Source of the DNA: Zygnema cylindricum | Lineage: Eukaryota > Streptophyta > Zygnematophyceae > Zygnematales > Zygnemataceae | Direction of reading: 5' to 3' | DNA: 64,000 nt | Assembly: GCA_037447655.1 (NCBI GenBank) | Contig: JBBHKE010000394.1 | Location: 32,576-96,575 of the forward strand | Shown here: positions 1 to 64,000 of the stretch, one piece after another | Numbering within the stretch: the first letter of the stretch is position 1 | Layout of the letters: each line of letters opens with the position of its first letter | The notes under the pieces: generated by a model | Seen by the model: only the letters and a program-made list of their open reading frames with translations | Databases searched by the model: none | Told to the model about the DNA's origin: nothing | Position numbers and translations under genes: made by a program

Positions 1-745
1 ATCCCCACATCAGCTTTCTCGATAACACGCGACACTCATTCAGAGTCAATGGTGTCTCCCCTTCCCTCTCTCTTATGGACACTGGAGCGAAACCCGTGAT
101 CCTCGGATCCGGATTCACGTAAAAGCTTGGCCTCACGGCAGACAAGCTCCAACTCACAGCCACACATTTACTAACTTCAGCTGGTACCAAATAGCCGGTC
201 CTTAGAATTACCAAAGTCCCCCTCGTGTTTCGGTTTCAAATAGAAACGGGAATTAATTTTTAGAGATTTCTTCACAAGCACTCGTTACTAAGTGCAACGA
301 TTACGAATGCTAGGTTGGCCAAGATGTCATATTTCGGGTTGGTGGCGGTGTGGATATGCATGACCCTAAATTATCTTACAGACGTAATCACTTTCTTGAG
401 CTGAAGTTTTGTCTTCCACTTATTTCAGCACGGAAGCCGTTGCCTATCATGGCTCATTCAACAACAGCACTTCCGGCTTATGCAAGTATCGACACATTAG
501 ATACTAACAACTCTCCATGCATTTTCGTGATTGTCAAGATGGCTTCTAATGCGGTGTTGAGTTTAGAGGTTGTAGATACCAAGACTATTCCATAGCACAC
601 CAAGAATTGTGCTTCACGTTATTTCCAACATATGTCGTATGATTTGGATTCCATACGGATGCTAATTCCAGAGGAGAATTGTGATTAGCGTCTTTGAGAA
701 CTTCTTATTATTTTGGCTTGCTCCTTTGCAGGCTAACGAGCTCGG
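1..745 (+). pseudogene. Retropepsin-like protease fused to post-integrase tail
   Basis: The reading frame from about 75 shows the retropepsin active-site motif D-T-G-A-K-P, then a conserved segment ending in a stop near 120. A second open stretch (350-595) holds the end of the protease region and passes directly into residues matching the segment just after integrase in the full-length relative (DTLDTN... at 500 corresponds to the same motif near 21410). Methyltransferase, reverse transcriptase, RNase H and integrase are therefore absent. The PHD-finger region present in the relative is not recognisable before the stop. Several stops and frameshifts make it non-coding now. The protease assignment is firm; the join is seen by comparison with the two relatives in this window. 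Confidence 0.65.
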
Positions 746-750
746 GGGGG

Positions 751-957
751 AATTAATGGATCTCTCTCTCGGCTTCCCACTCACCTTAGTTGTCCACTCA
801 CCTTCCACCTATCTTTTTTTACATTGTCATATTTATTTTTGCTTTGTATTATAATTTTTTTAGCTTTGGGATTTGCATTGCTGGTTTGTTACACCTTTTC
901 TGCTGGATAGTTGGTTGGGTTGCATGCTTTTTCGTTCAAATAGACACATGCACGACA
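751..957 (+). repeat. B1 terminal repeat of gypsy-like copy 0
   Basis: Starts directly after the poly-G tract (744-750) with AATTAATGG and ends in CACATGCACGACA. It is followed by GC and then TGTCATG, the start of A2. The same start and end are seen in the 191-bp B repeats of the two relatives. It is T-rich and has no credible ORF. Confidence 0.7.
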
Positions 958-959
958 GC

Positions 960-2280
960 TGTCATGACGCATTGTGTTAGTATTTTATTTTAGTTTGTTT
1001 GTAAAGATATCACATGTTGCAGCCTTACTAATTTCGTTTGGGGTACAAATCGTTTGTAGACGCAGGTATTATCGTGTACGGTGATCAAAGTTACGCCAAA
1101 AATTTCATGGATGAAACGAAGATACATATTCGAGTGGAAGATGACCATACTGAAATATTTGTCGCAAATTTTGACGTCGCGCGGTGGTGTACTATTACAA
1201 TATTGGACGTACGATTTGGGACTGTTGGCGCCGCGATCTGATTGGTTCAAGTTTAAGTCATGATCCCTTAGAGTTTCACGCATTTCCATGTAGCCAGGGA
1301 GGGTTTTAATCCGTGGATTGTGAATTTTGTAACATAAGCATATGGTCATGGCCGCCTATTTGCAAGGATCCAAAGAAGGCGAAATCGTACATTTAATACT
1401 TTTACACTATTGGTTAGTTCGCATTAGTTAGAGGCTAGTACTTAGTCAGAATAGTTAAGTGTGCACTCTCATAATTTGAGAGTACAAGAATTGGTCAAAG
1501 AGGACTTAGATTTTTCTGTCTTTTTCCCTTGTATTTTTCCTTAGTCAAATTGTCAGTGTTTTTCTGCAAGGTTTTTTTTGCCTTAGTTTGTTAAGCGCTT
1601 AGTCTTTTTTGTTCCCTATTACACTTTCTTTGTAAGCCCTACAATTTATTTCACTCGGTTTTGGCGGGAGTTCGCATGGTTTCCCTTTTACTACCTCTTT
1701 TAGTGTGGATTATGCCACAGCCGACTTTCTCAGGCTGTGTCTAAACCTTTGTGGATACAATCTGTGCATTAGGGTTTGACTTTTGTTGTGGAATTTCTGT
1801 TGTCTTTTACTAGAGTTTATTTTTGGGTCTGAATATAGTTATCTCAGATTCTTTACACACTTCCATTGTTTTTTTTGGTGTTGTACATTTTTGCAACTAG
1901 TAATCGGAGTGTCAGAAATCGGTTATCTCGGATTCTCTGCAGATTTTCATTGGTTTTTTCTTGTATTTGTTTTCATTGTTGTTTTCTTATATATTTTGGT
2001 TTTGTTTTTCTTTATTTGAAATCCTAGACCGAACTTCTCAATCTCTAAATAGCATAGGCAGCCATGGCTCTTGCTCCCTCTCTAACCTTCAGTGAGTGCC
2101 ACAACTTCCATTGTTTGTTTTGGTGTTGTACATTTTTGCAACTAGTAATCGGAGTGTCAGAATCCGGTTATCTCAGATTCTCTGCAGATTTTCATTGGTT
2201 TTTTCTTGTATTTGTTTTCATTGTTGTTTTCTTATATATTTCTGGTTTTGTTTTTCTTTATTTGAAATCCTAGACCGAAC
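960..2280 (+). repeat. A2 terminal repeat of copy 0 (truncated)
   Basis: Begins TGTCATGACGCATTG, corresponding to the first bases of the complete relatives. It includes the family landmark 'agggagggttttaatccgtgg' type segment around 1297, which also appears near 5607, 29007 and 40380. The 3' end is lost where copia0 LTR sequence starts. No coding potential is supported. Confidence 0.6.
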
Positions 2281-2350
2281 TTCTCAATCTCTAAATAGCA
2301 TAGGTAGCCATGGCTCTAGCTCCCTCTCTAACCTTCAGTGACTGCCACAA
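1861..2350. repeat. 245-bp tandem duplication across a TE junction
   Basis: Bases 1861-2105 and 2106-2350 are two head-to-tail copies with only a few differences. Each copy contains the end of the A2 repeat followed by the start of the reverse copia0 LTR segment (CATAGGCAGCCATGGCTC). The duplication therefore happened after the two elements became joined. The unit is AT-rich; the short ORFs through it are not supported as genes. Confidence 0.85.
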
Positions 2351-2452
2351 GTGTGGGAGCTGAAAAGAGGAGTTAGAGACAGACTGCCATGGCTTATTTT
2401 CTGCATTTCATTTTAGACCTAGGAAATACTAAAAGTACCATTAATTTCTACA
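2281..2452 (-). repeat. copia0 3' LTR remnant
   Basis: Only the first ~170 bases of the LTR (minus strand start TGTAGAAATTAATGG at 2452) remain. It matches the corresponding part of the 5' LTR at 32640-32820. A polypurine tract (minus strand AAGGGGAG) lies directly beside it at 2453-2460. The remainder was lost at the junction with the gypsy-like A2 repeat. Confidence 0.7.
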
Positions 2453-3984
2453 CTCCCCTTATTTTCTAGTTACTTTTTAATTTAAGACCACACTTCTCCC
2501 TGCAAAAAATTAGCTTAGGGGAAGGCACAAGTTTGGTCATCATATTTTCTACCATTTCAGTATCTAGTGAATATTGTAAACTGATTATTCTGTCTTCTAA
2601 TTTTACCCTAAATATACCTTGCTTCTATACTCTAGGCTGATTATATTGTCTTCTACCTTCTCCCAAACAAATCTAAGTCTAATGTTTATGGGTTTGGCTT
2701 TAAAGTGGTGTTTAGGATTGGCAGAAATGGCATTGGATGCCTCATTATCACAAAACACTTTTTGGACACCACTCTTAAGATGACCAAGCTCACCAAGCAA
2801 AGACTTGACCCACATTAATTCTTTTACAGCTGAGCAAGAGGCCATGTACTCAGCCTCCATTGTGGACTGAGCAATGACCTTTTGCTGCTTGCTGCTCCAG
2901 CATCAAGCCCCATCACCCACCTACAATACATACCCAGATGTGTATCTCTTCATATGAGCAACCCCATAGCTGGCATCACTCTAAGTGGTTATGCCAATAT
3001 TGTTCCCACCCAAATGCAACCATAAATCTTTAGTCCCTATGACATTTCTAACGACTCTCTTAGCTGCCTCCCTATCTTTCTTAGTGGGAGCATTCAGACT
3101 CCTACTTAGTACTTGTACAGATGCAGCTATGTCAGATCGGGTATAGTTTATAAATTATATTAAGCTATCCACTACTTGTCTATAACCAGTTGTTTGCATA
3201 AATATTTTCTCTTCACGGCTTAACTCATCATCCAAGATTATAACTCCCTCCTCCACACTCCCCTCACTTGCGTTCTCTAGTATCATAAGAGTGGTACAAC
3301 TATTAGCATTGTTCATTTGGAATCTTTCTAACATGCTTCCAATGGCCTCCTTTTGAGTTAATCTGATTATTTTCTTATCTCTCTGTCTCTCTACCTGAAT
3401 TCCTAAAATATACCTTGCTTAACCCATATCCTTCATCTGAAATCTACCTTTTAGATATGTTTTCAACTTATTTATTTTATCTATAGATTAACTTAAATCA
3501 AGCAATTCATCAAGATAAATTGCAACTAATAGCATTCCTTTCTCATCTTCGAACAAATAACTTGAGTGATCTGAGCTGATCCGAATGTATTCCAAACATG
3601 TAAGAAACTCATCGAGCTTCTAATTCCATTTACGGGGCGCCTATTTTAGCCCATACGAAGAATTTAAAAATCGGCAAACCTTTCGCTCTTCCCCTTGCTC
3701 CACAAATTATTCGGCCAGTTGTATAAAGATCTCCTCTTCCAACTCTCCATGTAGGAAGGCTCTCTTGATGTCGATTTGATGTAATTCTATGTCTTCTGCT
3801 GCTGCCAAACTGAGAAGTATTCGGACGGAGGGGAACCTAACGACTGGGGCAAATGTCTCCTCGTAGTCAATTCCCTCTTTCTAGGTATATCCTTTCGCCA
3901 CTAACCGAGCCTTGTAGCGCTCAATGGTGTTATCCGGGTTGAGTTTCAATTTAAATACCCATTTACACCCGATTGGTTTCTTGT
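2453..3984 (-). pseudogene. copia0 RT/RNase H (3' half of pol)
   Basis: The minus-strand translation gives the copia RNase H block with the A-E-Y-M-A-S-C and H-H-F-K-A-K motifs in the open stretch 2603-2860. Upstream lie the N-C-T-R-P-D-like segment (around 3130) and the RT core. The RT active site, Y-V-D-D in active copia elements, reads Y-L-D-E at 3506-3520, so polymerase activity is lost. Frameshifts and stops occur throughout. The coding sequence continues upstream at 29937 on the other side of gypsy1. Confidence 0.8.
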
Positions 3985-3988
3985 CAAG

Positions 3989-6345
3989 TGTCATGCCGCA
4001 TCTTGTCGACCATTATAATTGTTTATATTTAGGTGTAAGGACATGCAACCGCCACACTAATTTATATTTGGGTGTTATTTCGGTTTCGCAGGACTGTACA
4101 TACCCACATTTCGCGTTGGCGTCAACCGTACAATTTTCACATCGTCGTACGCGTTGACTGTACGTATTCGTTTGTGGTCGTAATATGCGCCGATGACAAG
4201 TTTACCGTACAGCTTAGAATTCTCGGATTTTCTGCCGATGGCAACTTCGACCATACGACATATATTCTCCCGGGATTTCCACCGACGGTGAATTCGATTT
4301 TTCAGGTCGACCGTACGACTTATTTTGTCCACAATTTTTGCGATTGTAAAGTAGACCGTACTTGTGGTCCTACAGTACAACCTTTTATTCCTTGGAATGT
4401 CGGATGACTCCCCAAAACCGTTTCTCACATAGAGCTCCTGTCATCATACTTTCCCAGTATATGAAGCCAACTCCATTGAATATGGGCACCCTAGATGGTG
4501 GGCCCATAACCTGTAACTCTGAGACCTCCATAGGACCTCAGAGTAGGCAGCTCACACGAAGCCTCTAGGATAACCCTGACCCCTTTGTGTTTCAGCAAGA
4601 ATAACTGCCACCCTGGCAGACCAAAACTCTGACCACCTTCACCCGTGTAAAGGTAAGACTTCCTTGAGTCTATAGCAAAAAGAATCTCTGAATTTGCTCC
4701 CCTGGGCAGTAAGTTATGAAGGGTCAAAGTTGACCTTTTGTACAGGAGCTCTCTGGGAGAGAGGGTCTAATCAATCAAATTTTTCTAAGTCCTATCTCTC
4801 TCTAAAACTCATCTACTGAAGTACGGCACCAATCATAATAGTGTATCGTACATAAAGGTACATGTGCCGATGTACTTTATGTACGGATATTGTACAACAT
4901 GGCCAAAAAGTCGACACATGTCATTTTTGGATTCGTTCTTGGAATCCCAGGAGATGTCGTAATCCAATGTGATTGTGCCACGTGGCAATTGACGTGACGT
5001 CAACCGCAAACCGCCGAAAACCTATTCCACGATCTCGGCATGCTTCGTGGCCGTCCGATTAAGCCGGATTACAATCGTGACCGTCATAAATACTTCCGCA
5101 GTATTTCTTTCGCTTTCTAAACAAAATGTGCAGTATTCGTTTCGAATGTTTAAAGATCCCGTTAAATTAAACAGACTACGTGTTAACATTTAATTAACTA
5201 TCAAACTATACATCTCCAACTATGATGGCAGACTAAATGGATAAGGCTACAGGCTGAGAGTGGACGGTAGGTACCCGGTTCAAATCCTGGGTCCGTCAAT
5301 TTATATTTTGGTAAATCTACCAAAATCTACAACCTGTAACTCTATCTCTAATCAGCATAGGCAGCCATGGCTCTAGCTCCCTCTTCAACCTTCATTGACT
5401 ACGACAAGTGTGGGAGGTGAAGAGAGAAGTTAGAGGCAGACTGCCTCGGCTTCTTTTCTGCATTTTGCAAAACCTAGAAAACACTAAAATAACCTTTTTA
5501 TTTCTACAAGTGAAAGACAAATCAGCTGTCAGGTCTGACAAAGCGACGTGATTGAACCATTTTAAGTCGTGAACCATTTGGAGGTTCATGCATTCTCATG
5601 TAGATAGGAAGGGTTTTAATCCGTAGGTTATAGATTCTGTAATGTATGGCATGGGAATTTGGCCTCCTATTGGCTGAATTCAAACTAAACGCAAATATTT
5701 ACATAGCACGCTGTACTCTGATTGGCCTGTTTTCACTAGGCGTAGTTTTTGTTACTTAGTTCATTTTAGATCATTTCCTGAACACAATTTTCAAGTGTAG
5801 GAATTATTTATTTTCAGTATTGAGGATTTTCTGCAGCCATCTTTTTATTTTTAAAATTGTCCGGACACCTTAGAGGCAATTTTTTGCCTTTGCGTAAAAC
5901 ATCTAGTTTTCCATTACATTATCACTATCTTGTAAAGCCTTATATATTAATCTATACAGCTTTAACCAAGGCCTACACGGTTTCCCTTCACTTCTCTCGT
6001 CCTTTTGAGTGGATTTCGACCGCGTTTTTATGACACAAACTTCTTTTCTCGGTTGTGGCTAAACTTTAATTAGTGTGGAAGTTGCATGTTGGGATTATTG
6101 ATTTTTTTTTTTCTTGTGATTGTGTATTTTTTCATATTTGGCTTATGTGCACCTTTTGGGTTTGGCTATCTCAAACTTCATAAGTGTCGGGCATATTGTC
6201 ATTTTCAGTTGGTGTTTGTCTTTCTCGGTTGTTTATGTTTTGATTTGTTTTATTAACGTATAAATTCAGATTATCTTTCATAAGATAACTCCTGCAAGGA
6301 ATATAAATAGACCATGGGGCCTAGTGGTCATCCATCGGCTTAGTA
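3989..6345 (+). repeat. A1 terminal repeat of gypsy1
   Basis: Homologous to A2 (21984-22037 plus 28447-29745). About 1.25 kb remains after removing the copia remnant at 4404-5508, whose presence is accompanied by loss of about 96 bp kept in A2 (28813-28908). The first half is rich in GTAC/CGTAC motifs (for example 4092, 4128, 4146, 4160, 4205) and is probably promoter sequence. Unlike A2, it is not followed by a B repeat: after CTTAGTA (6345) the sequence goes straight into the leader. Confidence 0.75.
4404..5508 (-). mobile_element. Reverse copia remnant: LTR plus gag start
   Basis: A minus-strand copia 5' LTR (4512-5508) with 108 bases of adjoining internal DNA: the primer-binding site GGTTATGGGCCCACC and the first gag codons (M-G-P-P-S-R-V-P type). 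The rest of that element is missing, together with about 96 bp of the surrounding A1 repeat, so a deletion removed one side. The LTR shows the usual paired hairpins (minus strand, around 4640-4670) and tRNA-like module (around 5225-5300). Confidence 0.75.
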
Positions 6346-7255
6346 TTCATGCACTTGAAAATTGTCTCTTTTCTTTTCTCGCTTGTTTGTTTTATTTCAA
6401 TTTCAGTTTCTTTGGCTAAAATTAAAAGAAAAAAAAAAATCAAAAATATATATTTATAGATTCATTTCTACAAAAATCTATAACTAGCTTTACATTTTTA
6501 AATACCATTTACTTGTTGGTTGGCGTTTTTATCTTATTGGCCAATTTTCGGCCAACGATATACTACTCTAACTTAAGTATTTGGTTTTTGTTTCCTCCTT
6601 CTCTTTGTTTACATAAGGGGCATCATGGGCTCACCTTATGACGTACTTCACCAAAGAGAGGAGTTAGTGGAGCGGATCCGTTCTTGGGAGCTTTGCAAAA
6701 CTTCGGTTGTAGCAAACAACCGCGGTTCACTTTTAGCAATTACCAGATTACTAAGAGAGTTATGTAAGTATCACGATGCCTTGCGGGTACAGGCGCGTGC
6801 TAAGGTAGTCGGTTGATCGTATAGAGGGATCGTGTTTTGAGTGGATTAGTGTTAATCCACCTTTATTGAGCATTGCATTTGTCCAACTTTCCATGCTTTC
6901 TATCTGGCCTTGATTCACCTTGGCTGAGTTTGCTTTGTCCGGTGTGGGATTTATTCAATAGATCTTGCCGTTAGAGGCATTGGCTAGCTATTTTGTGGAT
7001 TGCGTCGCTTTAGATTTGCAGTTGTGAGTGCTTGGATTGTAAGTTATTTGCCTTAATAGATCTAGCCCTTCGGCCTTATCCCCTTGTTTGCGAGGTAGAA
7101 GGTTTTGGTAATACGGCTTCTTGATAGATCTGGCTATCGAGGCCCTGTTAGAGATTGATTGGCTGATTGGACGAGTGAGTGGTGTGGTTTGGCATTTGAA
7201 GCACCTCGTATAGATAGATTTTGTTATCCGATTGTCATTTGGTTTTATCATTTTT
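6346..7255 (+). other. gypsy1 leader with a possible upstream ORF
   Basis: About 900 bp lie between A1 and the gag ATG. A poly-A stretch sits at 6430. An open stretch 6625-6816 (63 codons) aligns at DNA level with 42090-42263 in the leader of gypsy2, sharing landmarks such as GGTTCACTTTTA and AAGTATYACGATGCCTT. The two predicted peptides are not convincingly similar, so a conserved RNA element is as likely as a small protein. I found no clear match to the 3' end of a tRNA directly after A1. Confidence 0.4.
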
Positions 7256-8700
7256 ATGCCCACCGATTGGGATAATCTCGATTATCCTTTCAAAACCACC
7301 CGATCGTCGGCCCCGTTTAGGCCCACACAATGAGGACCATTAGATTTACCTAGTCTTTTGGACCATCATTTCCCGAATATATCAGGTCAAATTTCTCTTT
7401 CAGTTTGATCTTCTCTCACCTCATTATCTTCCTTATCATCAGTCTCTTCCAAATTTTTCGAGGAAGAATCTGACCACAATTCCGTCGACAGGTCGGATTC
7501 CAATTCAATATCTTTTTGGTTTCCACAAAACACAAATTCATTATTATCCCCAAACATTTGATTATTAGAAATTGGTTCCACATCCGAGGGAGGGGGTCGC
7601 CTTTATTTCTGTTTTGCAGGAATGAAAGACACCATGACTTTATCGCATTTTTGAATGCTATTCGATACCGAAATGCGTGATCTTGCATTTCGGTACCAAG
7701 ATCGGTATGACCTACGGGTCGCTTTCTCTCTTTAAGGCCGTTACTTTCCCGGTTCAACCCTTACTCTTTTTTCCCGCAAGTATGATTCCGTACTTGCTAT
7801 GACAGAGTTTCTCCGGCTTTCGCTTGGAGTCCTGCTATTATAGGAAAACCAGAAATTCCCTACCAACCGGCTATCTCGGAAGTCCTTGATCTCAAAGGCG
7901 ATGTTATTACAACAGCAGTTGAGGAAATACCGCAACAGTTTGCTATAGCCGCACGTGCTGAAATCCAAGCACGACCACCGATGAGGATCCCTATACTGGA
8001 TCCGCTCTTTGTCATGTTTGAAATGTTCGAAGCGGAATATCGTATGCAAAACCCTGTCCAAGTTTGTGAGTTAATGAAATTCGAACGGAAATCACGAGGG
8101 ACCGCCCCTGCCATGCGTGCTCGTATAGAAGCTCTCCGTGAAGCATTGCCGAACTTAATGTCGGATGCTGAAGCTTTCCAAAAATTTGTTGGACAGTTTC
8201 CGAGTCAGTCTAAGAAATTTATTCTGAGTAACCTGACTCAAACGTACAGCTTGAAGTTCACTTTCGAAGAAGCCCCTTAGCATGCCATGGAATACGAAAT
8301 TCAAAATTGTTGGTAGGAAGCCCATGATCGTCTTAAAGCGGTCTCGAAAGAACTGGTTGTTCCTCCATGGAACAATCCTCGTCCTAACAACCGACCTCCT
8401 AAAGTCCTGGCCATGGGAACCCCACGTGTTGCTCTCGGAAACGGATTATGTTTTTTTGATGTGGGAAGACGGGGCATGATGTCGAATGTGTTCAGACAAA
8501 AATGTTACTTGTACACATTTCCAGCAAACCAGACACTACGTCCAACGTTGTCATATAAAGAACCTGGAATTTTCCTATCAGAACCAAATTAAAAATGGTG
8601 GCATTCCCGCTCGATCCGCAAAATTGGTTCAACCGGTTAAAGAACTAGAGAAGGACACCACTCCACCTAAGGTATCTCAAAGAGAGAGAGAGAGCGTTTA
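7256..8700 (+). pseudogene. gypsy1 gag
   Basis: Starts ATGCCCACCGATTGGGATAA, matching the intact gag start of gypsy2 at 42697. Broken frames keep the conserved block around the R-Y-Q-D-R motif (near 7690) and the M-R-I-P-I-L-D-P segment (7981-8280). Two CCHC zinc knuckles follow near 8440-8560: the first is frameshifted and the second survives as C-T-H-F...H-Y-V-Q-R-C-H, with its second Cys changed to Phe. Gag packages the element RNA into virus-like particles in the cytoplasm. At least half a dozen stops or frameshifts make this copy inactive. Confidence 0.75.
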
Positions 8701-8715
8701 GAAATGTAAGAACAA

Positions 8716-9700
8716 ATGGCGGCTATGATAAAAGAACAATGCGCAGCCTTCATGACTCAAATGAAACCACAATTTACTGGCATGGTTCGCACTGTTGTAC
8801 ACATGCCCACGTTGGCAGGTCAAATCTTACGAGATTCCACCATCCAACAACGAGAGGCTACGTTCAACAAATGTTTGACTGATCATAGCCTTGACAATAA
8901 AACTTCAAACACACACATTCCTTTGTCATTCACTAAAGAACCTCCTCCTCCCTTGCCCGAAACCGCTTCAGCCATCGCGGCTGAAGCTCTTAACATAGTG
9001 GATCGAACTATACATGAAGCACACCGCGTGAAAGAACGCTTGTGCATTCTATCCACTATGATTTCTGACTCACCAAAAATCTCCTCGATCTCCTTTACCT
9101 GCGATAGCTGAGCTGCAGTTGCCATGTTACAAGCACTTGAGCTGCACAAAAATCTTGCTGCTATTCAGCTTATTTCTATAGAGGAGCGAAATGCCCTCGA
9201 TCCTCACATCAGTTTTTTGGATAACAGGAAGGCTGCATTGTTGATCAATGGTTTAGCCCCTTCCTTGCTCCTCATGGATACGGGTGCAAAACCTGTGATA
9301 TTGGGCTCTAGCTTTGCATTCAAGCTTGGTCTAACCCCGGACAAGCTTCACACCACTTCTACTCGCTTGTGAACATCAGTGGGTACAACCGAGCCAGTCC
9401 TAGGAATCACTAAGGAACCGCTCGTTTTCAGGTTCCAAAACGGAAAATGGCCACAGACTTTGCTGAGATCTCGGCTCACGCTCTAGTCACTAAATGTAGT
9501 GACTATGAATGCCTACTAGGACAGGACATTATATTTCGTGTAGGGGGTGGAGTTGACAAGCATGATTAGACATTTTTTTATAGGCCGACTAAATTCCCAC
9601 AATGCAAAATGTGCATTCTGCTAATTTCCGCTAGAAAGCCAATGCGTGTGATGGCAAATTCGGCCACATCCATACCTGCATTTTCAGGGAATTTGGTGGG
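8716..9700 (+). pseudogene. gypsy1 gag C-terminus and aspartic protease
   Basis: Two open stretches, 8716-9111 (gag/protease linker) and 9124-9372, contain the H-I-S-F-L-D-N motif followed by the retropepsin active site M-D-T-G-A-K-P near 9277. The downstream flap-like and C-terminal protease region (9373-9700) is shifted in frame but matches gypsy2 at 44800-45130 (G-Q-D-I-I-F-R-V-G-G-G type segment). The enzyme would cleave the Gag-Pol polyprotein. The stop near 9372 and frameshifts indicate inactivity. Confidence 0.75.
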
Positions 9701-10168
9701 GCCGAAATATTTCATTCATTGTCAGCACAAGAAATTATGCCCGATAGTTCTTACTTACCAGAATTTTTCAGTGACCTAGGTTTTCTTATAGATACGAAGG
9801 AATTTGACCGAATCTATAACCAAACCTTGTCAATTCAACTTTCTCCTGTCTCTGCTACAATCCCAATCCCTACGGATTCTACTGGGTTTCTTCCCATTAA
9901 TTGGAATGTGGTCCAATTGAAACCTTATCTAAATGGATTGGTGATTTAGGACCTTTTCGCTCGAATAGGCAATTCCATTCTTGCATGTTTGCGAAATGGA
10001 TTATTAATCCAATTTTATTATTCGGTTGAGATTGATCCTTTAGCACAGAAAACACAAATACAACATTGTGATCTGTTACATTCTGAATACCTGCATTTGT
10101 TACCAAAATTTGCATACGAGCATATATATAGTGCTCTCCCACAAGACATATGGATTGTGGGCAACCAT

Positions 10169-11103
10169 TGTTGAAAAAGGTATTTTGTAGTCTCTCTTGT
10201 GACCTTACTGCAACTCTCATACTTGTCGTAGACACTGATGACCTGCTGGCTCCTTGTAGTAGCTAAAGAGACAGGCATATCACTAATATTGTTTTTACAA
10301 AACATAGTCTGCCAGTTGTGGGAATTAATCTAAGGACCTCTTGATGAGCGCCGTACAGAATAGCCATGCGCCTTATCTAATTGGTCTTAGAAGAGCGATG
10401 TACGTATATGACGCAATTGTTATTTAAGAATATACGGCACCGGATATTCCCTTTAAAACAAATTACTCGACATACCTGTTCGTACAAAATCAGACCGCAC
10501 GAAATATCCGAATCTACATGTAATTTCGACGGACGAAATCAAATGTTCGGATTTGATCAAACGGCTCACAGTGGAGCCGGAATGCCGAAAAAGAAGTTTG
10601 GCAGTTTGCGGACCAAATGTCGGTGGATGACACGTGGCAACATATGGTTGGACAGCGGATATTATGGGAGGAGCAACTACGACTCCGGAACTGCCACGCG
10701 TCAGCGGACCGGCCATGCCGTACTATGGCCGTACAAGAAGTACACCGGTACTTGTACCTTCTTGTACTTTACACTCATATGATTGGTCGAGTATCTTAGT
10801 AATAGGTTTAGAGAGGTACCTTAGGACTTAGAATATTTTTGGGTTTTCAGCCTCTCTCCCAGAGTGCCTAGTATTTATGGACCAACTTTGGTTAGCCATA
10901 ACTTAATGCTCAGGTGAGCAAATTCAGTGATTCTTTTTGCTCCGGACTCAAGGGAGTCCACGCTACACAAGGGTGTAGTCGATCAAAGATTTTGCGTCCC
11001 AGGGTGGGACTTATTCATTTTCAAAGTCAAAAGTGCATATATTATCCTAGAGGCTTCACATAAGCTAGACATTTTGTGTACCAATGTAGGTCACAGAATT
11101 ACA
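10169..11103 (+). repeat. copia1 5' LTR
   Basis: Begins TGTTGAAAAAGGTATTTTG and ends CACAGAATTACA; 935 bp. The 3' copy (15497-16441) is 945 bp with scattered differences, so the insertion is not recent. U3 carries clustered GTAC motifs and an ACACGTGGCA G-box-like site (10629). A TATA-like TATTTATGG sits near 10870, and the paired hairpins at 10944-10978 lie downstream of it. Confidence 0.9.
10944..10978 (+). promoter_or_regulatory. Paired stem-loops in the R/U5 region of the copia LTR
   Basis: Two perfect 6-bp stems with AAGG tetraloops stand 3 nt apart: GGACTC-AAGG-GAGTCC (10944-10959) and CTACAC-AAGG-GTGTAG (10963-10978). Related LTRs in this window keep the stems while changing their bases, for example CTTCAC/GTGAAG in copia3 and AACTC/GAGTT plus TTCAC/GTGAA in copia0. 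They lie between the TATA-like box and the primer-binding site, so they would be in the 5' end of the transcript. Role unknown. Confidence 0.65.
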
Positions 11104-11118
11104 GGTTATGGGCCCACC
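11104..11118 (+). other. copia1 primer-binding site, half-tRNA type (tRNA-iMet anticodon arm)
   Basis: GGTTATGGGCCCACC directly follows the 5' LTR. It is the exact complement of GGTGGGCCCATAACC, the anticodon-arm region of plant initiator tRNA-Met as I know it. It does not match the usual TGG-starting site complementary to the tRNA 3' end. This is the half-tRNA priming arrangement known from Drosophila copia, yeast Ty5 and Volvox Osser. The gag ATG (11108) lies inside it. Confidence 0.8.
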
Positions 11119-12260
11119 CTCTAGGGTGCCTATTTTTAATGGAACTGGGTTCATTTATTGGGAAACCATGATAAGGGGTGCACTAGTTGAAAAACGGCTA
11201 TGGGGCATTGTGAGTGGTCATGTGTGTCGGCCATTCGCAAAATTGGGAGTTCCACCAGGGTTTGGAGGATCTCGGTTCATAACAGGATCTGCGGGGGCAG
11301 AGGCGGAAGAGGATGTTGGAGAGAGCATCGTGTCGGACATAGAGAAGGAGAACGGGAAGGAGAAACTTACACCGATGCCTACTGGATCGGTTTTGGCATC
11401 AGGTATTCAAAAAAAATCGAGGCTAATGATAGTGAAATCTGGGATTTCAACAATACCGTTGCGACTCATTTTATTCTCGGGCGTCTCACCCAGGCAGTGG
11501 CTACACCTCATCTTCATGTGGACAGGGCGGACAAGTTATGGGAGGCACTTGTCAACATTTACAAGAGTGGTACAATTCAGCAGTAGAAGGTGGCAGATCA
11601 GAAGGTACAGACTTATGGGTACAAAGGGGGAAAGATGTTAGATTTTTGTAATGACTTGGCCGGGTTATTTATGGAGTTAGAGAGTGCAGGGAAAAGGGAG
11701 ACTGAGAAATAGAAGGTGAATACTTTGTTCATGAAACTCCCACATGATTATGAAAACATTGTTAACAGGGTTCAGGACTTGCCAGATCTTCGATGGATCT
11801 GGAACTCTGTTGTGCGAATGATTTTGGTTCGGGAAAACACAATTGAGATTCGTAGAGGAGGAAAGATTGTTGAGGCATTGGCTGTTGGAACCAATTGGGG
11901 AGATAAGGATTCCAAAAAAGCTTATGGAAACTTTGGTGGAAGGGGAAGAGGAAATCAATCGGAAGGATTTGAATCGAGGCCTCCGAAGGGGCTTTGTCAC
12001 TTTTGTAAGAAGCCGGGACATTACATGGCAGAGTGTACTAAGCTGTCACAGTTGAGATTGAAGGAGAAACAGGTCGGAAAACCAGTCGCAAAGAAAAAGA
12101 AGGCATTTGTGGCAACAGAAGTCATCGGAGAGGACTTCGATGAGGACGATGGAGAACTTCTCCTCAACGAGGAGCTGGAGGTGAAAGGTGAGCCGGAGAT
12201 TCCAAGGAGGAAAAAGTGTGCTTTCGGTGGAGTAAGAGAAGCTCCTAAAGAAGGATGGAT
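11108..12260 (+). pseudogene. copia1 gag (UBN2-type with CCHC knuckle)
   Basis: The ATG at 11108 lies inside the primer-binding site and starts M-G-P-P-S-R-V-P, the same start as in copia2 and copia3. The N-terminal part shifts frame near 11400; the continuation (W-D-F-N-N-T-V-A-T-H-F-I-L) and the UBN2-like segment with two stops follow to 11715. The stretch 11716-12250 includes a zinc knuckle C-H-F-C-K-K-P-G-H-Y-M-A-E-C (about 11995-12036) and an acidic C-terminal linker. It encodes the capsid/nucleocapsid protein; stops at 11584 and 11710 break this copy. Confidence 0.85.
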
Positions 12261-13309
12261 TATTGATTCGAAGCCTCTATGCATAAGTGTAGAGAAAACC
12301 ATTGTTTACCAAAATGAGAAAGATCCCTACTCTAGAGATAGAGTATGGGGATGGGAGAATAGTCACCACTAATTTAGTGGGATTTGTGGATCTGAGAGTC
12401 TTGGTTGATGGAAAGGCATCCATAGCCACTTTCTCTGATGTTCTTTTTATCCCCGAGTTGAACAAGAATCTTATCTCTACGTCGGTCTTAGATGATAAGG
12501 GTTTTGAGACTAGTACTTATAAAGGAGTCTTTGTTGCTAGGTATGAGAATGAAGTGTACTTCAAAGCTGAAAAGGGTAGCCAAGGAATGTTTAGGCTGAA
12601 TTTGAGTAATGGAAAGACGGGAGTTTACTATGATGGTGTAAGTGATTTGATGATGTGGCATAAAAGATTGGGACATGAGCATCTAGATAGATTAAAAGAT
12701 ATGAAGAAAATGGGTGTAGTTGAGGGCATACATTTTGGAGATGATGAGACTTTGGATGATTGTAGTGGGTGTGCTCAAGGAAAAGCTCATAGGTTGCCTT
12801 TTCCAAAAGCCGCAACATATAAGGGTGAAAAGGTTTTAGATTTGGTTCACACTGACATATGGGGACTGGCTAAAGTGCCATCAGTTAGAGGGAAAAGATT
12901 TATGCTTGCTATCACTAATGATTGGTCTAGATACTCTAGAGTATATTTCTTGAAAAACAAATCTGAGGCATCGGCTTATTTTAAGGAATATAAATCATGG
13001 AGTGAAAAGCTTCATGAGACACTTATAAAGAGAGTAAAAAGTGATAATGGGGGGGAATTCACTTCTAATGAGTTTGAGGATAACTTGAAAGAGGAAGGGG
13101 TTCAACACCAAAAGACTGTCCTAAAGAACCCGGAACAAAATGGTGTAGCCGAGAGACGAAATCGGACATTAAGTGAGAGTGCCTGTAGTATGTTGACGGA
13201 TAAAAAGATAAGGAAAAGTTTTTGGGCAGAAGCTATGAATTGTGCTAACTATCTCAAAAATAGAGTTCTTACCTCACTTGTAAAAGGTCAAACACCTTAT
13301 GAAAGATGA
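12250..13309 (+). pseudogene. copia1 protease and integrase
   Basis: The protease motif W-I-I-D-S is visible at 12258, but a base loss immediately after it shifts the frame, so the active site is broken. The open stretch 12302-13309 then carries the rest of protease and integrase. The integrase zinc-binding H-H-C-C pattern lies in W-H-K-R-L-G-H...C-S-G-C (12657-12779). Catalytic D-D-E residues are seen in H-T-D-I-W-G, S-D-N-G-G-E-F and N-G-V-A-E-R. Integrase inserts the cDNA into chromosomes. The domain ends at a stop (13307) just after Y-E-R. Confidence 0.85.
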
Positions 13310-13315
13310 ACCGGG

Positions 13316-14520
13316 AGAAAACCTAACATATCACACTTAAAGGTGTTTGGAAGTCAAGTGTTTAGTTTAAACACAGAAAAATCTGATTGGAAGTTAGATG
13401 TTAGAGGAAAGCCGCGATACTTACTTGGGTATGATGAGAACGTAAAAGGGTATAGAGTTTATGATCTCGGTAGAGAAGACATAATTCTAGTAAAACACTT
13501 GGTAGTTATGGATGAAGGAAAATCCATAGATCCCTTTAAGTATACTAAACCGGTCAGAATTAGAATTGAATCCCAAAGTGAGTTAGATGCAGATTCTACT
13601 AACCGAACTCCGGTTCAGTCTGATCGTGCAGAGGATGAGAAAAATCTGACCGAAATTGACCCTCTTTTGGAGTCACATCTTCCAATTCAAACCGAGGAAG
13701 AAAACGAGGAAATAAAGGAAACGGACGATGAAGGACCGGAATTGGACTCCACGAATAGAGGAGAAGGTAAAGTTGTTCGGAGGAACCCGAGATTACCCTC
13801 GATTCCCGGGTCAGAATTTGAAGGAGGAAGGAGAAGCAGCAAGAGACTTCAAGAGAGACAAGTGAAGAACAAGGTAACTAAGCTATCACATTTGAGCGAA
13901 CCCCAGACTTACTCAGAAGCAGTTAATAGTCCGGAAGGTGGTAAATGGGTGACATTTATTAATAATGAGATGGCTTCCATTATGGAAGCGAACACTTGGG
14001 AGTTGGTGGACTCTCCTCCGGATAGATAACCAATAGGGTGCAAGTGGGTATTTAAGTTAAAGCTCAATCCAGATAACACTATCGAGCGATACAAAGCCAG
14101 ATTAGTGGCAAAGGGGTTCACACAGAAGGAGGAAATCGACTATGAGGAGACTTTTGCTCTAGTTGTTAGATTCCCCTCCGTCCGGATTCTACTTAGTCTT
14201 GCGGCAGCGGAAGACATGGTAGTGCACCAGATGGACATCAAATCCGCTTTCTTACACGGAGAATTAGAAGAAGAGATCTTCATGCGACAACCGGAAGGAT
14301 TTGTGGAGAAAGGAGAAGAAAGCAAGGTGTGCAGATAGATAAAGTCCCTTTATGGACTAAAGCAAGCTCCACACCAATGTAATAAAAAGTTGGACGAGTT
14401 TTTGACAAGTTTGGGATATATCTGAATCAGTTCAGATCATTCCATCTACTTTTTTGAGGATGAGGAAGGTATAATTTTCATTGCCATATATGTTGATGAT
14501 TTGCTTGTTTTGAGTAATCA
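13316..14520 (+). pseudogene. copia1 integrase tail, linker and reverse transcriptase N-half
   Basis: 13343-14029 encodes the integrase C-terminal part (G-Y-D-E-N-V-K-G-Y-R-V-Y-D-L) and the acidic linker to RT, ending at an in-frame TAA within N-T-W-E-L-V-D. The RT continues at 14030-14338 with the conserved [11 protein letters not shown] segment and the H-Q-M-D-I-K-S-A-F-L-H-G block. It then has stops at 14336 and 14422. The polymerase active site Y-V-D-D is intact at about 14487-14500. Confidence 0.85.
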
Positions 14521-15480
14521 ATGGTTAAAATTAATAAATTGAAAAAGGATCTAAAGAGTAGATTTGAAATGAAAGACTTGGGGGAGGCAAAGTTCATTTT
14601 GGGAATTCAAATGGAGAGGGATAGAGAAAACAAAACAATTAGACTAACTCAAAAAGAAGCAATCGGGAAAATGCTTGAAAAATTTCAAATGGAAAAAGCA
14701 AATAGTTGTACGACTCTAATGGACTTAAAGAAGGGAAATGAGGGGAGCTCAGAGGAGGGAGTCTTAATCTTGGATAATGAGCTAGGACTTGAGGAAAGCA
14801 AGTTCATGCAAACTATTCCGTACAGACAGGTTGTCGGTAGTTTGATCTACTTTATGAACTGTACTCGTCCTGATATAGCTGCAGTTGTGGGAGTATTAAG
14901 TAGGAGTCTGAATGATCCTAGGAAGAAAGATTGGGAAGCAGCCAAAAGGGTCATGCGGTATTTGGTAGGAACAAGAGATTTGTGGTTGCATCTGGGTGGG
15001 GATAACACTGACATCACTACTTGGAGTGATGCCAGTTATGGGGATGCTCCGATGAGGAGGTGTACTTCTGGATATGTGTTGTATGTTGGGAATGGGGCTT
15101 GTTGTTGGAGCAGTAAGCAACAAAAGGTGATTGCTCAGTCCACCATGGAGGTTGAGTATATGGCCTCTTGTTCTGCTGTGAAATAATTAATCTGGGTGAA
15201 ATGTTTGCTTCAAGAATTGGGATATATAAAGAGCGGAGTGCAAAAAATATTTTGTGACAATCAAGCTGCGATTGCAATTTCAGCAAACCCTAAGCATCAC
15301 TTTAAAGCAAAGCATATGGATATTCGTTTAAGCTTTGTTAAAGAGAAGGTTGAGAATAAAATAATTAGTTTGGAATATAGACCGGATGGAGAGATGGTAG
15401 CAGATATGATGACTAAGCCAATTCCTTCTCCCAAATTAAAATTTTGTAGGGAGAAGTGTGGACTAAAAGAAAAGATAGAC
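14521..15480 (+). pseudogene. copia1 RT C-half and RNase H
   Basis: 14521-15186 covers the end of RT (K-D-L-G-E-A-K-F-I-L-G-I-Q), the N-C-T-R-P-D-I-A segment and the first part of RNase H (W-S-D-A-S-Y-G-D and S-T-M-E-V-E-Y-M). A TAA at 15184 separates the last part (15196-15480), which carries F-C-D-N-Q-A-A-I-A and H-H-F-K-A-K-H. The polypurine tract and 3' LTR follow directly. Apart from the stop the domain looks well preserved. Confidence 0.85.
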
Positions 15481-15496
15481 TACAAAATAAGGGGAG

Positions 15497-16441
15497 TGTT
15501 GAAAAAGGTATTTTGTAGTCTCTCTTGTGACCTTACTGCAGCCCTCATATTTGTCATAGTCACTGACGACCTGCAGGCAGCCATGGAAGCCTCTAGCAGC
15601 TAAACAGACAGGCAGATCACTAATATTGTTTTTACAAAACATGGTCTGCCAGTTGTGGGAATTGATCGAAAGACCTCTGGATGACCGCCGTACAGAAAAG
15701 CCATGCGCCTTATCCAATAGGTTTTAGAAGTGCGATGCATGTATATGACGCAATTGTTATTTAAGAAAATACGGCACCGGATATTCCCTTTAAAACAAAT
15801 TACGCGACATACCGGTTCGCACGAAATTAGACCGCACAAAATATCCCAATCTACATGTAATTTTGACAGACAAAATCAAACGTTCGGATCTGATCGAACA
15901 GCTCACAGAGGAGCCGGAATGCCGAAATAGAAGTTTGGCGTTTTGCAGACTAGATGTCGGTGGATGACACGTGGCAACATATGGTTGGACAGGGATATTA
16001 CGGGAGGAGCAACTACAGCTCCGAAACTGACACGCGTCAACGGACCGGCCATGCCGTACTATGGCCGTACAAAAAGTACACCGGTACTTGTACCTTCTTG
16101 TACTTTACAGTTATATGATTGGTCGAGTATCTTAGTAATAGGTTTAGAGAGGTAGCTTAGGGCTTAGAATATTTTTGGGTTTTTTAGCCTCTCTCCCAGA
16201 GTGCACCTGTATTTATGGACCAACTTTGGTCAGCCATAACTTAATGCTTAGATGAGAAAATTCAGTGATTCTTTTTGCTGCGGACTCATGGGAGTCCACG
16301 CTACACACGAGTGTAGTTGGTTAGGGATTTTGCGTCCCAAGGTATGACTTATTCATTGTCAAAGTCAAAAGTGTATATACTATCCTAGAGGCTTCACATA
16401 AGCTGGACATTCCGTGTACTAGTGGAGGTCACAGAATTACA
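15497..16441 (+). repeat. copia1 3' LTR
   Basis: Starts TGTTGAAAAAGG after the polypurine tract and ends GAATTACA, followed by the TSD ACCAT. Its hairpins near 16284-16318 differ from the 5' LTR copy only in the loops (ATGG and ACGA), while both stems stay perfect. Confidence 0.9.
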
Positions 16442-17150
16442 ACCATAACTTATTGGAGATTGGTTCAATTGATCTTGTTTTTGGCGGATGGGAGTGCCAA
16501 GGAATGTCTCGGGCTGCGAAAGGTCTCAGATTTGCCAATCCCCGCAGCAAATTATTTTTTGAATTGGTTTGCATCCTGCATTTTCTACAGACTTTAGATC
16601 ATCCTATGCGGTATATTTTGGAAAATATCGCAGCCTATAATGATCAAAAACCTACGGTTTTGGTTGATTATCAACGGATCGTACAATTAATTGGTCCGCC
16701 TCTTATTATTCACGTGGCTCGTCATGGCTCACTAGCACACTAGGTTCGCTCCAAATGGACGAACCAGATTGATATTAGTAAACTCCGTGAGGCCAACTTG
16801 TTAGTTCGTCCTCCTCCTACAAACATTCATGTTGCCCTTCTTCCTTTCCATAAGGTGCAACCTTGCAATAAAAAGGACTGTCCCCCTAATTTTAGTGTCA
16901 ATGTCCCGCGTCATCCTCTCAAGGTGCTTCCTACTTTAGTTTCTTAACCACATTCACATGCATTCTCTCATGATGGTCCTGGCATGCTCCGAAACATTCA
17001 TACTGGTGAGCTCGAAGAGCCTACCTCTATGGAACGAGAACACCTCATGCATTTCATTCTTGGCATAACAACCGCTACTGGTCTTACAGAACATCAAAGA
17101 TGCACTTTATTAGTTGTAGTCATGGACCCTCACTCTTTGTCTTTTGTTTT

Positions 17151-17560
17151 AGGTCTTAGGTTTGCAGCTGGTCGCCACTCTCACACACATCCGTCTCAAC
17201 CAGCAGGAGGGGGGAATGCATCAAGAAAATCTTTCTGTCCCACTCTGTTAGGGATCACATTTCAATTTTTCCTCTTTCCTTCTCCAATTCCACTAGTCTC
17301 GGAGATCTCTATCTACGATTTCCTCAACCCTAGCCATATGTCTTGGTCTTTTCCCGCATACACGGTTGTCCACTCTACAAGTCCCATGCATATTCCACCC
17401 ACTCCTCATTGGAGCGCTGCTTTTCCAACAGGCAAATGGAATCATTCAGTTTATTGCCTTAAATAGACACCTGTAGCTTACGAGTTAGGTCAAACGCTTA
17501 TTGCACATGAGTAGTTGTCCTTTGCACAAGCCATGGAAGCTATGTTAAGCAAAATTCTCG
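17151..17560 (+). other. gypsy1 linker between methyltransferase and RT
   Basis: Partly open sequence (to 17466) rich in Pro, Ser and His with no domain I recognise, followed by a stretch with stops. It probably encoded a flexible linker of the polyprotein. The last part (A-M-E-A-M-L near 17530) leads into RT. Confidence 0.4.
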
Positions 17561-18553
17561 ATGCTCCTAAATGGAAATTTGCAAATTTGCCACCAATCTA
17601 ACAAAGACCGAACAAGAGTTACTAAATGTTGTAGTTTTACAAAATGTCGATGCCTTTGCCTTTTCTTTGAAGGATTTGGGTCGTCACACCGCTTATAAGA
17701 TGTCAGTAGATCTCGAAGACGATCGCCTGATATTTAAACTAAAACATCGTTTATCAGAAACTGAATGTGAAATGGTAGACACACGATGTGCTGAACTAGA
17801 GGAAGCTGGGCTAATCAATGGGTCGGACTCCACATTTGCAGCTCCCACTGTCATGCCTCGGAAAAAGGATTCCGAGGGTAATTTTACTGAACGTCGAATA
17901 TGTGGTGACTATCGTGAACTAAATGCTATAATAGTTCAAGATCGTCATCCCATGCCTCTTGCCGAATAAATATTTGATCACGCAGGGGGAGCAAAGTATT
18001 ATAGTATCCTTGACTTCCGTCAAGGATTCAATCAAATTTAGATAGAGGAAAAAGACCGGCATAAAATTGCCTTTTGGGGCAGCGACGGGCGATGGGAATA
18101 GGCCGTAATGCCATTCGGACTGAAAAATGCTCCGGCTGTATTTCAAAAAGTCACGGACTCCGTTCTTCGAGGTTAAAAGTTTGCTAGATGTTACATCGAT
18201 GACCTCATCATTGCCTCGGCTACTCTCGAAGAACACGTAGCTCACATAGAAAGGGTATTGACTGAATTAAAAAAGGTCGGATCAAAATGTCATCCTGCAA
18301 AATGCACCTTTCGAGCCGAAAGAGTGCCTTACCTCGGCTATTTTATCTCAGCTGAGGGGATCACTCCTCTCGAAGCAAAGGTAGAGCCAATCATTAAATT
18401 GCTTGCTCCCACGGACCTCATAAGTCTGCGAGTTTTTCTTAGACTTGCTAATTATTATCGCAGGTTTGTATCTAATTTTAGCACCATCGCATCTCTATTA
18501 AACGACCTTCTCAAGAAAGAAGTGGCGTTTATATGGGGTCTCGATCAGATTTC
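17560..18553 (+). pseudogene. gypsy1 reverse transcriptase
   Basis: Ty3/gypsy-type RT. The open part 17571-17969 contains R-I-C-G-D-Y-R-E-L-N and D-R-H-P-M-P-L. Beyond a stop come the S-I-L-D-F-R-Q-G-F-N-Q segment, M-P-F-G-L-K-N-A-P-A and the intact active site Y-I-D-D at 18192-18203. 18258-18566 adds the thumb region with Y-L-G-Y-F-I-S and R-R-F-V. The sequence is cut by a solo LTR at 18554 and resumes at 19738. Stops near 17967, 18040, 18100 and 18174 inactivate it. It copies genomic RNA into cDNA in the particle. Confidence 0.9.
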
Positions 18554-19732
18554 TGTTGATATTTGAGTATTTTCTAGGTCTGTATTAGGATAGAAAAAGA
18601 GCTGAGGCGGTCTGCCTCTAACTCCCCTATCTAAGCCCCCACACTTGTTTTGTCACTGAAGGCTGGATAGGGAGCTAGAGCAATGGCTGCCTAGGCTCTC
18701 TAAAGAAAACAAGGGGGTGAATTAGGTAGACTTACCAAAAGTTAGTTGACGGACCCAGGAGTTGATCCTGGTACCTGCCGTCCGTCACTCCGCATTAGCC
18801 GATAGCTCTAGCCGTTAAGTCTAGGACAGATATTACGATATATAGGGTTTGATAAATATATATATAGTCATATGTAGATTAATCCGTTTAACCGCTAATA
18901 GATACTTAGTACAAAGATACAGTTTGATTTAGTACGAAGTACAGTATGTGGACAGAACGGATACCGCGCATTTGTTTCGATAGCGAAACAAATACCGAGC
19001 GTCGAATTTCAGCGGCTAGGATTATAGTCGGTTTGATCGGACGGCCACGATAGGCGCCGCGATCACGGAAAAGGCATTTTTGGCGTTTTACTGTCTTTGC
19101 CACGTCACATGACACGTGGCGTGATAACATTCGACTACGGGAATTCTGGATATTACTAGAACTAATCCTGATTTGACACGTGTCGACATTTTGGCCATGT
19201 CGTACAATGACCATACATAAAGTACACCGCCACCTGTACTTTTCTGTACGACATAGTAATTTGATTGGTGCCGTACTTCAGTAGATAGAGTTTTAGAGAG
19301 GGAATAGGACTTAGAAAATTTTGGGTAGGCAGCTGCCTCTCCCAGAGAGCACTCTATATAAATGGCAAACTTTGGCCAGCCATAACTATCAATTTACTTG
19401 ACCATTTTCAGTGATTCTTTTTGCTGCGGACTCAAGGGAGTCCGAGCTACACAAGGGTGTAGTCGGTCAGAGTTTTTGTCTGCCAGGGTGGCTGCATTTA
19501 TAAGGGAAAGTCAAAGTGGGTGAATGTGTCCAAATCTCATTTTCTAACTTTGCATTCTGTGGTGGAACTGTGCACACAGAAAGTGTTATTTCACAAAGGT
19601 GAATCTATATTAGGATTGTGACTGTCAATGGGTCAATCATTTGGGTTTATATTAACTTGGAGTCGGCACTATCTAGATTAGATTCTTTTGGATCTGCATA
19701 CTCTGAGGGCCAATGGAGGTCTCATAGTTTCA
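18554..19732 (+). repeat. Solo copia LTR in gypsy1 RT
   Basis: 1179 bp, TGTTGATATTTGAG...CATAGTTTCA, flanked by the perfect duplication ATTTC (18549-18553 and 19733-19737). A lone LTR with a TSD indicates loss of the internal part by LTR-LTR recombination. It is closest to the LTR at 60978-62150. A TATA box TATATAAA lies at 19355, with paired hairpins near 19430-19463. Confidence 0.9.
18748..18824 (-). promoter_or_regulatory. tRNA-like module (box A/box B-like) antisense in the LTR
   Basis: On the minus strand a TAGACTTAACGG (box A-like, near 18823-18812) is followed about 45-50 nt later by a perfect 5-bp T-arm-like stem-loop CCAGG-7nt-CCTGG (18755-18771) with a box B-like core. Flanking GACGGAC (18748-18754) and GTCCGTC (18780-18786) pair perfectly. 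The module recurs at the same place in the other copia LTRs here (for example 5225-5300, 47227-47305, 52550-52610, 61160-61240). It resembles a tRNA-derived internal Pol III promoter; activity is untested. Confidence 0.45.
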
Positions 19733-19737
19733 ATTTC

Positions 19738-20360
19738 CGCATTTCAAAAATTAAAAACCGCCTTATCGAGTGGTCCAATTCTTTGTCCTCCCAATCACAA
19801 ACTCCCTTTTTGTATCCAAACAGATTTTGGGAAACTCGGAATCGCTGCCATCTTGACACAAAGAGAGTTGAGCAGAGAGGAATACGTAGTTGCTTACGCG
19901 GGCACAAGCAATAACACGGCTGAATCAAATTATAGTAGTTACAAAAAAGAATGTCTAGCCGCGGTTTAAGGAGTCGTTCACTTCCGCCATTATTTGTACG
20001 GAAATCTTTTCACACTCTTAATTAACCATCAACCCTTACATTCGCTGATGACGAACGATAAGCTTTCCAGGAAGCTAGCCTAATGGGCTTTAATCTTACA
20101 AGAATATGGCGTTGAAATAATCCACCGACCTGGTCTGCTTAGTCTTAACGTAGCCAAATTTTCCCGAAATCCTTTGCCACGAACGACGGATAACGGAGTT
20201 CGACAAGATTTCGATGACAACAATGTTCCTCTCATGTCAATGGATTCTTATCTTACTTACTGCCTGGCCTCTATTCCGAACCCCTGTCTCGCCATAGATC
20301 ATTGGCGTGATGGGCCTCTCATTATTTTCCTATCCTCCTAGACCTTCAGGTCCGGCACTA
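19738..20360 (+). pseudogene. gypsy1 RT connection and RNase H
   Basis: Resumes the RT frame after the solo LTR with F-Q-K-L-K-T-A-L and continues into RNase H: Q-T-D-F-G-K-L-G-I-A-A-I-L, Y-K-K-E-C-L-A-A-V and F-R-H-Y-L-Y-G, in the usual gypsy order. It degrades the RNA strand of the RNA:DNA hybrid. Stops at 19967, 20081 and 20339 break the frame. Confidence 0.8.
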
Positions 20361-20380
20361 CTTGTGATGAAGAAGACAGA

Positions 20381-21535
20381 GTGAAAAAGAGGGCCAAAGG
20401 TTACCTTTGGCTCGGGGGATCTTTAGTTCGGTTGTTGGCAGACGGAAGCCATAGGCACGTTCCACGGCCTACCGAGCGTCTTTCTCTCATTGAGCAGATT
20501 CACACCGAGCTTGGTCACTACGGTACCAAGCGAACGTTAAGTCTAGTTCAGGCACGGTATTGGTGGTCAGGAATGCAAGCTGATGTCGCTGCTATTCTGC
20601 ACAAGTGTGCCACCTGTGACCGTCTCCGAACTTCTTTCTCTAACCGGCAGACTACGCTTCAACCTCTACCTATTAGGGGTTTGTTCTATCGATGGTCGGT
20701 CGATTTGGCCGGACCTTTTCCTATCTCACGTAGGGGTAAACAATATATCATGATTATGATTGAAAATTTCAGTAAGTGGGTAGAAGTCGTAGCCCTGCCT
20801 CACAAGACAGCTAAGTTAACCACCGCAGCTTTTAAGGAACATGTCCTTATGAGATACGGTGCCCCAGCCGAGGTCCTTATGGATCAAGGTACAAAATTCC
20901 GGGGAGAATTTCAAAAGATGCTTGATGAGGCTCTCATCGATCATCGTCGCACTAGTCGGGATCACCCCCAAGCCGATGGCTTGGTTGAACGGGCAGTCGA
21001 AACATTTAAGCGTACCTTGCGTAAGCATTGCTAAGAGAAACACATTTCGGTTTGGGACGAGTCCCTCGGCTACATTACCATGAGATATCGCATGTTAGTT
21101 TAGGCTAGTCAGGCTAATTTCAACCCGTATTATGTTTTATTTGGGCGACAACCGTTGTTCATTCGCAATATTCTGAAAGTTGCAAGCTTTCCACTTCCGC
21201 TTATGTCTAACACTATCTTTTTGGAAGAACTCACTCGTCGTGCTTTGCTTTTTGCCCGTGAAATGCCCATGGCTTTTGATAACCTGCAGATTGCTCAACA
21301 TCGAGAAACACTTCGGTTTGCCACCACTCGAAGAGGCAGTTATAGGCGGCAACAGAAGCCCTATCAGGTGGGAGACTCTATTTATTTTCGCAAGCAAACT
21401 TTTGACACTTTGGACACAAATGTTTCCGCACACATCCTACGGATAATCAAGGTGGATTCAAACGGAATGTTGGGATTAGAAGGAGCGGACACACGGACTT
21501 TTCGAAAGCACTCCAAGAATTGTGCTCCATGTTAG
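20381..21535 (+). pseudogene. gypsy1 integrase (DDE type)
   Basis: 20381-21034 is open and carries the zinc-binding H-H-C-C motif (H-T-E-L-G-H-Y...C-A-T-C), the first catalytic Asp in W-S-V-D-L-A-G-P (about 20700), the second in L-M-D-Q-G-T (about 20880) and the Glu in A-D-G-L-V-E-R (about 20980). After stops at 21032 and 21101 the C-terminal part continues (21155-21535) with Y-Q-V-G-D-S-I-Y-F, the usual post-core G-D motif, and the segment N-G-M-L-G-L-E. No chromodomain follows. A PHD finger takes that position instead. Confidence 0.85.
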
Positions 21536-21589
21536 TTACCATATTTGTCGCAGGAATATGGATCCTATGCGGATAAAGATTACGAGGGT

Positions 21590-21772
21590 GACAGCATGTA
21601 CCTTTTGTCATTGATCGGACGGGGAAACTACTATGTTACTTTGTGATCATTCCAATCAAGGGTTTCACATGGAGTGTTTGGTGCCACCATTAATGGCAGT
21701 TTCGGATGGTCATTGATTTTGCCACAGATGTCGCGAGCTTCCGCTCGTGTTGGCCAGCACCTTTGCCGGCTA
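21590..21772 (+). pseudogene. PHD finger domain at the C-terminus of gypsy1 pol
   Basis: In a frame shifted from integrase, 21597-21731 gives the C4-H-C3 pattern: C-T-F-C, then M-L-L-C-D-H-S (fourth Cys changed to Ser), then G-F-H-M-E-C-L, then x-F-C-H-R-C. The hydrophobic L-L-C-D and G-F-H spacing and the P-P-L after the seventh ligand are typical PHD features. Stops replace the residue before the last Cys pair (the usual Trp position) and one earlier residue. The ORF ends with TAA just before the poly-G tract. PHD fingers read histone H3 tails, so the domain may have guided integration or the linked methyltransferase. Gypsy2 keeps a remnant, G-F-Y-M-E-C-L, near 45300. Confidence 0.8.
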
Positions 21773-21778
21773 AAGAGC

Positions 21779-21790
21779 TAGGGGGGGGGG
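21779..21790 (+). other. Poly-G/polypurine tract of gypsy1
   Basis: TAAAGAGCTA followed by G(10) directly before B1. Gypsy2 (45410-45426) and copy 0 (735-750) have the same GCTAA-GAGCT-G(n) arrangement. A purine run at this site would be the plus-strand primer in a conventional element. Confidence 0.7.
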
Positions 21791-21981
21791 AATAAACCAA
21801 CCTAACCATAACTAGCTAAGTCGTTGAACTTTTTTTTTTTCACCTTGCTTGTTGTTATATTTATTTATTTTTCTCTTTCATGTCTTATTTCATTCACAAT
21901 ATATTTTCATCGTTTGGGTTAAAGTGGAACACAGCTGATGATATTGCATGCATCTTCACGTTATTTGACACATGCATGATA
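21791..21981 (+). repeat. B1 terminal repeat of gypsy1
   Basis: 191 bp, AATAAACCAACCTAACC...CATGCATGATA. Matches B2 (29746-29936) with moderate divergence. It is followed by GA (GC in the relatives) and the start of A2. Confidence 0.8.
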
Positions 21982-22037
21982 GAAGTCATGCCGCATCTCG
22001 TCGGCCAATATAATTGTTTGTATTTAGATGTTAGGAC

Positions 22038-23073
22038 TGTTGAAAATAATAAAATTCTAAAGTATTTTCTAGGTTTAATAGGTTAGTATAAAAGAAAAGA
22101 AAAAGAACGGACAGCCTGCCTCCACCTCTTCTCTCTAGCCCCCATACTTCTTGTAGTCACTGAAGGATAGAGAGGGTAGTTGATCCATGGGTGCCTTAGT
22201 TCAACAGGCAGTTATTTTTAGTAAGCTACTAAAAATATAAATGACGAACCCGGGATTTGATCGTAGTACCTTCGGATCGTCAAGTTAGCCGATAGCGGTC
22301 AGCTTTATCTTATAAGACTAGGCCTAATGCTAAATGCTATAGTATGTGATAGATATATATATCTATAATAAGGAACAAATTCATTTAACTTAAAATGTAT
22401 ACGGCTTGCATAGATACAGTTTTATTAAAGTACGAAGTGCGACAGTTTTTCAAAACGAATACCACACATTTTGTTTTGACAGGGAATCAAATATTGCGCA
22501 AGTATTTATAACGGCTAAGATTGCGTCTCGTTGCAAATCCAACGGCTCGAATCATCGCCGAAATCCCGCATTGGTCGTTTTGTCGTTTTGTGACGTGGCA
22601 TAACCTGGAACCACGTGGAGAGATGACATTCGGTCATAGGAATTCCGACAAATGTACGGACGAGTGAAAAGCAAACACGCGTCTTAATAGCCTTGTCGTA
22701 CATAGGCCGTACAAAAGGTACACCAGCAGTAGTACATTTTTGGTACGGTACAGTAATCTGATTGGTCCGTACTTCAACAGATAGAAGTTATTAGAGGGAA
22801 TCAGGACTTAGAAAATTTTGGTAGGTAGTCACCTCTCTCTTTGAGAGTTTCTACAAATTGTCATTTTTTATTGCCCCATAACTTATCGGCTGGTTAGCCG
22901 TTTTCAGTGATTCTTTTTGCTACAAACTTAAGGGAGTCCAGGCTGCATAGGGGTGGAGTCAAATTGTCATTTTGCCTTGCTGGATAGCAGTGGTTGTGGC
23001 TTGAAGTGGGTTAGTTAAATACTATCTAGAGGCTTTCTGTATTGTGTGGTCCAATGGAGGACACAGAATTGCA
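22038..23073 (+). repeat. copia2 5' LTR
   Basis: 1036 bp, TGTTGAAAATAAT...CAGAATTGCA. The first hairpin near 22927 is eroded (AACTTAAGGGAGTCC), while the 3' LTR copy keeps AGACTC/GAGTCT. The tRNA-like module is near 22245-22320. Confidence 0.9.
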
Positions 23074-23077
23074 CGTT

Positions 23078-24200
23078 ATGGGCCCACCCTCTAGGGTGCC
23101 CACCTTCAATGGATCTGGGTTCATCTATTGGGAAGCCATGATGATGGGAGCTTTGTGCAAAAAACGATACTTGGATATTGTTAGTGCACAAGTGAAATGT
23201 CCGCCTTTAGGAACCCCACCCAAATTTGGAGGAGTAAGGTTTCTTGCATCAATGGCTGCCTTAGCGGAGGAGGCAAATGATGGGGACAGCAGTGTGTCCG
23301 AAAAAGGTAAAGGGAAGGAGACACCCCTCACTCCTATTGCCACAATACCCGAAGCGGCGATCGTGAAGACCGCGGAGAACAATTCTCAAATGTGGGAGGA
23401 TGTATGCTTGGCTGTTAAGAACTTTATTCTCAGGCACCTCACTCAAGCTTTGGCCACTCCAAATCTTCACATTTACAAGGTCGAGGAGTTGTGGGTGAGT
23501 TTGGTGGAGATTTAGAGAGCTGGAACTATTCACGAGCTCCAGTTAGCTAAGTAAAAGCTAGTGAGTTACATACAAAGGAGGAAAGATGTAAGATTACTGT
23601 AATGATCTTTCTTGTTTGTATATGGAGATGGAAAGTGCGAAGTGGAAAGGTACAATGAAAATGAAAGTTAACACCCTCATGATGAAGTTACCAGATTAGT
23701 TCGAGAACATAGTGTATCGAGTACAGGAAATGCCTAATTATTCATAGAAATGGAACACAATGGTCACGATGATACTTGTGTAGGAAAACACAATGGAGAT
23801 TAGGAGATGAGGGAAGAGCATTCAAGCTCTAACAACAAGAGGATACCAATGGGGGAAGGACCTAAAGAAACCTTACAATGGAAAAAGAGATCATTCTGGG
23901 GGACCGAGGCCCCTAAAGGGTCTTTGTCATTTTTGCAAAAAGCCGGGACACTTTATCGCAGATTGTGTCAACCTATCGAAGCTGAGGCTCCAAGGGAACC
24001 GTTAAGGGGGTTTTTTCGGAGGAAGAAAAAGGCACTTGTGGTTACAAAAGTGACAAGAGAAACCAAGGATGAGTCCTCTGAGGAGGATGGGGAGCTTCTT
24101 CTTGACGAGAGCGTAGAGGAGAAGGAGATCCCTCGGAGACATAAGTGTGCCCTTGGAGCAATTCCAGAAGCTCCACAAGAAGGATGGATTATTGTCTGAG
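23078..24200 (+). pseudogene. copia2 gag
   Basis: Starts at the ATG inside the primer-binding site (M-G-P-P-S-R-V-P) and is open to 23515, then broken by several stops. The zinc knuckle region near 23930-23970 is frameshifted (C-K-K-P-G-H type). 23807-24199 is the open acidic C-terminal part ending in G-W-I-I-V, the lead-in to protease. Confidence 0.8.
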
Positions 24201-25460
24201 GTGCATCTATGCATATGTGTCGTGATAAAAAACTCTTCACTAAGCTAAAAAAGATCCCTATTGTAGAAATAAAGTATGCGGATGGGAGATTGGTTACTAC
24301 AAATCTAGTGGGATCAAAAGATCTAAAAGTCTTAGTGGAGGGTAAGATTTCTATACTTACATTCTCAGATGTACTCTACATTTCTCAAGTGAGTAAAAAT
24401 CTTGTCTCTACGTCTGTGCTATATGAGAAGAAGTTTGATACCTTCACTAGAAAGGGAGTCTTTACAGCTAAGTATGAGGATGAAGTTTACCTCATTGCAG
24501 ATAAGGGTAGCCAAAAAATGTTTAGGCTTAACCTGAGTAATGAAAAGAAAAATGCTTATTATATTGGTGTTCCTAAGTTGTTGATTTGGCATAAGCGGTT
24601 CGGGCATGTGCATTTTGATAGGTTGAGGGAAATGAAAAAGCTTGGGGTATAAGAAGGCATTCAGTTTGGGGATAATGAAATGATGGATGATTGTAGTGGT
24701 TGTGCTCAAGGTAAGGCTCACAGACTTCCCTTTCCCAAAGCCGCCACATATAGAGGAGAGAAAGTGTTAGACTTGATCCACACAGATATTTAGGGACCAG
24801 CAAAAGTACCTTTGGTTGGAGGAAAGAGGTTTATGATGAAAATTACCGATGACTTGTCTAGATACTCGAGAGTCTACTCTCTGAAAAACAAATTCTGAAG
24901 CATCAACTTACTTCAAAGAATAGAAAGCCTGGAGTGAGAAGTTCAATGAAAACCCCATTAAAAGGATAAGGATTGATAACGGGGGGGGAATATACCTCTA
25001 ACTAGTTTGAGGAATATCTGAGAGATAAGGGAGTATTACACCAGAAAACTATACCATATAACCCGGAACAAAATGGGATAGTTGAGAGGTTGAATCAAAC
25101 ACTAAGAGATAATGCATGCAGTATGTTGGCAGACAAGAAAATATGAAAGAGAATTTGGGCAGAAGCAATGAATTGTGCTAACTACATTAAGAATAGAGTC
25201 CTTACCTCAGCTATAAAGAGAGTGACACCTTATGAGAGATAGGTCGGAAGGAAACCAGATATCTCACACCTTAAATTATTCGGTAGCCAAGTTTACAGTC
25301 TTAACACGGATAGGAAAAACTGGAAACTAGATGCTAAGGGAAAACCTGGATACTTTGTGGGATATGAATAGGATGTTAAGGGATATAGAGTCTATGACTT
25401 AGAAAAGAAAGATATAATTCTGGTCAAACACTTAATTGTCAGGGATGAAAGGAAGTCATT
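24200..25460 (+). pseudogene. copia2 protease and integrase
   Basis: 24209-24652 holds the protease C-half (S-K-N-L-V-S-T-S-V-L) and the start of the integrase zinc motif (W-H-K-R-F-G-H). Stops at 24650, 24793, 24896 and 25012 and a G-run indel near 24980 interrupt the catalytic core, in which D-N-G-G and P-E-Q-N-G-I remain readable. Non-functional. Confidence 0.8.
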
Positions 25461-25467
25461 TGACCCC

Positions 25468-27400
25468 TTGAAATATACAAAGAAGATAAGAATCAGATTT
25501 GAGTTCGATAGTGAGGAAAACTCGGTCGTTCCCGAAAGGGACATGAGTGAAACTGTGATTGCATATTCAGGGGAGATCCAAGATACAAGAGACTCACCGG
25601 AATCCTCACATACTCTTACAGACTTCGAGGAGATACAAGAAGCAAGACAAGAACCGGCTTCCATGGATAGGGGAGCCGATGAGACAGTGAGAAGAAATCC
25701 AAGACTTCCATCCATTCCAGCTTCAGAGTTTGAGGGAGGAAGGAGGAGCAGCAAAAAGATACAGGAAAAACAAGCTGCCCATAAGGTAACTAAGCTATCT
25801 CACCCAGATGAGCCTCAGTCTTACTTAGAGGCAGTGAATAGTCTAGAGAAAGAAAGATGGATTAGAGCCATAAATGATGAGATGGCTTCTATCATAGAAG
25901 CAAATACTTGGGAATTAGCGGATTGTCCTCCAGACAGAAAACCTATTGGGTGTAAATGGGTATTTAAACTAAAACTGAACCCAGATAATACCATTGAGAG
26001 ATATAAGGCTCGATTGGTAGCAAAGGGGTTCACTCAAAAAGAAGGGATTGACTATGAGGAGACCTTTGCTCTAGTTGTTCGGTTCCCCTCAGTAAGGATT
26101 CTCCTCAGTCTGGCCGCAGCGGAAGACATGGAAATCCACCAAATGGACATTAAGACAACTTTTCTTAATGGTGAGTTAGAGGAAGAAATTTTCATGAGGC
26201 AACCCGAAAGGTTCGTGGAAGAAGGAGAAAAGAGCAAAGTTTGCCGGCTCATAAAATCCTTATATGGACTAAAACAAGCTCATTGACAGTGGAATAGAAA
26301 ACTAGATGAGTTTCTCACCGATCTTGGATATATCTGGATGAGCTCTCACCATTCTATCTATATATTTAAAGATGAGAATGGTGTCATTTTTATTGCAATT
26401 TATGTGGATAATCTGCTTGTGTTGCCTAAGTCTTTGGAGAAGAGGCTGAAAAAAGATCTTAGGGGCAGATTTGATATGAAGGATTTAGGGGAGGCAAAAT
26501 ATATTTTGGGGATCCAAATGGAGAGAGATAGGGGGTAGAAGATTATCAGACTTACTTAGAAATAAGCAATAGGTAATATGCTTGAGAAATTCCAGATGGA
26601 AAATGCTAATAGTTGTACCACTCCCATGGACTTGAATAAAGTAAGTGATGGGAGTGTAGAAGGAGGAGTGATGATCTTAGACAATTAGATGAGTTCAGAG
26701 GAGAGAGAGTTTATGAAATCTATCCCTTATAGACAGCTCGTTGGAAGTTTGATCTATTTTATGAATTATACCAAGCCGGATATAGCGGCAACAGTTGTAG
26801 TACTTATTAGGAGTTTTAATGAACCTAGAAAGAGAGATTAGGAGGCAGCCAAGACAGTCATGAGATATCTAGTTGGAACCAGAGATTTATGGTTGCATTT
26901 GGGAGGGGATTACACTAATATCACCAGTTGGAGTGATGCCAATTATGGGGATGCACCTATGAGAAGATGCACTTTTGGATATGTTTTGTATGTGGGGGAA
27001 GGTGCTTGCTGTTGGAGCAGTAAGCAACGAAAGGTGGTTGCTCAATCTACTATGGAGGCTGAGTATATGGCGTCTTGTTGTGCTGAAAAAGAACTAATGT
27101 GGGTGAAGTCATTGTTGCAAGAACTGGGATATATGGAGGAGGGAGTGCATGAAATCTTTTGCGATAATCAAGCTGCAATCGCAATTGCAGCCAATCCTAA
27201 ACACCATTTTAAAGCAAAACATATGAACATAAGATTAAGCTTTGTAAGAGAAAAAGTTGAAAATAAAATTTTAAATCTTTAGTATATACCTGATGAAGAA
27301 ATGGTGGCTGACATGATGACCAAACCTCTGCCCTCTCCTAAATTAAAATATTGTCAGGAAAAATGCGGGTTTAAAAAAAAATTAGACTAATATAATAAGA
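25468..27400 (+). pseudogene. copia2 linker, RT and RNase H
   Basis: 25468-26286 covers the acidic linker and RT N-half with [13 protein letters not shown] and the Q-M-D-I-K-T-T-F-L block. The RT active site reads Y-V-D-N (26401-26412), so one catalytic Asp is lost. 26860-27282 is RNase H with W-S-D-A-N-Y-G-D, S-T-M-E-A-E-Y-M and F-C-D-N-Q-A-A-I-A. Multiple TAG/TAA codons lie between. Confidence 0.85.
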
Positions 27401-27404
27401 GGAG

Positions 27405-28441
27405 TGTTGAAAATAATTGATTTCTATAGTATTTTCTAGGTTTCCTAGGTAAATATAAAAGAAAAGAAAAAGAACGGATAGCCTGCCTTCACCTCCTCTC
27501 TCTAGCCCCCATACTTGTTGTAGTCACTAAAGGATAGAGAAGGTGGTTGATCCATGAGTGCCTTAGTTCAACATGGAGTTATTTTTAGTAGGCTACTAAA
27601 AATATAACTGACGGACCAGGGATTTCATCCCGGTACCTTTGCATCGTCAAGTTAGCTGATTGCGGTCAGCTTTATCCCATAAGACTACGACCAATGCTAA
27701 ATATTATAAAATGTGATAGATATACATATCTATAAATAGCATAAAATTCATTTAACTAAAACTGTATACGGCTTGCATAGACACAGTTTTATCAAAGTAC
27801 GAAGTGCGACACTTTTTCAAAACGAATACCACACATTTTGTTTTGACAGCGAATCAAATATCGCGCAAGTATTTATAACGGCTAAGATTGCGTCTCGTTG
27901 CAAATCCAACGGCTCATATCATCGCCGAAATCTCGGAGTGGTCGCTTTGGTGTTTTGTGACGTGGCATGACCTAGAGCCACGTGGAGAGATGACATTCGG
28001 TTATAGGAATTCCGACGAATGTACGGACGAGTGAAAAGCAGACACGCGTCCGCTTAATAGCCTTGTCGTACATAAGCCGTACAAAAGGTACACCGGCAGT
28101 AGTTCTTTTTTGGTACGGTACGCCATGTGATTGGTCCGTACTTTAGTATATAGAAGTTATTAGAGGGAATCAAGACTTAGAAAATTTTGGTAGGTAGTCA
28201 CCTCTCTCCTTGAGAGTTTGTACAAATTGGCATTTTTTATTGCCCCATAACTTATCGGCTGGTTGGCCGTTTTCAGTGATTCTTTTTGCTACAGACTCAA
28301 GGGAGTCTAAGCTGCATAGGGTGGCAGTCAACGTGTCATTTTGCCTTCGTGGACAATAGTGGTTGTGGCTTGAAGTGTGTTAGTTAAATTCTATTTAGAG
28401 GCTTTCATATTCTGTGGTCCAATGGAGGACACAATATTGCA
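27405..28441 (+). repeat. copia2 3' LTR
   Basis: 1037 bp, starts TGTTGAAAATAATTG and ends CACAATATTGCA. Similar to the 5' LTR with scattered substitutions. Hairpin one is intact near 28294-28309. Confidence 0.9.
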
Positions 28442-29745
28442 AAGACCGGCAACCGCCACACTAATTTATATTTGGGTGTTATCTGGGTTTCGTAGGACTG
28501 TACATACCCACATTACGCGTTCGCGTCAACCGTACATTTTTCAGATCGTCGTACGTGTTGATTGTACGTATTCGTTTTTGATCGTAATATGCGCCGATGA
28601 GAAGTTTACCGTACAGCTTAGAATTCCCGGATTTTCTGCCGATGGCAACTTCGACCATACGACATACATTCTCCCGGGATTTCCATTGATGGTGAATTCG
28701 ATTTTTCACGTCGACTGTACGACTTATTTTGTCTAGAATTTGTGCGATTGTAAAGTGGACCGTACCTGCGTTCCTATAGTACAACCTTTTATTCCCTTGA
28801 ATGTCGGTTGACAGCAAAATGTTAATCATTTTGCCTAAAGTATGATTTCGACAGTCGATGCGGAGTATGCGATTTTCGTAACAACACATTTGGATTGTCG
28901 ACGCAATTGACAGACAAATCGGCTGTAGGTCTGACAAAGCGACGTGATTCGACCATTTTAAGTCGTGAACCATTTGGAGGTTCATGCATTCACATGTAGA
29001 TAGAAAGGGTTTTAATCCGTAGATTATAGATTCTGTAACGTAGGGCATAGGAATTTGGCCTCCTATTGGCTGAATCCAAACTAGACGCAAATATTTACAT
29101 AGCACGCTGTACTCTGATTGGCTTGTTTTCACTAGGCGTAGTTTTTGTTACTTAGTTCATATTAGATCATTTCCTGAACACAATATTCAAGTGCAAGAAT
29201 TATTTATTTTCAGTATTGAGGATTTTCTGCAGCCATTTTTTTATTTGTAAAATTGTCTGGACAGCTAGAGGTGATTTTCTGCCTTTGCGTGAAGCGTCTA
29301 GTTTTCCATATTATTATCAATATCTTGTAAAGCCTAACATATTAATCTATACGGCTTTGGCCAAGACCTACACAGTTTCCTTTCACTTCTCTCGTCCTTT
29401 TAAGTGCATTTCGACCGCGTTCTTTCGACACAAACTTCTTTTCTCGGCTGTGGCTGAACTATAATTAGTGTGGAAGTTGCATGTTGGGATTATTGATTTT
29501 TTGTTTTTATTTCTTGTGATTTTGTATTTATTCCTATTTGGCTTATGCGCATATTTTGAGTTTGGCTATCTCAAACTTCATAAGTGTTGGACATATTGTC
29601 ATTTTCAGTTTGTGTTTGTCTTTCTCGGTTGTTTATTCTTTGATTTGTTTTATTTACGTATAAATTCAGATTATCTTTTATAAGATAACTCCTGCAAGGA
29701 ATATAAATAGACCGTGGGGCCTAGTGGTCATCTATCGGCTTAGTA

Positions 29746-29936
29746 AATTAATCGACCTAACCATAACTAGCTAAGTCGTTGACCTTTTTTTTTTCATCTT
29801 GCCTGTTGTTATATTTATTCATTTTTCTCTTTCATGTCTTATTTCATTCACAATATATTTTTCATCGTTTGCGTTTAAGTTGAGCACAGCTGATGATATT
29901 GCATACATCTTCACGTTGTTTGACACATGCACGACA
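29746..29936 (+). repeat. B2 terminal repeat and 3' end of gypsy1
   Basis: 191 bp, AATTAATCGACCTAACC...CACATGCACGACA. Ends in the terminal CA; copia0 sequence resumes at 29937. Confidence 0.8.
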
Positions 29937-31788
29937 TAAGGGTATAGTCCACCAATTCCCAGATATCGGCTGCCTTAATTGAAGCCATCTTCTCATTAAT
30001 GGCTATTTTCCACCGGTTCCTTTGTGGACAATTCATCGCCTCACCATAAGTCTTGGGGTTCATTGGGATGAGACAATTTGGTTACCTTGTTGTTAACTTG
30101 TTTCTCTTGCGGTCTTTTGCTGCTTCTCCTTCCACTCTCAAACTTTGATGCCTGAATGGATGGCTTTTGTGGATTCTTTCGAACAATTTTGAATTCTCCC
30201 CTATCCCTCAATTCCACGTCTATTTCCACCACGTCTTCCGCTTCGGTTAGAGTTGGCACTAGGGGTTCCACGGCTGAATCCTCTTTGGTATGATTTGAAC
30301 CTGCAAGATCATCATCTTCTCAAAATCTTGGATAGTTAAGAAGCTCAAAGTCATCAAAATTTTCTCTCTCAAATCTGATTTTGAATGTCTTTGTATGCTT
30401 AAAGGGATCTATAGATTTCTCTTCATCCATAACCACTAGATGTTTCACTAAGATTATATCTTCTCTTCTAAGATCATAAACTCTATATTGTTTTACATCT
30501 TCATCATATCCTAGCAAATATCCTGGTTTTCTTTTCGGATTCAACTTCCAATTTGACCGATTTGTGTCTAGATTGAACACTTGACTGCCGAAAACCTTTA
30601 AGTGTGAAATATGTGGTTTTCGGCCGGTCCATCTCTCATAAGGAGTTTAGCTTTTTATTGCTTATGTAAGAACTTTATTATTGAGATAATTAGCAGAGTT
30701 CATTGCTTCTGCCCAAAATCTCTTTCTTACTTTCTTATTCGACAACATACTCCTAGTACTATCATTTAGTGTTCTATTTAACCTCTCGGCTACATCATTC
30801 TGCTCAAGATTTTTAGGGACTGTCTTTTGATGTTGCACTCCATCTTCTCTAAAAAAATCCGCAAACTGATTGGATGTATATTCTCCCCCATTATCACTCC
30901 TTACTCTAATAATCGAGGTTTCATGAAGTTTCTCACTCCTTGCTTTATATTCCTTAAAAACATGTGGAATACCCGGTGAAGGCAATTTGGCCGGTCCCCA
31001 AAATCCCCCAGATGTAGGCACTTTGGCAGGTCCCCAAATATCAGTGTGTAACAAGTCTAAAACATTTTCTCCTTTATACGTGGCTTCCTTTGGGAAGGGT
31101 AACCTGTGTGCCTTACCTTGAGCACAACCACTACAGTCACTTCGGTTTTCATTTTCTCCAAACTGAATTCCTTCCACTATTCCCATCTTTTTCATTTTTT
31201 TTCAACTTATCTAAATGCACATGTCCAATCCCCTCATGCCACAACATAATATCATGAACACTAACATAATAAAGTTTCTTCTTTTCATTGCTTAAAATCA
31301 GCCTAAACATCCATTGGCTACCTTTTTTAGCAGTGAAATATACTTCCTCCTCAAAGCAAGCAGTAAAGGTTCCTTTGTTTGTGCTAGTCTCAAAGCCCTT
31401 ATCATCTAACACAGACATTGAGATGAGGTTTTTGTTTAACTCTGGAATAAACAACACATCACTCTCCTCATTCCTCGGAACAGGTGACATGAAAGCCGAT
31501 CCGGTTGTTATAAGTGTTGCGATCGGTGTGATTGTCTTTTTTTCTTTCCTTTTGTCTAACACAATACTCTCCCCATCCTCACTCTCCTCCGGTGGAGCTG
31601 GATTTGTCCTTTTGGTAAACTTGGTCCTTGCGAACCCTGAAAGAATACCCAAGCTGGATGGACGCCTCACTCGTCCACTCACTATCCCCCATAACCTTTT
31701 CTCACATAGAGCTCTTATCATCATACTTTCTCTGTATATGAAGCTTGTTCTATTAAAGATGGGCACCCTAAAGGGTAGGCCCATAACC
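29937..31788 (-). pseudogene. copia0 gag, integrase and linker with internal deletions
   Basis: On the minus strand, 31832-31149 begins as gag (M-G-L-P-F-R-V-P, ATG in the primer-binding site). After S-P-V-P-R-N-E-E it jumps in frame to D-V-L-F-I-P-E-L-N-K-N-L, the C-half of protease. The gag zinc knuckle and the protease active site are therefore deleted. Integrase follows (31195-30662): zinc motif, H-T-D-I-W-G-P, then a deletion with a short G-P-A-K duplication, then R-S-D-N-G-G-E-Y and D-V-A-E-R. The linker (30580-30041) leads to RT, which is interrupted by gypsy1. Confidence 0.8.
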
Positions 31789-32820
31789 TGCAACGCTAAC
31801 ACCTCCATTATTCCACAAAGTAGGCAGCACACACGAAGACCCTTGTTTTAGCAAGAATAACTGCCACCCTCGCAGACAAAAACTCTGACCACCTTCACCC
31901 TTGTGAAAATATAACTCCTTTGAGTTGATAGCAAAAAGAATCTCTGAATTTGCTCCCTTGAGCAGTAAGTTATAAAGGGTCAAATTTGACCTTTTTTACA
32001 GAAGATCTTTGGGAGAGAGGGGGCTACCTTCCAAATTTCTAAGTCTTACATCCCTCTCTAAACCCTCTACTACTAGAGTACGACACCAAATTACTAGATT
32101 GTGTTGTATGGAAAAGTACAGGTGTCGAAGTACTTTCTGTACGACCATCGTACAACATGGCTGAAATGTTGACGCTTCCCATATCTGGATTAGTTCCCAT
32201 ATTCTCCGAAGATGCTGCAAGCCAATGATGTCGTGCCACGTAAAGCTTCATGTGGCGCTGACCAAAAAAAGCCAAATCGCCTATTCCGCGATCTCGCCAC
32301 TTATTGTGGCCGTTCGATCAAAACTAGCTTTAGATTTTTGCCGTCGAAAATCAATGCGCGGTATTTGTTTCGCTATCGAAACAAATGCGATGTACTCATT
32401 TCGGGAAGTACCGTACACCGTACGTATATTTTAATTATGTATATGTTACATGTTTGTTCGCGCCGTTAAATGAATTTATGTAATCGTACATCTTTAAATA
32501 CCTATCAAACCCTATATATATTAACACCAATCCTAGACTATAGGAAAAAGCTACCGCCTATTGTTGGTTTAAGGGACGTAAGGTACCAAGATGAAATCCC
32601 GGGCCCGTCAAGTATATTTTGGTAAATCTACCAAAATCTACCGCCTGTCTCTCTATCTATAGATAGCATAAGCAGCCATGGCTTTAGCTCCCTATCTAAC
32701 CTTCAGTGATTGCGACAAGTGTGGGAATTGAAGAGAGGTGTAAGAGACCGACTGCCTTGGCTTCTTTTGTGCATTTCATTTTAGACCTAGAAAATAATAA
32801 ATGAACCATTAATTTATACA
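31789..32820 (-). repeat. copia0 5' LTR
   Basis: 1032 bp on the minus strand, from TGTATAAATTAATGG (32820) to ...AGCGTTGCA (31789). The primer-binding site beside it reads GGTTATGGGCCTACC. Hairpins near 31895-31925 have changed bases but still pair (AACTC/GAGTT; TTCAC/GTGAA). Confidence 0.85.
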
Positions 32821-33225
32821 AGGCTTTGCTGTTTGAAATGCATACCTCAATCTTTTTATATCCGAAGTAAATCTGGAAAGTATGGAACTGGCAAAAATAG
32901 GAGCAAACATACAAACTATTTTGTCCAGTTCCGCTTCCCAAGGACTTCGAACATGATGGTTCTTAGCGAACAATTGTTATTTATCGTCCTTTATTTTTTT
33001 GTCGTTTTTATTCTTGCTTGTCAATTCTTTTTTGTAGAAATGATTATTCATCAAATAATTTACCTGAGCAAAATAAACCCAAAATGAATGTACGGAAAGA
33101 GCAATAGACACAATTAATACCATGTTCGGTCTTAACCTTCAAAACTTTAGTTTCAACCACAATTTGTGGATTAAACATAGACATATTATCATGCATTTAT
33201 TTGAATAGCAAGAAAAGATTAAACA
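32821..33225. other. No recognisable feature
   Basis: AT-rich DNA flanking copia0. Short ORFs here have no recognisable similarity. It may be flank of the O-fucosyltransferase pseudogene. Confidence 0.4.
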
Positions 33226-34200
33226 TTGTCCATCTTTAAAAAAGGAGCACAATGTTCTAATTATAGTGTCGTTATTTTTTCAGCGACAATAATGTATTTC
33301 TTATCACATATAATACAAAGTAGAGAATTAAACTTTATTGTCATTACAACAATGAGCTTTCCAAACAACAATGTTTTTTTTTGGTTTGGTCACAACTTTT
33401 ATTACAACATACCACGGTCTTAAAAAGTGTCCATACCCTTTTAGGACTTTCGTTTGTTGCAATAAAAACCACTTTTACGCCATATACTTCAATCTTTTGT
33501 TCAAACATTCCCCAACTTGTTTGATTGGTTGAAAACAGTTTGCGTTACCTTTGCATGCTCTTGTGAAATCACCACGACAAAGATGTACTACCATGTATTT
33601 TTTATCTCGAAACATATTCTTCACAAATATATTTCCAAAGTCTAAAATAGTGTGATCCGATAGAGCAACAACATTTAAAAAACACTCATCCGATCACTTT
33701 ACATAGAGGATGTATAGGTTTTCATTCACCTAATAATTGTGCAAGAACTCTCCTATGAACAAAAATTTCCTTGGAGATTTTCCAACTTCCATCTTTAGTT
33801 GGTCTTTTGTAAGCCATTGATGGTTTTTAGTCGGTGTTGTGAAATTTAGTGTTGATTTTGCGAATTTGATTGGTTCCCGATTAAGAAAAAAAACCTTAAA
33901 ACCTGGCAAATTATTTTCACATGATGATTTAGAAATGGAAACAACTTGATCGATAACTACCTTTTTCCGGTAAGATTTACGATATTCCTCAACGGTCATA
34001 GTCAACTTATTTCCATAACACGATCGAAAGTAAGAAATGTCTAATATCAAATGTCGATCATAATGGTGGAAAATAGTGTTTAGGTCTATCGATATAAGCA
34101 AAGTACGGTTGAGAATATTGGCAAACTCTAACGCATGGAAGATGCAAAATTTCCGAATGCTCGATTGCAGTTCAAAAAATTTGAGAACACAAACAAGAAT
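33226..34200 (-). pseudogene. O-fucosyltransferase-family pseudogene
   Basis: Minus-strand translation over about 950 bp gives, in order, A-L-E-F-A-N-I-L-N-R-T-L (near 34130), D-I-S-Y-F-R-S-C-Y-G, M-V-V-H-L-C-R-G-D-F (near 33590) and, after a frameshift, V-V-F-I-A-T-N-E-S (near 33460). These are the landmarks of plant GDP-fucose O-fucosyltransferase-like proteins (LNRTL, H-x-R-R-G-D-F and V-x-I-A-T-N-E). The second residue of the R-R-G-D motif area is Cys here. Stops after L-H-N-Y (33730) and near 33695 break it. No intron is obvious in this span, so it may be a processed copy or a single large exon. It is the only host-type gene sequence I can identify in the window. Confidence 0.6.
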
Positions 34201-34466
34201 TAAAATAAGGCAACATCTTCAAATCCGTTGAGATCGAAGAACATAAAATCAACAAAAATGGGGTAGATAAAACGATTTTATTTCCTCTATAAAAATGAGA
34301 GAAAAACGAAATTTATACAATGAATTTATAAACAAAGTGTAACCTAAGGTAACCAATTTAAAATTTTCCAAACCATAGAAAACCTTAAAATTCCTAAAAA
34401 ACAAAATCACAATCATTGATTGAGTATTATAACAAAAACCAAAGACATGTAAAACGGGCAAAAAAA
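34201..34466. other. AT-rich spacer
   Basis: AT-rich DNA between the pseudogene and the GA tract. I see nothing else in it. Confidence 0.4.
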
Positions 34467-34610
34467 AAAGAGGAAGACAAAGAGAGAGAAAGAGAGGGGG
34501 GAAAGAGAGGAGTGGAGAGAGAGGGGTGGAGAGAGAGGGGAGATAGAGAGGGAAAGAGAGTGAAAGATGGAGGGGAGAGAGAAAGCGAAAAAAGAGAGAG
34601 AGTGAGTGTG

Positions 34611-34641
<31 letters not shown>

Positions 34642-34683
34642 GAGAAGATAGAGAGAGAGAGAGAGAAAGAGAGAAAGAGAGAG

Positions 34684-34724
<41 letters not shown>

Positions 34725-34790
34725 GAGAGAGAGAGAGAGTAAAAAAAAGAGAGAAGGAGAGAAGGAGAGAACAATTGAGAGATAGAGATA
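34467..34790. repeat. (GA)n-rich low-complexity tract
   Basis: Imperfect GA/GGA/GAAA microsatellite, about 320 bp of almost pure purine on the plus strand. It generates artefactual Ser/Leu-rich and Arg/Glu-rich ORFs on both strands. Confidence 0.95.
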
Positions 34791-35123
34791 CCTGGCCAGA
34801 TTGACACTAGGCCATGAGAGAGAGTTAGGCCATGAGAGAGAGCTCATCGTTAGGGTCCCACTCCATTGACCCGGATTCGTTAGCAGAAATTGACATGGCT
34901 TTGCAATAGAGAGTTGCCGAAATGTATGTGGTAAGAGGAGGGATCGAAGGGAAATTAGGATGTAGAAAATGTGGAAAAAGTGAAGAAAGGAGGAAAATGG
35001 AAATGTCCAGTGGAACAAATTGGGCGTTTGAGAGGACTATTGAAGTGTAGAGAAAATTACAAGGATGAGAATCGGAAACGGGAAAGAGTAGAGGATATTG
35101 AAGCATTTAAACACATAAAAAAA
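34791..35123. other. Unassigned DNA between two GA tracts
   Basis: Contains a direct repeat GGCCATGAGAGAGAG (34812 and 34829). The minus strand is open for about 90 codons (34825-35106), but I recognise no domain and cannot support it as a gene. Confidence 0.3.
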
Positions 35124-35195
35124 GAGGAAGAGAGAGAGAGAGGAGAGATGGAGAGATAGAGATAGAAAGGAAGGAAAAGAGATAGAGAGCACGAA

Positions 35196-35282
<87 letters not shown>

Positions 35283-35301
35283 AAGAGAGAGAGCGAGAGA
35301 G
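35124..35301. repeat. (GA)n microsatellite next to an LTR end
   Basis: A long GA run (35210-35270 nearly perfect) ends immediately at the start of the reverse copia LTR near 35302. Confidence 0.95.
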
Positions 35302-36762
35302 ATTAGATTCTATGGGCTCCATTCTCACACAAAATTTGCAGATCTAAAAGAAGCTAATCTAGATAGTGCCGACTCCAAGTTGATATAAACCCGAATGACT
35401 GACACCTTGACAATAAAAACCCAAATACAGCTTCACCTTTGTGAAATGAGACTTTTTGACAATCACAACCCTAATACAGCTTCACTCCTGTGAAAAAAGA
35501 CTTCCTGTGTGCTCAGTTATACCACAAAATGCAAACTTAGAATATGAGTTGGACAACATTCCCCACTTTGACTTTTCCTTAGAAATGCCGCCACCTTGGC
35601 AAGCAAAAATTCTGACCGAGTACACCTCTGTGTAGCTTGTACTCCCTTTAGTCCGCAGCAAAAAGAATAACTGAAAATGGCTAGCTGAGTTGATAGTTAT
35701 GGCTGCTCAAAGTGAGCTTTTTATACAAGGGTGCTCTCAAAGAGAGGCGGCTACCTACCAAAAAAGTTTTAAGTCCTAAACCTCTCATAGCCCCTCTAAA
35801 CCAATCAGATTATTGCACACTACATGATGTACATTCAAAGTACGGTAGTCGCCGTACTTTATGTACGGCATTATCTACAACAATCTCGGTCTACCACGTG
35901 GCGAATCAGTCGTCACCGTTCTGTCCCTTTCTTCTCCAACATCCTATAGGATGATGCCATGTGTCATTTTGGCGCGCCAAATTTAATCTTTGTTGACCAT
36001 TCAATTTCAACGGTTGTCATTCCGTGTTGACCGTTGAAATTCTCGTCAACACGGAACCAACTAAGGTACGGACTAATCTATTGACTGTACCGTACAAGAG
36101 AGTTTAGTACAACAGAGTACAGGTGCCGGAGTACTTTCGATACGCTCCATGTACGACATCGCCATAATGTTACACTTGTCACATTTGGACTTGTCATCTC
36201 GCGTTCGGAGATCTCGCAATCCTCTAAGATCTCGCCACGTGTCATCCGGTGTGGCGGTGCGCGAAAACGCCAAGTCGCCCACTCCGAAATCATGGCTCGC
36301 ACCATAGCCGTCGGTTCAAATCGGATATTTATCGAGACCGTCGAAATAAAATGTCATCATGTTAATTCCGTGCAGCATAGAATTAGTGTGGTCTGGTTCA
36401 TTTCCGTGTGTAGTCCGTCCCGTAATCTGTTAAATGGAACATGTCGCGTCGTTCACATTTATATAATTATCGTACTCTATGTACTTTAGCATTGGCCGTA
36501 TACTACAAGATAAAGCTAACGGTTGCGGGTGATTTGATGGATGGTAGGTAGAAGGATTAAATCGTGTGTCCGTCAAACACCTTTTTGGAATATCTACCAA
36601 ACCTACTCTTTGTCTCTTTAGAGAGCTTTGGCACTCATGACTCTAGCTTCCTCTTTAGCCTTTAGTGACTACGACAAGAGTGGGGGCTTTGGAGAAGGGA
36701 GTTAGAGGCAAACTGTCTTTTTGTATCGTAATATAGACCAAGAAAATACACAAATATCAACA
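35302..36762 (-). repeat. copia LTR (long variant with duplicated U3 part)
   Basis: Minus strand starts TGTTGATATTTGTGTATTTTC at 36762, like the LTRs at 18554 and 60978. At about 1460 bp it is roughly 290 bp longer. The extra length appears to be a second copy of the GTAC-rich promoter segment (compare 35835-35885 with 36065-36160). Hairpins lie near 35625-35655. Confidence 0.65.
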
Positions 36763-38780
36763 CTCCGATTATTTTCTAGACTATTTTCCTTTCAACTCCT
36801 ACAAAAAATAAACGCCCCCTCCCCTTTTTTCTGTTCCTTTTCCTTTTCCTTTTAAAATGCTTCAAGAAAATGCCCTCATATTTTAAAAGGTCAATTAGAT
36901 GAGCTAAATAAACATTCCATCTTGCTGAACACACATTTTATTAGCATCCCACTTTTCATAAGATTTTATCTACCTCATCCCTTTTCCTTCCACAAAAAAT
37001 CCGATTTCCCTCTTGTAGTTCAAACATTGAACCCCATCTCTAATCTGCAACACACACCCAGATGGTAACCCTTTAACAGGCACACCTTCATAAATAACAT
37101 CACTCCCATTAGTGATGTCAAATCCATAACCCACCCAAATTTTCCAAAAAAACAAGTGTCCCCACTAAGTTCCTCATAAGATTTACGTCTTCCGTACTTA
37201 TATTTTTATTTATGATACTCACCACATTTTTTGAACTTTCCTCACTCTCTCCCATAGAATTCTTTCCACTATCACTTTCTCATTTCATTCCCAATAAATA
37301 TTTCTTCTCCCCTAAACCTTTCATTAAATATTCCTCTTCTCCCCTATCCTTTAAAACCCCCCCCTAGATTTACTTCTCTCCTTTCCTCGGAATCCATTGA
37401 AGTCTCCCTTTTCGACTAGTTTTCTTTTTCCAAAATATCTATGAAATTATCCTCAATATTTTTAATTTTCCCTTTTTCAATTAAGGATCCTAGATATGTC
37501 CTTCTCATTTCTAAGTCATACTTTCTACACTCCTTGACATCTTTATCATGTCTTACCTCCATCCCTTTACTTCCTTTATACCTCCAAAAGCACACTGCTG
37601 CTTTCGTGGAATCTCTGTGTGCTTTTCTCTCTTCTCCATTCTACCGATGTGAAGAAGCTCCAAAATATCTTCATCCCCTTTCTCCTCTTCCCCTTTTTCC
37701 TCCTCATCCACATTCCAACTTCTCCACATTCCAACTTCTAAGTTCTTCCAAACAAGGGCATTCCTCCCTATAGTGACCCAGTTCCCTACAAAAGAAGCAA
37801 ACCCCTCCTTTCGAAGCTCCTCTTTCTTCTCCTCTCCCTCTCTTTCCACCAAGTTTTGATAGGGTTTACCTTTGTCTTTCTTCCTCTTATCACGCTTCCG
37901 CCTGTCACCATCATTTCTCTCATCACACTTCCGCCCGTCACCACCATTTTTAATATCACGCTTGCGCCAGTCATCACCAGCTGTCAATGCATTCACCATA
38001 TCACGTCCCCTACGAAGCTACAAAGTGCTTTCCCTCACAAGATTCATCCCCATGGTAATGCTCCAAGTCCATGAGGAGCCATCCATTTCGTGCATACAGT
38101 TAATTATGTTTTTGTATTCATCTAGGAGTTTCATGATTAGTGTGTTAATCTTTCTCTCCTCAGATTCTATATACCTTGCACTAGCAAGCTCAACATATAA
38201 CGCAGCAATATCATTGCAAAACTCTATCATGCTACCGCCTTTATAAACATAGGCCTCTATTTCTTTTTTAACAAACAGCTGCTTTTGTATAGTCTCACTC
38301 TTATAAATCTGAATAAGTGTTTCCCATATCTTTGAAGACTTGGTTAAGTTTGTAATAGTGATAGCTATGGACTTAGACACGTTTCTAAGTATTAGATTTT
38401 TTGCTATAGTGTTTTTGTATTCCCATACTTTTTGTCTTTTTCTTCAATTTTTGGTTCAGTTATAACCCCTACAAGTGAAGCTATGGCCAAGAGGCTAGCT
38501 CCCCTCACCATAGGTATTTTTTTTCCCTTTTCCCCTTTTCCCTCTTCCATGGCAATGATTTTCCCTTCACCTTCCGTTACAGTTGATCTCCGTTTGGTTT
38601 TCTGGAAAGCGTCAGATGAATCTCCATAGTGAGTTCCACCAAAGCTGGGTGGCGGACACCTCACTTGTCCCAAAATAATTTCCCACAAGTACTTTTCGAA
38701 AAGCAATCCCTCCATCGTAAAATCCCAATAAGTGAAGTTTTTTCCATAAAACATAGGCACCCTAGATGGTGGGCCCATGG
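36763..38780 (-). pseudogene. gag and RNase H remnant of the gag-only copia family
   Basis: Minus strand: gag starts in the primer-binding site (M-G-P-P-S-R-V-P-M-F, 38776) and continues 38832-38404 and 38380-38018 with a UBN2-like segment (K-L-L-D-E-Y-K-N-I-I). Then comes a charged repeat region of R-K-R-D-x-R-N/K type (37999-37800) and a broken knuckle region. After this the pol is missing. Only a degenerate RNase H-like segment (F-D-I-T-N-G-S-D...G-Y/C-V-L-Q-I, 37155-36970) remains before the polypurine tract. The same shortened architecture recurs at 59731-63565, so the deletion was inherited, not local. Confidence 0.65.
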
Positions 38781-39149
38781 TTGTTTTTTGATATGTTAGT
38801 TTCCTTGTATGCCACATTTTGTGTGCACGCAACGTTTCCTGCGTAGATTATTATCGAAAATAATGTGGTGGTACAAATGGAGGTTCGAATGGATTTGTGG
38901 ATTTGGGGGATTATTTGCACGTTTAGAATTAAAGAGACGTGAGTGAGTAATTAAGTAGCTCGGAATACGTTTGAAATTGGACAACGGATCGCGAAGCGAT
39001 CTGATAAGAAATGTACGAAATGTTGTATATGTACGCGACTAGTACGGAGCGCTTTATTTGGACATGTGTACTTTATTAGGTGTACTTTATTTACAACAGG
39101 TGCATTTATAGCAAAGGACGCAAGTTCAGTACGAAAAAGATTCAAAAGG
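38781..39149. other. Unassigned DNA, possibly part of another LTR
   Basis: Contiguous with 52845-53688 before copia3 inserted (candidate duplication AAAGG at 39145-39149 and AAAGT at 52845-52849). The sequence starting TGTTTTTTGATATG (38782) and ending just before a primer-binding site at 53689 could be one LTR of a different copia family. No ORF supported. Confidence 0.35.
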
Positions 39150-39755
39150 TTTAAACTGTGAGACCTCCATAAGTCCTTAGAATGGACAGCTTCCAATAAG
39201 CCTCTAGGATAACCTTGACCCTTTTGTGTTTCAGCAAGAACAACTGCCACCTTGGCAGACAAAAACTCTGACCAACTTCACCCCTGTGAAGGTAAGACTC
39301 CCTTGAGTCGATAGCAAAAAGAATTTCTGAATTTGCTCCCTTGAGAAGTAAATTATGGAGGGTCAAAGTTGACCTTTTTGTACAGAAGCCCTCTAGGCAA
39401 GAGGGTCCTATCTACTAATTTTTCTAAGTCATATCTCTCTCACATACTCTATCTACTCATGTACGCAACCAATCATATTACACTTCCATACACAAAAGTA
39501 TAGTTGTCAGTGTACTTTCTGTACGGACATTGTACAACATGCCCTAAATGTCGACACGTGGTATATCCGGATTTGCTCCCTTAATCCTCGGAGATGCCGT
39601 GATCCAATGTTATTTTGCCACGTGTCATCCGATGTGGCGACGACGAAAAACTGCCGAAATCCTTTTCCGCGATCTCGGCATTCATTCTGGCCGTACGATT
39701 AAATGCACATTTAATCGTAGCCGTAATAAATACTTGCGCGGTATTTGTTTCGCTA

Positions 39756-41013
39756 TGTCATGCCGCATCGTGTCGGTTGCGCGCGCGCACGATATTATCC
39801 ACGCACGCGCAGTATTTTGCATGCATGCGCAGTATTTCTCACGCACGCGCGGTATTTTGCACGCACGCGCGGTATTTTGCACGCACGCGCGGTTTTCTTG
39901 CATGCACGCGTAGTATTCCGCATGCACGCACGGTTTTGGGCACGCGCGCGAGATTAGATGCATACACGCACGATTTAATGCATGCACGCATAATTTTCGC
40001 ACGTATATATAATTTTCGTTCACACGTGCGATTTTACGCCGATTCATTTATTTATGACGTGTACGCGATTCGCGTGCACGTTTCGTTGAATAGTACTAAT
40101 TCCGTGCGATATGTTTTATTTCGTGCGCAGGTATGTTATTTTCGAAGTATGGGCGCGAAGTATCGTTTTGGCGACGCATCGCGATTTCCAGAAATAGTTC
40201 GTGCGACGGTTTTCGTTTCGTGCGATATGTTTCGTTTCGTGCGAATGCATGCAATTTCGGGAGTATCGACGCGAAGTATCGTTTGGCGCCGAATTGCGAT
40301 TCCTGGTAGTATCGGCGTCGCTTCGATACCTTGTATTTATTTAAGTCGCGAACCCATGTAGGTTCGCGCACATGTTGTTAGGGAGGGTTTTTACCCTCGG
40401 ATTGTGGATTTTGTCAGTCGTACGGCAGACGATGTTGGCTGCCTATTGGCCAACATCTTTAGTAGTTTCATGCATGTAAAGTAGACTAGACGTAGGCTAA
40501 TTTTGCTTAGGCCTAGTGTAGCTCTTACTTAGCCTAATTCTCAGACTTAGAGAATTTAGCTTTTGGACAAGAATTTTCTCTTGGCAGCGGAGCTTTTCTC
40601 TTGCTCTCTCTCTCTCACCGATTGCCCACGTGTCTTTCTTCTCCTTGCTTGCTAGCTGTAGAGGCTAGATAGGTTAAGAATATTTTTCCTTTTATTTCTG
40701 CCCACGTTTTTAATCCACACGGCCTAAGGCCACGTCCGGAAGGTTTCCCTCCAAACTTGGTCTTTTGGTGGAAGTGTGGAATTGGAGACCGTGGGGGAGC
40801 ACCTCTGTACCTTGCTGTGCCTTCCTCGGGCAGCTTGACGGTTTGGTAGTGTGTTTGTGTCTTGTTTGTATTTCGGTTGGCTTGGAAGGAGTGTATTTTT
40901 GATCGGATTTGGATTTTCCCTTGTTCCGGTTGGAATATTTCTTGCTTTGCTGTCGTAACGGGATAACTCTTGTAGGGAATGTGATAAAGACCAGAGAGCC
41001 TAGTGGCTACCTC
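39756..41013 (+). repeat. A1 terminal repeat of gypsy2
   Basis: 1258 bp, CpG-dense, ending AGTGGCTACCTC. It contains a CACGCACGCGCG-type minisatellite (39780-39990) and TCGTGCGATATGTTTCG-like repeats (40110-40250). It is followed directly by leader sequence without a B repeat. A 248-codon open stretch through it is treated as non-coding because it is driven by the repeats. Confidence 0.9.
39780..39990. repeat. Purine-pyrimidine alternating minisatellite in A1
   Basis: About ten imperfect units of roughly 19-21 bp of the type CACGCACGCGCGGTATTTTG, with CATGCA, CACGCA and CGCGCG cores. An almost identical array is in A2 (45650-45860). Alternating CG/CA steps can adopt Z-DNA. The array is unusually rich in CpG. 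Confidence 0.85.
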
Positions 41014-42696
41014 CTGGCTTAGCATTCTTGTCCAAAAGCTCCACTTTTCAAAATCACATTTTCTAAAAGTCTATTTTTTTAATATTAAATTATTAAAAAT
41101 ATAAATTTTATTTCATTAAAAAAAATATTACCTTTCACATCCGGTTTTTGTTCTTGTTTTTGTCTTTCTATTTTCTTGCCTATTTACCTTTTATTTTCAG
41201 TTTTACTTCTCAGTTTTGTGTGATAAAATAAAGCTAAAGGAAAAAAAAAAATATAAATTACATTATTTTCAATATAAAATCTATCTTTTCATTTCTAGAT
41301 TTTCTTCCACCTATTTTTGAGTTGGTTTTTTTTTTCCTTTTGACTTTGCTTTATTTTTCTACAAGCTTTATTCTACTTTCTCTCCATTATTGCTTTTGCT
41401 TTCAGTTTTGCCTTTGAAGAACATATTATAAAAATAACTTAATTTATATATTTTATTTTATAAAAAAATAAAACATTTTGTTTTGGTTTTTTGTTTTCTT
41501 CTTTTCTTGCTTTCAATTCTTGTCTTCTATCTTGTTGCCACTCTATTTCTAGTCTGCAAATTTAGGTCTGATTTTGTGTCAGATTTTTAGGGTTAATCTG
41601 CGGAATTATGGTTTGGCCGCGGATTTCGGGTTTGGGCCGCAGATTTAGGGTTTGGGCGGATTTAGGGTTTATTTTTTGGAATTCTTAACCCTAGGTCAGC
41701 ATATTACCATCCCTTGGTCGCAGATTTTTGATTTTTGCAGCGTGGTATTAGGGTTTGAGAAACCTTTTTGCCCAATTTTACCTTATTTTGTGTTTTATTT
41801 TGAACTTTTCTGAATATTTATTATCTTTCTTTCCTTTAGTGCAACTTCCTTTGCTGTCTAGTTGATGTTTAGTTTGTGGTGGATTTTATATTCTCTTTCT
41901 TTATCCTTTGCCAAATCTAATCATTCATAAAACCTAGCAAAGTAAAAAAATATATTCATATATATTAAATTTGCACGAATTATAACATATAATTATCATT
42001 GCTTTATAGTTGGGTATAGCATGGCATAGCGCTAATACGCATACCCTAGCAGGATACTAATTGCCTGGGTGTTAAGTGGTGGTCCTGGGTACGACTATTC
42101 AAAACCGAGGCGGATCACGTTCCTGAGGACTCTGCAAAATTCGACTTGCTTCAACCAAGTCCGGTTCACTTTTAATACTCACCAGAGTATTAAAGGTGTT
42201 TATAAGTATTACGATGCCTTTTGGGTGCAGGAGCGTTACGATATAGTGTCGACACCCGTGTAGGGGATCGGTGTGGATTGGTTCTATTACGAACCTTTGT
42301 TTTTGAGCATTTGCATTCTCCTTGCTTTCTTTGCATGCTGTCTGGCCGTGAGTGGCCTTGAGTTTCCCTGTGATTATTTGGATTGGTGTTTATTTTTATA
42401 GATCTTGCCGTGGGTGGCACTGTTTAGACAATTTTCTGTCTTTGCCGATGTAGATCTGCACCGAAAGGTGCCTGGATAGTTCTATGTTTGTTTTTATAGA
42501 TGTGGCCTTTCGGCCTTGCCCATTGTTTGCAGGGTAGAGGTTTTGGTATTCCGGCTTCTTGCTAGATCTGACCACCAGGTCTTGATAGAGACTTCGTGTG
42601 TCAGCTTGTCTTGTGTGGTTTGGCCTTCCATTTGACGCACCTCGATTAGGTCGTTCCGTTCTTTCCTAGTCGTAATCGAGGGTTTTCTCTTCGTTT
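41014..42696 (+). other. gypsy2 leader with telobox cluster
   Basis: About 1.7 kb of mostly AT-rich DNA between A1 and gag, longer than in gypsy1. 41587-41758 contains five TTTAGGG/AACCCTA-type motifs. 42069-42263 aligns with the possible upstream ORF region of gypsy1. Nothing in it is convincingly protein-coding. Confidence 0.5.
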
Positions 42697-44021
42697 ATGC
42701 CCACGGATTGGGATAACTTACGTTATCAATCCGGATCTACCCGCGGCGGGACAATTTTCCGTCCACCACAGTTAGACCTTTCCAGTTTCTCCGAGTCTAC
42801 GGACGCACCTGTTTCGGTTGCGGCCCCTAGATCTCCGTCTGTTCGGTCAGTATTGACCACAGTCTCATCATTATCCTCAGTTTCCTCCAGGTCATCCCTA
42901 GATAGAACCGAAAGAGACTTTTCAGAGGAAATCTTTTTCCATCCTCTCACATCATTTCCGTTTTCGGTCAGTCCAAATTTGGAACCACTAGTGCATTCTT
43001 CCTTTGACGACATGGCTTCCTCTTCAGAGGGGGGCATGGGGAAAATGCAATTTTGCTTTTCAGGGATGAAGGATACCATGTCTTTATCCCATTTCCGTAT
43101 GCTTTATGATACCGAAATGCGTGATTTGGCATTTCGATATCAAGATCGATTTGATCTTCGTGTGGCATTTTCTCTTCTTGGTCAGTACCTCAGAGGTTTG
43201 GCCCTTACATTATATTCTCTTAAGTATGATGTTATACTCGCGATGACTGAATTTTCCCCTCCTTTTGCTGGTACACCCGAGGTCATAGGTCAAGCGGATA
43301 TTCCATTCCAGGCCGCTTTTCCCAAGGTCTTAGATGCTCAAGGTGTTGTCCTAATTCCCGCAGTCCCAGAAATTCCGCGCCAATATGCTGTGGCCCCTCG
43401 TGCTGCTGTCCCAGCACGACCAGGGATGATAATTCTGTTGCGGGATCCACTATCTGTTATGTTTGATTTCTTAGAAGCCGAGTATCGGATGCAAAACCCC
43501 GATCAGGTGAAAGAATTGATGAATTTCACGCGTAAACTAAGAGAAACTGCCCCTGCTTTACGTGCCACATGGAGACTTTGCGAGAAGCTTTACCGGACCT
43601 AATGTCCGATGCGGAAGCTGTTCAAAAATTTGTTGGACAGTTTCCAGATCAACCGAAACGTTTTATACAAAGTCATCTCACTCAGACTTACGGTCTGAAA
43701 TTTACATTTGATCAAGCCGCCCAATATGCGGTAGAATATGAGATGCAATCATGTTGGTGGGAAGCTCATGATCGTTCGGAAATCGCTTCCCCACTTTCTC
43801 CTCCAAGGAACCCGTGGCCTTCTAATAGGCCTCCAAAGATGCCGGCCAAGGGAAATCCGCCTTTTAATTTCGGAGACCGATTGTGTTTCCGATGTGGAAA
43901 CACGGGACACGATGCCCGCATGTGCCCGGATAAGTTGGCCACATGCACCCATTGCAACCAGAAGGGACATTATGTCCACCGTTGCCACGTTAAGGATCCT
44001 AATTTTTCCTATCAGAATTAG
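42697..44021 (+). CDS. gypsy2 gag with two CCHC zinc knuckles
   Basis: Starts M-P-T-D-W-D-N-L at 42697 and is open to 43602. One frame change near 43569 leads into 43569-44021, so the original ORF was about 440 codons. The N-terminus is Ser-rich; the middle holds the capsid-like block (M-R-D-L-A-F-R-Y-Q-D-R, A-E-Y-R-M-Q-N-P, F-V-G-Q-F-P-D-Q). The end has two knuckles, C-F-R-C-G-N-T-G-H-D-A-R-M-C and C-T-H-C-N-Q-K-G-H-Y-V-H-R-C (43887-43988). Gag binds and packages element RNA. This is the best preserved gag of the family here; a stop at 44020 separates it from the protease frame. Whether the frame change is real or programmed cannot be judged. Confidence 0.8.
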
Positions 44022-45411
44022 ATTCAGAACGGTGGAATTCCCGCCCGTTCTGCCAAGCCGGTCACTCCTCCTACCGAAACAGAGAAAGAGGCGACTCCGC
44101 CTAAGATCTCTCGAAGAGAGAGAGAAAAGGCCGAGTTACAAGTCATGATGGCCGCCATGATGAAGGAGCAATTCGCTGCCTTCATGGCCGAAATGAAACC
44201 CCAGTGCACGGGGATGGCAAGGACAGTCGTCCACACGCCATCATTGGTTGGTCGAATCCTGTGTAATTCCACGGTCCAACAACGGGCAGCCACTTTTGAT
44301 AAGGGATCCCCTGATCATAATCAAGACGGTAAATTACAAAATTCCAGTATTCCACTTTCTTTCGAGAAAGAATCTCTCTCTCCTCTACCGGACACAGCTT
44401 CCTCCATTGTGGCTGAAGCTCTCACTATTCTGGATAGTACCATACTTGATGCACATCTAGTCAAGGAACGACTAAGCATCCTTTCTGCCATGATAGATGA
44501 GGCCCCCAGGGCCTCTCCTTTTCCTAATGAGGTTCCCAAAGCCTCTCCCCTTGTTGACGAGTTCGCTGCAGCCGCCGCTTTGAGGGCGTTGCAACTGAAC
44601 CGTAGTCTTTCAGTCATTCAGCCGGTTACTGCGGATGAGCGCCGTGACCTTGATCCTCACATCAGTTTCCTGGACAATTCTCGAATGTCCTTCTCTGTTA
44701 ATGGTGTTTCTCCTTCTCTCCCTCTCATGGACACCGGAGCCAAACCCTTGATCCTTCGATCCGGATTTGCGCTCAAGCTTGGTCTGACAGCAGACAAGCT
44801 TCCAAGCCACGTCTACTCGGCTTCTTACTTTAGCCGGTACCACGGAGTCGGTGCTTTTGATTACCAAGGACCCGCTTGTCTTTCGGTTTTACAACGGAAC
44901 CGAGAGTGAGTCCGTAGAGGTTTCTGTCCGAGCATTGGTCACCAAATCCAACGACTACGAATGCTTAGTGGGACAGGATGTTATCTTCCGAACCGGTGGG
45001 GGAGTAGATATGCATGATCAGACCTTCTCCTACCGTCCCTCTAATTTTCCGGGACGCAAAATCTGCCTCCCTCTTGTCTTCGCTTGCAAGCCGTTGCCAA
45101 TTATGGCACATTTGGCTTCCGCTCTCCCTGCATTTTCCAGTAACGAACTTCGGGAAGACAATGTCGACTCATTTTTCACGGAACGGATCTATACCGTGGA
45201 CACCAAAGGCTTTCCACACATTCTAAATGTGGTGGATAGTGATACTAATGGGATGTTGAGTTTGCAGAGTGTTTATGCATGTACAGGTGGGGATCAAGGG
45301 TTCTACATGGAGTGCCTCTCTTCTCCATTATCTTTCAACCCGGTTGACCATTGCTACCTCCGTATCTATTCCAGGCCCCCAACTGTGTTGACCAGCTCCT
45401 CCACAGGCTAA
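44022..45411 (+). pseudogene. gypsy2 gag C-terminus, protease and tail remnant
   Basis: 44145-44909 is open and runs through the linker, the H-I-S-F-L-D-N motif and the retropepsin site M-D-T-G-A-K-P (near 44730). A frame change near 44850 leads to 44851-45411, containing the protease C-part (G-Q-D-V-I-F-R-T-G-G-G-V-D) and C-K-P-L-P-I-M-A-H. It then jumps, at about 45180, to the post-integrase segment (N-G-M-L-S-L-Q) and a partial PHD remnant (D-Q-G-F-Y-M-E-C-L, near 45290). DNMT, RT, RNase H and integrase, about 6 kb in gypsy1 terms, are therefore missing by an internal deletion. Confidence 0.8.
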
Positions 45412-45417
45412 AGAGCT

Positions 45418-45426
45418 GGGGGGGGG
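45418..45426 (+). other. Poly-G tract of gypsy2
   Basis: GCTAAAGAGCT followed by G(9) immediately before B1, as in gypsy1 and copy 0. Confidence 0.7.
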
Positions 45427-45617
45427 AATTATTGGGTTCACTTCACTCTAGGGGAGTATTCTTTCCCTTCTTTCTTGGGTCATTTTCACCTTTGTTCCTT
45501 CTCATGGTGTATATATTTTTTTGATTTTTCATATAGATTTCCGTTGTTGTATATGTTTGTGAGCATGACTTTGCTGGTTGTGATGCATGTTTGCTTGCTA
45601 GCCTCTCATGCACGACA
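45427..45617 (+). repeat. B1 terminal repeat of gypsy2
   Basis: 191 bp, AATTATTGGG...GCACGACA. It matches B2 (46878-47068) with about seven differences. Followed by GC and A2; the junction reads CACGACAGCTGTCATG. Confidence 0.9.
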
Positions 45618-45619
45618 GC

Positions 45620-46877
45620 TGTCATGCCGCATCGTGTCGGTTGCCCGCGCGCATGATATTATCCACGCACGCGCAGTATTTTGCATGCATGCGCAGTATT
45701 TCTCACGCACGCGCGGTATTTTGCACGCACGCGCGGTATTTTGCACGCACGCGCGGTTTTCTTGCATGCACGCGTAGTATTCCGCATGCACGCACGGTTT
45801 TGGGCACGCGCGCGAGATTAGATGCATACACGCACGATTAAATGCATGCACGCATAATTTTCGCACGCATATATAATTTTCGTTCACACGTGCGATTTTA
45901 CGCCGATTCATTTATTTATGACGTGTACGCGATTCGCGTGCACGTTTCGTTGAATAGTACTAATTCCGTGCGATATGTTTTATTTCGTGCGCAGGTATGT
46001 TATTTTCGAAGTATGGACGCGAAGTATCGTTTTGGCGACGCATCGCGATTTCCAGAAATAGTTCGTGCGACGGTTTTCGTTTCGTGCGATATGTTTCGTT
46101 TCGTGCGAATGCATGCAATTTCGGGAGTATCGACGCGAAGTATCGTTTGGCGCCGAATCGCGATTCCTGGTAGTATCGGCGTCGCTTCGATACCTTGTAT
46201 TTATTTAAGTCGCGAACCCATGTAGGTTCGCGCACATGTTGTTAGGGAGGGTTTTTACCCTCGGATTGTGGATTTTGTCAGTCGTACGGCAGACGATGTT
46301 GGCTGCCTATTGGCCAACATCTTTAGTAGTTTCATGCATGTAAAGTAGACTAGACGTAGGCTAATTTTGCTTAGGCCTAGTGTAGCTCTTACTTAGCCTA
46401 ATTCTCAGACTTAGAGAATTTAGCTTTTGGACAAGAATTTTCTCTTGGCAGCGGAGCTTTTCTCTTGCTCTCTCTCTCTCACCGATTGCCCACGTGTCTT
46501 TCTTCTCCTTGCTTGCTAGCTGTAGAGGCTAGATAGGTTAAGAATATTTTTCCTTTTATTTCTGCCCACGTTTTTAATCCACACGGCCTAAGGCCACGTC
46601 CGGAAGGTTTCCCTCCAAACTTGGTCTTTTGGTGGAAGTGTGGAATTGGAGACCGTGGGGGAGCACCTCTGTACCTTGCTGTGCCTTCCTCGGGCAGCTT
46701 GACGGTTTGGTAGTGTGTTTGTGTCTTGTTTGTATTTCGGTTGGCTTGGAAGGAGTGTATTTTTGATCGGATTTGGATTTTCCCTTGTTCCGGTTGGAAT
46801 ATTTCTTGCTTTGCTGTCGTAACGGGATAACTCTTGTAGGGAATGTGATAAAGACCAGAGAGCCTAGTGGCTACCTC
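45620..46877 (+). repeat. A2 terminal repeat of gypsy2
   Basis: 1258 bp, nearly identical to A1. It ends CTACCTC and is followed immediately by B2 (AATTATTGGG), not by the leader sequence that follows A1. Confidence 0.9.
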
Positions 46878-47068
46878 AATTATTGGGTTCACTTCACTCT
46901 AAGGGAGTATTCTTTCCCTTCTTTCTTGGGTCATTTTCACCTTTGTTCCTTCTCATGGTGTATATATTTTAATGACTTTTCATATTTATTTCCGGTGTTG
47001 TATATGTTTGTGAGCATGACTTTGCTGGTTGTGATGCATGTTTGCTTGCTAGCCTCTCATGCACGACA
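46878..47068 (+). repeat. B2 terminal repeat and 3' end of gypsy2
   Basis: 191 bp ending GCACGACA, followed by the GCTA duplication and copia3 LTR sequence. Confidence 0.9.
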
Positions 47069-47532
47069 GCTATTGAAACAAATGAGCGGTACATGTTTCT
47101 TGTCCGTACCTTGATTTGTACTTTTACATTCCTGGATCTATGTATCTCGTAAACAGTTTTAGTTAAATGAATTATCATACGTGGTAATGTTTAAATAAAT
47201 ATCAAACCATATACTATGTATCACTAATCGTAGACTTAACGGTTAAGGCTACCGGCCACCGGCTATTTACCGTCTGGTAGGTACCAGGATCAAATCCTGG
47301 ACCCAACATAAGTCCTTTTACTGAATAAACCCCTAACGGTAAATAAACTAATATAATTCCCGTAAAATTCTCTAGAGCCTAGGTAGCCATGGCTTTAGCT
47401 TCCACTCCAATTTCTCAGTGACTGCGACAAGTTTGAGAGTAAGAGAGAAGTTACAGATAGACTGCCTCGATATCTTTCTATATTTTTATTTAGACCTAGA
47501 AAATACTTAAAAATAGACCATTAATTTCTACA

Positions 47533-49130
47533 CTCCCGTTATTTTCTAGTCAATCTTTAATTTCTTACCACACTTCTCACTACAGAAAATTAGCTTAGGG
47601 GAAGGCATAGGTTTGGTCATCATATCTGCTACCATCTCACTATATGGTCGGTACTCTAAACTGATAATTTTGTTTTCTACTTTCTCTCTAACAAAGCTGA
47701 GTCTAATGTCCATGTGTTTAGCTTTAAAATGATATTAAAGATTGGCAGAAATAGCGATTGCTGCTTGATTATCACAAAAAAAAAAATTGCACACCACTCT
47801 TAAGGTGACCAAGCTCACCAAGCAAAGGCTTGACCCACATTTATTCTTTTACAGCAAAACAAGAGGCCATATACTCTGCCTCCACGGTGGACTGAGCAAT
47901 AACTTTTTGTTGTTTGCTACCCCGACAGCAAGCCCCATCACCCACATATAATACATATCCAGAAGTACATCTCCTCATTGGAGCATCACTATAACTAGCA
48001 TCACTCCAAGTAGTGATGTCACTATTCTCCCCACCCAAATGCAACCATAGATCCCTATTTTTTATCAAATATCTAAGGACTCTCTTAGCTGCCTCCCAAT
48101 CCTTCTTAGTGGGAGCATTTAGACTTCTACTCAGCACTCCTACAGCTGCAGCTAAATCCGGCCGGGTACAATTCATAAAATAGATTAGACTTCCCACTAC
48201 TTGCCTGTAAGGAATAGTCTGCATGAACTTCTGTTCATCAGGAGATAATTCCTCGTCTAAGACTATGACTCCTTCTTCCTCACTCCCCTCACTTCCCTTC
48301 TTCAATTCCATTGGAGTTGTACAACTATTAGCTTTATCCATTTGAAATTTTTCAAGCATGTTCCCAATTGCTTCTTTTTGAGTCAATCTTATAATTTTTC
48401 TTTTTCGGTCTCTCTCTACTTAAATTCCCAAAATATATTTTGCTTCCCCCATATCCTTCATTTCAAATCTCTCCTTAAGATCGGTTTTCAGTTTATTAAT
48501 TTTTTCCATTGATTTACTTAAAACAAGCAAATCATCAACATAAATTGCAATAAATATAAAACCTTCCTCATCTTCGAAAACATAGATTGAGTGATCTGAG
48601 CTGATCCGAATATATCCTAGACCGGTAAGAAACTCATCAAGCTTCTTATTCCACTTTCGAGGAGCGTGTTTACAAACCATAAAGAGATTTAATCAGCCGG
48701 CATACCTTACTCTCCTCTCCTTCTTCCACAAACCCTTCGGGTTGTCGCATGAAGATCTCCTCTTCCAATTCTCCATGCAAGAAGGCTATCTTGATGTCCA
48801 TGTGGTGCACCTCCATGTCTTCCGCTGCTGCCTGACTGAGAAGTATGCGGACGGAGGGAAATCTGACGACCGGGGCAAAGGTTTCCTCGTAGTCAATTCC
48901 CTCTTTTTGTGTAAATCCCTTTGCCACTAATCGGGCCTTGTTGCGCTCAATCGTGTTATCTAGAATCAGTTTTAATTTGAAAACCCACTTAGAACCGATT
49001 CGTTTTCGGTTAGGTGGACAATCCACCAGCTCCAAAGTATCGGCTGCCATAATTGAGGCCATCTCCTCATTGATGGCTGTCTTCCACCGGTTCCTTTTTG
49101 GACAATCTATCGCCTCTCCATAAGTTTGAG
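47533..49130 (-). pseudogene. copia3 RT and RNase H
   Basis: Minus strand: RT N-half 49062-48670 with [11 protein letters not shown] and H-M-D-I-K-I-A-F-L-H-G; active site Y-V-D-D-L-L-V (near 48540); R-F-E-M-K-D-M-G-E-A-K-Y-I-L-G-I (48450). Then 48386-47841 holds N-C-T-R-P-D-L-A and RNase H W-S-D-A-S-Y-S-D, S-T-V-E-A-E-Y-M. The tail (H-F-K-A-K-H-M-D type) lies near 47700 with an A-run indel. Catalytic RT residues are intact, but single stops at about 48420 and near 48680 interrupt the frame. Confidence 0.85.
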
Positions 49131-50430
49131 GTTAATCTTTATGAGATAGTTTAGTTACCTTGTTATTAACCTATTTTTCTTCCAGTCTTTTGCCTCTTCT
49201 CCTCCCCCCCTCAAAATATGAGGGCGGAATAGATGGTTCTCGTGGATTCTTTCGAACAATCTTGGCTTCTCCCCTATCTCTTAATTCCGAATCAGTTTCA
49301 ACCACGTCTTCCGCTTCGGGTAGAGTTGTAAGTTGAGTTTCCGCAGCCGAGTCCTTTTCGGTCTGATTTGTATGTGCACGAATGTCACCTTCTCTAAAAC
49401 TTCGATAATTAGGAAGCTCAAAGTCATCGGAATTTTCTGACTCAAATCTGATTTTTACTAACTTCGTATACTTGAAGGGATCCACAGGCTTTCCTTCATC
49501 GATAACTTCTAGATGCTTTACTAAGATTATATCTTCCCTTTTTAGATCATAAACTCTATATCCTTTAACATCCTCATCATAACTTAACAAGTAACCCGGT
49601 TTTCCTTTAAGATCTAGCTTCTAATTAGATCGATCTGTATCTAGACTGAATACTTGACTGTCGAAAACCTTTAAGTGAGATATGTCTGGTTTCCTGCCTG
49701 TCCAACTCTCATAAGGTGTTTGATCTTTTATAGCTGAAGTAAGAACTTTTTTTTTTGAGGTAATTAGAGCAATTCATTGCTTCTACCCAAAACCTTTTTC
49801 CTATCTTTTTATCTAACAACATACTTGTAGCACTATCACTTAGTGTTCTATTTAACCTTTCAGCTTCTTCATTCTATTCCGGGTTTTTTGAACTGTCTTT
49901 TGGTGTTGGATTCCATCTTCCCTCAAAAAATTCTCAAACTGGTTAGAAGTTTACTCTCCACCATTGTCACTTCTTACTCTCTTAAATATAGTTTCATAGA
50001 GTTTTTCGCTCCATGCTTTATATTGTCTAAAAAATCATGAGCTTCTGACTTGTCTTTCAAAAAATACACTCGGGAATACCGAGACCAATCATCATTGATA
50101 GTCATCATAAATCTCTTCCCCCCCGGTGAGGGCACTTTAGCCGGTCCCCAAATATCTGTGTGTCTAGATCTATAAAATTTCTCCTATAAATTGTTTTGGA
50201 AAAGATTTGTGCTTTATGAGCACATCACTACAATCACTATATTATTATCGGTGTGAATACCTCCCACCACTCCCATCTTTTTCATCTCTCTTAACTTATC
50301 TAGATTCACATGCCCAAGCCTCTTATGCCACATCATAATATCTAAACACCAGCATAATAAAGTTTCTTTGTTTCATTACTTAAAATCAGCCTAAACATAT
50401 GTTGGCTACCATTCTCAGCAATGAAATAGA
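49131..50430 (-). pseudogene. copia3 integrase and linker
   Basis: The linker is open at 49590-49171 (Y-D-E-D-V-K-G-Y-R-V-Y-D-L, then acidic). Upstream, integrase is badly broken: fragments of A-E-R-L-N-R-T-L (49840), S-D-N-G-G (49960), D-I-W-G-P-A-K (50140) and the zinc motif region (50300) are readable in different frames. Confidence 0.75.
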
Positions 50431-50431
50431 C

Positions 50432-51777
50432 CTACTCCTCAAAACTAGCAATAAAGACTCCTTCCTTAGTGCTAGTGAAAGAACCCTTATCATCTAATAC
50501 AGATGTAAAGATGAGGTTTTTGTTCAACTGCGGAATAAACAATACATCGGTGAATGTTTCTATATAAGTCTTTCCTTCTACCAGCACTTTTAGTTTTATC
50601 GATCCAACAAGACTTGTAGTGACTATCCTCCCATCCTCGTACTCTATCTCTACTGTGGGAATCTTTCTTATTTTAGTGACCTGGTGCTTATCTTTACACA
50701 TGTGCATGGAGGCACTTGAATCTACAATCCAGCGTGCTTCACCTTTCAATCCATCGTATGCACATTTCTGCCATCGTTGACTTTCGACCTCGTTTTTCGC
50801 CACCAACTCTTCATCCAATAGAAGCTCATCGTCCTTGTTCTCGGATTCCGCCTCGTGTACCTGTGTCACACGGGCCTTTTTCTTTCCTCTAAGGGATCCA
50901 CCGGTCTGCCCCTCCTTTAACCTTTAACTCGTCGGTCTTACTTTTCTGCTCCATCCCCCTATAGTTTCCGACCGGTCTTCGGGAATCCTTGTTCCTCAAA
51001 TCGGTCGCAGCTGCGAAGGCTTGCCCACTCTTTCCTCCCCTTCGGATCTCAATCGTATTCTCCCAAACGAGAATCATCCCTACCACTGAGTTCCATATAC
51101 ACCTTGAATCCGCCAAGTCTTGCACACGGTTGACTATGTTCTCGAATTCATCGGGTAACTTCATCAGTAAACAGTTAACCTTTTCTTTTTCACTAAAAGC
51201 TTTTCCCGCACTCTCTAGCTCCATGAAGAGTGTAGCAGGCTCATTGCAAAATTCCAACATTTTCCCCCCTTTCTATATATATTTCTTAACTTTCTGATTA
51301 GCCAAATGTTTTTGCTGAATCGTACCACTTTGGTACATCTCTATGAGAGCCATCCACAGCTCGGATGCCCTTACTACCTGCAAATGAGGACATGCAAGTC
51401 CTTGAGTGAGATGGCGTAGGATGAAGGGCTTTGCCACCATATTGTTGAAGTCCCAGGTTTGAGTATCGTTCTCTTCGTTCCTCGGAATAGGTGACATGAA
51501 TGTTGAACCTGTTGCTATTGGTGTGGTCGTCTCCTTCTCCACTCCTTTGTCCACCACCTCTCCTTCATTTGTCTCCTCTGTTGAATATGTACCTGCTTTC
51601 TTTGTGAATCTGCTTCCTTCAAACCCTAGAGGGATTCAAAGACTTGATGGACGCCCTAATCGTCCACTTACAATCCCCCAAAACCTTTTTTCGCATAGAG
51701 CTCCTATCATCATACTTTCCCAGTATATAAAGTCAGTTCCATTAAATATTGGTACCCTAGAGGGTGGGCCCATAACC
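50432..51777 (-). pseudogene. copia3 gag and protease
   Basis: Minus strand: gag starts at the ATG in the primer-binding site (51775) and continues 51557-51273 and 51260-50889 with the UBN2-like segment (M-K-L-P-D-E-F-E-N-I-V-N-R-V-Q). The zinc knuckle segment near 50900 appears deleted. Protease is in 50869-50432 with R-W-I-V-D-S-S-A-S-M-H-M, the D-S-[GS]-A active site in the copia style, and L-N-K-N-L-I-F-T-S-V-L. Frameshifts separate the parts. Confidence 0.8.
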
Positions 51778-52844
51778 TGAAACTCTGAGACCTCCATAAG
51801 TCCTCAGAGTGGACAGCTTCCAAAAAGCCTCTAGGATAACCCTGATCCCTTTGTGTTTCAGCAATAACAACTGCCACCCTGGCAGACAAAAACTCTAACC
51901 AACTTCACCCGTGTGAAAGCAAGACTCCCCTAGGTCTATAGCAAAAAGAATCTCTCAATTTGCTCCCCTGAGCAGTGAGATATGGAGGGTCAAAGTTGAC
52001 CTTTTTGTATCGAAGATCTTTGGGAGAGAGGGTCCTATCTACTAATTTTTCTAAGTCCTATCTCTCTCATAGACTCTATCTACTGATGTACGGAGCCAAT
52101 CATATTACACTTCTGTTCACAAAAGTAGAGTTGTCGGTGTACTTTCTGTACGGACATTGTACGACATGCCCTAAATGTCGACACGTGGTATATGTGGATT
52201 TGCTCCCTTTATCCTCGGAGATGCCGAGATCCAATGTTATTTTGCCACGTGTCATTAGATGTGGCGACGACCAAAAACCGCCAAAATCCTTTTCCGCGAT
52301 CTCGGCATTCATTCCGGCCGTACGATTAAATGCACATTTAATCGTAGACGTAATAAATACATGCGCGGTATTCGTTTCGCTATTTAAACAAATGCGACGT
52401 ACATGTTTCTTGTTCGTTCCTTGATTCGTACTTTTTCATTCCTGGATCTATGTATCCCGTAAAGAGCTTGAGTTAAATGAATTATCATACATGGTAATGT
52501 TCAAATAAATATCAAACCATATACTGTGTATCACTAGTCTTAGACTTAACGGTTATGGCTACTGGCCACCGGCTATTTACCGTCCGGCAGGTACTACGAT
52601 CAAATCTTTGACGTAGCATAAGTCCTTTTAGTAAATAAACCCCTAATGGTAAATAAACTAATATATTTCCCGTAAACCTCTAGAGAGCCTAGGTAGCCAT
52701 GGCTCTAGCTTCCACTCCAATTTCTCAGTGACTGTGACAAGTTTAAGAGTGGGAGAGAGAAGTTAGAGATAGATTGCCTCGGTATCTTTCTATATTTCTA
52801 TTTAGAACTAGAAAATACTTAAAAACGGACGATTAATTTCTACA
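51778..52844 (-). repeat. copia3 5' LTR
   Basis: 1067 bp, minus strand TGTAGAAATTAATCG...CAGAGTTTCA. Contains G-box-like CACGTG sites near 52180 and 52246, clustered GTAC motifs, the tRNA-like module near 52540-52610 and the hairpins near 51900-51935. Confidence 0.9.
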
Positions 52845-53688
52845 AAAGTACGGTTTAATTTCGGCAAGTGGTCGGTGGTACATTTGGAGGGCGGACAACG
52901 TTCGCCGATGTTTTTTCAATGGATCACAACTTTGATGACGTGTTATCAAGTGGACCATACTTTTGCTATGTCGTTTCACTACGTAGTTTTATCTTCAGGT
53001 GACTAAGCAAGCTATCATCTAGTACGTGGATTTTACGGAGGTGTCGGTGTAAATATTTGATTTAACATTGATTTGTCTTTTTGTGAATTAGTCATTAGTG
53101 TTGTTCCATTTATTCTGACATACCTTCAATTATTCGGGTATACTCACAGTTATTTAAGTAGATGGTAGATTACGTACGATGGGTATGCCTCCGTACATTT
53201 ATTTGTGTGCATGAGTGCATAAATTGTAGGACTTAGTCATTTCAGGACTAAGGAAGATTTTGTACCGAAAAAACTGTGTATGATAATTTTTGGTAATTTT
53301 GTTTGAGTATTGCTCTCAGATCTGTCAGCAAAATTATATGAAATTTTTCATGTATGTTCCTCCTTCTATTTTCTACATTGCCACAGATTTTCATAACAAT
53401 TTTTTTTCTGGTCTATGCGTAAATTCATTGTGAAATTGTCGGTTTTATCAAAGTACAGGCAGACTGTTTTTTTTTGCAAGTTTGACTAGATTATGTAATA
53501 ACTCTGTTGATTATTTTTGTCTAAAACTTTATGAGGTTTTTTTATAGCCAATAATTTATTTGTGTTTATATTTTTAGCTCGTTATGTTATTTATGTAGAA
53601 TTCTGTGTTGATTCAAAGTAGGCTATTTTTGGGTAGTCTGTGGTGCTTCCAAGAGTAAATCCATGGCTGAAAATGGCTATGGACAAAA
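52845..53688 (+). repeat. Probable LTR of another copia family (3' part)
   Basis: It lies directly before a half-tRNA-type primer-binding site and forward gag start at 53689, so it is most simply the 5' LTR of that element, with copia3 inserted in it. It has no sequence likeness by eye to the other copia LTRs. AT-rich, no ORF. Confidence 0.4.
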
Positions 53689-53990
53689 GGTTATGGGCCC
53701 ACGCCCATGGCTACCTATATTGGATGAATAAATCTTACCCATATTTGATGGATCTGAATATTATTGTTCGAGGAGTATTATGGAGGGCTACTTAAAGTTG
53801 AGGAATCTAATGGATGTGGTGGATAGGACATGTGTTCAATCATCAGCTGGAGGGGAGGAGAAAAATTTGGAGTGCTTGAGGATTATCAAGCTATCTATGA
53901 CTAATGAATTTGTAATGATGTACCTTGATCTGAAAAGTGCAGCTGAATTATGGAAATGGTGAGAACGCATTTATCAAAAGATTTTTGTGT
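53689..53990 (+). pseudogene. gag start of a distinct copia family
   Basis: GGTTATGGGCCCACG repeats the half-tRNA primer-binding site, and again the ATG inside it starts M-G-P-R-P-W-L-P. After a stop at 53728 the frame 53780-53962 continues with M-E-G-Y-L-K-L-R-N-L-M-D-V-V and L-K-S-A-A-E-L-W-K-W, a UBN2-like gag N-terminal pattern. The rest of the element is not seen; a GA tract follows. Confidence 0.55.
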
Positions 53991-54049
53991 ATCACTAGAT
54001 GATTAGTGCTACAAAAACATATTGGATATAAATAGAGATTGAAGAGGTA

Positions 54050-54050
54050 T

Positions 54051-54097
<47 letters not shown>

Positions 54098-54167
54098 GGA
54101 GAGAGAGAGAGAAAGAGAGAAAGAAAGAGAGAGAGAGAGGGAGAGAGAGAGAGTGGGAGAAAGAGAT

Positions 54168-54206
<39 letters not shown>

Positions 54207-54220
54207 AGAGAGAGAGCTTT
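54050..54220. repeat. (GA)n microsatellite
   Basis: About 160 bp of GA/GGA/GAAA repeats. The Ser/Leu-rich reverse ORF across it is an artefact. Confidence 0.95.
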
Positions 54221-55721
54221 ATGGAGTCAGAGGGAAAGGAGGAATTTCTACTAGATCTAATTCTGTAATCTATTCTTAAAATAAATTGAGCATGCAATCA
54301 TCACATTATCCTTTTTTTGTCTTAAACTTGTTCTTTTGATTCCTAAAACACAGTAGTTGTGTCTTTTGAGCGTTTTTTTGGCTTTATTATATTGGTTTTT
54401 TAAGGTTTTTGAGGTTCTTTTTCTTTTCTATGTATTTGAAATCTCACTTTATTTTTTGTTCTTTGTTTGAATTTGGAATTTCGGCCTACAAAATCAACCA
54501 GTGGTGAACATTTGTTAATTTTGTCGAATCTGTACTAAGTATTTTTTTTAATAGTTCCTCATGATGACGAATGTGTTTGTAGTTTTTTTATGAATCTTTC
54601 CCACCCCACTTAGTAATTTTTCTTTCACTTCTTAGGGTCCAATATACATCATCTTTTTCCTCCCCCAGATATTTGGCAAGGTCTTATGATTCTTGTCTTA
54701 TTTTGAATGTGCCACATATTCCAATTCGTTTCTGTTTTAGTCTTTCGTCAACACCATCGGACGGTTGAGAGGTTTTTTGAGTTGGGAGTGTGAGACGGGA
54801 CTCGGTGAAAAATAAAAAATAAATGTAAAAAATGATAAATAAGAGGTATGAATATGTGGAGCTTGTTGGGAAAGACATGGCGACATACAAATCTGGATAT
54901 TGTAATTATAATTAGGACCCTTTGTTGTTTTGAATCAACAAGGACACTACGAGAAGCTGCAGAGTGACCCATCTAATTTAGCAAAAGTCAACCCAATAGT
55001 ACAACACAAATGGCTTACTTTGACCAGCTGACACTCTACACAACAAGAGCCACCTAGACTCACAACACCGCTCACTTAGAGCTCACACTTAACACAACAT
55101 AATAACAAAGTTTCACTCCTAAACTCTGATGAGTCACATAGTGACTCCCACACAAAAATAGCCTTAAAGTCACTTTCGTTCAGTGAACTTGTACAAGTTG
55201 TCTTTGAAAACGTCTAAGTCATAATTTATACAAATACGCCTAACTAAACTACCTAACTACCAATAGCATCACTATAGAAACATTATCGTAGTGTCCGGTT
55301 TTACTAACTGGTACAATTAATCTTAAGTAAAAATCTTTCTTGCAGATAACCCTTGTTTGTCCCTAAAATGTTATTCTTGAACGCTATTACGTTAATTATG
55401 AAAATAGAATATACCTGGTTATATGTTACCACCGAATTTTTCCTACACCAATAAAATATTTCTACGCCGACAATCGAATCTTCATATGGTCTGTCTGTCA
55501 AATACGTGTTGATTTCTGATCGTAGGATGTTTCGATTTAGTTCGTACAGACACCTTTTAGTGATTCGCTTTTTCAGTCTGACGCGTGGAATATTGTGACG
55601 CCGTTTGACATACTAAAAGTGATACTACTTTGTCGATGGTCATGGCTACTCGAGCGACGTGATTATCCCATCGCTCTCTCATACTGGTGGCTCACTGAGA
55701 GTCCATATTTTTCCAAAAACA
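54221..55721 (-). other. Unassigned AT-rich DNA with a probable reverse 3' LTR
   Basis: The part adjoining 55721 (minus strand TGTTTTTGGAAAAATATGG) lies next to a polypurine tract (minus AGGGGGAGTATT, 55722-55733), so it is probably the 3' LTR of the reverse copia remnant that follows. Its far end could not be fixed. 54684-54972 has short ORFs without recognisable content. Confidence 0.4.
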
Positions 55722-56815
55722 ATACTCCCCCTAAACTTTGGACTCATAGTCACTTAGACCACAACTTCTCTACAGTACTTTAATTTTGGAGCAGGTAATG
55801 CTTTAATTAGCATGTCTGCCACCATCTTGGAATTTGGTAAATATTACAATTTTATGATTTTTTATGAGACTAGTTCTCTAACAAAATGAAGCTTAATATC
55901 CATGTGTTTGGTCTTAAAGAGATGACTAGGATTCGAAGCAATTGAAATAACTGCCTGATTATAACACAAAACAATCTATGGGCCTGTTTGCATAAATCCC
56001 AATTCTTGTTCAATTGATTTCACCTTTAATAATTCCTTTATTGTCGCGCTTGTTGCTATATATTTTGCCTCCATCGTTGATTGGGCAGTAACCTTTTGAA
56101 GTTTGCTACTCTTGCAGCACTTTCTATTTCCAATCTGCAACACATATCAGGTAATTCACTTTCGACTAGATATGTCCCTATAACTCGCATCACTCCAGTT
56201 GTCAATTGTTACACGTGATCCTCCTAGGTTAAGATGCAGATTCCTAGTCCCAACTAAGTATCGCATAACTCGCTTTGCAGATTCCCAATCTGTCTTTTTT
56301 GGACTTTGCAAACTTTTGCTAAGAGCCCTGACTGCTGTAGCAATGACGGGACGCGTACAATTCATAAAGTAGATACGACTTTTTACTACCTCTCTATAAG
56401 GAATGTCAGGCAAATTTTCATTTTCTGTTATATCTCTAACTATAATTCTTGAGCTGATTTCTAGCCCTTCAGTTTTTTGTCTATTTTCCATAAGAGTAGC
56501 ACTACATTTTGCATATGCCATATCAAATCTATTTAGCATATTTTCGATAGCCCCCTTTTGTGTTAATCTGATTATCGTGTTTGGTCTATCTCATTCTACT
56601 TGAATTCCCATAACATATTTTGCCTCTCCTAAATCCTTCATTTGAAATCTAGTATTTAAAAATGTCTTAACTTTGTTAATTTGTGTTAGTGATTTGCTCT
56701 TTAAGAGCCGATCATTTACATAAACTGCAATATAAATTACTCCATCTTCTCCTTCCACAATATAAACAGAATGATGTAATTCTGTGTTCCCTATTAGATC
56801 ACACAATTCCCTTTT
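55722..56815 (-). pseudogene. Reverse copia RT/RNase H remnant (another family)
   Basis: Minus strand 56806-56591 is RT with I-Y-I-A-V-Y-V-N-D (Y-V-D-D changed to Y-V-N-D at 56711-56722) and F-Q-M-K-D-L-G-E-A-K-Y-V-M-G-I. 56539-56156 gives N-C-T-R-P-V-I-A, W-E-S-A-K-R-V-M-R-Y-L-V-G-T and W-S-D-A-S-Y. RNase H then continues with stops to the polypurine tract. It is cut at about 56815, where unrelated LTR sequence starts. Divergent from copia0-3, so a separate lineage. Confidence 0.8.
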
Positions 56816-57420
56816 GAATAAGAAGCCTCTAGTGAATTTTCAATGGCTCCCTTGCTCTAGAAAAAATTGCCACCCTCGCTGGCAAGGTATCTTAATGACT
56901 ATACCCCTGTGTAGTATGAACTCCCTTGAGTCCACAAGAAAAGAAATTTATGAAAACGCCCAACTATACGATTAGTTATTAAGAGGCAAACAATGCCTAT
57001 TTGACCAGAAGCACTTTGGGAGAGAGGCTACCTATAAACGTTACTAAGTCCTAAACCTCACTCTAAACCCCTATATACTACTGTAGAGCATCAATCACAC
57101 GACTCTACCGCACAAAAAGGTATTGGTCCCGTGGTACCTTCTGTAGGGTTTAGGTACGATATGGCTATGGAGAGAACGATTGTCTCATTAAGACTCGTTT
57201 CAATGCTCTCCGGAGATTCCGCTTCCCAATAATAATGTGCCACGTGTTATCCGGTGGCGTAGTATCCATAAACTGCCAAGAGAGCCATTTGGTGATGTCA
57301 GCTTGAATGATAGCCATCTGATGATAAACGACTTTTAGCAGATATGCCGTCCGTGCCAAACTCTCCACCTGACAATGTTTTCCACCTGGATCGACGGACG
57401 TCTTAATGCTATAAGCAGGG
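56816..57420 (-). repeat. Degraded reverse copia LTR fragment
   Basis: Shares the R/U5 and U3 landmarks of the main copia LTRs on the minus strand: G-C-C-A-G-C hairpin region near 56870, GGACTCAAGGGAGTT near 56930, GGGAGAGAGGCT (57010) and the CCACGTG site (57240). Both LTR ends are missing or unreadable. Confidence 0.6.
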
Positions 57421-57676
57421 GCAAAGCCTCAACTCCACCTTATAGAATAAGTAAAATAACGTAAAAAGTAGTGGTATTTCACTCGTGGCAAAGCCTCCCA
57501 CTTATGCTACACCTCTTAAGTAATTTCACCAAGTCGGACTAAAGTCAAGCTCAACAAGGTCTTCTTTCCCTGTTGATTCTTCTAAGCCTGTTCCCTTGGC
57601 TGTGGTTTTGCTAGATAGTAGATAGGGACAGTGGGAATCTCGTTAATCCATTCATGTGCATCACTAATTAGATGAT

Positions 57677-57715
<39 letters not shown>

Positions 57716-57923
57716 ACTGTTTACCCGCGCTTGGTTGAATTTCTTCACTTTGACATTCAGAGCACTCGGCAGAAATCATATTGTGTCAACATCCGCAAGG
57801 ACCATCGCAATGCTTTGTTTTATTTTAAAAGTTGGATTCCCCTTGTCCGTACCAGTTTTGAGGCAGTTGTTCACTGCCTAAGGAAGGTCCCAAAGGACAT
57901 TCTGCGCCTGTCGACTGGTCGAC
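57421..57923 (+). other. Unidentified coding-like DNA, left part
   Basis: 57731-57923 is open for 64 codons and the frame stays open further upstream to about 57690. Composition looks coding, but I recognise no domain. After removing the solo LTR (57924-58983) and one TSD copy, the same frame continues for at least 30 codons into 58989 onward, which suggests a real ancestral coding sequence. Identity unknown. Confidence 0.35.
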
Positions 57924-58983
57924 TGTAGAAATTAATGGTTCCTTTTTAAGTATTTTCTAGGTCTAAATTAAAATACAGAAAGAAGCCGAGGCAGTCTACC
58001 TCTAACTTCTCTCTCCAACTCCCACACTTGTCGTAGTCACTGGGCAGTTGGAGTGAAAGCTAGAGCCATGGCTGCCTAGGTTATCCAAAGATTTACGCGA
58101 AATATATTAGTGTATTTACCGGTATATTTCCTAAAAGGTTTGGTGTTAGAACCAGGATTTCATCGTGGTACCTACGGAATGATAGATAGCCAGCAGCCGG
58201 TAGCCCTAACCGTTAAGTCTAAATCCAACGATACATAGTATAGGGTTTGATAATTATTAAAATACAATTACGTCGGGTAATTCATTTAACTACAAATACG
58301 TACGGGATACATAGATCCTGCTATGTAAAAGTATGGATTAAGGTACGGACAAGGAACAAGTATCGCGCATTTGTCTCGATAGCGAAACGAATACCGCGCA
58401 GGTATTTATTACGGCTACGATTCAATATGCATTTAATTGAATTGTCGTAATGAATGCCGAGATCGCGGAAGAGGATTTCAACGGTTTATGGTCATTGCCA
58501 CATTCGATGACACGTGGCAGAAATACATTAGATCGCGGCATCTCCGGGGATTATAGGAGTGAATCCGAATATACCACGTGTCAACTTTTAGGACAAGTCA
58601 TACAGTATTCGTACAGAAAGTACATCGGCAACTGTACTTTTGTGTACAGAGGAGTAATATGATTGGTCTGTACATCAGTAGATATAGTTTGTGAGAGAGA
58701 TAGGACTTAGAAAAAATTAGTAGATAGGACCCTCTCTCCCAGAGAGCTTCTGTACAAAAGGTTAACTTTGACCCTCCATAACTTACTGCTCAGGGGAGCA
58801 AATTCGGAGATTCTTTTTGTTATCGACTCAGGGGAGTCTTCCCTTAATAGGGGTAAAGGTGGTTAGAGTTTTTGTTTGCCAAGGTGGCAGTAATTCTTGC
58901 TGAAACACAAAAGGGTCAGGGTTATCATAGAGGCTTCTTAGAAGCTGTCCACTCCGAGGACTTATGGAGGTCTCAGAGTTTCA
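57924..58983 (+). repeat. Solo copia LTR
   Basis: 1060 bp, TGTAGAAATTAATGG...CAGAGTTTCA, flanked by a perfect TCGAC duplication (57919-57923 and 58984-58988). Same LTR type as copia3. Hairpin one GACTC/GAGTC near 58826 is intact; the second is altered. Confidence 0.9.
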
Positions 58984-59730
58984 TCGACACGCGGTGGTCC
59001 GCCCTTGCCAAGTTAGCAGCTCGCGCAAACCTCCAACAGCCTATTCCGTTGAAGCGCATACCTCTAAGCCCAACCCTCACTGCTAATCGTTTTTTCGAAG
59101 TTACGGATCTATTTTGCCGACTTCCCTTACCTACATTGTTATATCAAGGAGAGGCTGTTCACCTTGGAGACCTGATGCAGTTATGAGCACAATCGGGCAT
59201 GAAGAATATTTGCTCCTCTAGGTTTTTAACAGCCTCTAGGGGCGCACCGGACACCGCAAAAAGTGTGCGATGCTTTACCAGCTCTTGGACCCTATCTTTG
59301 AGTTATCCGTTTTCTAGGTGGGCGAGCTGTTATAAAAAAAAGAGAACTCATCATGGAACCCCCAACGGCGTCTCTGGGTTCGTTTACGTTATCGTATAAT
59401 GCCACGTCCTTGTTTGAGAATATTAACTTGATTCCCTTTCTATAGGCGACACGCACTGTGACCTTCATATAGCGTTAGCCCATCTCTTAGGATCGACTAA
59501 CCCATGTCCAATTGTTGTTCATATGGAACCTTTCTCCACTTTAGTCTTCAAAGTTCTCATTTCAATATTTGCTACTACCACCAAGATCTACACTAGAGGC
59601 CGTTTAACTCGGGCTCATGCCCCAAGCTACGTTTCGACCCCCACGTCCTCCTACTTATTGAGGTCTCGCATTTACCTCAATGGCCGGGTATAGGTCACGC
59701 GCTTCAATGCCATCTATTTTTGGGGCTAGT
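58984..59730 (+). other. Unidentified coding-like DNA, right part
   Basis: Continuation of the sequence interrupted by the solo LTR. It is GC-richer than its surroundings and has several partly open frames (for example 59199-59399, and a stretch around 59470-59690), with stops and frame changes. I cannot assign a family. It ends abruptly at the gag-only copia sequence near 59731. Confidence 0.35.
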
Positions 59731-60977
59731 GGAATGAGGATAATTTTATAGATAATAGGGAAACAGAAAATTGGTCGGAAAGGGAGACTTCAACTGATTT
59801 TGAGAAAAGGGGAGAAGTGAAACTTGAAGCGTGATGAGAGAAACGGCGGTGACGAGCGGAAGCGTGATGAGAGGAAGAAAGACAAAGGTAAACCTTATCG
59901 GAACTTTGTTAGAAAGAGAGGGAGAGGAAAAGACATGAGAGCTTTAAAAAAAAGGTTTGCTTCTTTTGTAGGGAACCGGGTCATTATATGGAGGAATGCC
60001 CTTGTTTGGAAAAACTTAGAAGTTGGAATGTGGATGAGGAGGAAGAAGGGGAAGAGGAGAAAGAGGATGAAGATATTTTAGAGCTTCTCCGGATTAGTAG
60101 TATGGGGAAGAGAGAAAAGCACACAGAAATTCCACGAAAGCAACAGTGTGCTTTTGGAGGTATAAGGGAAGTAAAGAGAGAGGAGGTACTTGAGGATGTC
60201 GAGGAGTGTAGAGTGTATGACTTAGAAATGAGAAAGTCAGATCTAGGATCCATAAGTGAAAACGGGAAAGATAAAATTAATGAGGATAATTTTATAGATA
60301 ATAGGGAAACAGAAAACTGGTCGAAAAGGGAGACTACAATTGATTCCGAGGAAAGGGGAGAAGTGAAACTCGAAGAGGTTTTAAAACATAGGATAGAAGA
60401 GAAATATTTGATTAAAGGTTTAGGGGAGAAGAAATATTTATTGGGAATTAAATTAGAAAGTGATAGTGGAAAGAATTCTATGGGAGAGAGTGAGGGAAGT
60501 TTAGAAAATGGGGTAATTATCATGGATAAAAACATGAATACGTCAGATGTAGATCTTATAAGGAACTTAGTGGGGACTAGTGTTTTTGGAAATATCTGGG
60601 GGTGGATGGATTTGACATCACTACTTGGTGTGATGTCGCTTGGGAAGATGTGTCTGTAAAAGGGTTATCACCCGGGTATGTGTTACAAGTTGGGGATGGA
60701 GTTGACTTTTGGAAATGCAAAAGGGAAAGTAGATTCTGGTTAGATGAAAAGGGGAGGAGGTGGATAAAATCTTTGATAGGATTTATGATAAGTGGGATGC
60801 TAAATATAATGTGTGGTGCAATTATTATTTCAGTTCATCTAATGCATTGTTTTAAATACGAGAGTATTTTTCTTAAGTTTTATAAAAGGAAAAAGTAAAA
60901 AAAAATGAAATAGGGGAACGAGTGTTGTTTATTTGTTTGTAAGAGTTAAAAGGAAGAAGACTAGAACATAAAGGGAG
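59731..60977 (+). pseudogene. Gag C-part and RT/RNase H remnant of the gag-only copia family
   Basis: Begins inside an internal repeat, then the charged R-D-E-R-N/K repeat region, a frameshifted zinc knuckle (near 59960) and the acidic linker (59988-60380). Next come a short RT-tail match (G-L-G-E-K-K-Y-L-L-G-I, 60420) and an RNase H-like remnant (F-D-I-T-T-W-C-D...G-Y-V-L-Q-V-G-D, 60602-60720). The frame ends with a hydrophobic segment and a basic C-terminus (K-R-K-K, 60896). A polypurine tract AAAGGGAG (60970-60977) and LTR follow. Protease, integrase and the RT core are absent. Confidence 0.7.
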
Positions 60978-62150
60978 TGTTAATATTTGAGTATTTTCTA
61001 GGTCTTTATAGAAAAAGAGCAAAGGCAGTGTGTCCGTGACTCCCTCCTTTAAGCCCCCACACTTGTTGTAGTCCTTGAAGGCTTGATAGGGAGTTAGAGC
61101 CATAGCTACCTAAGCTCACTAGAGAAGACAAGGGGTGGATAAAGTAGATTTACCAAAAAGGTAATTGACGGACCCAGGAATTGATATTGGTACCTGCCGT
61201 CCGTCAAGTTGCGGTAGCCGTTAGCTCTAACTGTTAAGTCTTGGAATAATATTACGATATATTGTGTTTAATAAATATATAAATTGTTACACGTAGATTA
61301 ATTCGTTTAACGCACAATAAATACTTAATGCATAGATACAGTTTGATTTATTACGGAGTACGGTATGGAGACGGAACGGATACCGCAAATTTGTTTCGAT
61401 AGCGAAACAAAAATCGCACGTCGAATTTGAGTAACTAGGATTATAGCCGGTTTTGATCGGACGGCCGCGATAGGCGCCGCGATCACGGAAGAGGTACTTT
61501 TGGCGTTTTACGGTCTTTGCCACGTCAGATGACACGTCGCGTGATAACATTGGATTACGACAACTCCGGAGATTACAGGAACAAATCCTGATTTGACACG
61601 TGACGACATTTTGGTCATGTTGTACAATGGCCGTATATAAAGTACATCGGCACCTGTACTATTCTGTACGACACAGTAATTTGATTGGTGCTGTACTTCT
61701 GTAGATAGAGTTTTAGAGGGGGAATAGGACTTAGAAATTTTTGGGTAGGTAGTTGCCTCTCCGTGAGAGCACCTTGTATAAATGGCAAATTTTTGACAGC
61801 AATAACTATCACTTTACTTGACCAATTTCAGTGATTCTTTTTGCTGCAGACTCAAGTAGTCCATGCTACACAGGGGTGTAATCGGTCAGAGGTTTTAGTT
61901 GCCAAGGTGGCTACATTTCTAAGGGAAAGTCAAAGTGGGTGAATGTGTCCAAATCTCATATTATAACTTAGCATTCTGTGGTAGAACTGAGCACACAGAA
62001 AGTCTTATTTCACAGGGGTGAAGCTATAATGGGTTTGTGATTGTCAAGGGGTCAGTCATTTGGGTTTATATCAACTTGGAGTTGGCACTATCTAGATAAG
62101 TTTTTTTTGGATTTGCGATTTTTGTGGGCAATGGAGCACACAGAGTTTCA
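60978..62150 (+). repeat. copia LTR shared by two internal regions
   Basis: 1173 bp, TGTTAATATTTGAG...CAGAGTTTCA. A polypurine tract lies upstream and a primer-binding site (GGTTATACGGCCCACC, 62151) downstream, so it serves as the 3' LTR of 59731-60977 and the 5' LTR of 62151-63565. Contains GTAC clusters at 61620-61700, a TATA-like TATAAATGG (61775) and hairpins near 61850-61885. Confidence 0.85.
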
Positions 62151-63565
62151 GGTTATACGGCCCACCATCTATGGTGCCTATGTTTGATGGAACAAGCTTC
62201 ACGTATTGGGGATTTATGATGGAGGGATTGCTTTTTGAGAAGCACTTATGGGGAATTGTTTCGGGACAAGGCAGGTGTCCTCCACCGGGCTTTTTGAGGA
62301 ACTCACTATGGACAATCATCTGGGGCTGACGAGAAAATCATTCGGAGTTCACATGCAAAGGAAGGTGAAGGGAAAATCATTGCCATAGAAGGGGATAAAT
62401 GGGAGAAGTGAAAAGGAACACCGATGGTGAGGGGAGCTAAGCTCTCGACTATGGTTCCACTTGTAGGGATTAAAACTGAAAAAAATGACAGAAAAATATA
62501 CGAATACAAAAACACTATAGCAAAGCATCTTATACTTAGAAACGTGTCTAAGTCCATAGCTATCACTCTTATAAACTAAATGAAGTCTTCAGAGATATGG
62601 GAAGCACTAAGTCAGATTTATAAGAGAGACTATTCAGAGGTAGCAATTAGTAAACCAAGAAATAGATGCCTATGTTTACAAAGGCGCTAGCATGATATAA
62701 TTTTGCAATGATATTGCTACGCTATATGTTGAGCTTGCAAGTGCGGGATATGTAGAATCCGAGGAGAGAAAAACTAATACACTATTTATGAAACTTCCAG
62801 ATGAGTACGAAAACATCATTTGTCGTATGCAGGCAATGGATGTCTCCTCATGGACTTGGAGCTTTACCATGGGGATAATTCTTGTGAGGGAAAGCACTTT
62901 GGAGCTTCGTAAGGAAAGTGACAGAGTAAATGCATTTACAGCTGGTGGTGATTGGCGCAAGCGTGATGAGAGGAACGGCGGTGACGAGCAGGAGCGTGAT
63001 GAGAGGAAGAAAGACAAAGGTAAACCTTATCGGAACTTTGTTAGAAAGAGAGGGAGAGGAAAAGACATGAGAGCTTTGAAAAAAAGGGTTTGCTTCTTTT
63101 GTAGGGAACCGGGTCATTATATGGAGGAATGCCCTTGTTTGAAAAACCTTAGAAGTTAGAATGTGGATGACGAGGAAGAAGGGGAAGAGGAGAAAGAGGA
63201 TGAAAATATTTTAGAGCTTCTCCGGATTAGTAGTATGGGGAAGAGAGAAAAGCACACAAAAATTTCACGAAAGCAACAGTTTGCTTTTGGAGGTATAAGG
63301 GAAGTATAGAGAGAGGAGGAACTTGAGGATGTCGATGAGTGTAGAGTGTATGACTTAGAAATGAGAAAGTCAGATCTAGGATCCATAAGTGAAAACGGGA
63401 AAGATAAAATTAATGAGGATAATTTTATAGAAAATAGGGAAACAGAAAACTGGTCGGAAAGGGAGACTTCAACTGATTCCGAGGAAAGGAAAGAAGTGAA
63501 ACTTGAAGCATGATGAGAGGAACGGCGATGACAAACGGAAGCGTGATGAGACAAATTGTACAAAA
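62151..63565 (+). pseudogene. Gag N-part of the gag-only copia family
   Basis: Primer-binding site, then gag N-terminus in broken frames (V-P-M-F-D-G-T-S-F-T-Y-W-G near 62180). 62788-63159 is open: the UBN2-like segment M-K-L-P-D-E-Y-E-N-I-I, the charged repeat and an intact knuckle C-F-F-C-R-E-P-G-H-Y-M-E-E-C (63088-63132). The acidic linker follows to 63512, then the sequence jumps back to the start of the charged repeat and stops at about 63565. The 63416-63565 segment duplicates the junction seen at 59731-59880. Confidence 0.7.
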
Positions 63566-64000
63566 GGCACAAACCCTTGAAATCTTCAAACTTTTTGAAA
63601 ATCGAGTTGCAAGGTAATTTTATATAAAATAATAGTTGATTAACGAATAAAAAAACGCTATCGTGCGCGTCACACGTCTTCGGAAATTTTTGCACGAGAG
63701 AGAGTACATGCTATTAATTTTACCTGTTCGTCACATGCCTGTAAGTACAAAAATGTCAAGCATGTACGGAATAAAATTCGTATGGGTCTTTGTCTTCCGC
63801 TTTCATTCATGGATCTTTTGCAAAAGTTTATGTTGTCCTCGTCTCTCCCCTTCTTCCTCTCTTTACCACTCCCTTGTTACTCTTCTCTAAATGAAATACA
63901 ATAATAATTGTATGAATTGAAAGAGTTTTTTTTTTTTTTTTTGAGTACCTTTGATCTTAGTTTGATGGCCCACTGAGTGATAATATTTATGAAAAATAGA
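63566..64000. other. No recognisable feature
   Basis: AT-rich sequence with a T(17) run near 63930. Short ORFs (for example 63663-63890) have no recognisable content. Confidence 0.4.

What the first reader, a model, noticed from the sequence alone, without database searches (positions are those of the whole stretch)
9719..17150. A gypsy-type retrotransposon carrying its own DNA methyltransferase
Seen: C5-methyltransferase motifs I (D-L-F-A-R-I-G, 9950), II (V-E-I-D-P, 10025), IV (G-G-W-E-C-Q-G-M-S, 16483), VI (E-N-I, 16621), a DNMT3-style A-H-x-V-R...W-T-N segment (16735) and a motif IX/X-like block (17026-17140). They are collinear between protease and RT, and the frame is continuous across the copia1 insertion. 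Known: retrotransposon-encoded DNMTs were reported in dinoflagellates and charophyte algae (de Mendoza and colleagues, 2018, from memory). Inference: this is a plant-lineage counterpart that could methylate its own cDNA or insertion sites. I do not know of this domain order (protease-DNMT-RT-RNase H-integrase-PHD) being described.
Basis: partly seen in the sequence, partly recalled or inferred. Interest (0 to 1): 0.95.

Follow-up and report, generated by a model that had tools for sequence, protein, structure and literature searches.

The report
Jumping gene with own DNA methylase
The window holds a dead copy of a large, recently active family of gypsy retrotransposons in a green-plant-lineage genome whose members carry their own DNMT3-like DNA methyltransferase and have an unusual repeat layout that suggests they insert from a DNA circle.

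Summary
Confirmed and extended. The window element (3989-29936) is a gypsy-type retrotransposon with a DNMT3-type domain between protease and RT. This copy is dead: three stops, a changed motif I, frame changes, a copia insertion. The family is not. In the window's own genome (353 Mb) the motif IV-VI piece has 149 further scored matches at E<1e-38 (cap reached); sampled copies have open frames, and the domain is under purifying selection (median dN/dS 0.21-0.26). Nearest solved structures: DNMT3A/B. Two groups: alpha (PCQ motif IV, conserved UAG before the DNMT) and beta, with the window (ECQ).

Repeats are A-coding-B-A-B, as in print for KnitGypsy-Dnmt3 of the alga Klebsormidium. I add TG...CA ends, 4-bp target duplications (exact in 2 of 5 copies checked), a B.A joint with a 2-nt spacer (182 exact genome matches; 100 of 100 listed spaced by 2 nt) and A|B joints that vary at the PBS/PPT borders. 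This fits integrase opening a 2-LTR circle at an internal att site, as foamy virus integrase does in vitro. Self-methylation of cDNA remains inference. New variant of a known kind; the host is a streptophyte, species not known.

The parts
3989..6345 (+). Repeat A1 of the window element, starting TG; interrupted by an inserted LTR-like repeat at about 4410-5506
   Evidence: matches A2 at 90.9% (375 bp) and 91.5% (844 columns)
4410..5506 (.). Inserted LTR-like repeat (several copies in the window)
6336..6348 (+). PBS-like stretch after A1 (CGGCTTAGTATTC; TGGCTTAGCATTC in the young relative); no tRNA match was tested
7786..9111 (+). Gag region, in broken open pieces
   Evidence: open pieces; DNA similar to the gag-protease part of the young relative at 66% over 7607-9685
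9217..9369 (+). Aspartic protease (Asp_protease_2, E 2.3e-5)
9719..10168 (+). DNMT, first part: motif I at 9950, motif II after it; in-frame stop at 9947
10169..16441 (+). Inserted copia element (LTRs 10169-11103 and 15497-16441, 89.6% identical), target duplication ACCAT at 10164-10168 and 16442-16446
16442..17250 (+). DNMT, second part: motif IV (ECQ) about 16480, VI about 16621, VIII about 16735, IX/X 17026-17140; stops at 16741 and 16945
17571..18566 (+). Reverse transcriptase in broken pieces; YIDD motif; RVT_1 E 3.1e-10 on 18177-18566
18567..19732 (.). Inserted LTR-like repeat, 84.6% identical to 60978-62150
19736..20080 (+). RNase H (RT_RNaseH_2 E 6.8e-20), one in-frame stop
20342..21034 (+). 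Integrase: zinc-binding H2C2 and rve core
21480..21713 (+). C-terminal part with PHD finger (21615-21713, E 4.8e-5, just under the cut-off)
21775..21790 (+). Polypurine tract before B1
21791..21981 (+). Repeat B1
   Evidence: 178 of 196 columns identical to B2 (stretches compared include a few flanking bases)
21971..21997 (+). B1.A2 joint: mutated palindromic att-like site, 2-nt spacer GA
21984..29745 (+). Repeat A2, interrupted by a copia element at 22033-28441
29746..29936 (+). Repeat B2, ending CA; flanks CAAG (3985-3988) and TAAG (29937-29940)
39756..47068 (+). Young non-autonomous relative: A1, gag-protease, end of pol, B1, A2, B2; no RT, integrase or DNMT match; GCTA on both sides
1..2350 (+). 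Part of a third relative: protease, end of pol, polypurine tract at 738, B, B.A joint at 947-973, start of A; truncated

Best explanation
The window element is a dead member of a large, recently active family of Ty3/gypsy retrotransposons in a streptophyte genome that carry a DNMT3-type cytosine methyltransferase inside Pol. The domain was most likely captured once, before the alpha and beta groups parted, and has been kept by selection (presence and selection shown, about 0.97; single capture inferred). Reverse transcription gives an ordinary linear cDNA whose LTR is B.A (PBS-like stretch after A, polypurine tract before B: seen). The cDNA ends join into a 2-LTR circle; the DDE integrase cuts the palindromic site inside one B.A unit and inserts, leaving A-coding-B.A-B with TG...CA ends and 4-bp duplications (inferred from the joints, about 0.65). 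In alpha the DNMT-RT part is made by reading through a conserved UAG (inferred, about 0.7). The DNMT most likely methylates the double-stranded cDNA before integration, so that the new copy arrives already methylated; the PHD finger may guide insertion (inferred, about 0.4).
For: Profile and structure relatives: DNA_methylase in window, alpha L007 and beta L012, DNMT3A best in PDB for all three (E 0.0021, 1.4e-14, 1.2e-10). Copy number: 123 scored matches of 782 candidates, 150 of 1060 with the window piece. DNMT and RT groups agree in 41 of 41 rows having both; 7 of 48 had no RT in the stretch. Of 149 RT places 81 have a listed DNMT upstream, median gap 838 nt, quartiles 837-853; of the other 68, 5 were opened and 5 of 5 carry DNMT sequence. 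Median dN/dS 0.26 and 0.21. Repeats. Joint: 182 exact matches, control 0, 100 of 100 listed with a 2-nt spacer. Alpha stop in 19 of 27 loci where the junction was found, 18 UAG and 1 UAA, all followed by CAATTCCC. Foamy virus integrase cuts the palindromic LTR-LTR joint in vitro (PMC1180852 section 8).
Against: No transcript, methylation or enzyme data. KnitGypsy-Dnmt3 showed no activity in yeast, called inconclusive by its authors (PMC5890265, passage). Beta has ECQ in place of PCQ. DNMT is less constrained than RT (RT medians 0.16 and 0.05). The young relative moved without coding for DNMT, so the domain is not needed in cis. Flanks match exactly in 2 of 5 copies checked (young, C1344), differ by one base in 2 (window, C449), and do not match in alpha C1374. 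In the young relative B1 and B2 differ at 7 of 190 bases but A1 and A2 at 6 of 1258 (Fisher p 5e-4), not expected if both come from one round of copying; six of the seven lie close together. The young joint's palindrome (16 of 18 matching) is not rare by itself: 25 18-mers of the window reach that score and one exceeds it.
Confidence: 0.6

Rival explanations
1. The beta domain, the window's group, is no longer a methyltransferase: with ECQ in place of PCQ it only binds DNA or cofactor, and selection keeps that role, for example packing or protecting cDNA.
For: 9 of 9 open beta domains read ECQGMS while 14 of 14 open alpha domains read PCQGY; Pro before the catalytic Cys is nearly invariant in this family (recalled).
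Against: The catalytic Cys, ENV/ENI and the RVRSKWTN segment are kept in the open beta domains, ENV/ENI in 9 of 9 and RVRSKWTN in 8 of 9, and dN/dS is low.
Confidence: 0.25
2. The DNMT acts on chromatin at or around inserted copies, or blocks rival elements, rather than on the element's own cDNA; the PHD finger brings it to its target.
For: PHD finger in the window element and in an alpha copy.
Against: The domain sits in Pol beside RT at a fixed distance, which places it with the cDNA.
Confidence: 0.2
3. The A-coding-B-A-B layout comes from recombination or tandem insertion of ordinary LTR elements, not from a circle opened at an internal site.
For: An alpha copy has an extra B and no matching flanks; C1407 has a shorter A2.
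Against: The same layout in the window element, the young relative, C1344, C449 and alpha C1374, exact TSDs around whole A-coding-B-A-B units in two, and 182 joints, the 100 listed all with a 2-nt spacer.
Confidence: 0.1
4. The motifs are chance similarity or a one-off capture in this copy.
For: Motif I and IX/X pieces of the window score nothing alone.
Against: Large family, fixed spacing to RT, purifying selection.
Confidence: 0.01

Closest known systems
KnitGypsy-Dnmt3 of Klebsormidium nitens (de Mendoza et al. 2018, PMC5890265; abstract, outline, passages and sections 11 and 15 read)
   Same: Dnmt3-type domain inside the Pol frame of a gypsy element, no introns, repeats like those of DIRS, purifying selection, streptophyte host
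   Different: Here many more copies, two groups, ECQ motif IV in beta, UAG before the DNMT in alpha, PHD finger, and joints read at base level; no sequence of KnitGypsy was held, so kinship is untested
SymbioDIRS-Dnmt3 of Symbiodinium (PMC5890265, passages)
   Same: Dnmt3-type domain in Pol, split direct repeats; two of these methylate CG in yeast
   Different: Tyrosine recombinase instead of a DDE integrase; dinoflagellate host
DIRS-like retrotransposons
   Same: Split direct repeats; Dam-like methyltransferases in several (PMC5890265, passage)
   Different: Tyrosine recombinase and no target duplication (recalled); here rve integrase and 4-bp duplications
Foamy virus integrase on 2-LTR circles (PMC1180852; abstract and section 8 read)
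   Same: Cuts a palindromic LTR-LTR joint with two bases between CA and TG
   Different: In foamy virus the joint arises when the ends meet; here it is inherited inside the LTR

Membership tests
KnitGypsy-Dnmt3-type elements | Dnmt3-type domain in the Pol frame of a gypsy element | tested here: met
   one open frame with zinc knuckle, protease, DNMT, RT in L012; DNMT and RT in one frame in L007; PDB DNMT3A best
KnitGypsy-Dnmt3-type elements | A-coding-B-A-B repeats | tested here: met
   window element, young relative, C1344, C449, alpha C1374; C1407 right side only, alpha C544 not reached
KnitGypsy-Dnmt3-type elements | purifying selection on the DNMT | tested here: met
   median dN/dS 0.26 (39 of 91 alpha pairs) and 0.21 (9 of 36 beta pairs); their value is Ka/Ks below 0.2
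KnitGypsy-Dnmt3-type elements | common descent with the K. nitens sequences | not testable with these tools
   no K. nitens sequence held
DNMT3 methyltransferases | motif order I-IV-VI-VIII-X, not rearranged as in DRM | tested here: met
   open domains; alignment to DNMT3A
DNMT3 methyltransferases | Pro-Cys in motif IV | tested here: inconclusive
   met in 14 of 14 open alpha domains, not met in 9 of 9 open beta domains
DNMT3 methyltransferases | methylates DNA | not testable with these tools
   no enzyme assay
DIRS retrotransposons | tyrosine recombinase | tested here: not met
   rve integrase at 20342-21034; no Phage_integrase hit in the pieces scanned
Ty3/gypsy LTR retrotransposons | protease, RT, RNase H, integrase in this order | tested here: met
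Ty3/gypsy LTR retrotransposons | the same whole LTR at both ends | tested here: not met
   split repeats instead

The most novel reading that the evidence does not exclude
A lineage of gypsy elements that integrate from a 2-LTR circle through an inherited palindromic att site inside the LTR, and methylate that circle with their own DNMT3 before insertion. Methyltransferases would then be a recurrent accessory of elements with DIRS-like repeats (DIRS with Dam, SymbioDIRS, KnitGypsy, this family) because these pass through a free DNA circle; the beta group would use a DNMT active site with Glu in place of the motif IV Pro.
Probability: 0.35. Interest if true: 0.92.

Novelty: new variant of a known kind. 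Interest (0 to 1): 0.78.

Why it matters
It gives a further streptophyte genome with DNMT-bearing gypsy elements, with many copies, measurable selection and recent insertions, so the role of a transposon-encoded methyltransferase becomes testable. The joint anatomy offers a concrete mechanism for DIRS-like repeats in an element with a DDE integrase, and suggests a link between circular cDNA and the repeated capture of methyltransferases.

Tried and rejected
Protein search with the motif IV-VI piece: nothing. Motif I and IX/X pieces alone against PDB, Pfam and a Dcm profile: nothing significant. The piece 16744-16944 likewise. The single IMG/VR relative is a phage Dcm. A copia integrase search did not name the host. 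Host: L008 encodes a chromomethylase-like exon (best PDB chains E 3.4e-29 to 3.7e-29, among them 4fsx; that 4fsx is maize ZMET2 is recalled); chromomethylases first appear in charophytes (PMC6453930, passage), so the host is a streptophyte. Ovate gave 0 matches but rang in no control, so this proves nothing; one dynein heavy-chain locus was found. I lean to a streptophyte alga, unproven. The GRAS family search and the alpha joint pattern did not complete. Trees with K. nitens or host DNMT3: no sequences. Flanks of alpha C544 missed the repeats. Literature: searches answered; in what I read of them (listings and passages) no second streptophyte family with this anatomy appeared; PMC6338049 (passages) says transposon methylases are absent from land plants, which this window cannot test.
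Full report
OBSERVATION. The piece 16423-16740 passes the Pfam DNA_methylase cut-off and its best solved relatives are DNMT3A, E 0.0021. Motif I-II and IV patterns each occur once in 127,996 codons and never in 60 shuffles, but the motif I and IX/X pieces give no significant hit alone. Order: protease, DNMT, RT, RNase H, integrase, PHD. The two DNMT halves are in phase across copia1 by arithmetic (6273 + 5 = 6278, 2 mod 3; positions). The copy has stops at 9947, 16741 and 16945, a frame change between protease and DNMT and DLFARIG in motif I.

THE FAMILY. The window lies in an assembly of 352.8 Mb and 2689 contigs. DNA_methylase gives 123 scored matches of 782 candidates, 85 of 123 without a stop inside by my count of the table. 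The window piece gives 150 scored of 1060 candidates, itself included, the other 149 being 64-84% identical. Both lists are capped. I opened 48 places: the 8 best and 40 chosen from places without a stop inside the match, so the sample leans to good copies. 47 of 48 belong to the family; L008 is a host chromomethylase. In 20 loci the window piece is 65-84% identical (beta), in 27 loci 32-40% (alpha). A tree of 23 open domains and one phage Dcm sets alpha apart with 100/100 support on a branch of 1.15; it does not show that beta is a clade, and its root is for drawing only. RT lies downstream on the same strand in 41 of 48 rows (47 loci and the window); 7 alpha loci have none in the stretch; RT and DNMT groups agree in 41 of 41. 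Of 149 RT places 81 have a listed DNMT 0-2.5 kb upstream, median 838 nt, quartiles 837-853, against 155 DNMT places typed. Of the other 68, I opened 5: 3 carry a nearly whole and 2 a C-terminal part of the DNMT. So the domain looks like a fixed part of the family.

SELECTION. On the 23 open domains (14 alpha, 9 beta) Nei-Gojobori dN/dS has median 0.26 in alpha (39 of 91 pairs with dS between 0.02 and 1; largest 0.60) and 0.21 in beta (9 of 36; largest 0.41). RT of the same set of loci: 0.16 (10 loci, 29 pairs) and 0.05 (11 loci, 11 pairs). The DNMT is constrained, less than RT. Choosing open frames leaves out dead copies. Motif IV reads PCQGY in 14 of 14 open alpha and ECQGMS in 9 of 9 open beta domains; over the open pieces with xCQG(M/Y)S the counts are 25 PCQGYS and 20 ECQGMS, nothing else (one alpha locus reads PCQGYC and is not in that count).

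READTHROUGH. In alpha the protease frame ends at UAG (18) or UAA (1) in the 19 of 27 loci where the junction was found by pattern; CAATTCCC follows in all 19. Twelve further rows of that output are a different downstream match. The context holds across subgroups 56-59% identical to L007 in the DNMT. It resembles the TMV-type readthrough context (recalled). Beta L012 has no stop there.

REPEATS. The window element has A1 3989-6345, B1 21791-21981, A2 21984-29745 and B2 29746-29936, with inserted elements. The young relative at 39756-47068 has the same layout, A 1252 of 1258 identical, GCTA on both sides. C1344: A identical over 931 bp, B 99.6%, TTGG on both sides. C449: A 80%, B 95.7%, flanks TCAT and GCAT. 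Window element: CAAG and TAAG. Alpha C1374: A 97.8%, B 99.5%, flanks do not match, an extra B. C1407: right side only, shorter A2. Alpha C544: my stretches missed the repeats. The joint CATGCACGACA-N(0-12)-TGTCATGCCG occurs at 182 places, control 0, and 100 of the 100 listed have exactly 2 nt between; this counts non-autonomous relatives too. A|B joints: LTR ends joined with one base less (young), 10 nt of the PBS-like stretch kept (window element, C449), GGG between (C1344), one extra C (alpha C1374). Polypurine tract before B and PBS-like stretch after A (in beta; none recognised in alpha) mean that reverse transcription makes LTR = B.A; the integrated form is what a 2-LTR circle gives when opened at an internal B.A site. 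Foamy virus integrase cuts its palindromic LTR-LTR joint leaving a 2-nt overhang (PMC1180852 section 8). Spacer and joints are shown; circle and cutting are inferred. Against it: the excess of B differences in the young relative and the unmatched alpha flanks; and the palindrome score alone is not rare.

NON-AUTONOMOUS RELATIVES. The young element has no DNMT, RT or integrase match, yet moved recently; it must use proteins in trans, so the DNMT is not needed in cis.

KNOWN. De Mendoza et al. 2018 describe KnitGypsy-Dnmt3 with gypsy composition, DIRS-like repeats and purifying selection; in yeast SymbioDIRS-Dnmt3 was active, KnitGypsy-Dnmt3 inconclusive (PMC5890265; abstract, passages, sections 11 and 15). 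A 2025 paper mentions retrotransposon DNMT3s in streptophytes and dinoflagellates, naming Copia and DIRS (PMC12344493, passages). The words PHD, readthrough, target site and circular do not occur in the main text of PMC5890265. In my eight answered literature searches I saw no report of the joint anatomy, PHD or UAG; four further searches failed. Verdict: new variant of a known kind, with a mechanism that can be tested.

Noticed in passing
57360-59579, minus strand: Eukaryotic LSU rRNA pieces (model positions 1456-2620) with an inserted LTR-like repeat, so an rDNA fragment invaded by a retroelement.
   Followed up: partly
39756-47068: Young non-autonomous relative with A repeats 99.5% identical; B repeats differ more than A (7 of 190 against 6 of 1258).
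   Followed up: partly
1859-2350: Tandem repeat of about 246 bp, two copies 96.8% identical.
   Followed up: no
34463-35356 and 54008-54224: Short tandem-repeat tracts of similar sequence.
   Followed up: no
alpha loci such as L007:1090-1092: Conserved UAG between protease and DNMT, always followed by CAATTCCC in the 19 junctions found.
   Followed up: yes
G000:C1490:41316-43021: The four dynein heavy-chain matches in the assembly lie in one locus; few or no motile flagella, or an incomplete assembly.
   Followed up: no
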